A stretch of DNA of 38,848 nt from an uncultured Verrucomicrobiota bacterium (GTDB lineage Bacteria > Verrucomicrobiota > Verrucomicrobiia > Opitutales > Opitutaceae). Location of the stretch: positions 1-38,848 of the forward strand of contig CAIRBK010000086.1 of the NCBI GenBank assembly GCA_903876795.1, read 5' to 3'. Below the pieces are notes generated by a model. It did not search any database. It saw only the letters and a program-made list of their open reading frames with translations, and was not told the DNA's origin. Positions 1-38,848 of this stretch are shown here, piece after piece. How positions within the stretch are numbered: the first letter of the stretch is position 1; each line of letters begins with the position of its first letter. The position numbers and the translations under genes were made by a program.

Positions 1-2
1 CA

Positions 3-77
3 CTGAAATTCGGCTACTTAGGCGTGTCGAAGCACTCGATTTCCGAGGTGTTTTCGGGGCACGATATTTTCATCTAA
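3..77 (+). CDS. possible C-terminal end of an unidentified gene (partial)
   Basis: A reading frame open from the window edge ends at TAA (75-77) and gives a 24-residue tail with the ending GHDIFI. I do not recognise the family. The frame is too short to prove coding, so this is offered only because the gene would begin outside the window. Confidence 0.2.
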   Translation: MKFGYLGVSKHSISEVFSGHDIFI

Positions 78-145
78 CGGGTGAAGCGCAAATGTGCGAA
101 TTTGCCTCTGAAAGCCGACTTTCAACTGCGGAATTTAGGATTAAT

Positions 146-232
146 CGTTCTCGTTCTTCGTAATCTTGCTCGTTCCCTGGTTTGATCGGGATGGTTTGAG
201 GGAGAACAAGAACGAGTAGGAGAATGAGAACG
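146..232. repeat. imperfect low-complexity inverted repeat
   Basis: The arms at 146-178 and 199-232 are rough reverse complements built from GTTCTC/GAGAAC-like words, separated by about 20 nt. The region lies between the possible gene end at 77 and the hsdM remnant. No convincing protein is encoded here on either strand. It may be a stem-loop or simply decayed tandem repeat. Confidence 0.4.
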
Positions 233-291
233 GTTTTCCTCCGGGAAACGATCTCGCCGGGACCTGATACCCCTTCGTATTCAACCCAGGA

Positions 292-305
292 CGTCGCAAG
301 CGACG
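292..305. repeat. small REP-like hairpin
   Basis: CGTCGC-AA-GCGACG is a perfect 6-bp stem with a 2-nt loop in non-coding sequence. The surrounding sequence (about 233-430) shows no supportable gene. It resembles short interspersed palindromes, but only a genome-wide count could show that it is a repeat family. Confidence 0.35.
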
Positions 306-433
306 CCCCTACATCAATCGTGTGGCTGGCACGGAATGCGAAAAGGTATGGGCGGGTGGCGGTTTTTGGCGGGGGGCCTGTCCAGTTGCGCCTTCGTTTG
401 CCCGCCACCCGCGGCTTCAGATGACGCGGTGCT

Positions 434-874
434 TCAAGCCGTCGGTTTTGGCTTGGTGGTGCGGCGGCCGGGGGTCTTGCGCTCACTCTTGCGGGTGCCG
501 CCGGCGAGTTCGTATTCATTGGAGTCTTCGCCGAAGTAGCCGGCGATGGCTTTGCGGCCCTGCACCAGCACGGTGTTCAACAAGCTGGCCTTTTCGTTGC
601 GATTGTTGAGCAACGGCGTGAGTTCGGCGCGTTTCTGGTCCACCAGGCTGTCGGCGGTGCCCACGGCGGTATCGAGTGCCGCGATGGTTTCCCCGGTATA
701 GGTGGTACTGTTGACCTTCACCTTGAGATCGGGGTTCTCGGTGAGGATGTCGGAAATCTGCTGCGGGGTGTAGAACTCGCCCGCCTTCTTGCCGGAGCCG
801 GCGGCAAATTAGCCGATCAGGTATTCGTAGGCATCGCCCAGTGCGTCGATGTCGGTGGAGAACTCGGCCAAGCC
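434..874 (-). pseudogene. type I R-M methyltransferase (hsdM) middle fragment joined to an unrelated C-terminus
   Basis: Read on the minus strand from 874, the frame gives GLAEFST, LGDAYEYLIG, a TAA stop, FAAGSGKK and GEFYTPQQ. This is the conserved HsdM segment just before the SAM-binding domain, and the stop stands where family members usually have Gln. After about ten more residues the frame leaves HsdM. It continues as a helical, lysine-rich segment (NSTTYTGE, DQKRAEL, GEDSNEYE) ending in a basic tail with RKSERK. That tail resembles the end of the small protein at 30805-31185. A TGA lies directly upstream of GLAEF, and no start or N-terminus is present here. The N-terminal part of HsdM is found at 4171-4473, so the gene was split and partly deleted. 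Only a GTG-started C-terminal product (from 721) could still be translated. Confidence 0.75.
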
Positions 875-913
875 TCAAAAAATAGATTTGCAGTTCATGT
901 AGCCACACAAAAA

Positions 914-932
914 CTAGCCACGCTATGGCTAG
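914..932. promoter_or_regulatory. palindrome overlapping the XRE gene start (candidate operator)
   Basis: CTAGCCA-CGCTA-TGGCTAG is a perfect 7-bp inverted repeat with a 5-nt centre, and the ATG of the XRE gene (925-927) lies inside it. No Shine-Dalgarno sequence precedes that ATG. Controller proteins of restriction-modification systems bind palindromic boxes near their own start, so autoregulation is plausible. This is inferred from position only. Confidence 0.45.
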
Positions 933-1260
933 ACAGAAGAATGCAACCTATAACGCGCCTCCCCAGCGATTCGGGGAATGGCTTCGTGGTTTACGCGAAG
1001 GCAAGAAATTGCCGCTCAGAGTCGTCGCTGCCGCTGCTGAAATGGACCAAGCGCATCTAAGCAAGGTAGAGCTTGGACAACGGTTGCTCACGGCGGAGCA
1101 GGCCGTCGCGATTGCGAAGTTCTTCGATCTCGACGCCAACGAAATCGAGGCACGTCGAATCGTAGAGAAATTCCGCCTTGAACACGCGGACAACCCGGCG
1201 GCAGAGCAAGCCATACACATGCTTAATGAGGATACCGCAGCCTACGGAGTAAAAAAGTGA
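925..1260 (+). CDS. XRE-family HTH regulator, probable R-M controller
   Basis: This 111-aa protein has one helix-turn-helix domain at about residues 15-70. The recognisable pattern is RFGEWLRGLREGKKLPLR, then a turn, then HLSKVELGQR, and the usual hydrophobic AVAIAKFFDLD. The C-terminal 40 residues are helical and charged. It lies 16 nt upstream of the adenine methyltransferase on the same strand. This is the usual place of a controller (C) protein that times methylase and endonuclease expression. The chosen ATG sits inside a 19-bp palindrome (914-932) and has no clear ribosome-binding site, so a leaderless transcript is possible. The HTH family call is firm. The controller role rests on context. 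Confidence 0.8.
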   Translation: MARQKNATYNAPPQRFGEWLRGLREGKKLPLRVVAAAAEMDQAHLSKVELGQRLLTAEQAVAIAKFFDLDANEIEARRIVEKFRLEHADNPAAEQAIHMLNEDTAAYGVKK

Positions 1261-1276
1261 CCCCATCCAAAACGAA

Positions 1277-1651
1277 ATGAACTTCATCGAATTTGAGTCA
1301 GCACAGAAGCTCCGTGGCGGGTTCTACACTCAACCCGTGATCGCGTCGTTCTTGGCCCGGTGGGTCAAGGTATCGAAGCCAAAGTCCATTCTTGAGCCCA
1401 GTTGTGGAGACGGGGCTTTTCTGGATGCGATTGAAGAGGCTCGGATTCCGAATCTAAAGCAAATTACCGCTTGCGAGCTCAATGTAGAGGAGGCGGAAAA
1501 GGCGGCATCTAGGACAAGCTTGCCGGTCAAAATGCATCGGACAGATTTCCTGCGGTGGTATCTGTTTTTCGCTCAAAACGAGGAAGGCTTCGACTCCGTA
1601 GTCGGCAACCCGCCATTCATTCGCTACCAATATTTGCCAGCCGAGCAGTAA
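1277..1651 (+). CDS. N-terminal half of adenine-specific DNA methyltransferase (interrupted)
   Basis: This 124-aa open frame carries the front of an N6-adenine methyltransferase of the Eco57I-like class. GGFYTQP lies at residues 14-20, the SAM-binding motif I ILEPSCGDGAF at 38-48, the acidic ACELN loop at 65-69, and the catalytic NPPF motif at 111-114. A TAA stop (1649-1651) falls ten residues after NPPF. The next codon, in the same frame, is ATG, and the rest of the methyltransferase follows without further damage. Glutamine (CAA) would be the simplest ancestral codon at the stop. The gene could be a recent nonsense pseudogene, or the TAA-ATG junction could let ribosomes restart and make a two-piece enzyme. 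Confidence 0.7.
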   Translation: MNFIEFESAQKLRGGFYTQPVIASFLARWVKVSKPKSILEPSCGDGAFLDAIEEARIPNLKQITACELNVEEAEKAASRTSLPVKMHRTDFLRWYLFFAQNEEGFDSVVGNPPFIRYQYLPAEQ

Positions 1652-2932
1652 ATGCTCGCCGAGAAGATATTCGGTCAGATCAAGCTGCCATTCACAAAGC
1701 ACACGAATGCGTGGGTGCCATTTGTTTTAACTTCAATCCGCTTGCTCAAGCCGGGTGGGCGGCTCGCGATGGTGATTCCGTCGGAAATCTTTCACATCCC
1801 GCACGCTCAATCCCTTCGCCGCTATTTGGCAGAGCAATGTTCGAGGATCCTCATTCTCGACCCCGAGGAAATCTGGTTCGACGACACCTTGCAGGGAACT
1901 GTCCTTTTGATGGCCGAGAAGAAGTGTGACCTGTTGGAAAAAAGCCGGGGTGTCGCGATTGTCCCGGTGAAATCGCGCGATGCACTCGCGGGTGACCCGG
2001 AGGAATACTTCCAGAATGCCGCCTACACAAACGGCGTCACGATTGAGGGGAAATGGATGCCGGTCTTTCTCTCGCTTCGCGAACGGGGGCTCCTTGCCGA
2101 ACTGAAAGCCCGCAATGACGTGAAGAAGTTCGCAGACATCGCCTCGGTGGACGTGGGAATCGTAACGGGGGCAAACAAGTTCTTCCTCGTGCCCGATGCG
2201 ACGGTGTCAGAGTTTGCTTTGCAGCGTTGGGCGCACCCGATGTTTGGACGGAGTAATCACGTCAAAGGCCTCGTTTATTCCGACTCAGATCACGCGGTGA
2301 ACAAGGAAACCGGTCTGCCGGCAAATTTCCTGTGGTTTGAGGAAGAGCTGGTCGAGAAGTTACCGCAAAACGTGAGGGACTATCTGGACATTGGGCTTAG
2401 CCAAAAGCTCCACACCCGTTTCAAGTGCCGCACAAGGAAGACATGGTATAAAGTCCCGTCGGTCTATTCGGCCCCAGTCGCCATGCTAAAGCGAGCGCAC
2501 CACTACCCTCGACTTGTGCTCAACAGCGCTGACGCCTACACAACCGATACTGCCTACCGGATTCGCCCTCTCGGCATCAATTCGGAGGCGCTGGTCCTTG
2601 GTTTCGTGAATAGCCTAACCTGCCTCACTGCTGAGATGGAAGGCAGGCACTACGGCGGCGGGGTCCTAGAACTCGTTCCATCAGAAATTGAGCGGCTTTT
2701 AATTCCCGTCATCAAGGCGACCTCCGCCGAACTCAAGGCCGCAGACAAGAGATTTCGTGACGCAACAAACGACTCTGAGTTTCTGCGGATGCAGGACGCT
2801 CTAGTCCTTGGAAAACTCGGTGTAAGCCGCAATGACCAAGAGTCGCTGCATGGCGCATGGATCAAACTTCGAGACCGGCGCCACAGGGTGTCGTCTTCGG
2901 ACGAAGTAGAATTAGCACCCGAATCGGTCTGA
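1652..2932 (+). CDS. C-terminal part of the adenine-specific DNA methyltransferase
   Basis: This 426-aa frame is directly continuous with the preceding half; only the TAA at 1649-1651 separates them. It begins MLAEKIFGQ and includes the remaining catalytic-domain strands (LLKPGGRLAMVIPSEI, residues about 28-43, typical of motifs after NPPY/F). A target-recognition region follows, then a helical C-terminus. The joined protein would be about 551 residues, within the normal range for single-chain type II/IIG adenine methylases. It has no catalytic motif of its own, so it can work only with the N-terminal half. The converging gene at 3003-4199 is the likely cognate nuclease. The family call is strong; whether the gene is active is open. 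Confidence 0.7.
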   Translation: MLAEKIFGQIKLPFTKHTNAWVPFVLTSIRLLKPGGRLAMVIPSEIFHIPHAQSLRRYLAEQCSRILILDPEEIWFDDTLQGTVLLMAEKKCDLLEKSRGVAIVPVKSRDALAGDPEEYFQNAAYTNGVTIEGKWMPVFLSLRERGLLAELKARNDVKKFADIASVDVGIVTGANKFFLVPDATVSEFALQRWAHPMFGRSNHVKGLVYSDSDHAVNKETGLPANFLWFEEELVEKLPQNVRDYLDIGLSQKLHTRFKCRTRKTWYKVPSVYSAPVAMLKRAHHYPRLVLNSADAYTTDTAYRIRPLGINSEALVLGFVNSLTCLTAEMEGRHYGGGVLELVPSEIERLLIPVIKATSAELKAADKRFRDATNDSEFLRMQDALVLGKLGVSRNDQESLHGAWIKLRDRRHRVSSSDEVELAPESV

Positions 2933-3002
2933 CCGAGGGATTGCGCTACGCCTATGTAATTTCGATCAAGAAATCCGCGTCTGGTTCTGCTGTTTCGTAG
3001 AG

Positions 3003-4199
3003 CTAGAAAACTGTGTCAGTCAGGTTCTCCCGCAAAACTGTTGGATTGAACTCACGGCCCCATCTCAAAATTGTCGTATAGTTTGCTTGGCCCGCTTCAC
3101 CAGAAGGCTTGTGGCTGATTTCAAAATTACGAACACCATAGTCCCTGCATCGAATCATGATTCGCATAGGGACGAAAGCGTGTTCTTGGTCGCTATGGCG
3201 GCCCGGTTCGCGCTCCCAAGGATAGTCGGCAAAGAGCTGCCGAAAGTATGTAGTCTGATCGATTCGCCGTCCCGGCGGATTCTCGAAGCGTACTTGAGTA
3301 AGCCTGACTCCACCAACATGGTGACTTCCCTCGTTCACATTGAGAGCGTCTGTCTGCGGGAGGGTTTTGCGCCACACTAAGACACCCGCCGGTCGTAGCG
3401 CCGCATGGCGCTGAGGTTGTCCCGCTGGTGGAGCTGGCTGGGCAGGTGGGGCAGCCGGCTGCTGCTGCGGTGGCGCCACCACCGGTTGCACTGGCTGTTG
3501 TGGGGCAGGTGTAGGCTCCTCTCTCCGCAATACATCAGGCAGCAACGGAGGCAGAGGTATAGCAACGGGCGCAAATGGACTTTGAGGAAGGTTCTCGCGA
3601 CCCCGCCGCCGCGCCTCGGCCTGAACACGTCGCCTTTGGCTTGCTTCAGCTTCCGAGGGCAATTCGCCGCGAGTGACAAGAGTTTCAATCAACTGCGCGT
3701 TCAGCCTTTGAACCGTAGGCCCTTGTGGTTCAAGAAACGGAGACAATGGACGGAGGAGACGATCATATTCGGCAGTGTCGGTCGTAAATTCAAAATCATA
3801 CCGGGTACCGGCCTCGTAGTTCGTGTAAAAGCCACCATCGGTGAGGTTATTCGAGCCTACAAAGAGGGTCGCGTTAGCTGTGCCCTCAAATAGATAGACT
3901 TTCGGATGAAAAGTTGCCCGGGCAATTGTGTTGTGAAGCACGAAAATTTCACAGTTCCATCGCAAGAGTTTTTCCAAAACCTCCCGACTGGTGCCGCCAA
4001 GGTCGATTCCTACCGTCAAGCGCAAGGCTGCCCCATTTTCCATCTGGCCGAGGAGGCGCTCGCGAAGGCGAAGAACTGTGCGCAGAGCAACGAAGGCGGA
4101 CACGAACACAATGCGCCGATAGGTGACGTCCCTTTCAAGGAGTTCATCGACCTCATTTCCAAGCTGTGTTTCAGGCTGCGAGAGGATGCGGATATTCAT
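3003..4199 (-). CDS. PLD-family (HKD) restriction endonuclease-like protein
   Basis: This 398-aa protein has an N-terminal phospholipase-D-type nuclease domain. The single HKD-like motif is HPKVYLF (His98, Lys100) followed by VGSNNLTDGG (Asn117/118). That arrangement is seen in BfiI/NgoFVII-type nucleases, which dimerise to build one active site. A Pro/Gln-rich linker at about residues 220-275 joins it to a C-terminal domain (about 275-398), probably for DNA binding. The gene converges on the methyltransferase with a 70-nt gap, and its start lies at the edge of the hsdM fragment. This fits a compact C-M-R module inserted into hsdM. The active-site residues look intact, unlike the interrupted methylase. 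Nuclease superfamily is confident; restriction role is inferred from context. Confidence 0.75.
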   Translation of the reverse strand: MNIRILSQPETQLGNEVDELLERDVTYRRIVFVSAFVALRTVLRLRERLLGQMENGAALRLTVGIDLGGTSREVLEKLLRWNCEIFVLHNTIARATFHPKVYLFEGTANATLFVGSNNLTDGGFYTNYEAGTRYDFEFTTDTAEYDRLLRPLSPFLEPQGPTVQRLNAQLIETLVTRGELPSEAEASQRRRVQAEARRRGRENLPQSPFAPVAIPLPPLLPDVLRREEPTPAPQQPVQPVVAPPQQQPAAPPAQPAPPAGQPQRHAALRPAGVLVWRKTLPQTDALNVNEGSHHVGGVRLTQVRFENPPGRRIDQTTYFRQLFADYPWEREPGRHSDQEHAFVPMRIMIRCRDYGVRNFEISHKPSGEAGQANYTTILRWGREFNPTVLRENLTDTVF

Positions 4200-4473
4200 G
4201 CTGCTTCATTTGCGCTAAGAATCTTGAGCGGTGGCACTCGTCCAGAATGACTTCGACGATGGCGCGCTTTGCGAGGGGCTGAGCGGTCGGGAGCGCGGGA
4301 TAGTCTTTGCCGAGTTCCTTCCTGGCGGCCGTCTCGTAGTTGTCCGAGAGGTAGCGCAGGAAGAGGAAGGACAGCATGTAGTCGCGGAAGTCGTCCGCAT
4401 CCATCGCCCCGCGTAGTTGATCGGCGATGCCCCAGAGGGTGGAGCCCAGTTTCTTTTGGTTGGTGTCGGTCAT
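4171..4473 (-). pseudogene. type I R-M methyltransferase hsdM, N-terminal fragment (copy 1)
   Basis: The first 60-75 residues (MTDTNQKKLGSTLWG, ADQLRGAMDADDFRDY, FLFLRYLSDNYE) are the conserved HsdM N-terminal helical domain. The frame then passes into about 25 unrelated residues (including VILDECHRSRF) and stops at 4171, overlapping the PLD gene start at 4199. The rest of HsdM reappears only at 434-874. About 75 residues between the two pieces are missing, and the XRE-methylase-PLD module stands in their place. The ATG overlaps the stop of the small gene at 4470-4673 (ATGA), so the original operon was translationally coupled. A second copy of the first 28 residues lies at 6290-6373. Confidence 0.8.
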
Positions 4474-4673
4474 TCAGATTTTTTTGTAACGTGGGCAACC
4501 TGTTCGCGCAGGGACTGGGCGGGGATGCGGGTGAGCTGGCCGTCCTTCATGACGATGAGATGGGTGTCGGTGCTGATGGCGGTCTTGCGGGCCAGCGCGG
4601 CGGCGCGGAGGAGGGCGGCGCCGGAGGAGCGCAGATCCGGGTCTTTGGCTTCGGTGATGTCTTTTGTCTTCAT
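4470..4673 (-). CDS. small protein coupled to zeta-like kinase (candidate antitoxin or partner)
   Basis: This 67-aa protein starts MKTKDITEAKDPDLRSS. Its middle is a helix (AALLRAAALARKTA), and it ends with a short beta-like segment (THLIVMKDGQLTRIPA) and a charged tail. Its ATG overlaps the stop of the zeta-like gene by 4 nt, and its own TGA overlaps the hsdM ATG by 4 nt. The three genes therefore form a tightly coupled chain. I do not know a characterised homologue. The size and coupling suggest an antitoxin or accessory subunit for the upstream kinase. However, most zeta systems place the antitoxin first, so this role is only a proposal. Confidence 0.65.
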   Translation of the reverse strand: MKTKDITEAKDPDLRSSGAALLRAAALARKTAISTDTHLIVMKDGQLTRIPAQSLREQVAHVTKKSE

Positions 4674-5188
4674 GAGTTTTCTCCCCATTCCAGCAGGACC
4701 GGGCTTTCGCCCACGTTGTTGTATTTGGCCCAAGCGTCCACCGCCGGCTTATAGACCGTGTCGAAATTGCGCAGCCCGGCGACGAAGCGCCGGCGGATGA
4801 CATCCTCGGGGATGTGGTGACCGCCTTGCCGCACCCGCTCGGCGACACGGGCGATGGCGACCTCGGCATCGGGCAAGGACAGGAAAAACAGGCTGACGTG
4901 ATAACCCTGCGCCCGCCACCGCTTGATGTGGGCGAGGTAACCGAGACCCGAAAGGGTGGTCTCGAAGGCGAAACTCACGCCCTGCCGGGTGCACTCGGCG
5001 ATCTCCTCCAGCATCAGGCGACCGGCCTTGATGGCGGCGGCTTCGGGCGCGAAAGGGGAAAGCCCCGCCGCGATGAGATCAGCGTTGATGAAACGAGGGC
5101 ACTGCGCCTCCTCGGGAAGAAAGGAACGCGCAAAGGTCGTTTTACCGGCGCCATTGGGACCGGCGAAGATGATGATTTTTTTCATCAT
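4670..5188 (-). CDS. zeta-toxin-like P-loop kinase
   Basis: This 172-aa protein has Walker A GPNGAGKTTFA at residues 10-20. It also has the zeta/AAA_33 features INADLIAAGLSPF (about 34-46) and FAFETTLSG (about 73-81), then a helical C-terminus containing RRRFVAGLRNFDTVY. Zeta toxins phosphorylate UDP-N-acetylglucosamine or related cell-wall precursors. Many short members of this family are found with unrelated small partners, and their substrate is unknown. The motif set is complete and the length is normal, so the gene looks intact. It is followed by a 4-nt overlapping small gene and preceded (7 nt) by the Y1 transposase. Toxicity is inferred from the family only. Confidence 0.8.
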   Translation of the reverse strand: MMKKIIIFAGPNGAGKTTFARSFLPEEAQCPRFINADLIAAGLSPFAPEAAAIKAGRLMLEEIAECTRQGVSFAFETTLSGLGYLAHIKRWRAQGYHVSLFFLSLPDAEVAIARVAERVRQGGHHIPEDVIRRRFVAGLRNFDTVYKPAVDAWAKYNNVGESPVLLEWGENS

Positions 5189-5194
5189 GGCGTT

Positions 5195-5647
5195 TCAGTC
5201 CCAGACATAGCGTTCGTCGTAGTCGATTCCGTATTTTTTGAGAAAGGCGCGGTATTCATCCTGGAAGGTTCGTGTCCGGTGGTGCTCTTCTTGGGTGTCG
5301 ATGTAGTTGAGCAAGGCATTGAGGTCAGACGGCCCCACAGAAAATGCACCGTAACCGCGTTGCCACGCAAAGGCAGCCAATGCAGGGGATTGGGTTTTGA
5401 GCCATTTCGAGGAGGAGGTTTTCAGTTCCTCGATGAGTTGGGCCATGGTGATTGTCCGCGAGAGGCGGACGGCGATATGCACATGGTCTGCCACGCCGCC
5501 GACGCGGAAACATTCACAATTCACTTTGCGGGCGACCGTCGCAAGGTAGGCGTGAAGGGCGGGACGCACAGGGGCATCGAGCACGGGGGCGCGGTCCTTC
5601 GTGCTAAAGACGATGTGCGTCAGGAGGTAAGAGAGTGATTGAGGCAT
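5195..5647 (-). CDS. IS200/RAYT-like Y1 transposase
   Basis: This 150-aa protein of the Y1 (HUH) transposase fold has the metal-binding HVH at residues 55-57 in GGVADHVHIAVRLS. The putative nucleophile Tyr115 lies in NYIDTQEEHH, followed by a Gln four residues later as in TnpA enzymes. It ends YDERYVWD, a signature of a group common in environmental bacteria. Such enzymes cut and rejoin single-stranded DNA at hairpins. The region just upstream (5670-6011) is full of hairpins, which is the expected substrate context for a REP-associated (RAYT) enzyme. All catalytic residues are present. No tnpB is seen. The choice between an active IS200-like element and a domesticated RAYT cannot be made from one copy. 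Confidence 0.85.
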   Translation of the reverse strand: MPQSLSYLLTHIVFSTKDRAPVLDAPVRPALHAYLATVARKVNCECFRVGGVADHVHIAVRLSRTITMAQLIEELKTSSSKWLKTQSPALAAFAWQRGYGAFSVGPSDLNALLNYIDTQEEHHRTRTFQDEYRAFLKKYGIDYDERYVWD

Positions 5648-5669
5648 GGCGCGGCGCGGCGGGGTGGGT

Positions 5670-5913
5670 CGGGCCTTCAGCCCTCAATTTGTGTGGGTGT
5701 CGCATACCTAGGCCGTTGGCCTAGGCTGGTATGGAATCGCGCCGTTGGCGCTGTTCGAGTTTCCGGGCCAAAGGCCCATCGCCATACCACGGTCCGCCCG
5801 CGCAAGTTGGCCCGCAAGGTTTGGCTTTCCGGGCCAAAGGCCCATCGCCATACCAGCCTAGGGCATCGCCCTAGGAATCCGGTTGAACCGGTTTCCCGAG
5901 GGCTGAAAGCCCG
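5670..5913. repeat. hairpin-dense element with inverted ends beside the Y1 transposase
   Basis: The outer ends (5670-5685 and 5898-5913) are 16-bp inverted repeats with one mismatch. Inside lie perfect hairpins: CCTAGGCC-GTT-GGCCTAGG (5707-5725), GCGCC-GTT-GGCGC (5739-5751) and CCTAGGGC-ATC-GCCCTAGG (5857-5875). Two GGGCC-AAA-GGCCC-like units are also present. CTAGGCTGGTATGG on the left is matched in inverse at CCATACCAGCCTAG on the right, so the whole block can fold as one long structure. This is the pattern of a REPIN/MITE-like element mobilised by a RAYT transposase. The open frame that crosses it is not protein-like. Confidence 0.75.
5760..5855. repeat. 30-bp direct repeat (5760-5789 = 5826-5855)
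   Basis: The two 30-bp copies are identical and 66 bp apart (start to start). Each contains the palindrome GGGCCAAAGGCCC and ends with CCATACCA. They lie inside the hairpin element upstream of the transposase and look like tandem REP units. Confidence 0.8.
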
Positions 5914-5944
5914 ACATATGCCTTTTCCTCCCGCCGCCTGAACC

Positions 5945-6011
5945 ACCGAGGAATCCTCGGTAGTTCGCACCCACCGCCGCTCAATTTGAGCTGTCAAGGA
6001 ATCCTTGACAG
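5945..6011. repeat. three consecutive palindromes at the broken end of rhuM
   Basis: ACCGAGGAATCCTCGGT (5945-5961), GCTCAATTTGAGC (5979-5991) and a 21-bp palindrome with core AAGGAATCCTT (5991-6011) follow one another. The first and third share the core GGAATCC. The third overlaps the last conserved codons of the rhuM fragment, so part of it may be native coding sequence. Confidence 0.6.
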
Positions 6012-6186
6012 TTGCCGCCTCCCGCAACTCCCCGTCCTCAAAGATGTTTTGAAGGTGGAGGGAGATGTTTTGCTTCGTGGTGGCGAAGAGATCGGCCATC
6101 TCCAGCTGGGTCAGCCAGACAGTGTTCTCATCGGCGCGGAGCTGAATGCGGCTTTTGCCGTCTTCGGTGGTGTAGAGGATCAGCAT
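5989..6186 (-). pseudogene. RhuM-family protein, N-terminal fragment
   Basis: From the ATG at 6186 the frame reads MLILYTTEDGKSRIQL, then TVWLTQLEMADLFATTKQNI, then HLQNIFEDGEL and TVKDSLT. This is the DNA-binding-like N-terminal domain of RhuM/DinD-type proteins, which commonly lie inside type I restriction-modification operons. Homology ends at about residue 66, where the palindromes and the hairpin element begin. The full family is about 300 residues or more. The gene is therefore truncated, probably by insertion of the element mobilised by the neighbouring Y1 transposase. Confidence 0.75.
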
Positions 6187-6217
6187 GGGCGGTGGATGAG
6201 TTGGCTCGGGTTGGGCG

Positions 6218-6249
6218 GGATCAATTTCGTGACGCCACGAAATTGATCC
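6218..6249. repeat. perfect 14-bp-stem hairpin
   Basis: GGATCAATTTCGTG, a 4-nt loop (ACGC), and CACGAAATTGATCC form an uninterrupted 14-bp stem. It lies between the truncated hsdM copy and rhuM, at the point where hsdM homology has already ended. No T-run follows on either side, so it is not an obvious terminator. It may mark a recombination scar or an element end. Confidence 0.7.
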
Positions 6250-6289
6250 GTGTCGATTTGATCGAACGAAGACCCACTGCGCTGCGTAA

Positions 6290-6373
6290 GTCGTCCGCAT
6301 CCATCGCCCCGCGCAGTTGGTCTGCGATGCCCCAGGGGGTGGAGCCCAGCTTCTTTTGGTTGGTGTCGGTCAT
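6290..6373 (-). pseudogene. type I R-M methyltransferase hsdM, N-terminal fragment (copy 2)
   Basis: The first 28 codons (MTDTNQKKLGSTPWG, ADQLRGAMDADD) repeat those of copy 1 at 4390-4473, with Leu changed to Pro at residue 13 and only a few nucleotide differences. Homology stops abruptly, and the frame runs into non-HsdM sequence containing the 6218-6249 hairpin. The start lies 5 nt after the ATPase tail, which is normal operon spacing. This copy therefore marks the original position of an hsdM behind an ATPase gene. Confidence 0.75.
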
Positions 6374-6378
6374 GGTGC

Positions 6379-6612
6379 TTAAAGTTGGACTAACGAATAT
6401 CGGTTCTCACGGGCTCTGAATGCGTCTTCGCCGCCCTCCAGAAGCAAACAAACCGCTTCCCGAACTCCCAAATCATCGCCAGGAACCGAGTGTTCCAAAC
6501 CGCCTGAATCATACCGCAGGGAGGGGTATGGTTGGGTGCTTGGACGCTCCGCAGTCGCAATTATGATCTGCTCAGCATCAGTCGCCACGACAAGATTCGG
6601 GTTATGGGTGAC
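6379..6612 (-). pseudogene. AAA-type ATPase, C-terminal fragment
   Basis: The frame from 6612 reads VTHNPNLVVATDAEQIIIATA and continues to SGGLE, VCLLLEGGEDAFRARENRY. The VTHNPNLVV...DAEQ pattern is the Walker B/H-loop end of SMC/ABC-like ATPases often placed beside type I restriction-modification genes. VC..LEGG..AF..RE.RY is their usual C-terminus. A TAG lies directly upstream in frame, so the roughly 700 or more N-terminal residues of the gene are missing. The fragment is joined to a truncated antitoxin gene (6602-6739). Confidence 0.65.
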
Positions 6613-6739
6613 CTACGTCGATGGCGGCGAGTATCTCGGGCGTCTCTTCCTCGGTGTCGTCTAGCCAGTGGCGGAGGGCATCGCGATCCTGGGGGGCCAG
6701 CTCGAGGATGGCGGCTTGGATTTCTTGGACGGTGCTCAT
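6602..6739 (-). pseudogene. truncated addiction-module antitoxin-like protein
   Basis: This 45-codon gene has an ATG at 6739 and reads MSTVQEIQAAILELAPQ, then LRHWLDD, then ETPEILAAID before a premature TAA. The form (one helix, a W-L-D turn, then EILAAIDEG in relatives) matches short antitoxin-like proteins usually found upstream of ParE/RelE toxins. The homology ends exactly where the ATPase fragment begins. The C-terminal half and any toxin gene have been lost, presumably by the same deletion. Confidence 0.5.
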
Positions 6740-6911
6740 GGCGAAAAGATGTAGCGGCTAAGAAGAGGCCGGCAAGCTTGCGGCACCGCTGTTAAGAGGC
6801 TCCTGCATGGGACGCAAAGCGTGCGCGTTGGTCCGCATGGAGACGCCGGTCTGCGAGTGGGTTACGGAAACGGAGGGGATATGAGTGGCGGATTTCATGC
6901 GGAGACGACGA

Positions 6912-8036
6912 TCACACGCGGACCAACTCCATCAGCGGTTCGAAGCGGTAAATGGCGGATTTTCGCCCGGAGGATTCCTGGATGGTTTGGAGCAAGCCTG
7001 CATCCAGCAGCAGGCGGGTAAAGCGAGCGGCGGTGGCGACGGGAATGCCGGCACGGTTGGTGAAGCGGTTGTTGTAAAACACCGGATAGGTGAACACGAA
7101 ATCCAAGGCCTGCACCGACCACTTGGAAGACAGCACCTCGGCAAAACGCGGTTTCATCTGTTCATACAGCGCCCGGATACGACCAGCCGCCTCCAGGTTG
7201 TGCAGCGCCTGATCTTTTACGGCGGTGAAGAAAAACACGCACCATTCGTCCCAAGCGTCCTTGGCGGAGACTTCGCGCATTTTTTCGATGTAGGCGGGCT
7301 TCTGGTCGGCGAAGTAGCGGCTGATGTAGAAATGCGGGGCCGAGATCGCGCCTTCCGCCCAAAGCATGAGGGTGATGAGCATGCGACCCACCCGACCGTT
7401 GCCATCCTTAAAGGGGTGCAGCGCCTCGAACTCCACGTGGGCGAGGGCGGTGCGCAGGAGGATGGGGCGGGACTTGTCGGCGATGAGCGCAAAAAGCGCC
7501 TCCAAACCGCTGTCCAACTTCTCCGGTGATATGGGCACAAAGCTGATCCACGGGTTTCCCCTTTCGCCGATGTAGTTTTGTTCGGTTTTAAAACTGCCAG
7601 GCGATTTCTGCGCGCCGCGCCCGAAGCTGAGCAACTGCTGGTGCATGCTGCGCAACAAGGAGACGGTGAGCGGGCGGCCTTCCGCCATCTCTTGCTGCGC
7701 GGTGCGCAGGGCCCGCTGGTAAAGATAGGTCTCGATTGCATCCGAGCGTACTTCGCCGATGGTCTCCGCACCTGCATCGGCATACTGGGCCTCGATCTGC
7801 ATGATCTCATCCATCGTGCTAAACGTGCCTTCCATGCGCGAGGAAAGCACCGCCTCCTGGTTGCGCAAGGGAGCGAGCAGGATGGTGCTGTCGTGCATGC
7901 CACGCAGGGCCTGATCGTAGCGAGCGAGGGCATCGGTGGCTTCGAGCAAGGAGGGCAAAACCCGACCATAATCGATCGCCGAAGGGGGGAACTTCCCCTC
8001 ATGGTAAAAGGTGGCTTTGCTGGTTTCGATATGCAT
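6912..8036 (-). CDS. Fic family protein
   Basis: This 374-aa protein has the full Fic motif HPFKDGNGRVGR at residues 207-218. The class II inhibitory motif SSRMEGT lies at 65-71; its Glu normally blocks ATP until released. A flap segment precedes the core, and a winged-helix-like domain sits at the C-terminus (about 300-374, NRAGIPVATAARFTRLLLDAGLL). Fic enzymes with this motif usually transfer AMP from ATP to hydroxyl groups of target proteins. All motif residues are present, and the length matches the common Fic/DUF4172-like or winged-helix Fic proteins. It is transcribed alone, with an AT-rich upstream region. The target is unknown. It is one of the few undamaged genes in the first 8.6 kb. 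Confidence 0.9.
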   Translation of the reverse strand: MHIETSKATFYHEGKFPPSAIDYGRVLPSLLEATDALARYDQALRGMHDSTILLAPLRNQEAVLSSRMEGTFSTMDEIMQIEAQYADAGAETIGEVRSDAIETYLYQRALRTAQQEMAEGRPLTVSLLRSMHQQLLSFGRGAQKSPGSFKTEQNYIGERGNPWISFVPISPEKLDSGLEALFALIADKSRPILLRTALAHVEFEALHPFKDGNGRVGRMLITLMLWAEGAISAPHFYISRYFADQKPAYIEKMREVSAKDAWDEWCVFFFTAVKDQALHNLEAAGRIRALYEQMKPRFAEVLSSKWSVQALDFVFTYPVFYNNRFTNRAGIPVATAARFTRLLLDAGLLQTIQESSGRKSAIYRFEPLMELVRV

Positions 8037-8142
8037 GATACATGAAAACCAAGGGACAAATGGCTTTAATATAAATTAAATCAAGATTATGAGAGACAAT
8101 CGCGCTAGATATACACGGATTCGTGGCTAGGTCGTTTGAGTC

Positions 8143-8577
8143 TCAAATAAGGCAAAATGTGAGAGTAAAGCGGGATTGACCTACAACGATGAAGACCAAT
8201 GAGCGTTGAGTGGAATAAAAGGGATTTGGTGAGAACCAACGGTTCGTCGGTGGAATCCGGGTAGGTTTTGGTTCGGTGGCGTCCGCTTTTTTTCGGCGCG
8301 GGGCGGGCTTGGCGGCGGTGGCGGTGCCCTTGGCCCTCATCTCTGTGTAGAGGGCGAAGAGTTTTTCGAGGCGCTCGGTGTCGTTTTTGAAGCGGCGGCC
8401 GAGGTAGATGCGTTCGAGGGTTTCGTCGTTGCGGTCATGGGCGGCGCGCAGCTTGGCCGGTATTTCGCCGGGGTCGCAAAGGGTTGCATGACTTGGCTGG
8501 GATGCGGTTGCATCTTTCTCCAATCGTAAAGTGTCAAGTTGTCGCACGCTTGCGATCAATTTGAAGGCCAGAGGCAA
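8143..8577 (-). pseudogene. MmeI-like DNA methylase, C-terminal fragment
   Basis: The recognisable part is ATLCDPGEIPAKLRAAHDRN, then DETLERIYLGRRF, then ERLEKLFALYTEM. It matches the extreme C-terminus of large class I DNA methyltransferases of the MmeI/type IIG group, where LYDP..MP..LRKAHD.ND is typical. Upstream of it (about 8540-8577) the sequence no longer resembles the family. After the basic tail (PAPRRKKA) the frame runs on through apparently non-coding sequence to 8143. The catalytic and helicase parts are absent, so this is a remnant of a further restriction system. Confidence 0.6.
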
Positions 8578-8927
8578 TAATTTGTGAAAAACCTTTCGGC
8601 ATACCTTTTGTCGGTCGAGCCAAACTTATGAGGCCGATGCAGAATGGCATTTATACCCGCCTGGTTTTCCCATCGCTTGTTGGGCGCGAACGGTCCGTTA
8701 TTTCTTTGTAATAATGATGGTTGCGTGAATTAAGACTAGCCGGATGAAACGGCTCCGCCGTTCCGCTACGGATTCCCAACGTGCGGAATCGCGGAGCGAT
8801 TTCGGTTTGGAGATCGTTTAATCCAAAAGCATCCAGTCATCGGTATAAGTGGCAATGCAAGCTGACCGCAGACAGCGGAAGTCTTGCGACAAAGGGGCTC
8901 TTTGGCTGGCGCAGGCCATGCCCACGC
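8578..8927. other. intergenic region without a supportable gene
   Basis: These 350 bp separate the defence remnants from the housekeeping genes. They contain a small hairpin AACGGC-TCC-GCCGTT (8748-8762), and base composition changes from mixed to GC-rich at about 8,900. No promoter, terminator or RNA gene could be identified with confidence. It may be one boundary of the accessory island. Confidence 0.5.
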
Positions 8928-10100
8928 TCAGAGCTTGGCGACGAGGTCTGGGAGGTTGATGTTGTTGGTGATCAGGTTTTTGATGATCGGAATCTTGTCG
9001 GTGTCCTGGGGCTGGGTTTTCACGGTCATGCGGTTGATCGTGGAGGTGACCGAGTAGCTCTCGCCTTTGGCGGCGATGACGGGGATGTCGGTCTGGGCTA
9101 GGAGCTCGGCCAGCTTGGGGTGGGGCTGGATGTTGTTGGTCAGTATCAGGCCGGCGATGGTGCTGCCGCCGGAGAGGCGCGCGCTGGAAACGGCGGCGAG
9201 GATGATGTCGTCGCGGTCGCCGGGAGTGATGATGAGGGTGCCGGGGGCGAGGTAGTCCACGATGCCCTTGGCGGTCATGGCGCCGACGATGACGCGGTGG
9301 ACGCGCTGTTTGGCCCCGCCTTTGCGGCCGTTGAGCCATTGGCCGTCGATGTCCTCGGCGATCTGGGTGAGGTTGGGTGCGGAGAGCAGTTTCTCGATGG
9401 GCAGCACGCCGAGGAGCGGAACGCCGAGGCGCTCGAGGCCGAGGCCGGCGTATTCGCGGACGATGTCGATTTTGTCGGGCTCGATTTTGTTGAGGATGGC
9501 GCCGATGACCTCGACGCCGGCTTTGTCGAAGAGGGCTTTGTTGAGGGCGATCTCGTCGACGGGGCGGCCGATGCCGCCGGGGCACACGAGGATGACGGGG
9601 GATTTGAGGAGTTTGGCGACGCTGGCGTTGGACAGATCGAAGACGGAGCCGACGCCGGCATGGCCGGTGCCCTCGATGAGGGTGAAGTCCTTTTCCCAGG
9701 AGACGCGGTCAAAGGCGCGGCAGATTTTGTCTTTGAGCTCGGGGAGGAGCTGGGCGGGGTCCTTGAGGTAGCGACGTGTGAAGGTGGCGTCGATCGTGAC
9801 CGGGCTCATGCTCTGGATGGGCACTTTGACGTTGTAGATGGTGTCGAAGAGGAAGGAGTCCTCGTCCACCTGGGCACCCTGGACGTTTACGAAACGCTGG
9901 CCCACGGGTTTGATGAAGCCGACGCGAGGGAAGATCGACTGGAGTGCGCCGAAGAGGCCGAGGCAGGTGGTGGTCTTGCCGTCGTTCATCCGCGTGGCGG
10001 CGACGAACACGCGCTTGGTTTCCCGGTTGGTCGGGCCCGGCAGGAGGGGCAGGGGAGGTTGCAAAAACGGGTTTTGCGAGGAGGCGTCGGGGGGCGGCAT
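8928..10100 (-). CDS. DRTGG-domain P-loop protein, partner of phosphotransacetylase
   Basis: This 390-aa protein has an N-terminal dethiobiotin-synthetase-like P-loop domain. The pattern is VFVAATRMNDGKTTTCLGL at about residues 30-48, then IEGTGHAGVGSVFDL and VCPGGIGRPVDEI. A DRTGG domain follows at about 250-340 (VGAMTAKGIVDYLAPGTLI, then GDRDDIILAA). In E. coli the same two domains form the N-terminal regulatory half of Pta. Here they are a separate gene 29 nt downstream of pta on the same strand. A role in regulating acetyl-CoA/acetyl-phosphate exchange is likely but not shown. The first about 27 residues are proline-rich and may be partly untranslated. Confidence 0.8.
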   Translation of the reverse strand: MPPPDASSQNPFLQPPLPLLPGPTNRETKRVFVAATRMNDGKTTTCLGLFGALQSIFPRVGFIKPVGQRFVNVQGAQVDEDSFLFDTIYNVKVPIQSMSPVTIDATFTRRYLKDPAQLLPELKDKICRAFDRVSWEKDFTLIEGTGHAGVGSVFDLSNASVAKLLKSPVILVCPGGIGRPVDEIALNKALFDKAGVEVIGAILNKIEPDKIDIVREYAGLGLERLGVPLLGVLPIEKLLSAPNLTQIAEDIDGQWLNGRKGGAKQRVHRVIVGAMTAKGIVDYLAPGTLIITPGDRDDIILAAVSSARLSGGSTIAGLILTNNIQPHPKLAELLAQTDIPVIAAKGESYSVTSTINRMTVKTQPQDTDKIPIIKNLITNNINLPDLVAKL

Positions 10101-10129
10101 GGGGGCGCGGGAGGGCTGCGGGTGGCGGA

Positions 10130-11161
10130 TCAGGGGGAGCCGAAGAGGAGCCGGCGGTCGATGGCCTGGCAGCCGACGATGGCGGCGGCGCCGAAGACGT
10201 CGTGGGCGCTGGCGCCGCGGCTGATCTCGGCGGCGGGCTTGGTGAGGCCGGTGAGGATCTGGCCGTAGGCGTTGGCGCCGGCGAGGTGGTGGACGAGCTT
10301 GAAGGCGATGTTGCCCGAGTTGAGGTCGGGGAAGACGAGGACGTTGGCCTTGCCGGTGACGGAACTGGTCACGCCCTTGATCTCGGCCACGGTGGCGTCG
10401 AGGGCGGCGTCCACCTGGAGTTCGCCGTCGATCTCGAGGTCGAGGAACGAGGCGCGGGCCTTGGCGCGGGCGAGTTCGGTTGCCTGGCGGACCTTGACCA
10501 GCGAGGGGTGGTTGGAGGAGCTCTTGGAGGCGTAGCTGAGCATGGCGACGCGCGGCGTCTCGCCGGTGAGGTGGCGGGCGATCATCGCAGTGGAGATGGC
10601 GATGTCGGAGAGCTGCTCGGCGGTGGGGTCGGGGATGACGCCGCAGTCGGCGAGGAAGAGGGAGCCGTCGCTGCCGACCTTCTTCTCGTCGAAGTCGAGG
10701 ACGATGAGCGAGGAGGCGGTCTGGACGTGTTCGAAGCGGGGGACGATCTGGAAGATGGGGCGCAGGCCGCTGGCGGCGGTCATGGTGGCGCCGGAGATGA
10801 GGGCGTCGGCCTGACCGGTGACCAGCATCATGGTGGCGTAGTAGCTGGTGTTTTTAAGGGCTTCGCGGGCCTCGGTGCTGCGCAGCCCCTTGATTCGGCG
10901 GATCTGTTCAAGTTGGGCGGCGAGCGGCTCGAATTCCTCGCTGCGCTCCGGCTCGATGATGCGCATGCCTTGGAGATTGATGTCCAGTTTGGCGGCGGCG
11001 GCCTTGATGGCGGCCCGGTCGCCGAGGAGGATGGGGGCGCCCATGCGGCGGGTGACCCATTGGCGGGCGGCCTGCAAGATGCGGGGGTCGCCGCCTTCGG
11101 GGAAAACGATGCGCTTGGGGTGGCGCTGCAATTTTTCAATGAGCTTGGGAACGATGGGCAT
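10130..11161 (-). CDS. pta: phosphate acetyltransferase (short form)
   Basis: This 343-aa enzyme interconverts acetyl-CoA plus phosphate with acetyl phosphate plus CoA. The sequence covers the whole PTA_PTB fold: KRIVFPEGGDPRIL near the start, ALISGATMTAASGLRPIFQI around residue 140, VIPDPTAEQLSDIA near 190, and VLVFPDLNSGNIAFKL near 290. It lacks the N-terminal P-loop/DRTGG extension of E. coli Pta, which is encoded by the next gene (8928-10100). The ATG at 11161 gives the usual length for short Pta enzymes. Longer upstream frames are unrelated to the family and overlap murJ on the other strand. The gene is divergent from murJ with a 108-nt spacer. Confidence 0.9.
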   Translation of the reverse strand: MPIVPKLIEKLQRHPKRIVFPEGGDPRILQAARQWVTRRMGAPILLGDRAAIKAAAAKLDINLQGMRIIEPERSEEFEPLAAQLEQIRRIKGLRSTEAREALKNTSYYATMMLVTGQADALISGATMTAASGLRPIFQIVPRFEHVQTASSLIVLDFDEKKVGSDGSLFLADCGVIPDPTAEQLSDIAISTAMIARHLTGETPRVAMLSYASKSSSNHPSLVKVRQATELARAKARASFLDLEIDGELQVDAALDATVAEIKGVTSSVTGKANVLVFPDLNSGNIAFKLVHHLAGANAYGQILTGLTKPAAEISRGASAHDVFGAAAIVGCQAIDRRLLFGSP

Positions 11162-11269
11162 AGGGTAGGCCGCAACTTGCCGTCCGGGAAAGCCAGCGTC
11201 AATGCCGCTTCCCGCGCGTGCCCCCAAAGAACTTGCCAGCACCGGCGGGCGAGCCGAAAAACGGCCTGC

Positions 11270-12868
11270 GTGTCCAAAAACCTCAATCACATCGGCATCG
11301 TGGCCTCGGCAACCCTGGTGTCGCGTGTGCTCGGGCTGGGGCGCGACATGCTCACGACCGCGGTGTTCGGTGTCGGGGCGTTGAATTCGGCTTTCGTGAC
11401 GGCGTTTACGTTGCCCAACCTGTTCCGGCGTTTGCTGGGTGAAGGCGCGCTGACGGCCGCGCTGGTGCCGACGTTGCACGAGGAAATGGCGACGAAGCGG
11501 CGAGAGGGGGCGTTTGCCCTTGTCAGCCAGGTGGCCAGTTGGCTGCTGGTGGTGACGGTCTCTCTGGTGGCGCTGGCGATGGTCGGCCTCGGCCAGGCGG
11601 AAAGGCTGGTGGCGCTGGCGACAGATTGGGGCGTGTCGGCGGAGACGGCCCGACGCTGGCTGCAAGGCGCGGATCTCGCCGCAGTGCTGTTTCCCTACAT
11701 GATTTTTGTCTGTCTGGCGGCGGCGTTCAGCGCGGCGTTGCAGACGCTGGACCGGTTTCTGGAGCCGGCATTGTCGCCGATCTGGCTGAATGTGTCCATG
11801 ATCTCGCTGCTTGCGGGCGGCGCCTATCTCGGCTGGGCCGACGACCAGGCCGGGGCGATGCGCTGGCTGTGCGCGGGCGTGCTTATCGGGGGATTTTTGC
11901 AGATGGCGGTGCCGGCGGCCGCGTTGATTCGCGAGGGCTGGCGGCCGCGTCTCGACCTGGGCGCGGGGGAGCCGCTGCGGGGGATCGTGAAACTGATGGT
12001 GCCGACGTTGTTTGGGTCGGCCATTTATCTGGTCAACATGGCGGTTTCGAGGTTGGTGGGCTTGTCGCTCAACGACGCGGCGGCGTCGGTGTTGAACCTC
12101 GCCACGCGGTTGATGGAGCTGCCCATCGGGGTGTTTGCGGTGGCGGTGTCCACGGTGGTGTTTCCCCTCATCTCGAAACACGCGGCGCAGGGCGATCACG
12201 AGAAGCTGGCCGAAGCTTACCGTAAGGGCATGAGGTTGATCCTGATGATCAACATCCCTGCGGCGGTCGGGCTGGCGGTGTTGGCGACGCCGATCGTGCG
12301 CCTGCTGTTTCAGCGCGGGGCCTTCGATGCCGAGGCCACGCGCCTGATGGTGCCGGTGCTGGCGGTGTTCGCGCTGGGGCTGCCGTTTTTCTCGTTCGTG
12401 AATCTGGTGCTGCGGGCCTTCTACGCGCAGAAGGACACGGCGACGCCGGTGAGGGCGGCGTTTCTGAGTTTTCTGGTGAATCTTGCGCTGAGTTTTGCGC
12501 TGATGGCACCTCTTTCGACGGTCGGTCTGGCTTTGGCCGGCAACCTCGCGGTGGTGGTGCAGGCGTGGTATCTGCAGGTGCGGCTCGCGCGCAAACTGCC
12601 CGGGCTGGCCTTTCAACATCTCGCCAAGGATGCGGCCAAGGTCGTCGCCGCCAGCGCCGCGATGGGCCTGGTCGTGGCCGGCGGCTGGTGGGCCTGGCGT
12701 CACCTGTTTGCGGGCGGCCTGCTGGCCGACGCCGGCGGCGTGGCCGTGATGATCGGAGTGGGCGCGGGCTTTTACGCGGGATGCATCTGGCTGCTGCGCA
12801 TCGAGGGCCGAGAGGAGTTGGCGACCTTGCTCCGCCGGCGTCTGCGCGGCAAGGCTGCCGCAGGGTGA
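11270..12868 (+). CDS. murJ: lipid II flippase MurJ
   Basis: This 532-aa integral membrane protein of the MVF/MurJ family moves the peptidoglycan precursor lipid II across the inner membrane. About fourteen hydrophobic segments are visible. The N-terminus has VASATLVSRVLGLGRDML and FVTAFTLPNLFRRLLGEGAL, both family hallmarks, and later LFQRGAFDAEAT. The frame is open far upstream, but no homology exists before the GTG at 11270, so that codon is chosen. Its product begins VSKNLNHIG. It is divergent from pta and 42 nt ahead of the TetR gene. Length and motif set are normal. Confidence 0.92.
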   Translation: MSKNLNHIGIVASATLVSRVLGLGRDMLTTAVFGVGALNSAFVTAFTLPNLFRRLLGEGALTAALVPTLHEEMATKRREGAFALVSQVASWLLVVTVSLVALAMVGLGQAERLVALATDWGVSAETARRWLQGADLAAVLFPYMIFVCLAAAFSAALQTLDRFLEPALSPIWLNVSMISLLAGGAYLGWADDQAGAMRWLCAGVLIGGFLQMAVPAAALIREGWRPRLDLGAGEPLRGIVKLMVPTLFGSAIYLVNMAVSRLVGLSLNDAAASVLNLATRLMELPIGVFAVAVSTVVFPLISKHAAQGDHEKLAEAYRKGMRLILMINIPAAVGLAVLATPIVRLLFQRGAFDAEATRLMVPVLAVFALGLPFFSFVNLVLRAFYAQKDTATPVRAAFLSFLVNLALSFALMAPLSTVGLALAGNLAVVVQAWYLQVRLARKLPGLAFQHLAKDAAKVVAASAAMGLVVAGGWWAWRHLFAGGLLADAGGVAVMIGVGAGFYAGCIWLLRIEGREELATLLRRRLRGKAAAG

Positions 12869-12892
12869 CAATTTTGTTACGCCGGCTTGAAA

Positions 12893-12908
12893 TTGACCTT
12901 TCGGTAAA
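12893..12908. promoter_or_regulatory. candidate TetR-type operator before the regulator gene
   Basis: TTGACC-TTTC-GGTAAA is an imperfect palindrome (five of six positions) ending 2 nt before the ATG of the TetR-family gene. Such a site could mediate autorepression. It is not identical to the palindrome upstream of the reductase operon (13577-13591), and support is positional only. Confidence 0.3.
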
Positions 12909-12910
12909 CA

Positions 12911-13537
12911 ATGTGCCGCGAGATGGGAAGAACCAGCAACGCCGACGAACGCCTGATGACCGCCGCCCTCGACCTCATGTGGGAGGAGAGTTATGGTGCG
13001 GTCTCGATCGACGATATCTGTAAGCGGGCAGGGGTGAAGAAGGGGTCATTTTACTATTTCTACGAATCGAAATCCGCGCTCGCGGTGGCCGCTCTGGAGC
13101 GCATGGCGTTGGCCCAAAAAGCGGTCTGGGACCGGCAGTTTTCGCCGACCACGCCGCCCCTGGATCGCATCCGGGCCCGGTGCGAGTTTACCTATCAGAA
13201 ACAGCGCGAGCTGAAGGCCAAACACGGCAAAGTGCTGGGTTGTCCGTTGTGCTCTTTGGGGTCGGAGATTTGCACGCAGGATGACCGCATCCGCGACAAG
13301 ATCCGCGAGATCTGTTCGCTCAACATGAAGTATTGGGAGTCGACCATCCGCGACGCCCAGAGCGAGGGACTCATCGCTCCCGGCGACGCCGCCGCCAAGG
13401 CGCGTTGCGTTTTCGCCTACTATGAAGGCCTGATCACCCAGGCCCGCATCTACAACGACGCCGAGTTGCTCAGGAATCTCTCCGACCTGGTTTTGGCGCA
13501 CTTGCACGCCAAAGAGCCCCACTCGGCGGTGGCCTGA
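12911..13537 (+). CDS. TetR-family regulator, NemR-like electrophile sensor
   Basis: This 208-aa protein has an N-terminal TetR HTH (about residues 10-55, VSIDDICKRAGVKKGSFYYF) and an all-helical ligand domain. Its segment VLGCPLCSLGSEICTQDD has Cys111, Cys114 and Cys121. It aligns by eye with the region of E. coli NemR around Cys106, the residue that reacts with electrophiles and hypochlorous acid. The gene is followed by an Old Yellow Enzyme homologue, as nemR is followed by nemA in E. coli, and by three more reductases. It is therefore probably a repressor released by reactive electrophiles. The ATG at 12911 is used; an alternative ATG at 12923 would remove MCRE. Sensing by these cysteines is inferred. 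Confidence 0.8.
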   Translation: MCREMGRTSNADERLMTAALDLMWEESYGAVSIDDICKRAGVKKGSFYYFYESKSALAVAALERMALAQKAVWDRQFSPTTPPLDRIRARCEFTYQKQRELKAKHGKVLGCPLCSLGSEICTQDDRIRDKIREICSLNMKYWESTIRDAQSEGLIAPGDAAAKARCVFAYYEGLITQARIYNDAELLRNLSDLVLAHLHAKEPHSAVA

Positions 13538-13570
13538 CTTAAAAAAACGCGGATTTTCGTTTCCCGTGTT

Positions 13571-13598
13571 TGCACTAGACAAACAGTCAACTATCGCT
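13571..13598 (+). promoter_or_regulatory. candidate promoter and operator of the reductase operon
   Basis: A -35-like TTGCAC (13571-13576) and a weak -10-like TATCGC (13593-13598) are 16 nt apart. Between them lies TAGACAAACAGTCAA (13577-13591), an imperfect palindrome with GAC/GTC cores. A repressor bound there would block RNA polymerase, which is the usual layout of TetR-family operators. The site is 38 nt upstream of the alkene reductase ATG. Confidence 0.4.
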
Positions 13599-13635
13599 GC
13601 GTCGATCATCTCATTGCCCTCAATCTATTACCTTT

Positions 13636-14700
13636 ATGCCTACCCTGTTTGATCCGCTCCAAGCCGGAGCCTTTGCTCTTCGCAACCGTGTCGTGATGGC
13701 ACCGTTGACCCGTTGCCGGGCGGACGCCGGTCGTGTGCCGACTGCGCTTATGGCCGAGTATTACCGCCAGCGCGCATCGGCCGGGCTTATCCTCTCCGAG
13801 GCCACGGCGGTTGACCCGATGGGTGTGGGTTACCCGGACACGCCTGGCATCTGGTCGGCCGAACAGGTCGCGGGCTGGAAACTCGTCACGCAGGCCGTGC
13901 ATGCCGAGGGCGGCACGATCCTTTTGCAACTTTGGCATGTGGGGCGCGTTTCGCATCCGATTTATCTCAACGGCGCGTCGCCGGTCGCCCCCAGTGCCAT
14001 CGCCGCTCCGGGCCATGTGAGCCTGGTCAGGCCCGAGCAGCCGCATCCCGAGCCGCGCGCTCTGGAGCGGGCGGAGATCCCGGGCATCGTCGCGGCCTAT
14101 CGTCGCGGCGCGCAACTCGCCCAGCAGGCCGGTTTCGACGGAGTCGAGATCCACGGGGCCAACGGCTACCTGCTCGACCAGTTTCTCCAGACCTCCACCA
14201 ACCACCGCACCGACGACTACGGCGGTCCGGTCGAGAATCGCGCACGACTGATGTTGGAGGTTGCCGACGCCGCCATCGGCGTGTGGGGCGCGGGCCGCGT
14301 GGGCATGCACCTCTCGCCGCGCGGCGATTTCCTCGGCATGGGCGACGCCGATCCGGCCGCGACGTTCAGTTATGTCGCCCGCGAACTGGGTGCCCGTCGC
14401 ATCGCTTTCCTCTGCGCCCGCGAGGGGCTCGCCGAGCCGCGCCTGGGCCCGGCGCTCAAGCGCGCGTTCGGGGGCGTGTTCATCGCCAACCAGGGGTTCA
14501 CGGCCGAGACCGCCGCCGGAGAAATCGCCGCCGGCCACGCCGACGCGGTCGCCTGGGGACAGCTCTTCATCGCCAACCCCGACCTGCCTGCGCGTCTGCG
14601 CAGCGGGGCGTCGCTCAACACCCCGGATGCATCCACGTTTTATCCTGCTCCGGGTGCCGACCGCGCGCGTGGTTTCACCGACTACGCCGCGCTTTCGTAA
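13636..14700 (+). CDS. nemA: Old Yellow Enzyme-family alkene reductase (NemA-like)
   Basis: This 354-aa FMN-dependent TIM-barrel enzyme reduces activated C=C bonds and nitro groups with NAD(P)H. Visible features are APLTRCRAD near residue 22, QLWHVGR at 98-104, and GVEIHGANGYLLDQFLQ around 169-185. His173 and Asn176 are the usual substrate-binding pair. NHRTDDYGGPVENRARL follows, and the C-terminus has a phosphate-binding GGVFIANQGF. Length and motif order match NemA/XenB-type OYEs. It is the first gene of a four-gene run behind a NemR-like regulator, with gaps of 47, 33 and 10 nt. The ATG fits the family N-terminus (LFDPLQAGAFALRNRVVMAP). Confidence 0.9.
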   Translation: MPTLFDPLQAGAFALRNRVVMAPLTRCRADAGRVPTALMAEYYRQRASAGLILSEATAVDPMGVGYPDTPGIWSAEQVAGWKLVTQAVHAEGGTILLQLWHVGRVSHPIYLNGASPVAPSAIAAPGHVSLVRPEQPHPEPRALERAEIPGIVAAYRRGAQLAQQAGFDGVEIHGANGYLLDQFLQTSTNHRTDDYGGPVENRARLMLEVADAAIGVWGAGRVGMHLSPRGDFLGMGDADPAATFSYVARELGARRIAFLCAREGLAEPRLGPALKRAFGGVFIANQGFTAETAAGEIAAGHADAVAWGQLFIANPDLPARLRSGASLNTPDASTFYPAPGADRARGFTDYAALS

Positions 14701-14747
14701 CACCCACTGGCTCGCATTCTGCTAGGTCCGCAAACACCTTTCCACCC

Positions 14748-15320
14748 ATGCCCACCATATCCATCGTCTATTATTCCGGAGGCGGCCACACCGCCGTGTT
14801 CGCCGAAGCCGTCGCCGAGGGCGCCAAGTCGGTCTCCGGCACCAGCGTCAACCTCCTCCGCATCGACGGAAAAGACATCGTCGAGGGCCGTTTTAAAAAC
14901 GACGCTTTCCTGGCGACGCTCAACGCGAGCGACGCGATCATCTTTGGCTCCCCGACCTACATGGGCGGCCCGAGCGGACAGTTCAAAACCTTCGCCGACG
15001 CCACCGGCGGCATCTGGTATCAACAGCAGTGGAAGGACAAGCTCGCGGCCGGTTTTACCGTCTCGGCCGGCACGAGCGGCGACAAGCTGAACACGCTGGA
15101 ATATTTCTTCATCCTCTCGCAGCAGCACGGGATGGTGTGGATCGGCACCGGCGTGCTCCCTTACGCCACCGGCCAGATCAACCGCTACAGCTTTTCCAGC
15201 GGCGCGGCCGGCCAGGCCAACCAGGAACCCGTCACCGAAAAGCCCGACGCCGAGGACAAGGCAACCGGCGCCCACTTGGGCCGCCGTGTAGCCGAGGCCG
15301 CCGTTCGCTGGGCCAAGTAA
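14748..15320 (+). CDS. flavodoxin-like NAD(P)H:quinone reductase-type protein
   Basis: This 190-aa flavodoxin-fold protein has the FMN phosphate loop in SIVYYSGGGHTAVFAEA (residues 4-20). FGSPTYMGGPSGQFKTF lies around 66-82, followed by the family segment GFTVSAGTSGDK. The pattern SPTYMGGPSGQFK is that of WrbA and related flavodoxin-fold reductases, which carry out two-electron reduction of quinones. It is the second gene of the reductase operon and probably lowers quinone or electrophile stress. No signal peptide is present, so the protein is cytoplasmic. The exact substrate is unknown. Confidence 0.8.
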   Translation: MPTISIVYYSGGGHTAVFAEAVAEGAKSVSGTSVNLLRIDGKDIVEGRFKNDAFLATLNASDAIIFGSPTYMGGPSGQFKTFADATGGIWYQQQWKDKLAAGFTVSAGTSGDKLNTLEYFFILSQQHGMVWIGTGVLPYATGQINRYSFSSGAAGQANQEPVTEKPDAEDKATGAHLGRRVAEAAVRWAK

Positions 15321-15353
15321 TCTCCCTCCCCGCCACTCCGACTTTTCCCAAAC

Positions 15354-16004
15354 ATGTCCACCATTCCGACCACCCAGCTCATCGACGCCCTCAAATGGCG
15401 TTATGCCACCAAGAAATTCGACTCCGCCAAAAAAATCCCCGCCGACACCTGGGCCGCGCTTGAAGAGTCTCTCGTGCTGACGCCGTCTTCGTTCGGTGCG
15501 CAACCGTGGAAGTTCCTCGTCGTTAACACCCCCGAACTCCGCGCGAAACTGGTGCCGGTTTCCTGGGGACAGACCCAGGTCGTGGACGCGTCCCACCTCG
15601 TGGTTTTCGCGTTCAAGCAGAACCTCGACGAGGCTCACATCGACCGCTACATCGCCAGCGCCGCGCAGATCCGGGGCATCACGGTCGAGGCGATGGATCC
15701 CTTCAAAAAAATCATCATGGGCAGCCTCGAAGGCGCGCGCGCCAAGGGCTACCTGGACGTCTGGCAATCTCGCCAGATCTATATCGCGCTCGGCCAGTTC
15801 ATGGCCTCGGCCGCGTTGCTGGGCATCGACACCTGTCCGATGGAGGGAATCGATCCGGCCAAGTATGACGAGATCCTCGGCCTCACGGGCACCGGCTACA
15901 CGACGCTTTGCGCCTGCCCGGCCGGCTACCGCTCCGCCGACGACAAATACGCGACCACCCCCAAGGTGCGTTTCCCGCTCTCCGAGGTGATCGCGCACCT
16001 GTGA
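15354..16004 (+). CDS. NfsB-like NAD(P)H-dependent nitroreductase
   Basis: This 216-aa enzyme belongs to the nitroreductase FMN family. The N-terminus LKWRYATKKFDSAKKIPAD carries the conserved FMN-binding Arg-Tyr-Ala-(T/V)-K-x-F/Y pattern. TPSSFGAQPWKFLVV (about 43-57) and the C-terminal GTGYTTLCACPAGYRS complete the fold seen in E. coli NfsB. Members reduce nitroaromatics, quinones and related electrophiles. It is the third gene of the operon, 10 nt before the alcohol dehydrogenase. No anomalies are seen in length or motifs. Confidence 0.88.
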   Translation: MSTIPTTQLIDALKWRYATKKFDSAKKIPADTWAALEESLVLTPSSFGAQPWKFLVVNTPELRAKLVPVSWGQTQVVDASHLVVFAFKQNLDEAHIDRYIASAAQIRGITVEAMDPFKKIIMGSLEGARAKGYLDVWQSRQIYIALGQFMASAALLGIDTCPMEGIDPAKYDEILGLTGTGYTTLCACPAGYRSADDKYATTPKVRFPLSEVIAHL

Positions 16005-16014
16005 TCGCCAGGCC

Positions 16015-17226
16015 ATGAACTCGTTCTCGATCTACACGCCGACGCGCATTTTTTTCGGAACCGACCAACTCGCGCCGTTTGCCGCGTCGGTGGCCCGGCT
16101 GGGGCGTCACGCCCTCGTGGTCGTCGGCGGCGGCAGTGTCGAGCGTCTGGGCTATCTGGACGAAGTCTCCGGCGCGCTCGCGCGGGCCGGCCTGCGCGTC
16201 ACCGTGTTTCGCGGGATCGAGCCCAACCCGGAATCGGCCACCATCAACCGCGCTGTCGCCGTGCTGCGCGACTCGGGGGCCGACGTGGTCGTGCCGCTCG
16301 GCGGCGGTTCCGTCATGGACGCGGCCAAGGCCGTCGCGGCGCTCGGCGCGCTGCCGGGGGAAAACGACATCTGGCCTTTTGTGCTCGGCCAGCCGCGCGC
16401 GTTCCAGCTCGCGGCGGCGCTGCCGTTGGCCGCCGTGCCCACCACCGCCGCGACCGCCTCGGAAGTCACGCCTTACGCGGTGATTTCCAACCGGGCGGTC
16501 CGGGGCAAGTCGGTCCTCGCGCACGAATCGTTCAAGCCGGCGGCGGCCCTGCTCAACCCCGCCTTCACCGCCAAGGTGCCGGCGGTCACGACGCAGGACG
16601 GCGCGGCCGACATCCTCAGCCATGTCCTGGAGAACTACCTGTTGGGCGGCGACGAGTCGGCGCTGGCCGACCACCATGCGGAGGGCGTCATGGCCGCGGT
16701 CCTGGAGAGTTTGCCCCGCGTGTTGGCCAATCCCGGAGATTTGGCGCATCGCGGACGCCTGCTTTGGGCATCCACCCTCGCGCTCAATGAATATCCGAAC
16801 GCGGGCCGCCGCCCCTCCCAGTTCGTGCTTCACTCGATGGAGCATGCCCTCAGCGGCTGGTATCCGGATCTCGCGCACGGCCGCGGGCTGGCGACGCTTT
16901 ATCCCGCCTATTTCCGCTGGCTGCTGGCGCGGGGGCGGGCGCAATCCCGGTTCGCGCGGCTCGGCGAGCGCCTCTTCGGACTCGCGGGGGCAGATGCGGC
17001 GGATCGTTTCGTCGAACGGTTCGAGGCCTGGCTCGGGGCGAACGGCCTGCTCCAGGCGCTCGGCGACCTGGGTATCGCCGAGGCGGACTACGCCGCAGTG
17101 GCCGACTACGCCGTGAAAACCTACGGTGACGGCCGGCAGCTGGACGCGCTCGGGGCACTGCCCGCTGCGGAGATCGTCGCGATATTCAAAGCGACGGCCC
17201 GGCAAGCCCGCGTTCCGCAGGGTTGA
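16015..17226 (+). CDS. iron-type alcohol dehydrogenase, YqhD-like aldehyde reductase
   Basis: This 403-aa group III alcohol dehydrogenase has an NAD(P)-binding GGGSVMDAAKAVA (about residues 97-109). The metal ligands read as Asp199 and His203 (DILSHVLE), His277 (HSMEHALSG) and His288 (DLAHGRG). The overall sequence resembles E. coli YqhD, an NADPH-dependent reductase of short aldehydes including glyoxal and lipid-peroxidation products. That fits a detoxification operon with the NemR-like regulator. The N-terminal INSFSIYTPTRI-like start is typical of butanol-dehydrogenase relatives. The last 41 nt overlap the 3' end of the convergent pseudouridine synthase gene. Cofactor and metal choice are not determined by sequence alone. 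Confidence 0.88.
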   Translation: MNSFSIYTPTRIFFGTDQLAPFAASVARLGRHALVVVGGGSVERLGYLDEVSGALARAGLRVTVFRGIEPNPESATINRAVAVLRDSGADVVVPLGGGSVMDAAKAVAALGALPGENDIWPFVLGQPRAFQLAAALPLAAVPTTAATASEVTPYAVISNRAVRGKSVLAHESFKPAAALLNPAFTAKVPAVTTQDGAADILSHVLENYLLGGDESALADHHAEGVMAAVLESLPRVLANPGDLAHRGRLLWASTLALNEYPNAGRRPSQFVLHSMEHALSGWYPDLAHGRGLATLYPAYFRWLLARGRAQSRFARLGERLFGLAGADAADRFVERFEAWLGANGLLQALGDLGIAEADYAAVADYAVKTYGDGRQLDALGALPAAEIVAIFKATARQARVPQG

Positions 17227-17764
17227 GTTCGCGCCAGCGCCCGGGGGCCAGCCCCATATCGGCCAACATGAGTTGGCCGATGCGCGCCCTCAGCAGGCGC
17301 AGAGTCGGGTGGCCGACCGCCGCGGTCATGCGGCGCACCTGGCGGTTTTTGCCCTCGATGAGTTCGAGCGCGATCCAGGCGTCGGGCACGGTTTTGCGGA
17401 AACGCACCGGCGGGTCGCGCGGCGGGAGGGCGGGCGGAGGATCCAGACGCCGCGCCCGGCAGGGCAGGGTGAGGTGGTCCCCGATCTTTACGCCCCGGGC
17501 GAGTTGGGCGAGAGCGGCGTCGGACGGGATGTGCTCCACTTGAGCCCAGTATTCGCGATGGTGGCCGTGTTTGGGATCGAGCATGCGGGTGTTGAGCCCG
17601 GGTTCGTCGGTGAGCAGCAGCAGGCCCTCGGAGTCCGCGTCGAGGCGGCCGACGGGATAGACGCGCCCGGGCAGGCCGAAGTCGGCCAGCGTGCGCCACG
17701 CCGAACCGGACTCGGGGGTGAATTGCGAGAGCACGCCGTAGGGCTTGTTGAGGGCGAGAAGCAC
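17186..17764 (-). CDS. rluE: 23S rRNA pseudouridine synthase of the RluE group
   Basis: This 192-aa protein has the RsuA/RluE catalytic motif GRLDADSEGLLLLTD (Asp42 as the nucleophile). The family C-terminus is EGKNRQVRRMTAAVGHPTL, followed by LLRARIGQL. It starts directly with the catalytic domain (LALNKPYGVLSQFTPE) and has no S4 RNA-binding domain, which distinguishes RluE from RsuA and RluB. The expected role is pseudouridine formation in 23S rRNA; the exact uridine is inferred from E. coli. Its end overlaps the end of the alcohol dehydrogenase gene by 41 nt in the opposite orientation. Confidence 0.85.
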   Translation of the reverse strand: MLLALNKPYGVLSQFTPESGSAWRTLADFGLPGRVYPVGRLDADSEGLLLLTDEPGLNTRMLDPKHGHHREYWAQVEHIPSDAALAQLARGVKIGDHLTLPCRARRLDPPPALPPRDPPVRFRKTVPDAWIALELIEGKNRQVRRMTAAVGHPTLRLLRARIGQLMLADMGLAPGRWRELNPAERGLAGPSL

Positions 17765-17854
17765 CGCGACAGGGAAAACGGAATCGGGCGGGCACGGAAG
17801 TTTTGAAACGCGGATTTTTTTGGCGACCCCGGGAAATCGGGCTACGTTGACCTC

Positions 17855-18859
17855 ATGAAAGCCGCGAACCTAACCGCCATCAACGAACTCGCGATCGTCG
17901 ATCAGCCCCTGCCCGAGCCGGTGGCAGGCGAGGTCCGGGTGCGCCTGCAAGCCGCCGCGCTCAACCACCGCGACGTATGGATCAAGCAGGGCCACTACGC
18001 CGGTCTGCGGTTTCCCTGCCGGCCGGGCTCGGACGGCGCCGGCGTGGTCGAGGCGGTGGGCGCGGGTGTGGATGCCGACTGGCTCGGGGGCGACGTGATC
18101 ATCAACCCGGCGTTCGGCTGGGGAACGCGGGAGCGTGCCCAGGGCGAGGATTTCTCGATCCTGGGTCTGCCGCGAGACGGCACGCTGGCCGAGGCCATCA
18201 TCGTGCCCGTCGGGCAGCTCGCGCCCAAGCCGGAGCATCTTTCCTGGGCCGAGGCGGCGGCTTTGCCGCTGGCGGGCCTCACGGCTTATCGGGCCTTGTT
18301 TGGCCGGGGACGGCTTCAGACCGGAGAAAAGGTTCTCATCAAAGGTGTCGGCGGCGGCGTGGCGTCGTTGGCGCTGCAGTTTGCCGTCGCCTGCGGGGCC
18401 GAGGTGTATGTGACCTCCGGTAGCGACGAAAAGATCGAACGGGCCATCCGTCTCGGCGCGGCGGGCGGTTTCAACTACACGCATCCTGGCTGGGCCAAAA
18501 CGGCGTCACATGCGCATGCGGACCGGTTGTTCGACCTGATCCTGGACAGCGCGGGCGGGGAGGGCTTCGAGGCGTTGCTCGACCTGGCCGCTCCGGGCGG
18601 GCGCGTGGTGTTTTGCGGGGCGACCCGGGGCAACCCGCCGGTGCTGCCCATGCGCAAGGTCTTTTGGCGCCAGCTTTCGCTGCTCGGCACGACGATGGGC
18701 AGTCCGGCGGACTGGACCGCGATGCTGGCGTTTGTCGGGCGCCACGGCATCAAGCCGGTCGTGAGCGCGACCTTCGCCCTGGACCGGGCGGCGGAGGCCT
18801 TTGCCCTGATGGAACGCGGCGGTCAGTTCGGCAAAATCGTGGTCACGATGCAGTCGTGA
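17855..18859 (+). CDS. medium-chain dehydrogenase/reductase, quinone-reductase-like
   Basis: This 334-aa MDR-superfamily oxidoreductase has an N-terminal GroES-like domain ([13 protein letters not shown], then [15 protein letters not shown]). Its Rossmann domain carries [18 protein letters not shown] (about residues 160-177). The structural-zinc cysteines of true alcohol dehydrogenases are not visible, which is usual for the quinone oxidoreductase and YogA-like branches. It is transcribed singly, 90 nt after the divergent rluE start. The substrate is not predictable; reduction of quinones or enones would suit the neighbourhood but is unproven. Confidence 0.8.
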
Positions 18860-18929
18860 TTTTTGCGGCGCGGCCAAAATCCTTCTTGGATTCCGCCCGC
18901 GCGGGCGGCACGTTTATCGGTCTATTTCC

Positions 18930-20288
18930 ATGAAAATTTGCTGCATTGGCGCCGGTTATGTGGGTGGTCCGACGATGGCGGTGATCGCGTTAAAGGCTCC
19001 GGACATCCAAGTCACCGTGGTCGATATGAACGCCACGCGCATCGCCGCGTGGAATTCGGACACGCTTCCGGTTTACGAGCCGGGTTTGGACGAGGTCGTG
19101 AGGCAGGCCCGCGGTCGCAACTTGTTTTTTTCGACCGACGTGAGGGGCGCCATCGCGGCGGCCGACATCATTTTTGTCTCGGTCAACACCCCGACCAAGA
19201 CCTACGGCGTGGGCTCCGGCCGCGCCGCCGATCTGCGCTACATCGAGTCGGTCGCCCGCACGATCGCCGAGGTCTCCACCACGCCGAAGATCATCGTGGA
19301 AAAATCCACCATTCCCGTGAAGACCGCCGAGACGATCCAGCAGATCCTCGCGGCCAACACCAACGGCGCGACCTTCCAGGTGTTGTCCAATCCCGAGTTC
19401 CTCGCCGAGGGCACGGCGGTGGTCGATCTTTTTAATCCTGACCGCGTCCTGATCGGCGGGGAGCGCACCCCGGCGGGCGACGCCGCCGTGAAGACGCTCG
19501 CCGACGTCTATGCCCGCTGGGTGCCGCGCGAGCGCATCATCACGACCAATCTGTGGTCGTCGGAACTCTCCAAGCTCGTGGCCAACGCCTTCCTCGCCCA
19601 GCGCATCTCCTCGATCAACGCCATCTCGGCGCTCTGCGAGGCGACCGGCGCCGACGTGGACGAGGTGGCCAACGCGATCGGCAAGGATTCGCGCATCGGC
19701 CCCAAGTTCCTCAAGGCCTCGGTCGGCTTCGGCGGCTCCTGCTTCCAGAAGGACATCCTCAACCTCGTCTATCTCTGCGAAAGCTTCGGCCTGCCCGCAG
19801 TGGCCGCCTACTGGAACGGCGTCGTGGAGATGAACGACTACCAGAAACGCCGGTTCTCCGCCCGGATCGTGCGGTCACTCTTCAACACCGTGGCCGACAA
19901 GCGCATCGCGGTGCTGGGTTTCGCCTTCAAAAAAGACACCAACGACACGCGTGAATCCGCCGCGATCCATGTCGTGCGCGACCTGCTCGCCGAGCAGGCC
20001 AACGTGGTTGTTTACGACCCCAAGGTGGCCGCCGCCGACATCCAGGCCGACGTGCTGGGCAAAGGTGTCGCCAATCCCCGCCTCAACGTCGCCGCGAGCG
20101 CCTACGAGGCCGCTCTGAACGCGCATGCCATCGCCATCGTGACCGAGTGGGACGAGTTCAAGACACTCGACTATGCGAAGATCTTCGCGGGCATGCACAA
20201 GCCCGCCTTCCTTTTCGACGGGCGCAACATCGTCGATCTGGCCCACCTGCGCGCACTCGGATTCCGCGCCCACGGCATCGGACGCTGA
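18930..20288 (+). CDS. ugd: UDP-glucose 6-dehydrogenase (eukaryote-like type)
   Basis: This 452-aa enzyme oxidises UDP-glucose to UDP-glucuronate with two NAD+. GAGYVGG (residues 7-13) binds NAD, and catalytic Cys271 lies in [10 protein letters not shown]. The typical [21 protein letters not shown] and [16 protein letters not shown] are present. The sequence resembles the animal/plant type ([36 protein letters not shown]) more than the shorter enterobacterial Ugd. UDP-glucuronate serves capsule, exopolysaccharide or lipid modification, but no glycosyltransferases are adjacent. The gene ends 6 nt before the convergent PAS gene. Confidence 0.92.
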
Positions 20289-20294
20289 GACCGG

Positions 20295-20737
20295 CTAGGG
20301 CTCATTCCCTTCGGTGAGCTGGCAGATGATGTTGTAGAGCCCGCCCACCTGGTTTTCCAACTCGCGGATGCGGGATTGTTGCCGGGTGGTCTCGCGCTCT
20401 ATCGCCAAGAAGCCGGTGATCTTTCCGGCGCGGTCTTTGATCGGGCCGAGCGTGATCCACACCGAGTAGGGAGACTGGTTCTTGTGGTAGTTGACCACTT
20501 CGACCGAGGCGGACCGCCCGCGCCTGACGGCCGCGCGCAACTTGGCGACCGCCTTGGGATCCGTATCCAAACCTTGGAGCATGGTACCCGGCTTCAAGCC
20601 CTTGATCTCTGGAAGCGTGTAACCGCACAGGCGGGTAAACGCCGGATTGATCCAATTAACACGCCCCTGTGCGTCGGTGATCAGAACCGCGTCGTGCATG
20701 TCATGGGCGACCCGCTTGAATGAGGTGAGCAAAGTCA
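20295..20737 (-). CDS. single PAS (LOV-like) domain protein
   Basis: The ATG at 20737 gives 147 residues. A PAS domain spans about 15-120 (VLITDAQGRVNWINPAFTRL, then GLKPGTMLQGLDTDPKAV), and a short coiled-coil-like helix follows (QQSRIRELENQVGGLYNII). The spacing LQG..TD...V..LR.A...G....VE..NY.K...P is that of LOV photosensor domains. However, the flavin-linking Cys of GRNCRFLQG is absent; the segment reads GLKPGTMLQG. No kinase, GGDEF or other output domain is attached, so it may act by dimerisation. An upstream in-frame start at 20813 would add 25 residues without homology. Ligand and role are unknown. Confidence 0.75.
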
Positions 20738-20868
20738 TTGCGGCGATTTTGAAAGTAGGGGGTGTTAATCGGCCAACCTGAGTCAAAACCCAGGCAACCT
20801 GTCGCGTCAGCATTTTTCCCGCGCTTGTTGATGAATTTGGCCATTTTACAGATTTCTTTATATGCCAA

Positions 20869-20904
20869 AAAACCCGGCGGCATCGGTCTGTGGCGCCGGG
20901 TTTT
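20869..20904 (-). terminator. rho-independent terminator (possibly bidirectional)
   Basis: AAAACCCGGCG and CGCCGGGTTTT form an 11-bp stem with a 14-nt loop. Leftward transcription sees the stem followed by TTTTTT; rightward transcription sees TTTTC. It lies downstream of the FAD-linked oxidase gene (21172-22569, minus strand) and upstream of the PAS gene, so leftward termination is the better fit. Confidence 0.7.
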
Positions 20905-21171
20905 CGCGGGGGCCGGACGCGGCCGCGCGGCTCGGGTGAGATTCGGGTTGCGCTTGGCCGGTGATCTTGGCGGCCTTGGCGGCATGGGGGCCAAATATCT
21001 GCCGAACGTCCGTGATCTTAAAGCCAGTCAACGCTACCGGCAGCGGCAGGCGGATGCGGCGCGTTTGAAGAAACTGCCTGGCGCCCCGGTCGCACCCAGG
21101 GCCAAGCGAAAATAAAGCTCCCGAGCCGGCTTGAACCGATTCGCGGCGCCCAAAGTGAAGGGGGCCCGGAC
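20905..21171. other. intergenic region with one doubtful small ORF
   Basis: Between the terminator and the oxidase gene I see no convincing gene. A 43-codon plus-strand frame at 20984-21115 encodes a basic peptide (YLPNVRDLKASQRYRQRQAD) ending PRAKRK. Codon use is compatible with coding, but there is no recognised family and no clear ribosome-binding site. Confidence 0.35.
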
Positions 21172-22569
21172 TCAGCCGGCGGCTCCGATGAACGGATTGA
21201 TCGTGAAGGCTTTCATCTTGCCCGGGTTTTGCAGGCCGCGGGGATCGACCTGGTGTTTCAAGGCGAGGCGAGCGGCGGTGATCTCGGGCGTGCTGTCGGG
21301 CAGGTGGACGTTGTGGGTGTTGCTCACGCTGATGCCGATGCTGCGGGCGAAGGCGATGATCTCGATAAAACGCGCCTCGTTTTTATAAAGGATGAGGGGA
21401 ATCGCGCCGACGCCGATCGCGTCGGGCGACGAGTCGGGGCCGACCACGCGCTTGGGATCAATGGCACCCCATTCGAGGTGCATCAGGACCTCGCCGGGGA
21501 ACTCCGTGGTGAGACGGCTGATCTGGTTGCGAAAATCTGCGCCGAAGCCGGCCTGTACATAAGTGTATGCGGGCTCGGACTTCATGGCCCACAGCGTGGT
21601 GTGGTTGTAGGTGAAGTCGGAGAGGAACGGCGGCTTGGGTGGGTCGGCCAGGGGCCGGTTGTATACGCAGGCGATCCCGAGGGCTTCCGCAGCGGCGATC
21701 ACCTCGGCGGTCTGCGCGCGATCAATGATGAGGAAACTGACGTGCTCGTTGTCGCGCAGGTGTTTCTTGATCGGCTTGAAATAGGATGGAATCGGCCACT
21801 GGAACTGGGAGGCGACGCGTTTGCGCCAGGCGCCGTTGCGGGTGGCGGCGTCGGTCCAGTCGAGGAGTTGGGCCCAATCCGTCGAGCTGAAGGCGAGCTG
21901 GTCGTAGTCGAGTTTGGGGGCCAGGCGCATCTCGATCTCGGTCATGATGCCGGTCGTGCCGAAGGTGCGCAGGGCGATCATGGCCTCGTGGCCTTCGTAG
22001 CGGATCGTGCGAGGCTCGGCCTCGATGGTTAAAATGGTGATGGAAACGACCGTATCGATTGCGGCGATGCCTCCCCAGCGGACGCCGCCGATGCCGCCGG
22101 CACCGCCGCCGAAAAAGCCGCCGAGCGTGGCTTTCATCCAGGTGGACGGGTAGCAGCGCAGTTCCCAGCCGGCGGCCCTGGCGACCGTTTCGATGGCGCC
22201 GAGGCGGGCACCGGAGTCGGCGCGGACCACCCCGCCTTCGACTGAGTGGATGCGGTCGTAGCGCGAGAGATCGATCACCACGCCGCCGTGGAGCGGCATG
22301 CACTGGCCGTAATTGCCCGTGCCGGCGCCGCGCGGGGTGATGGCGACATTCGCGGTGAAACACGCGGCAATCACGGCCCGGAGTTGTGCCGTCGTCGCGG
22401 GGCGCACGACCAGATCGGCGCGCTTTTCGTCGAGCTGCGCGCGCAGGCTCGGGGAATACCAGTAGTAGTCCTTGGAAAGGGTATCGAGCGTGTCGCCGGA
22501 GCTGATGACGTTGGCTTCGCCGACGATGGAGACCAGGTCGGCTTGCAGCAGAGCGAGGGAGGAAGGCAT
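21172..22569 (-). CDS. FAD-linked oxidase (GlcD/PCMH-type)
   Basis: This 465-aa flavoprotein has a PCMH FAD-binding domain (LVVRPATTAQLRAVIAACF, then TPRGAGTGNYGQCMPLHGG around residues 80-95). TLGGFFGGGAGGIGGVRWGG follows. The C-terminal half matches the FAD-oxidase C domain in layout, ending KHQVDPRGLQNPGKMKAF, the usual end of GlcD-like oxidases. Likely substrates are 2-hydroxy acids or similar compounds, but no specificity residues can be called. It lies 113 nt downstream of prfB on the same strand and is followed by the hairpin terminator at 20869-20904. It has no signal peptide. Confidence 0.85.
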   Translation of the reverse strand: MPSSLALLQADLVSIVGEANVISSGDTLDTLSKDYYWYSPSLRAQLDEKRADLVVRPATTAQLRAVIAACFTANVAITPRGAGTGNYGQCMPLHGGVVIDLSRYDRIHSVEGGVVRADSGARLGAIETVARAAGWELRCYPSTWMKATLGGFFGGGAGGIGGVRWGGIAAIDTVVSITILTIEAEPRTIRYEGHEAMIALRTFGTTGIMTEIEMRLAPKLDYDQLAFSSTDWAQLLDWTDAATRNGAWRKRVASQFQWPIPSYFKPIKKHLRDNEHVSFLIIDRAQTAEVIAAAEALGIACVYNRPLADPPKPPFLSDFTYNHTTLWAMKSEPAYTYVQAGFGADFRNQISRLTTEFPGEVLMHLEWGAIDPKRVVGPDSSPDAIGVGAIPLILYKNEARFIEIIAFARSIGISVSNTHNVHLPDSTPEITAARLALKHQVDPRGLQNPGKMKAFTINPFIGAAG

Positions 22570-22682
22570 GGTCCATTCTCCACCAGACGGGTTGCCACTT
22601 CAAGGGAACGGACCCTGGTTCCCGTGGTGTTTTTGGGGATGAAGTGGTGCTTCCTGCCGCAAGCCCGGCGTGCAACCCGGGC

Positions 22683-23829
22683 TTACTCGTCGTCGATCTG
22701 GATGTCCTTGTTGCGGTGGCGGGGGCAGCCGGCGCGGAGCCAGCCGGTGATGAAGCGGTCGATGTCGCCGTCGAGCACGCCCTGGGTGTCGGAGGTGGAC
22801 ACGCCGGTGCGCAGGTCCTTCACCATCTGGTAGGGCTGGAGCACATAGCTGCGGATCTGGGCGCCGAAGCCGATCTCGCCCTTGTCGCCGTAGAATTTGT
22901 CCATCTCGGCCCGCTGCTCGTCCTGTTTCTTTTCGTAAAGACGGGCCTTGAGCACGTTCATGGCGGCGGCCTTGTTTTTGATCTGGGAACGCTCGTTTTG
23001 GCAGACGACCACGGTGTTGGTCGGGATGTGCGTGATGCGCACGGCGGAGTCGGTCGTGTTGACGCCCTGGCCGCCCTTGCCGGAGGAGCGGTAGACGTCG
23101 ATGCGCAGTTCGCTCTCGGGGATCTCGATTTTGATCTCGTCGGTGATCTCGGCGACGACGTCGACCGCGCAGAACGAGGTGTGGCGTCGGGCGTTGGAGT
23201 CGAAGGGGGAGATGCGCACGAGGCGGTGGACGCCGCGCTCGGCCTTGCAGTAGCCGTAGGCGTTTTCACCCTTGATGAGGATGGTGGCCTTGGAGATGCC
23301 GGCGGTGTCGCCGGGCTGGACGTCCATGAGCTCGGTCTCGAAACCGCGGCGCTCGGCCCAGCGGTTGTACATGCGGTAGAGGATGTCGGCCCAGTCGTTG
23401 GACTCGGTGCCACCCGCGCCGGCCTGGATGGAGAAGATGGCGTTGTTGCGGTCGAACTGGCCGGTGAGGAAGGCGCCGATCTCGATCTTGTCGAGTTCGG
23501 GCACCATGGCCTCGACCTGCGTGGAGAGTTCGGCGCCGAACTCTTCCTTTTCCTCCGGGGAGCCGGCCTCGATGAGCTCGATCATGACGTCGAGGTCGGC
23601 GACGCGTTTGCGGAAAGCGACCACGGGAAGCACGGCGCGCTTGAGCGCGTTGACCTTGCCGATGTGCTTTTGGGCGCGATCATTGTTGTCCCAAAACGCG
23701 GGGTCGCCCATCTGGGCATCGAGGGCCTCTATCTCGCGGAGCTTTTGTTCGCAGTCAAAGAAACCTCCATAGATGGCCGGAGCGTTTCTTGATGTTTTCG
23801 ATGTGGTTGAACGTTTCGGGTGAGACCAT
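22683..23829 (-). CDS. prfB: peptide chain release factor 2, with programmed +1 frameshift
   Basis: RF2 recognises UGA and UAA and releases the peptide through its GGQ motif ([10 protein letters not shown]). The SPF anticodon-like tripeptide is present ([15 protein letters not shown]). The gene starts at ATG 23829 ([18 protein letters not shown]) and meets an in-frame TGA after 24 codons (23755-23757). The remaining frame continues in +1: [19 protein letters not shown] and onward. A GGAGG three nucleotides before CTT-TGA-C reproduces the E. coli autoregulatory frameshift site, so low RF2 increases RF2 synthesis. The joined protein is about 380 residues, slightly longer than E. coli RF2. The gene call must join both frames; a start at 23711 would lose the N-terminus. 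Confidence 0.95.
23754..23768 (-). promoter_or_regulatory. prfB recoding site (GGAGG-TTT-CTT-TGA-C)
   Basis: On the minus strand the order is a Shine-Dalgarno-like GGAGG (23768-23764), three nucleotides TTT, the slippery CTT, the TGA stop and a C. The 3-nt spacing and the poor TGA-C stop context are those needed for the known RF2 +1 shift. The site senses RF2 level during translation. Confidence 0.93.
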
Positions 23830-23921
23830 GGCGGAAATGATAAGGTGTCATGACCGCAACGCCCGGCGGGAGGCGCAAGGACGAAAACGGCGTCGCCTGC
23901 ACGACACCCGCCGCATCGACC

Positions 23922-24314
23922 TCAGGCGAAGGTGTTGGCAAACCACTTCTGGATCGGCTCGCCGATCAGCGGCACGGGAGTCCGCCGGCCCTGGATCGCG
24001 GCGATCAGGCCGATGAGCCAGAGTATCAATCCACACAGCCAGATCGCTCCCCAAAGCATGAATCCCAAGGCGGGTCCGACCATGGGAACAAAGGCGAGTA
24101 CAAAGGCGGTCAGGCCCGCGCCGACGCCCACGGCGAGCCCGGCGACAATCATCCCGAGGGCTTGACGCAGATGAAACGAGCCGAGCGCGGTTTTTTTGTT
24201 GGCATGCAGAACGATCGCGACGATGAAGCCGATGATCGTGAGATAGCAGAGGATGGCGGTGGTCCGATCCTCTTGGGGTTCGGTCGCGGTGGTAGGGGTG
24301 GCTTCGGTGGTCAT
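23922..24314 (-). CDS. DUF4870/Tic20-like small membrane protein
   Basis: This 130-aa protein has three to four hydrophobic helices: ILCYLTIIGFIVAIVLH (about 20-36), a glycine-rich MIVAGLAVGVGAGLTAFVL (about 55-73), and a pair at about 78-108. The segment NKKTALGSFHLRQALGM between the first two is typical of DUF4870 proteins, which carry a conserved HxRQA-type motif. The N-terminal 18 residues are a Thr/Glu-rich cytoplasmic tail. It lies upstream of prfB on the same strand, 92 nt away. The function of the family is unknown. Confidence 0.75.
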   Translation of the reverse strand: MTTEATPTTATEPQEDRTTAILCYLTIIGFIVAIVLHANKKTALGSFHLRQALGMIVAGLAVGVGAGLTAFVLAFVPMVGPALGFMLWGAIWLCGLILWLIGLIAAIQGRRTPVPLIGEPIQKWFANTFA

Positions 24315-24457
24315 GGTGAGGTCGTTCGCTGTATGGACAACGCTTTCACGAAAATGTCCGCGTGCATTTCACCCCATTGAGTTCATCAGGGTGATGGGAG
24401 AGGCGCGCCTTGCCTCGGTTGGAACTAGCCGGCCCCTCTTTTTACGGTTTGGGGTGG

Positions 24458-24479
24458 CCCGGCGGTTGACCCCGCCGGG
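24458..24479. repeat. GC-rich hairpin in the aroB leader
   Basis: CCCGGCGG-TTGACC-CCGCCGGG is a perfect 8-bp stem with a 6-nt loop, 39 nt before the aroB ATG. No T-run follows. It could be a leader structure or a repeat; no function can be assigned. Confidence 0.5.
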
Positions 24480-24518
24480 GCGCGGGTGTTGAACAACCGT
24501 AACTTTGGACATCCAACG

Positions 24519-25604
24519 ATGAGTGAAACCTTGCACGTCAACCTGGCCGAACGCGGCTACCCCATCCACTTTGGGACGGATGTCGCCGCCGCCGTGCGCG
24601 CGGAAATCGACGCCCTGGTCGCCGCCGGGCGCAAGGTCGCCGTCGTCACCGATCGCAACCTTGCCCTGCATCAGGCTGATGCCTTGCAGGCCATGTTCGG
24701 CGGACGACCGATGCTGGTGCTCGCGCCCGGGGAGGAGACCAAGTCGCTGACCGAACTCGGTCGCGTGCTCGATTTTCTGGCGGAGCAGCGCATCGACCGG
24801 GGCGGCGCGCTTTTCGCGGCCGGCGGCGGCGTGATCGGCGATCTGGCCGGTTTTGCGGCGGCGTCTTACCTGCGCGGCATCGCCTTCTATCAGGTTCCCA
24901 CCACGCTGCTGTCGATGGTGGACAGCTCGGTCGGTGGCAAAACCGGCATCAACCTCAAGGCCGGCAAGAATCTCGTGGGGGCGTTTCACCAGCCGCGCGG
25001 TGTTTTTATCGGCACCGGATTGCTGGCCACGCTCCCGCCTCGCGAGTTTGCCGCCGGGATGGCCGAGGTCATCAAGACCGGCCTGCTGGGCGACGCGGAG
25101 CTGTTTGCTCAATTGGAGAAAACGCCCTGCACCGTCGGGAGCCCCGGGCTCGGCGCGGTCGTCCGCCGTTGCTGCGCGCTGAAGGCCCGCGTGGTCGAAG
25201 CCGACGAGCATGAGACCGCGCCGGAAGGCGGCCGGGCGCTCCTCAACCTGGGCCACACCTTCGGCCATGCGATCGAGCAGGCGACCGGCTACGGATGCTA
25301 CCTGCATGGCGAGGCGGTCGCGATCGGCCTGGCGGCGGCGGCCCGCTTGTCGTGGAAACTTGGTTACATCGGCGAGGCCGAGGTGGCGCGCATCGACGCC
25401 GTGCTCGCGGCTCATGCGCTGCCCGTCCGCCTGAGGGAGCCGCTGCCGCTTGGCCCGCTCATGGGCGCCATGGCTCGCGACAAAAAGGTCCGTGCCGGCG
25501 CCCTCCGCTTCGTGGTGCTCAAATCCATCGGCGAGGCCGCCACCCGGGGCGGCATCGACCCGGCGCTGCCGGAGGCTTGCTTCCGGGAAGTCGGCGCGGC
25601 CTGA
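24519..25604 (+). CDS. aroB: 3-dehydroquinate synthase
   Basis: This 361-aa enzyme carries out the second shikimate-pathway step, closing DAHP to 3-dehydroquinate with NAD+ and a divalent metal. Family marks are APGEETKSL near residue 75, GGGVIGDLAGFAAASYLRGI around 105-124, TTLLSMVDSSVGGKTGIN, and the metal-site NLGHTFGHAIE near 245. The ATG at 24519 (MSETLHVNLAERGYPI) matches the usual N-terminus; an upstream in-frame start adds only unrelated residues. It heads a plus-strand run, with the next gene 15 nt downstream. Confidence 0.95.
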   Translation: MSETLHVNLAERGYPIHFGTDVAAAVRAEIDALVAAGRKVAVVTDRNLALHQADALQAMFGGRPMLVLAPGEETKSLTELGRVLDFLAEQRIDRGGALFAAGGGVIGDLAGFAAASYLRGIAFYQVPTTLLSMVDSSVGGKTGINLKAGKNLVGAFHQPRGVFIGTGLLATLPPREFAAGMAEVIKTGLLGDAELFAQLEKTPCTVGSPGLGAVVRRCCALKARVVEADEHETAPEGGRALLNLGHTFGHAIEQATGYGCYLHGEAVAIGLAAAARLSWKLGYIGEAEVARIDAVLAAHALPVRLREPLPLGPLMGAMARDKKVRAGALRFVVLKSIGEAATRGGIDPALPEACFREVGAA

Positions 25605-25619
25605 ACCCGCCCAGCGATC

Positions 25620-26255
25620 ATGTCCGCAATCGACGAAGGCATTGTCCGCGAGTATTTCGAGCAGAGCGGATTCCTGGTGCGCCAGGTCCGAAAGTATCAG
25701 GTGCAGGCGCGCAAAAAGACCGGTGACGAGGAAATCGACCTGTTCGTTTACAACCCGTCGTGGCTGCGCGGCTCGCGCAGGCCCGACTTCTTTTTGTTTT
25801 CCAGCGAATTGCCCCTGGTGCGCCGCGCCATGATCGCGGTCAAGGCCTGGCACACCGGCGTGTTCACGCCCAACATGCTGAGAAGCTCGCCGGAGATCTT
25901 CCGTTTTCTGGAGGACAACGTGCTCAAGGAGGCGACGCGCTTTTTTCCGGCGGGCGAGGGCGGCGATCAGGGCGACGACCTCATCAAGATACTCGTCCTG
26001 CCCAGCCTGCCGACGCAGGAGCCGTTTCGTTCCCAGAGCGTCGCCATGCTAAAGGAACGCGGTGTCGATGCGATCATCTCTTTCCGCTCGATGCTGCTGG
26101 ACCTCATCGAGAAGACCGAGATCAACCGCAACTACGGCAAGAGCGACACGCTCCAGGTCATCCGCATTTTGAAGAACTACGACCTTCTCAAGGACGCCCA
26201 GTTGGATCTGCTGCCGGAACGGGCGACCTCCACCAACCGCAAACCCAAAGACTGA
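25620..26255 (+). CDS. conserved protein of unknown function between aroB and lpxA
   Basis: This 211-aa cytoplasmic protein has no signal peptide. An alpha-beta N-terminal half includes IVREYFEQSGFLVRQ, then GDEEIDLFVYNP (about 35-46), then RRAMIAVKAWHTG (about 68-80). A helical C-terminal half includes DLIEKTEINRNYGKSDTLQV. The order helix, D40 in a strand, then a strand ending in Lys75 recalls the PD-(D/E)XK nuclease fold, but the acidic residue normally two before the Lys is missing, so this is weak. It starts 15 nt after aroB and its TGA overlaps the lpxA ATG by one base (TGATG). It is therefore probably co-transcribed with both. I cannot assign a function. Confidence 0.8.
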   Translation: MSAIDEGIVREYFEQSGFLVRQVRKYQVQARKKTGDEEIDLFVYNPSWLRGSRRPDFFLFSSELPLVRRAMIAVKAWHTGVFTPNMLRSSPEIFRFLEDNVLKEATRFFPAGEGGDQGDDLIKILVLPSLPTQEPFRSQSVAMLKERGVDAIISFRSMLLDLIEKTEINRNYGKSDTLQVIRILKNYDLLKDAQLDLLPERATSTNRKPKD

Positions 26256-27013
26256 TGCCCAGTGTCATCCATCCCGAAGCGATCGTGGAAGACGGCGCGC
26301 AACTCGGCGCCGATTGCGAGATCATGGCCCGCGCCGTCGTCACGCGTCACGCCGTGCTGGGCGACCGCGTGGTCGTGCATCCCGGCGCCGTGGTCGGCGG
26401 CGACCCGCAATACATGAAGTTTGACCGGGCCGTGCCGAGTTTTGTGCGGGTGGGCGCGGGCACGGTGGTGCGGGAAAACGTCACGCTTAACCGGGCCATC
26501 CACGCCGGCGCGGCCACGGTGGTCGGCGCGCGCTGTTTCCTCATGGCCGGCAGCCACGCGGGGCACGATTGTCGGCTGGGCGACGATGTCGTGCTGGCCA
26601 ACAACGTCATGCTGGCCGGCCACGTCGAGGTGGGTGATTTTACTTTCATCGGCGGCGGGGCGGGCATCCACCAGTTCTGCCGCATCGGCGAGAGCGCCAT
26701 GGTCAGCGGGTTGTCCCGCATCTCGCGCGACCTGGCGCCGTTCACGATCACGGCCGAGCGCGACGAGGTGTCGGGCCTCAACCTGGTCGGACTGAAACGC
26801 CGCGGTTTCTCCCGCGAGGCGATTCGGGAGCTCAAGCAGGCCTTCCGGGCGGTGTATTTCGGCCTGGGCAACATCCGCGAACTCGCCGCCACCGCGCTCG
26901 CCAACGGCGGTTACGACACGCCGGAGGCGAGGCGCTTCCTGGAGTTTTTCAAGGATGGCAGGCGCGGCTTCGCCCGGGCCGGCCGTGTGACGGAAACGGA
27001 TACCGATGCCTAG
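26255..27013 (+). CDS. lpxA: acyl-ACP:UDP-N-acetylglucosamine O-acyltransferase
   Basis: This 252-aa left-handed beta-helix enzyme catalyses the first step of lipid A synthesis. Hexapeptide repeats run from about residue 1 to 180 (IHPEAIVEDGAQLGADCEI). The catalytic His is His104 in MAGSHAGHDCRLG, equivalent to His125 of E. coli. HQFCRIGESAMVSGLS follows, and the C-terminal helical cap begins at about 190 (GLKRRGFSREAIRELKQAF). The ATG at 26255 overlaps the stop of the previous gene. The gene overlaps pdxA by 8 nt. It stands away from lpxC/lpxD/fabZ, none of which are in this window. Its presence implies an outer membrane with lipid A. Confidence 0.93.
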   Translation: MPSVIHPEAIVEDGAQLGADCEIMARAVVTRHAVLGDRVVVHPGAVVGGDPQYMKFDRAVPSFVRVGAGTVVRENVTLNRAIHAGAATVVGARCFLMAGSHAGHDCRLGDDVVLANNVMLAGHVEVGDFTFIGGGAGIHQFCRIGESAMVSGLSRISRDLAPFTITAERDEVSGLNLVGLKRRGFSREAIRELKQAFRAVYFGLGNIRELAATALANGGYDTPEARRFLEFFKDGRRGFARAGRVTETDTDA

Positions 27014-27929
27014 GCTCGCCATCACCTGCGGCGACCCGGCGGGCGTCGGCCCCGAGATCATCGCGGCCTGGCTCCGCGCCCGTTCCGACTTGGCCGGGCT
27101 TGTCGCCGTGATCGGCCCGGCGCGCTGGCTGGAGACCCTTCCCGCCGCCGGGGCGGAACTCTTGCCGGCGGGCCCGGCGGATTATCTGGCCACGCCGGGC
27201 GTCCCCGACGACGCGGGCGCCCGGGTGGCGCTGGCCGCGATGGAGACGGCCGCGGCGGGCTGCCGGGACCGGCGTTTCTCGGGTGTGGTCACGGGGCCGG
27301 TGAGCAAGGCGCGACTGGCGGCGGTCGGGTATGCGTTCCCCGGGCAGACGGAGTTTTTCGCCGACCGCTGGGGCGGCGAGCCGGTGATGGCGTTTTGCGG
27401 CGGCAGCCTGCGGGTGGTGCTGCTCACCTGGCACATTCCATTGAGCAAGGTGTCGGCGAGGCTCACGCCGGAAAACTTCGCCCGGAGCATCCGGGCGGCG
27501 GATACGCTGGCCCGGGCCGAAGGTTGCGACCGGCCGCGCATCGCGGTGTGCGGGCTCAACCCCCATGCGGGGGAAGGCGGCCTGCTGGGCGACGAGGAAC
27601 ACGCGATCATCGACCCGATTTTGGACGAATTGCGCGGTGCCCACCCGGGGCTTTCGCGGGCACTGCCCGGCGACACGGTGTTTGCGCGACAGTTGCGCGG
27701 CGAGTTCGACGTGGTTCTGGCGCTCTACCACGACCAGGGACTGGCTCCCTTGAAGACGGTGGACTTCGACCTGGCGGTGAACGTCACCCTCGGCCTGCCT
27801 TTCGTGCGCACCAGCCCGGACCACGGCACGGCCTTCGGCATCGCCGGGCGCGGCGTGGCGAGCCCGGCCAGTTTCGCCAACGCGGTCGAGGTGGCGCGGC
27901 GCTTGATTAAGGCGCGAAGCGGGCGATAG
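27006..27929 (+). CDS. pdxA: 4-hydroxythreonine-4-phosphate dehydrogenase
   Basis: This 307-aa NAD-dependent enzyme belongs to pyridoxal-phosphate biosynthesis. It begins ITCGDPAGVGPEI, the family signature. The three metal-binding histidines are in TWHIPLSKV, LNPHAGEGG and SPDHGTAF, and YHDQGLAPLK is present. In the substrate loop the usual GHTE reads GQTE (FPGQTEFF), a Gln for His change that may alter substrate contacts or is a lineage variant. Overlap with lpxA is 8 nt, and the HesB-type gene follows after 7 nt. A wider PdxA-like family acts on other hydroxy acids, so the function is probable but not certain. Confidence 0.88.
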   Translation: MPRLAITCGDPAGVGPEIIAAWLRARSDLAGLVAVIGPARWLETLPAAGAELLPAGPADYLATPGVPDDAGARVALAAMETAAAGCRDRRFSGVVTGPVSKARLAAVGYAFPGQTEFFADRWGGEPVMAFCGGSLRVVLLTWHIPLSKVSARLTPENFARSIRAADTLARAEGCDRPRIAVCGLNPHAGEGGLLGDEEHAIIDPILDELRGAHPGLSRALPGDTVFARQLRGEFDVVLALYHDQGLAPLKTVDFDLAVNVTLGLPFVRTSPDHGTAFGIAGRGVASPASFANAVEVARRLIKARSGR

Positions 27930-27936
27930 TGCCGCC

Positions 27937-28338
27937 ATGTCCGATCCCGCCGTCCCGTCCCTCGCGCCCGCAGCCGCGCCCTCCCTTCCCGAGGGCGTGC
28001 GGACGGGCAATGAAAACCTCGTGCGCCTCACCGAGGCCGCCGGCGCCAAGGTCCTCGCCCTCATCTCCCGCGAGCGGCAGGGCGATTTCCTGCGCGTGGC
28101 GATCAGCGGCGGGGGCTGCAACGGCCTCAGCTACAAGCTGCGGTTCGCGCCCGCGCCCAAGAAGGGCGACATCCTGGTGAACTCGGCCCGCGTGGCCGTC
28201 TTGGTGGACCCCAAGACGGCGCTTTATCTCAAGGGCACGGTCCTGGATTTTTCCAGCAAGCTGATCGCGGGCGGGTTCAAGTTTTCCAACCCCAACGCCA
28301 AGGCGAGCTGCTCCTGCGGCGAGAGTTTCAGCGTCTAG
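27937..28338 (+). CDS. A-type iron-sulfur carrier (IscA/ErpA/HesB family)
   Basis: This 133-aa protein has the three conserved cysteines of the family: Cys61 in GGGCNGLSYKL, then Cys125 and Cys127 in SCSCGESF near the end. A-type carriers accept Fe-S clusters or iron and pass them to target enzymes. The first about 25 residues (Pro/Ala-rich) are an extension not found in E. coli IscA; starting instead at an internal codon would give the usual size of about 107. The gene lies 7 nt after pdxA and is probably in the same transcript. Confidence 0.88.
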   Translation: MSDPAVPSLAPAAAPSLPEGVRTGNENLVRLTEAAGAKVLALISRERQGDFLRVAISGGGCNGLSYKLRFAPAPKKGDILVNSARVAVLVDPKTALYLKGTVLDFSSKLIAGGFKFSNPNAKASCSCGESFSV

Positions 28339-28444
28339 CCCCGGCTCCTGGTGGCTTCTTTGCCGAAGCCGGTCACTTCGTGGTTGTCTTCCGGCGGGGG
28401 TTGGGCGAAATCGCTTACGACCCAATCCCGCAACCTCCTTATTG

Positions 28445-29125
28445 ATGGCCAACTCGTTCCCCTCCTCGGGCGGCAACCGCCCCGGTTACTTCCAGCGTCG
28501 TAACAACGACCCTTTTGCCCACATCCGCCGCAACGCTCGCATCAAGGAGCCCGAGATTCGGGTGATCAGCCCCGAGGGCAAGCAGCTTGGCATCATGCCC
28601 ACCGAGCGCGCCCTGGCTCTCGCCCAGCAGTTCAATCTTGACCTCGTCGAGATGGCGGCGACCGCCAAGCCCCCCGTCTGCCGCATCATGGATTTCGGCA
28701 AATACATCTACGAGGAGCAGAAGAAAGCCAGCCACGCGAAGTCCACCGCGACGAAGCTGAAGGAAATCGAGTTCACACCCCGCATCGCCGAAGGCGACTT
28801 CCTGACGAAGATCCGTCACGCCGAGGAGTTTCTCGACCATGGCAACAAGGTGAAACTGCGCCTGAAGTTCCGCGGCCGCGAGATGGCCCACACCGAGATC
28901 GGCTTCGAGGTCATGAACAAGGCCCTGACCGAACTTGAAGGCATGGGCCATCCCGATTCCCAGCCGAAGCTCATGGGCAAGCAGATCAACGTCATGCTCA
29001 CGCCGCTGCCCACCAACAAGCGCAAGCGCAAATACACCTTGGACAAGGACGAAGAGGCGATCGACGACACCGGGTCCGACCACGGCCACGACGATTCGCA
29101 CGACGACAGCCACGGGAAAACCTGA
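28445..29125 (+). CDS. infC: translation initiation factor IF-3
   Basis: IF-3 binds the 30S subunit and checks the start codon. Family marks are IRVISPEGKQLGIMPTERAL, the linker with DLVEMAATAKPPVCRIMDFG, and a C-terminal domain with KLRLKFRGREMAHTEIG. At 226 residues it is longer than the usual about 180. The first about 25 residues are extra, and the C-terminus adds an acidic, histidine-rich tail (about 205-226, DDTGSDHGHDDSHDDSHGKT). The ATG at 28445 directly follows an in-frame TTG at 28442, which could also serve. rpmI and rplT, the usual partners, do not follow; a cell-wall amidase does. Confidence 0.93.
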   Translation: MANSFPSSGGNRPGYFQRRNNDPFAHIRRNARIKEPEIRVISPEGKQLGIMPTERALALAQQFNLDLVEMAATAKPPVCRIMDFGKYIYEEQKKASHAKSTATKLKEIEFTPRIAEGDFLTKIRHAEEFLDHGNKVKLRLKFRGREMAHTEIGFEVMNKALTELEGMGHPDSQPKLMGKQINVMLTPLPTNKRKRKYTLDKDEEAIDDTGSDHGHDDSHDDSHGKT

Positions 29126-29139
29126 GCGAGCGTCGGGGC

Positions 29140-30186
29140 ATGTCTGGCTTCCGGCACTTTTCCCTCACGACCGCGGCCTTGGCCGCGCTCCTTTTATGGG
29201 CGGTTCCGGCCGCCGAAGCCGGCCCGCGCCCGGGCGCACCGGGGACCGCAGGCTCCGCCTACACGCAGATCGGCGGGGTCTCCTACGTCGATGTGCGGGT
29301 GTTTCTGGCCCGATTTGGTTTTCGCGCGACGTGGGTGGAGCGCGGCAAAATCATGCGTCTCCAATCCTCGGCCGGCCGACTGGATATCCAGGATGAAAAA
29401 CGCGACGTGCAGCTCAACGGCATGCGCGTGCTGATGGGAGAGCCGGCGGTCGCCACCGGCGGATCTCTCTACATCAGCCGTATCGACGCGGAGAAGCTGT
29501 TTCGGCCCATCCTCAGTCCCTCGTCCGTCGCCACCCCGCCCGCGCCGGAGGTGCGCGTGATCGTGATCGACGCGGGGCACGGCGGCCAGGACACCGGCAC
29601 CCAGAACAAGGCGCTCAAGTTGGACGAGAAAAACTTCGCCCTCGACGTGTCGATGCGCCTGCGATCCCTCCTCGTCAAGCAAGGCTACCGGGTGGTGATG
29701 ACCCGCACCGACGACCGTTTCGTGGAACTGCCGCGCCGGGCCGAGATCGCCAACAAGGCGGGCGCCGACCTGTTTATCAGCGTGCATTTCAACGCCGTCG
29801 CCGGTTCGCCCTCCGTGCGTGGATCGGAGACCTATGTGATGACGCCCCAATACCAGCGCTCCACCGGCAGTCCGCGCCGGGATCGCAGCGACAATGTCGC
29901 CAACCTCGGCAACCGCAACGACCCCTGGAACGCGCTGCTCGGTTACCACATCCATGCGCAGGTGCTCGACCAATTGCGCAGCGAGGATCGAGGTTTCAAG
30001 CGCGCCCGCTTTGCGGTCCTTCGCCTGGTGAATTGTCCGGCCGTGCTGGTCGAGGCGGGCTATCTGTCCAACAACGACGAGGCGCGGCGCATCGCCACCC
30101 CCGCGTATCGTCAGGCGCTGGCCGAGGCGATTTCCCGGGGCGTGCGCGACTACGCGCTGGCAATCACCACCGCGAGGACGCGTTGA
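29140..30186 (+). CDS. N-acetylmuramoyl-L-alanine amidase (Amidase_3), secreted
   Basis: This 348-aa protein has a signal peptide (LTTAALAALLLWAVPAAEA, residues 9-27). A short copper-amine-oxidase-N-like substrate domain follows (about 40-120, GGVSYVDVRVFLARFGF). The zinc amidase domain is at about 137-345. Zinc/catalytic residues read as His147 (DAGHGG), Glu163 (LDEKNF), His216 (SVHFNA) and Glu305 (LVEAGYLSN). These enzymes cut the bond between muramic acid and the stem peptide for cell separation or turnover. It starts 14 nt after infC. There is no LysM or AMIN domain. The enzymatic class is secure, the cellular role inferred. Confidence 0.92.
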   Translation: MSGFRHFSLTTAALAALLLWAVPAAEAGPRPGAPGTAGSAYTQIGGVSYVDVRVFLARFGFRATWVERGKIMRLQSSAGRLDIQDEKRDVQLNGMRVLMGEPAVATGGSLYISRIDAEKLFRPILSPSSVATPPAPEVRVIVIDAGHGGQDTGTQNKALKLDEKNFALDVSMRLRSLLVKQGYRVVMTRTDDRFVELPRRAEIANKAGADLFISVHFNAVAGSPSVRGSETYVMTPQYQRSTGSPRRDRSDNVANLGNRNDPWNALLGYHIHAQVLDQLRSEDRGFKRARFAVLRLVNCPAVLVEAGYLSNNDEARRIATPAYRQALAEAISRGVRDYALAITTARTR

Positions 30187-30373
30187 GCGGACGCTTGTCG
30201 AAGGACGTTGTCTTTTCGGAGTGGGAAAACTTCGGAGCCCTTTGTTGTTCCCTCAATTCCGCAGTTGAACCGAGTGGCTGACTCGGGTGCCGCTGCAAGC
30301 ACGACGTATACAGAGGCAACGAGCTCGGGCGAGCCGCCTCCTCCGGTTAACCAAGGAACAAACCCGGTGTAGC

Positions 30374-30393
30374 CGCGTCCGTCCCCGGACGCG
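30374..30393. repeat. REP-like hairpin
   Basis: CGCGTCCG-TCCC-CGGACGCG is a perfect 8-bp stem with a 4-nt loop. A related GGGGACGCGCG motif follows at about 30411-30421. No T-run follows, so a terminator for the amidase gene is unlikely. It may be an interspersed palindrome. Confidence 0.55.
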
Positions 30394-30492
30394 TCCCTCA
30401 AGCAAACGCCCGGGGACGCGCGTGGCCATACGGCGGGCCTGACCACACGGGGAGGATGGCCGGCGGCGGGGTGAACTCGACCTTGGTTTTAC

Positions 30493-30680
30493 ATTTCTTG
30501 GCCAGCGAAATGGATTCCCCGGGCTTCGCTGCGGATTTCTCAGGGCACGAAATGCCCATCCAGGTCCCAGAACTCCATTTCTTATCCCCGGAAATGCATT
30601 TCCTAGTACAGGAAACCGGTTTCCCGGCTTTGGATGGGCATTTCCCGGCTCCAAACCTACCTTTCCACACCCCGAACCTG
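30493..30680. repeat. 21-bp-period array of short palindromes
   Basis: ATTTC or close variants start at 30493, 30535, 30577, 30598, 30619 (GTTTC), 30640 and 30661 (CTTTC). All are multiples of 21 bp apart, with decayed units at 30514 and 30556. In the best units ATTTC-N9-GAAAT forms a spaced palindrome. Neighbouring units create the perfect palindromes GGAAATGCATTTCC (30590-30603) and GGAAACCGGTTTCC (30611-30624). The period equals seven codons, and one minus-strand frame reads as degenerate heptapeptides of the form P-G-N-x-F-P. I interpret it as a decayed tandem repeat, not a gene. Confidence 0.75.
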
Positions 30681-30804
30681 CTTTGGCCAAGGAGGTAAGC
30701 CGGCTTATCCTTACAAATCTAAATTCTGTTCGTATCTTGCGATTAACGCCTTGAGCTGTGCATTTGCCTCTGGCTGCTTTTGCCCCGAAGGGGGGTGAAA
30801 CCAT

Positions 30805-31185
30805 ATGCCATCCAAAAACAAGCCTCAGGTATCGCTGGACAAGATCAACCTGACGAAAACCGCCTGGGAAACACTGCGGCCCGCCAAGTCCTTTGCCGGA
30901 CTCACGCTTGCGCAGTTCCAAGCCAAGCTCCAACCCAGCTTGGCCGCCCGTGCGGAGATCGCCGAGTTGGACGCCAAGCTGAAAGCCGCGCAGAACCGCC
31001 GCGACGATGCCGACGAGGAATCGCTCAAGGTAATCGACCGCGTGGTCAAAGCGGTCGTGGCCGATGAAGCCGAAGGTGACGACGGCGAACTCTACGAAGC
31101 CATGGGCTACGTTCGCAAGAGCGAGGCCCGCTCGGGCCTCACGCGCCGCAAGGCCGCATCGGCAACCGGCGCCAAGCCTGCATAA
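30805..31185 (+). CDS. small conserved protein with basic C-terminal tail
   Basis: This 126-aa protein has no signal peptide. Helical segments (LTLAQFQAKLQPSLAARAEI, ELDAKLKAAQNRRDDADEES) form a likely coiled coil. They are followed by VKAVVADEAEGDDGELYEAM and a tail with YVRKSEARSG and TRRK. A strong GGGGGG ribosome-binding site precedes the ATG, and a CCCC-GAA-GGGG hairpin could mask it. The tail pattern (G-x-D-x-x-x-Y-E...R-K-S-E-R/A) recurs in the segment fused to the hsdM fragment at 434-720, so both probably belong to one family. Function is unknown. A good terminator follows 28 nt after the stop. Confidence 0.75.
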   Translation: MPSKNKPQVSLDKINLTKTAWETLRPAKSFAGLTLAQFQAKLQPSLAARAEIAELDAKLKAAQNRRDDADEESLKVIDRVVKAVVADEAEGDDGELYEAMGYVRKSEARSGLTRRKAASATGAKPA

Positions 31186-31212
31186 GCCAGGCCTGCTTGC
31201 GACCTGGACTGC

Positions 31213-31249
31213 GAAGAGCCGGACCCCGATCGGTCCGGCTCTTCTTTTT
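31213..31249 (+). terminator. rho-independent terminator
   Basis: GAAGAGCCGGACC and GGTCCGGCTCTTC form a perfect 13-bp stem around a 6-nt loop, followed by TTTTT. It lies 28 nt after the stop of the small gene at 30805-31185 and between convergent genes. Confidence 0.92.
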
Positions 31250-31272
31250 GCCCGAACCCAGCTTCCTGCGGG

Positions 31273-31536
31273 TTAACGGGATGATTTCTTGCCGGAAAGT
31301 TCAAAAATGTGGACCCGCAAAGCCTTCGCCAATGTGACCATCTCGAAATCGAAGACCGAACGCTCTTGGCGCTCGATGCGACCCAGCGTGGTGCGGTCGA
31401 GATAAAGCCCGCGGGCGGCCAGCCTCCCCGCCAAATCTTCCAGCGTGACCTTTGACCGCAGATTCTCCCGAAGGGTGCGCATCTGCGGGCCGATCAAGTT
31501 CCGAGGTCGGGGAGTGCTGGTTCTGGGAAGACGCAA
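31273..31536 (-). CDS. small HTH (XRE-like) regulator
   Basis: This protein of about 87 residues has an HTH domain: RTLRENLRSKVTLEDLAGRL, then LDRTTLGRIERQERSVFDF, then MVTLAKALRV. The last part is the usual end of XRE-type domains. The start is uncertain: a TTG at 31536 gives the length stated, while an ATG at 31482 would give 69 residues covering just the HTH. It is convergent with the small gene at 30805. It has no partner toxin or methylase beside it, so its target is unknown. Confidence 0.7.
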   Translation of the reverse strand: MRLPRTSTPRPRNLIGPQMRTLRENLRSKVTLEDLAGRLAARGLYLDRTTLGRIERQERSVFDFEMVTLAKALRVHIFELSGKKSSR

Positions 31537-31749
31537 CGTGAGAAATTCTCACTTCAGGTTACCAAGAGCTTGTTTTCCCGGAATGAACTTTTCTCCATCT
31601 CTTTGTTTTTTTGGAGAAGCTCCATGCTTGCATCAAACCACCCTTTCAATGGGCCTGCTAACTTTTGCTGAAATTCATCTCTGTATTTTAACCAGGCTTG
31701 CGACCCGTTTGCGCGGGTGAAAAGTCTTGGCGCGTCTTTTCGACAAACC

Positions 31750-32490
31750 ATGTCCGCTACTAGCATGATTCATTTCTTTCTTTGGGCGGCGATGGTGGCG
31801 GCTGCCGGGGCAACTCAAGCCATCGCCGCCGAAGTCACCTACAGCGAAGTCTCCCGCAAGGAAGTCCGCCTGGGTGATCACACCGTCACGCTAATCCGAG
31901 TGCGTCCGCCGGTCCTGCCGAAAGCCGTTCCCGCGCCCGCCGCGCCGTCGCGTCCGTTGACTGCGGAGGAAAAAGCGCGGGAGGAGCGCCTGGCCCAAAA
32001 AGGTTACGCCACGCTCAGCCTCTCGGTGACGGTTTACCTGGGCGGGAAAACGCCCGTCACCGAATTGCGCTGGCGCGACGAAGGCGGCGGGACCGAATAC
32101 CTTGCTTATTCCAACATCGATTTTCGCCACCTCACCCAGCTGAGCACGCTTGAAACGGAAACCACCGTTTATTCATGGTTCCCGTTCGTGGAGGAGTGGC
32201 ATTTGGAGGACTGGCCTTCCGATCAAAAATTTCCGATCCCGCAGGGACTTAACTTCAGCCCCACGGACGCGGAGTATTACGTCGATGAGCAGGCCAAGAG
32301 GCTTAAGGATCAAGAAACCACTTTGGCAGGCCTCGATTACCTGCATGCCTATTACCAAATCAACCATGCCAAGCTGAAGGCCGACTACGAAAAGCGAGAG
32401 GTTGAAAACGCCGGGCGCGAACGTCGGTTGCGAGAAAATCCACCCAAGCCGCCGGATGTCAATGTGCGTTGGTGGCCGCTCAAATCATGA
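31750..32490 (+). CDS. secreted protein of unknown function
   Basis: This 246-aa protein has an N-terminal signal peptide (MIHFFLWAAMVAAAGATQAIAA after the first five residues), so export across the inner membrane is likely. The mature part holds a proline-rich stretch (about 55-75), a beta-rich region (YATLSLSVTVYLGGKTPVTE), and a charged helical C-terminus (QINHAKLKADYEKREVENAG). No family is recognised. An upstream GTG at 31717 is possible but places charged residues before the signal peptide. Its TGA overlaps the ATG of the next gene (ATGA), so the two are translationally coupled and probably work together at the cell surface. Confidence 0.7.
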   Translation: MSATSMIHFFLWAAMVAAAGATQAIAAEVTYSEVSRKEVRLGDHTVTLIRVRPPVLPKAVPAPAAPSRPLTAEEKAREERLAQKGYATLSLSVTVYLGGKTPVTELRWRDEGGGTEYLAYSNIDFRHLTQLSTLETETTVYSWFPFVEEWHLEDWPSDQKFPIPQGLNFSPTDAEYYVDEQAKRLKDQETTLAGLDYLHAYYQINHAKLKADYEKREVENAGRERRLRENPPKPPDVNVRWWPLKS

Positions 32491-35400
32491 CCTTTCGTTT
32501 TCCTTTCATGTTCAGGCAAGGCATCCTTTTGGTCCTGATTTCGGGGTGCATGGGAGGGCTCTCGGCCCAAACTGCCACCGACGAGAATCTGGGCGCAAAA
32601 TTGACCGTGGACAGCTCGACCGTTCCGCCGACCTATTCGTTCACTTGGTGGGGCAAGAAAGGGAGGCATTATTTGGCGGAAACGTCGCCGGATTTGGCCA
32701 CATGGACGTTTTTGCCAAATTTCAACCCTCTCGGCTCCGACGCGGTCCTTGGCATCCAGTTTACGACCGACGCGGATAAATATTTTTTCCGCGCGATCCA
32801 ATTCGACCAAGACGGAACCTCGACTTTAAAAGACACCGACGGCGATGGCCTGCCTGACAAATGGGAGCAGTATTTCTTCACCAACCTGAACCCATCGCGG
32901 GATGAGGACACCGATGGAGATGGAATCCCCAATCGCATCGAAATCTGGTTTGGCCTGAACCCGACGGTTGCCGATGCGGATATGCTTTTAAGCAGGATTG
33001 ACAATTTGCGCCTGCAGTTGACGGCGGGCGCGGGTGTGACGTCGGGAGCGGGCGGCAAGGTCAGCTTGTGGGCGGATCAAAGCGGCAAAGGCAATAACGC
33101 CTCCCAAAACGCCGGTTCCCCGCAGCCGCTGCTGGTCGCGAACGAACTCAACGGGCGTCCGGTTATCCGCTTTGATGGGGCAGATGATTACCTCAATTTG
33201 CCCAACGTGATGAGCGGCGCGTCCGCCGGTGAAATCCTGGCCGTTTTGAAGCTCCCCGAACCCACGACTCGTATCAATGCCCTCTGGCATTTCGGCACCG
33301 GCAACGGCTCCTTGTATTATTTCGGGTCGCGCTACGACGACTTTGGCTCGAACAATGGCTCCAGTTACAACCCGCCGCCCGCCTCCGAACTCACACGATT
33401 TCATTATTACAACGTTTCAATGGGCGCGGGAACATGGGTTGAGCGTCTAAACGGCTTGGAGCGCCTGCGGCGCACCGGCCAGAACTTCGCATTCCGCATC
33501 GATCCGTTGATCGGCAGACGCCAAGGCTACAGCCAATACCTCAAGGGAGACATCGCCGAAATCCTGATCTTTGAAAAAGTCCTCACCGAAAGGCAGCGCG
33601 AGGCCGTGTATGTGTATTTGAATACCAAGTATGCACCCGCCGCCGTGCCCGTTCCGGCTGCTCCCATCAATTTGCAGGCCAAGGCTTTTTCCTCAGATGC
33701 GGTCACCTTAGCTTGGACCACGCAGGAGAGCGGCCTTCAAACCCAGGCCACGGTGGAGCGCAGTGTGGGAGGGGGCGACTTTGCGACCGTAGCCGATCTG
33801 GCCAATGCGATGGGCTATACCGACACCGGCTTGACCGCGGGGGAGACGTATGCCTACCGCGTAAAACTCCGCAGCTATGCGGGCAGTTCAGCCTACAGTT
33901 CCACAGTTTCCGTGGTAACCCCGGCGGAGACGGTTTTAGTGCCTTCATTGGGCCTGCGATTGTGGCTGAAGGCAGATCAAGGCACTCAAGGCGCAGGTGT
34001 GCTTTCGACATGGTATGACCAAAGCCCGAATCTTAACCATGCCGTCCAAGGGGACGAGTCCGCCAAGCCGCAGATCCTGGCGAATCAGCTCAACGGTCGG
34101 CCGGTTGCGCGGTTCGACGGCTCCAACGATTTGATGAGCCTGCCCAACGTGATGAGCGGCGCGTCCGCCGGTGAAATCCTGGCAGTGTTGAAAGTTCCGG
34201 AGCCCACGACTCGTATCAATGCCCTCTGGCATTTCGGCACCGGCAACGGGTCCCTTTATTACTCGGGTTCGCGCTACGACGATTTTGGCTCGGACAATGG
34301 ATCCAGTTTCAGCACCCCGCCTGCTTCGGCTCTCACGCAGTTTCATTATTATAACGTATCCATGAGTGGTGGACTGTGGGTGGAGCGGTTGAACGGTTTG
34401 GAGCGCCAGCGGCGCACCGGCCAGAACTTCGCTTTCCGCAGTGATCCGCTGATAGGCAAGCGCCAAGGCTACAGCCAATACCTCAAGGGAGACATCGCTG
34501 AAATCCTCGTTTACGACCGCGCCTTGACGGACGCTGAGCGCCAGTCGGCCAACCGTTATTTGACCGCCAAATACGCGCCACCGGCGATCCCGGTGCCCGC
34601 CGCGCCGTCCGGTCTCCGGGCGGTCACGCTGGCCGCCAACCAGGTGAACCTGGCTTGGACCGTCGCCGAATCCTCCTTGCGCACGACCGCCACCATCGAG
34701 CGCAAAACCGGAGCCGGTGCATTTGAGGTCGTTGCCGTGAAAGAAAACGCGTTCGAGTTCACGGACACGCCGCCTTCGCCAGGAACGACCTACACATATC
34801 GCGTAAAGCTCGCCAGCTTCGCGGGCAGTTCGGCTTACAGTCCCGAAGTGAGCACGACGACGCTGCTCGGCACGCGCGATCTGCCCACCGCCGGCCTTCG
34901 TCTGCGCTTGCAGGCAGGCGCAGGCGGGCAAGGCGTGGGTCCGCTTTCCACTTGGTTTGATCAAAGCGGTCTGGGCAACCATGCCACCCAGGGAGTCGAG
35001 GCCGCCAAGCCCTTGATTGTGGCCAATCAGCTCAACGGATTGCCCGTGGTTCGTTTCGATGGCAGCGACGACATGCTGAACCTGTCCAACGTGATGAGCG
35101 GAGCCGCCGGCGGTGAAATCATCGCCGTTTTAAAGGTTCCCGAGCCGGCCTCGCGGATCAACGCTCTGTGGCATTTCGGCACGGCCAACGGCTCGCTGTA
35201 TTACAATGGCTCGCGCTACGACGATTTCGGCTCGAACAACGGCTCGATCTATCCGGCACCGGCGGCATCCGCGCTGCAAGCCTACCACTGCTACAATGTT
35301 TCCACGGGCGGCGGGTTGTGGCTAGAGCGGTTCAACGGCTCCGTAACCCGGCGCCGCACGGCGCAGCCTTTGGCCTTCCGCAGCGATCCGCTTATCGGCA

Positions 35401-35831
35401 AACGGCAAGGCTACAGCGAATACCTCAAGGGGGACATCGCCGAAATCCTCGTTTATGACCGTGCGCTCACCGACTCCGAGCGGGAGGCGGTTTTTTACAC
35501 GATGGCCATGCGTTACGGCTTCCTGTCATCCTCTGATTTTGTCACCTACAGCGATGTGAACGGCGATGGTGTTTCCGACAAACTGGGGCTTAACTACGGC
35601 ATCTCCCCGTTTAATCTGGATTCCGACGGCGACGGCGTGCGCAACGATGTCGAACTCGCCCTGGGCACCGATCCCCTGCTCGCCGATACCGACGGGGACG
35701 GGGTTGACGATGGCGTGGACGCCTATCCTCTCGATGCGACTCGCAGCCAATCCCCGGGCCCCGTCGCTGGCGACGTGACCGCTCCTGACATCACGCTTTT
35801 GGAGCCGACCGACGCCACCCCGATCTTTTAA
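32487..35831 (+). CDS. large secreted protein with three lectin-fold/FN3 units and calcium-binding repeats
   Basis: This 1,114-aa protein has a signal peptide (FRQGILLVLISGCMGGLSA, about 9-27). A calcium-type repeat region (DTDGDGLPDKWE and DTDGDGIPNRIE) lies at about 116-165. Three concanavalin-A-like (LamG-type) domains start near residues 172, 485 and 799, the first two each followed by a fibronectin-III domain (about 388-480 and 702-795). At the end is a second set of DxDGDG repeats (about 1020-1085). Each lectin-like unit carries VIRFDG/VARFDG, NVMSGA and KGDIAEILIFE/VYD. Units repeat at exactly 942 bp. The layout suggests a surface or extracellular adhesin or carbohydrate-binding protein. 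It lacks a visible membrane anchor or PEP-CTERM tail. It is coupled to the preceding gene by a 4-nt overlap and lies 18 nt before the RHS gene. Confidence 0.85.
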   Translation: MTFRFPFMFRQGILLVLISGCMGGLSAQTATDENLGAKLTVDSSTVPPTYSFTWWGKKGRHYLAETSPDLATWTFLPNFNPLGSDAVLGIQFTTDADKYFFRAIQFDQDGTSTLKDTDGDGLPDKWEQYFFTNLNPSRDEDTDGDGIPNRIEIWFGLNPTVADADMLLSRIDNLRLQLTAGAGVTSGAGGKVSLWADQSGKGNNASQNAGSPQPLLVANELNGRPVIRFDGADDYLNLPNVMSGASAGEILAVLKLPEPTTRINALWHFGTGNGSLYYFGSRYDDFGSNNGSSYNPPPASELTRFHYYNVSMGAGTWVERLNGLERLRRTGQNFAFRIDPLIGRRQGYSQYLKGDIAEILIFEKVLTERQREAVYVYLNTKYAPAAVPVPAAPINLQAKAFSSDAVTLAWTTQESGLQTQATVERSVGGGDFATVADLANAMGYTDTGLTAGETYAYRVKLRSYAGSSAYSSTVSVVTPAETVLVPSLGLRLWLKADQGTQGAGVLSTWYDQSPNLNHAVQGDESAKPQILANQLNGRPVARFDGSNDLMSLPNVMSGASAGEILAVLKVPEPTTRINALWHFGTGNGSLYYSGSRYDDFGSDNGSSFSTPPASALTQFHYYNVSMSGGLWVERLNGLERQRRTGQNFAFRSDPLIGKRQGYSQYLKGDIAEILVYDRALTDAERQSANRYLTAKYAPPAIPVPAAPSGLRAVTLAANQVNLAWTVAESSLRTTATIERKTGAGAFEVVAVKENAFEFTDTPPSPGTTYTYRVKLASFAGSSAYSPEVSTTTLLGTRDLPTAGLRLRLQAGAGGQGVGPLSTWFDQSGLGNHATQGVEAAKPLIVANQLNGLPVVRFDGSDDMLNLSNVMSGAAGGEIIAVLKVPEPASRINALWHFGTANGSLYYNGSRYDDFGSNNGSIYPAPAASALQAYHCYNVSTGGGLWLERFNGSVTRRRTAQPLAFRSDPLIGKRQGYSEYLKGDIAEILVYDRALTDSEREAVFYTMAMRYGFLSSSDFVTYSDVNGDGVSDKLGLNYGISPFNLDSDGDGVRNDVELALGTDPLLADTDGDGVDDGVDAYPLDATRSQSPGPVAGDVTAPDITLLEPTDATPIF
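33000..35515. repeat. three intragenic units with 942-bp period
   Basis: The segment beginning GTGATGAGCGGCGCGTCCGC starts at 33207 and again, unchanged, at 34149; the related copy starts at 35091. The two intervals are both 942 bp (314 codons). Units 1 and 2 are almost identical over parts of the lectin-like domain, unit 3 more diverged. This indicates duplication, with continued homogenisation between the first two. Confidence 0.85.
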
Positions 35832-35849
35832 CGTTTATACTTCCGTTTC

Positions 35850-38848
35850 ATGCTCCCGGCCTCTCCTCGTTCATGCACATTTCGCCATCCTCATTCGTTT
35901 TGGGTGCGCACCTGCTCGGCTCTGCTGCTGCCGCTCTACCTAAATCTCACGTTCGCGGTCGGCCCGTGGGGATTCATGGCCGCCCCTTCGTATGCCGGCG
36001 AGGGCTCTTCCGAGATGGCCGGGAGTGAACCGAAGCCGGTCCGCACGCCGTCGCACGTCACCATCAATCGGCGGTTGCCCGCTTCCGTCGTCACGGCTCC
36101 GTTGGCCGCAGGGTTTGTTTTTTCCAATGCGCCCACCGACGCCGAGCTGTTCCGGGCCCGCATCCTGACCGAGCCTTTTGTTCCAGCCGGCGGGAGCGAA
36201 ACACCGGGTGAAAACGCGGCACTCGCCGACGCGATTCAAACCTTTCAGGCCGCCGTCAATCAGGATGACCTCAGTGCGTTTGTCGGCTTTCTTGATGCCC
36301 ATCCCAAGTCGCGCTGGGCCGCAAGTGTGCACCTCAACCTTGGGCTTCGGTATTTTCGCACCGCATATTTTACGAAGGCCCTGGTCTCTTATGAGAAATC
36401 CTGGTTGCTCGCCAAGGACGCCAAGGGAGAGCAGGGCCGGGCCATCGCGGATCGTGCGATAGGCGAGCTCTTCCAGCTCAATGCCCGTCTTGGCCGCGCC
36501 GAGGTGCTCGTGCAGTTGGAAACCCAGATCGCGGGTCGCACGCTTCAAGGCATGGCCACCGAGCTGCTCGTGGGAGCCCGCTCCGGCCTCTGGCTTATGC
36601 AAAACCGGCCGGAAGACGCATTCCGCTGCGGCCCCGGGGCTCTGGACCGCATCCTTGCCCATAAAAATGGCAACGTTGGCTTTAACGAGAAGCTCATGAC
36701 CTCCCGTTCCACCTCGCAGGGGCTTTCACTCACCCAAGTCTGGCAATTGTCGAAGGAGGTGGGCCTTGATTACCAGATGGCCCGGCGCACCCCGGGCGCC
36801 TCCCTGCTCACCCCCGCCGTGATTCATTGGAAGGTGGGCCACTACGCCGCGCTTATCGGCGAGCAACAGGGCATAAGCACCCTCGAAGACCCCACCTTCG
36901 GGCTCCCCTTTACCGCGACTCGCAACGCTCTCGACACCGAGGCCAGCGGTTATTTTCTGGTTCCGGCCGGTCCGCTTCCCGAGGGTTGGTCGCCTGTTAA
37001 TGCCGCCGAAGGCGCTACCGTGTGGGGCAAGGGCAACACCTCGGACAATGATCCCGACGCCACCCGTGATTATGACCAAAAAACCTGTCCCGGCGGTGAC
37101 GGCCAGGGGATGCCCGTCGCCTCCGCCCATCTCATGACGGTGAGTCTTAACCTCGTCGATACTCCTCTTCGTTACACCCCTCCCGTCGGCCCTGCCGTCG
37201 CCTTTACCCTTACCTATAATCAGCGCGAGGCCGGCCAGCCCGCCGTTTTCACGTTCGGCAATGTCGGTAAAAAATGGACGCACAACTGGCTTTCCTTCAT
37301 CGAGGAAGTCATCCCTCCGGGAACTCCGGGCGGCGGCTTGGTTGCAAAGATCCCCAAGCTTTATCTGCCCGGCGGCGGCAGCGAACTTTACCTCACCTAC
37401 ACCCAGGCAACGTCGCTGCGCCCCGGCTGTTCTTATCAACCGGAAAGCGGGGTCTGTCTGACCAAGACCTCGGCCACGACATATGAACGCGCCGCGGTTG
37501 ACGGCTCCAAGCTCATCTACCGCCTCGTTAATGATAACCGCCGCTATGACCTCGTTGAGGTAATCGACCCGGCCGGGAACAAGCTCGGCTTGAGCTACGA
37601 CGGCTCCTCCCGGCTCGTCGCCATTACCGATGCGCTTGGCCAGGTCACGACGCTTGACTATGCGGATTCAGCCAATCCGCTGCGCCTGACCAAGGTCACC
37701 GATCCATTCGGGCGCCACTGCGTGTTGGGCTATAATGCCGACGGCAAGCTCTCCACCCTCACCGACGTCGTCGGGCTAACCTCCACGGTCTCCTACCAGA
37801 CCGACACGGATTTCATCAACAGTCTGACCACGCCTTATGGCACCAGCACCTTTGCCTTTGGCGGACAGGGGCGCGATCGCTGGCTCACCCTCACCGACCC
37901 TCAGGGTGAGACCGAACGCCTGGAGTTCCGGGATAATTCGCCGGCCTTTCCCGCAGTCGGCGCACTCCCTTTGGGCATGAACGTGACCGACAGTTATCAT
38001 AATTACCGCAATACCTTCTATTGGGACAAAAAGGCCTATAAAGAGAACCCCGTCGATGTAAACTACGCCCACACTTATCACTGGTTGCACACCAGCCTCA
38101 ATCAGGCCTCTTCCCGCCTGGAGGCCGAGAAAGCCACCCTCGAAGATCGCGTATGGTATAACTACGAGGGACAAACCTCCGCTGTTTTTAACGGCAGCAC
38201 CAGCAAGCGCACCAAAATCGGGCGCGTCCTGGACGACGGCACCACCCGGATCCACCAATACGCGTATAATGTCCTTGGCCTTGTCACCAAAGCCATCGAC
38301 CCCCTGGGCCGCGAGACCCACTATGTTTATGACACCAACGATGTTGATCTGTTGGAAATCCGCCAAAAGACCGGCCCCAACGCCGCCGACTACGCCGTGC
38401 TCGCCAAGGCGACCTACGACACCCGGCACCGGCCATTGACGACCACCGATACCGCCGGCCAGGTCACGACCTACACCTACAACACCGCCGGCCAGCCGCG
38501 CTCGATCACAAACGCCAAGTCCGAAACCACCACCTTTTGGTATCACCCCACCGGCCAAGACGCCGATGTGGACTTCGCCAATCTGGGCGCGACGGCCACA
38601 GGCTACCTTGTCATGATCGACGGCCCCCAGGCCGGTCCGGCTGACTCGGTCCGCATGACCTACGACGGGTTTGGGCGCGTGCGCACGGTGACGGAAAGCG
38701 AGGGTTACGCGGTGACGACCGATTACGATGCCTTTGACCGGCCCACGCTCGTGACCCACCCCGACGGCACGACGCGCCAGATTGTTTACGAGAAACTCGA
38801 CGCGGTGAAAACCAAGGACCGCCTCGGCCGGTGGACCCAGACGACCTA
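35850..38848 (+). CDS. RHS/YD-repeat protein with N-terminal C39-like peptidase domain (partial, runs off end)
   Basis: At least 999 codons are open from ATG 35850 to the window edge. The N-terminus has a hydrophobic export segment (SALLLPLYLNLTFA, about 24-37). A TPR-like helical region follows (about 120-230). A papain-like C39 domain is next: Cys260 in RCGPGAL, His331 in KVGHYAALIG and Asp347 in LEDPTFG form a plausible catalytic triad. After MPVASAHLM and DTPLRYTPPVGP, typical of the RHS shell start, YD repeats follow (LSYDGSSRLVAITDALGQV and others). RHS shells enclose and process C-terminal toxins; that end is outside the window. The two secreted genes upstream are 18 nt or less apart and probably form one transcription unit with it. 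Confidence 0.85.
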   Translation, partial: MLPASPRSCTFRHPHSFWVRTCSALLLPLYLNLTFAVGPWGFMAAPSYAGEGSSEMAGSEPKPVRTPSHVTINRRLPASVVTAPLAAGFVFSNAPTDAELFRARILTEPFVPAGGSETPGENAALADAIQTFQAAVNQDDLSAFVGFLDAHPKSRWAASVHLNLGLRYFRTAYFTKALVSYEKSWLLAKDAKGEQGRAIADRAIGELFQLNARLGRAEVLVQLETQIAGRTLQGMATELLVGARSGLWLMQNRPEDAFRCGPGALDRILAHKNGNVGFNEKLMTSRSTSQGLSLTQVWQLSKEVGLDYQMARRTPGASLLTPAVIHWKVGHYAALIGEQQGISTLEDPTFGLPFTATRNALDTEASGYFLVPAGPLPEGWSPVNAAEGATVWGKGNTSDNDPDATRDYDQKTCPGGDGQGMPVASAHLMTVSLNLVDTPLRYTPPVGPAVAFTLTYNQREAGQPAVFTFGNVGKKWTHNWLSFIEEVIPPGTPGGGLVAKIPKLYLPGGGSELYLTYTQATSLRPGCSYQPESGVCLTKTSATTYERAAVDGSKLIYRLVNDNRRYDLVEVIDPAGNKLGLSYDGSSRLVAITDALGQVTTLDYADSANPLRLTKVTDPFGRHCVLGYNADGKLSTLTDVVGLTSTVSYQTDTDFINSLTTPYGTSTFAFGGQGRDRWLTLTDPQGETERLEFRDNSPAFPAVGALPLGMNVTDSYHNYRNTFYWDKKAYKENPVDVNYAHTYHWLHTSLNQASSRLEAEKATLEDRVWYNYEGQTSAVFNGSTSKRTKIGRVLDDGTTRIHQYAYNVLGLVTKAIDPLGRETHYVYDTNDVDLLEIRQKTGPNAADYAVLAKATYDTRHRPLTTTDTAGQVTTYTYNTAGQPRSITNAKSETTTFWYHPTGQDADVDFANLGATATGYLVMIDGPQAGPADSVRMTYDGFGRVRTVTESEGYAVTTDYDAFDRPTLVTHPDGTTRQIVYEKLDAVKTKDRLGRWTQTT

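What the first reader, a model, noticed from the sequence alone, without database searches (positions are those of the whole stretch)
31750..38848. Three-gene secreted unit ending in a C39-peptidase RHS protein
A secreted orphan, a multi-lectin calcium-repeat protein and an RHS shell with an N-terminal cysteine-protease-like domain are coupled by 4-nt overlap and an 18-nt gap. RHS shells need proteolysis to release their toxin; a built-in C39-like domain with Cys260, His331 and Asp347 could do this or process a neighbour. The lectin protein could anchor or target the shell. I know of no described system with this set.
Basis: partly seen in the sequence, partly recalled or inferred. Interest (0 to 1): 0.65.

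Follow-up and report, generated by a model that had tools for sequence, protein, structure and literature searches.

The report
Lectin-armed Rhs toxin with built-in protease
A bacterium related to Opitutaceae carries a three-gene secreted unit in which a toxin-type protein shell has its own protease at the front and a separate sugar-binding partner that most likely plugs into that front end through a short conserved tail.

Summary
The three genes are real and form a compact unit: an unknown secreted-looking protein, a LamG/fn3/TSP3 protein, and a TPR-C39-plug-RHS protein cut off by the contig end. A confident fold (pLDDT 87.7) shows a true C39 peptidase between a TPR and an RHS shell. Its Cys260/His331/Asp347 site is conserved (Cys 81/81, Asp 79/81) in relatives from several phyla, with variable C-termini, a few with known toxin domains or immunity genes. 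This is a new variant of RHS polymorphic toxins, probably Sec-exported, not T6SS. The most telling result is new: partners beside many C39-RHS genes have variable heads (LamG, RCC1, others) and a constant ~40-residue C-terminal tail. In 374 whole genomes a tail profile hits 9 places, 8 directly before a C39-type gene. I read the partner as a targeting arm that docks by its tail on the TPR-C39 end, where C39 probably processes the tail or the shell's own N-terminus; toxin release is left to the RHS aspartyl autoprotease, whose motif is largely intact. Gene 1 is an accessory of a subset: it also precedes RHS shells with a mostly inactive transglutaminase instead of C39. Docking and cleavage are inferred, not shown.

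The parts
31213..31244 (+). terminator-like hairpin (13-bp stem, T tail) upstream of the unit
   Evidence: consensus scan only
31750..32490 (+). gene 1: secreted-looking protein of an unnamed family, 246 aa, conserved C-terminal motif around FWP/WWP
   Evidence: no Pfam or PDB relative found
32487..35831 (+). gene 2: exported-looking partner, 1114 aa, LamG, fn3, TSP3, C-terminal tail
   Evidence: overlap ATGA with gene 1
35703..35831 (+). constant C-terminal tail of gene 2 (residues 1073-1114)
35850..38848 (+). gene 3: TPR-C39-plug-RHS protein, 999 aa readable, cut by contig end
36204..36605 (+). TPR-like helical domain (residues 119-252)
36615..36971 (+). C39 peptidase domain (residues 256-374)
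   Evidence: 6mpz Z 12.8, rmsd 2.7, 117 aligned; 5xe8 Z 12.6
36627..36629 (+). Cys260 codon, predicted nucleophile
   Evidence: 16 of 16; 81 of 81
36840..36842 (+). His331 codon
   Evidence: 16 of 16; 81 of 81, partly by construction of the scan
36888..36890 (+). Asp347 codon
   Evidence: 15 of 16, one Glu; 79 of 81, one Glu, one unaligned
37047..38846 (+). plug and first half of the RHS cocoon (residues 400-999)
   Evidence: 8qja_A Z 27.7, rmsd 2.6, 476 aligned

Best explanation
Gene 3 is a Sec-exported RHS polymorphic toxin. Its cocoon encloses a C-terminal toxin (missing here) that the shell's own aspartyl autoprotease frees. At the front end sit a TPR and an active C39-type cysteine peptidase. 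Gene 2 is a separately exported targeting arm: lectin-like LamG domains in front, calcium-type TSP3 repeats, and a dedicated ~40-residue C-terminal tail. The tail docks on the TPR-C39 end of the shell, so that partner heads can be exchanged while the shell stays the same. The C39 domain most likely acts at this junction: it trims the bound tail (pattern hydrophobic-x-x-Pro-x-x-Ala/Gly, 3-4 residues from the end) or the shell's own N-terminus when the arm is in place. Gene 1 is an exported accessory of gene 2/RHS pairs in a subset of lineages, possibly a chaperone or second clamp. Shown: genes, domains, predicted folds, active-site conservation, tail conservation and its location beside C39-RHS, variable C-termini. 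Inferred: export, docking, cleavage, toxicity of this particular member, role of gene 1.
For: Fold of gene 3: TPR, C39, plug and shell. C39 site: Cys 16 of 16, His 16 of 16, Asp 15 of 16 in proteins found by protein search; Cys 81 of 81 and Asp 79 of 81 in the wider set (Cys and Asp were not part of the scan pattern). Partner tail: a simple motif occurs at the C-terminus of 16 of 77 ORFs upstream of C39-RHS and of 0 of 653 other ORFs in the same loci. A profile of tails from one set of loci (mainly Verrucomicrobiota and Myxococcota) finds two Obscuribacterales/Melainabacteria partner tails it was not built from (E 4e-4, 0.013), and the reverse profile finds four (E 0.11-0.66), among 6,232 ORFs, with one non-partner hit (E 0.4). 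In 374 whole genomes of the phylum the tail profile hits 9 places in 8 genomes at E <= 1e-3; in 8 of 9 a C39 N-terminus follows at once. Heads vary: LamG_3 in 13 of 21 partners, CHB_HEX_C_1 in 11, TSP3 in 9, RCC1 in 4. Toxin nature: RHS core followed by variable C-termini; known toxin or pretoxin domains in at most 6 of 60 C-termini (PT-HINT 2, AHH, Tox-REase-7, Ntox10, M91); Imm11 and Imm50 among 37 downstream ORFs. Own genome: C87 starts with an RHS tip that is 51-62% identical to its twelve best C39-RHS matches but 31-34% to RHS proteins of other types, followed by an orphan tip.
Against: No interaction or cleavage was tested. Many C39-RHS loci do not show this tail: at the profile's threshold it was found in 7 of the 14 C39-RHS genomes, although six of the other seven have a similar end by eye. 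Alphaproteobacterial loci instead have a ~100-aa mini-YD protein upstream, and 11 Verrucomicrobiota loci have a downstream partner that begins with a single YD strand; several have no recognised partner. One tail hit of nine (G166, 289-aa ORF) has no C39 within about 1.5 kb. The tail looks like the first strand of a bacterial Ig domain, so its conserved small residue need not be a cleavage site. Gene 1 is rare beside C39-RHS (1 of 80), and 12 of the 25 readable gene 1 loci have no intact RHS gene. At least 54 of 60 C-termini match no toxin or pretoxin family, and the window's own toxin and immunity gene are unread.
Confidence: 0.5

Rival explanations
1. C39 is purely a self-processing protease of the shell: it cuts gene 3 near its own N-terminus or plug, comparable in place to the unexplained N-terminal autocleavage of T6SS RhsA. 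The partner is co-expressed and binds elsewhere or not at all.
For: C39 lies just before the plug; RhsA of Pseudomonas protegens is cut at its N-terminal plug by an unknown mechanism (PMC8765631, passages). C39-RHS also occurs in loci without a recognised partner.
Against: Does not explain a constant tail on partners with different heads, found almost only beside C39-RHS.
Confidence: 0.25
2. The proteins are surface scaffolds or adhesion complexes, as teneurins are in animals, rather than toxins. LamG partners and RHS shells build a sticky cell-surface layer.
For: Lectin and Ig heads. Several Verrucomicrobiota members end in Cys- or Pro-rich stretches and most C-termini match no known toxin; teneurin shells also match the model (Z up to 21.6).
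Against: Aspartyl autoprotease motif kept (50 of 52 for the second Asp), some toxin and pretoxin domains, immunity families downstream, orphan tip in the own genome.
Confidence: 0.15
3. One reading: C39 releases the C-terminal toxin from the shell.
For: Cleavage of the C-terminal toxin is needed for killing by RhsA (PMC8765631, passages).
Against: The shell's own aspartyl motif is kept; C39 is at the opposite end of the chain.
Confidence: 0.06
4. The tail is a general sorting or anchoring signal, like PEP-CTERM, and says nothing about the RHS protein.
For: C-terminal, short, on exported-looking proteins.
Against: In 374 genomes it occurs in 8 genomes, once in 7 and twice in one, and 8 of 9 places precede a C39 gene; no hydrophobic segment or basic end by eye.
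Confidence: 0.03

Closest known systems
RHS proteins with N-terminal inactive transglutaminase (Zhang et al. 2012, PMC3482391; section 19 and passages seen)
   Same: Papain-fold domain right after the signal peptide, then RHS repeats and variable toxins; the authors suggest anchoring by peptide binding. In this genome the paralogous unit on C88 has this type with gene 1 and gene 2.
   Different: There one or more of C, H, D are lost (here the Cys is absent at the aligned column in 16 of 17); in C39-RHS the triad is kept. Their upstream partners end in a mini-YD hairpin (10 of 20 loci plus L033, L035, L132, by eye), not in this tail.
Tox-PL-C39 toxins (Zhang et al. 2012, passages)
   Same: C39-related domain in polymorphic toxins, some with RHS repeats.
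   Different: There the C39 domain is listed among the toxin domains; here it is N-terminal and constant while C-termini vary.
T6SS Rhs effectors (RhsA 7q97, 8qja)
   Same: Plug and cocoon fold (Z 25.0 and 27.7), core autoprotease motif in relatives.
   Different: No PAAR or VgrG match; N-terminus looks like a signal peptide; no TssC (PF05943) found in the genome.
C39 peptidases of ABC exporters (LahT150 6mpz, ComA 5xe8, PCAT1)
   Same: Fold and C-H-D triad.
   Different: Not fused to an ABC transporter; Pro254 six residues before the Cys in 75 of 81, where I recall a Gln in exporters.
Tc toxin B/C cocoon and SpvB
   Same: RHS cocoon; SpvB N-domain matches residues 427-642 (6p0x, Z 12.1).
   Different: One chain as far as readable, no SpvB Pfam match in the window protein, neighbour is a lectin protein instead of a TcA.

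Membership tests
RHS/YD polymorphic toxins | RHS/YD repeats forming a cocoon | tested here: met
   RHS_repeat 1.6e-26; Z 27.7
RHS/YD polymorphic toxins | RHS core with aspartyl autoprotease motif in this gene | tested here: inconclusive
   gene cut before the core; relatives: second Asp 50 of 52, first 42 of 52 by a crude test; C87 fragment has both by eye but was not joined
RHS/YD polymorphic toxins | variable C-terminal toxin domains in the family | tested here: met
   named toxin or pretoxin domains in at most 6 of 60
RHS/YD polymorphic toxins | immunity gene next to the window's own toxin | not testable with these tools
   gene ends at the contig end
Peptidase family C39 | C39 papain-like fold | tested here: met
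   (predicted model)
Peptidase family C39 | Cys-His-Asp triad | tested here: met
Peptidase family C39 | oxyanion Gln before the Cys | tested here: inconclusive
   Pro at -6 in 75 of 81; the place of the Gln is recalled, not tested on the model
Peptidase family C39 | cleavage after a double-glycine type site | not testable with these tools
   needs an assay; tail pattern is only suggestive
Bacteriocin ABC exporters with C39 | fused ABC transporter | tested here: not met
T6SS Rhs effectors | T6SS in the genome | tested here: not met
   0 of 1 for PF05943, genome 98% complete
RHS with N-terminal transglutaminase | Transglut_core domain | tested here: not met
   none in the window protein at E <= 1; present in paralog L033
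Tc toxins (TcB) | SpvB/TcdB domain | tested here: not met
   no Pfam SpvB match in the window protein at E <= 1; fold similarity seen for residues 427-642

The most novel reading that the evidence does not exclude
The front-end thiol domain is a coupling enzyme: C39 cuts the partner's tail after the conserved small residue and passes it on to an amine of the shell, so that any exported protein with this tail becomes covalently joined to the toxin shell, a sortase-like assembly of interchangeable targeting heads. In the transglutaminase-type shells the same site has decayed to plain binding of a mini-YD strand.
Probability: 0.07. Interest if true: 0.88.

Novelty: new variant of a known kind. 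Interest (0 to 1): 0.62.

Why it matters
[quoted passage not shown] A shell with an invariant front-end protease and a separate, exchangeable lectin arm with a constant docking tail gives a concrete, testable design for both. C39-RHS genes occur in records of several phyla, including named strains (Chthoniobacter flavus, Haloferula, Archangium, Rhizobium). If confirmed, the tail would be a portable label by which different heads are loaded onto such shells.

Tried and rejected
Gene 1 fold: single-sequence model of poor quality (pLDDT 43), not used; no PDB or Pfam relative for the 19-member family (best E 0.32 and 0.017, taken as chance). Weak Pfam hits such as RVT_1 for gene 1 rejected as below cut-off. 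PADLOC scan of 60 C-termini: nothing. Two of the 19 places (L112, L113) are ordinary C39 ABC transporters by the look of their ORFs and were dropped. In some searches, 60 of 62 C-termini were scanned (L143, L148 dropped; L100, L101 had been left out as copies of L187, L189). In one search, 37 of 39 downstream ORFs were scanned (L148, L161 dropped). In one search, 60 of 68 prepared rows were aligned. In one search, 11 of the 13 large downstream ORFs were aligned (L147, L170 left out: no YD start). In one search, 31 gene 1 places were printed; 6 at contig ends (two in L036, L122, L123, L124, L133) were left out of the count of 25. In one search some fitted cores (L103, L143, L209) are probably not the true core. 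In one search the rows L185 and L199 are probably chance fits of the loose pattern. The 21 partners were picked for their tail, so the invariance of the tail proline there is partly by choice. My first view that Obscuribacterales partners are unrelated to gene 2 was wrong: they share LamG domains; L149, L152, L169, L172, L176 and L178 share with the window's gene 2 little beyond TSP3 and tail. In one search the database held 91 C39-RHS and 7 other RHS proteins, so I compared the C87 fragment with the 7 apart. The C99 and C33 tips of the own genome look like another RHS type and were rejected as the missing end. VIA-align listed no TPR-C39 fusion of known structure; this is absence from a capped list, not a test. 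Literature: searches of the held open-access library showed in their listings no description of an N-terminal C39-RHS protein or of the partner tail; of the hits only PMC3482391 (passages, section 19), PMC8765631 (passages) and PMC10318531 (passages) were opened; figures, subscription papers and preprints were not searchable.
Full report
What is there. The window is a whole contig. Its last 7 kb hold three same-strand genes: gene 1 (31750-32490), gene 2 (32487-35831, 4-nt overlap) and gene 3 (35850 to the end, 18-nt gap). Upstream lie housekeeping genes such as pdxA and an Amidase_3 gene and a terminator-like hairpin at 31213-31244. Gene 2 matches LamG, TSP3 and fn3 families; gene 3 has RHS repeats and a sub-threshold C39 match. 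The genome is probably from or near Opitutaceae: contigs of the same length and match as G012:C311 (same genus) and G187:C24 (same family) bear the titles Opitutaceae bacterium in the named scan (L135, L187).

Gene 3 is a TPR-C39-plug-RHS protein. An AlphaFold2 model from 60 sequences has mean pLDDT 87.7 and pTM 0.88. Residues 119-252 are TPR-like. Residues 256-374 match C39 peptidases (6mpz Z 12.8, rmsd 2.7 over 117 residues; 5xe8 Z 12.6). Residues 400-999 match RHS cocoons (8qja_A Z 27.7, 7q97 RhsA Z 25.0). A profile of ten N-termini matches the C39 chain 6mpz at 5.9e-10.

The active site is kept. In 16 proteins found by protein search (the window included) Cys260 is kept in 16, His331 in 16, Asp347 in 15 (one Glu). 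In the window plus 80 loci of a named scan Cys is kept in 81 of 81, Asp in 79 of 81 (one Glu, one unaligned). That scan searched for the pattern around His331, so His and the HWK residues there are conserved partly by construction; Cys and Asp are not.

Distribution. The N-terminal query matched 16 of 387 genomes of the phylum; two of these look like ABC transporters, leaving 14. The named scan kept 80 of 100 loci, titled as Verrucomicrobia, Obscuribacterales and Melainabacteria, Myxococcota (Archangium, Labilithrix), Acidobacteria and many Proteobacteria. MAG names are as deposited and some look doubtful.

It is a polymorphic toxin shell. Of 62 full-length relatives, 52 rows fit a core motif; the second core aspartate is kept in 50 of these and the first in 42 by a crude test. 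After the core the C-termini vary. Of 60 C-termini scanned, Pfam names PT-HINT in 2 and AHH, Tox-REase-7, Ntox10 and Peptidase_M91 in one each; at least 54 match none of these. Of 53 loci with a complete end, 31 have a small ORF within 150 nt, 13 a large one and 9 none. Of 37 small ORFs scanned (29 of those 31 plus 8 from other loci), Imm11 and Imm50 occur once each, along with DUF6572, DUF3885, Sel1 and HEAT. In the own genome contig C87 begins with an RHS tip that is 51-62% identical to its twelve best C39-RHS matches and 31-34% identical to RHS proteins of other types (five of seven matched). It is followed by an orphan tip with nearly the same core and another end, then a 114-aa ORF. This is the layout of a displaced-tip locus. 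C87 is probably the end of the window's gene; the two were not joined. No T6SS sheath gene was found (PF05943, 0 of 1), so export is probably by Sec.

The unit recurs, but in layers. Gene 1 - gene 2 - C39-RHS occurs in the window, L099, L101, L102 and L103 (the gene 2 end in L102 is seen). Of 25 gene 1 loci with room to judge, 13 have an intact or contig-cut RHS gene among the next genes (RHS judged by a count of YD motifs), one more has RHS remnants, 11 have none; 5 of the 13 are C39-type. Gene 1 was found in 1 of 80 loci of the named scan. So gene 1 is a lineage-limited accessory. Other gene 1 - gene 2 pairs precede RHS proteins with a transglutaminase-like N-terminus (L033 1.5e-6, L035 3.7e-11; weak in L034 and L132), including a second unit on C88 of the same genome. 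Such RHS proteins matched in 24 of 288 genomes. Zhang et al. 2012 (PMC3482391; section 19 read) described N-terminal transglutaminase domains before RHS repeats as inactive and proposed anchoring by peptide binding. Here too the Cys is missing at the aligned column in 16 of 17 (L254 has one a residue later). The contrast with the invariant C39 site suggests that catalysis matters in the C39 type.

The partner's tail is the strongest new observation. Many genes directly upstream of C39-RHS end alike: consensus GVxDGxDAFPLDPxRSxxPxxxPGDVTPPxITLTxPxxAVPxx, then stop. A motif for it hits 16 of 77 upstream ORFs and 0 of 653 others. Profiles from one set of lineages find members of the other set at the C-terminus among 6,232 ORFs, with one non-partner hit. 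In 21 partners, picked for this tail, the only invariant column is the tail proline, while heads vary: LamG_3 13, CHB_HEX_C_1 11, TSP3 9, fn3 6, RCC1 4 of 21. In 374 genomes the tail profile gives 9 places in 8 genomes. In 8 of 9 a C39 N-terminus follows at once; in G209:C16 that C39 frame is only about 345 residues long and ends short of any RHS repeat. G135 and G166 match the profile only in part (positions 1-20 and 5-28); the G135 protein nevertheless ends in a full tail by eye and precedes a C39-RHS, while G166 has no C39 within about 1.5 kb. The profile includes the window and the contig of G187, so these two of the 8 are not independent. Of the 14 C39-RHS genomes, 7 have a tail hit (G000, G135, G187, G209, G231, G261, G402); G068, G100, G125, G206, G218 and G362 have similar ends below the threshold by eye and G350 has none.

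Other arrangements point the same way. In alphaproteobacteria a ~100-aa protein upstream consists of a signal, two YD strands and a WGSGxWGC-type tail (ten read; 8 of 77 by motif against 2 of 653). In 11 loci a large Ig or LamG protein downstream begins, after its signal, with a single YD strand whose Asp and Gly are invariant. Upstream partners of transglutaminase-RHS end in a mini-YD hairpin in 10 of 20 loci plus L033, L035 and L132, by eye. A short strand-like piece on a partner thus recurs beside RHS shells with a papain-fold front.

Mechanism. I infer that the tail docks on the TPR-C39 front and that C39 acts there. In 32 rows fitted by a loose pattern the residue three after the tail proline is Ala or Gly in 26 (Ser in one), and the protein ends 3 or 4 residues later in 24. 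I recall that C39 enzymes like hydrophobic residues at P7 and P4 and small ones at P1; but the same pattern could be the first strand of an Ig domain, so a strand-exchange role without cutting is possible. Toxin release by C39 is unlikely because the core autoprotease motif is kept. The unexplained N-terminal autocleavage of RhsA (PMC8765631, passages) makes self-processing a serious rival.

Novelty. The parts are known kinds (RHS toxins, C39 peptidases, LamG adhesins). The N-terminal C39-RHS architecture with a tail-bearing partner was not found in the paper searches made (listings, three papers opened in part). I file it as a new variant of RHS polymorphic toxins.

Noticed in passing
G000:C88 (L033:3201-10903): Second gene 1 - gene 2 - RHS unit in the same genome; gene 2 is short (204 aa) with a mini-YD end and the RHS protein has a transglutaminase-like N-terminus instead of C39.
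   Followed up: partly
G000:C87 (L051:1068-2711, L221:2715-3059): Orphan RHS tip with nearly the same core as the preceding RHS end but a different C-terminus, followed a few nt later by a 114-aa ORF that may be its immunity gene.
   Followed up: partly
L139, L140, L141, L143, L144, L145, L151, L155, L160, L175, L205: C39-RHS followed by a large secreted-looking Ig or LamG protein whose mature N-terminus is a single YD strand; the partner is downstream instead of upstream.
   Followed up: partly
L188, L190, L191, L193, L194, L197, L198, L201-L203 upstream of the RHS gene: Family of ~100-aa mini-YD proteins with a WGSGxWGC-type tail in alphaproteobacteria.
   Followed up: partly
L109 (G218:C43) 648-9511 and 13470-20000: Tandem copies (same lengths and ends) of a gene 2 - C39-RHS pair about 12.8 kb apart, with an ORF like a phage integrase between them (by eye).
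   Followed up: no
G015:C1:3955414-3959886 (L015): LamG repeats related to gene 2 lie in an open frame of 14,967 residues.
   Followed up: no
L036 (G009:C85) 5744-6512: Gene 1 homolog split over two frames near a contig end; probably decayed or an assembly error.
   Followed up: no
L278 (G166:C1) 814-1683, minus strand: 289-aa ORF with a tail-like C-terminus but no C39 within about 1.5 kb; the one exception in the whole-genome tail search.
   Followed up: partly
window 31750-32490 and 18 relatives (A7): Gene 1 belongs to a secreted-looking family without Pfam or PDB relatives found; it also precedes non-RHS genes that seem to end in membrane anchors (L119, L120, L128, L131, by eye).
   Followed up: partly
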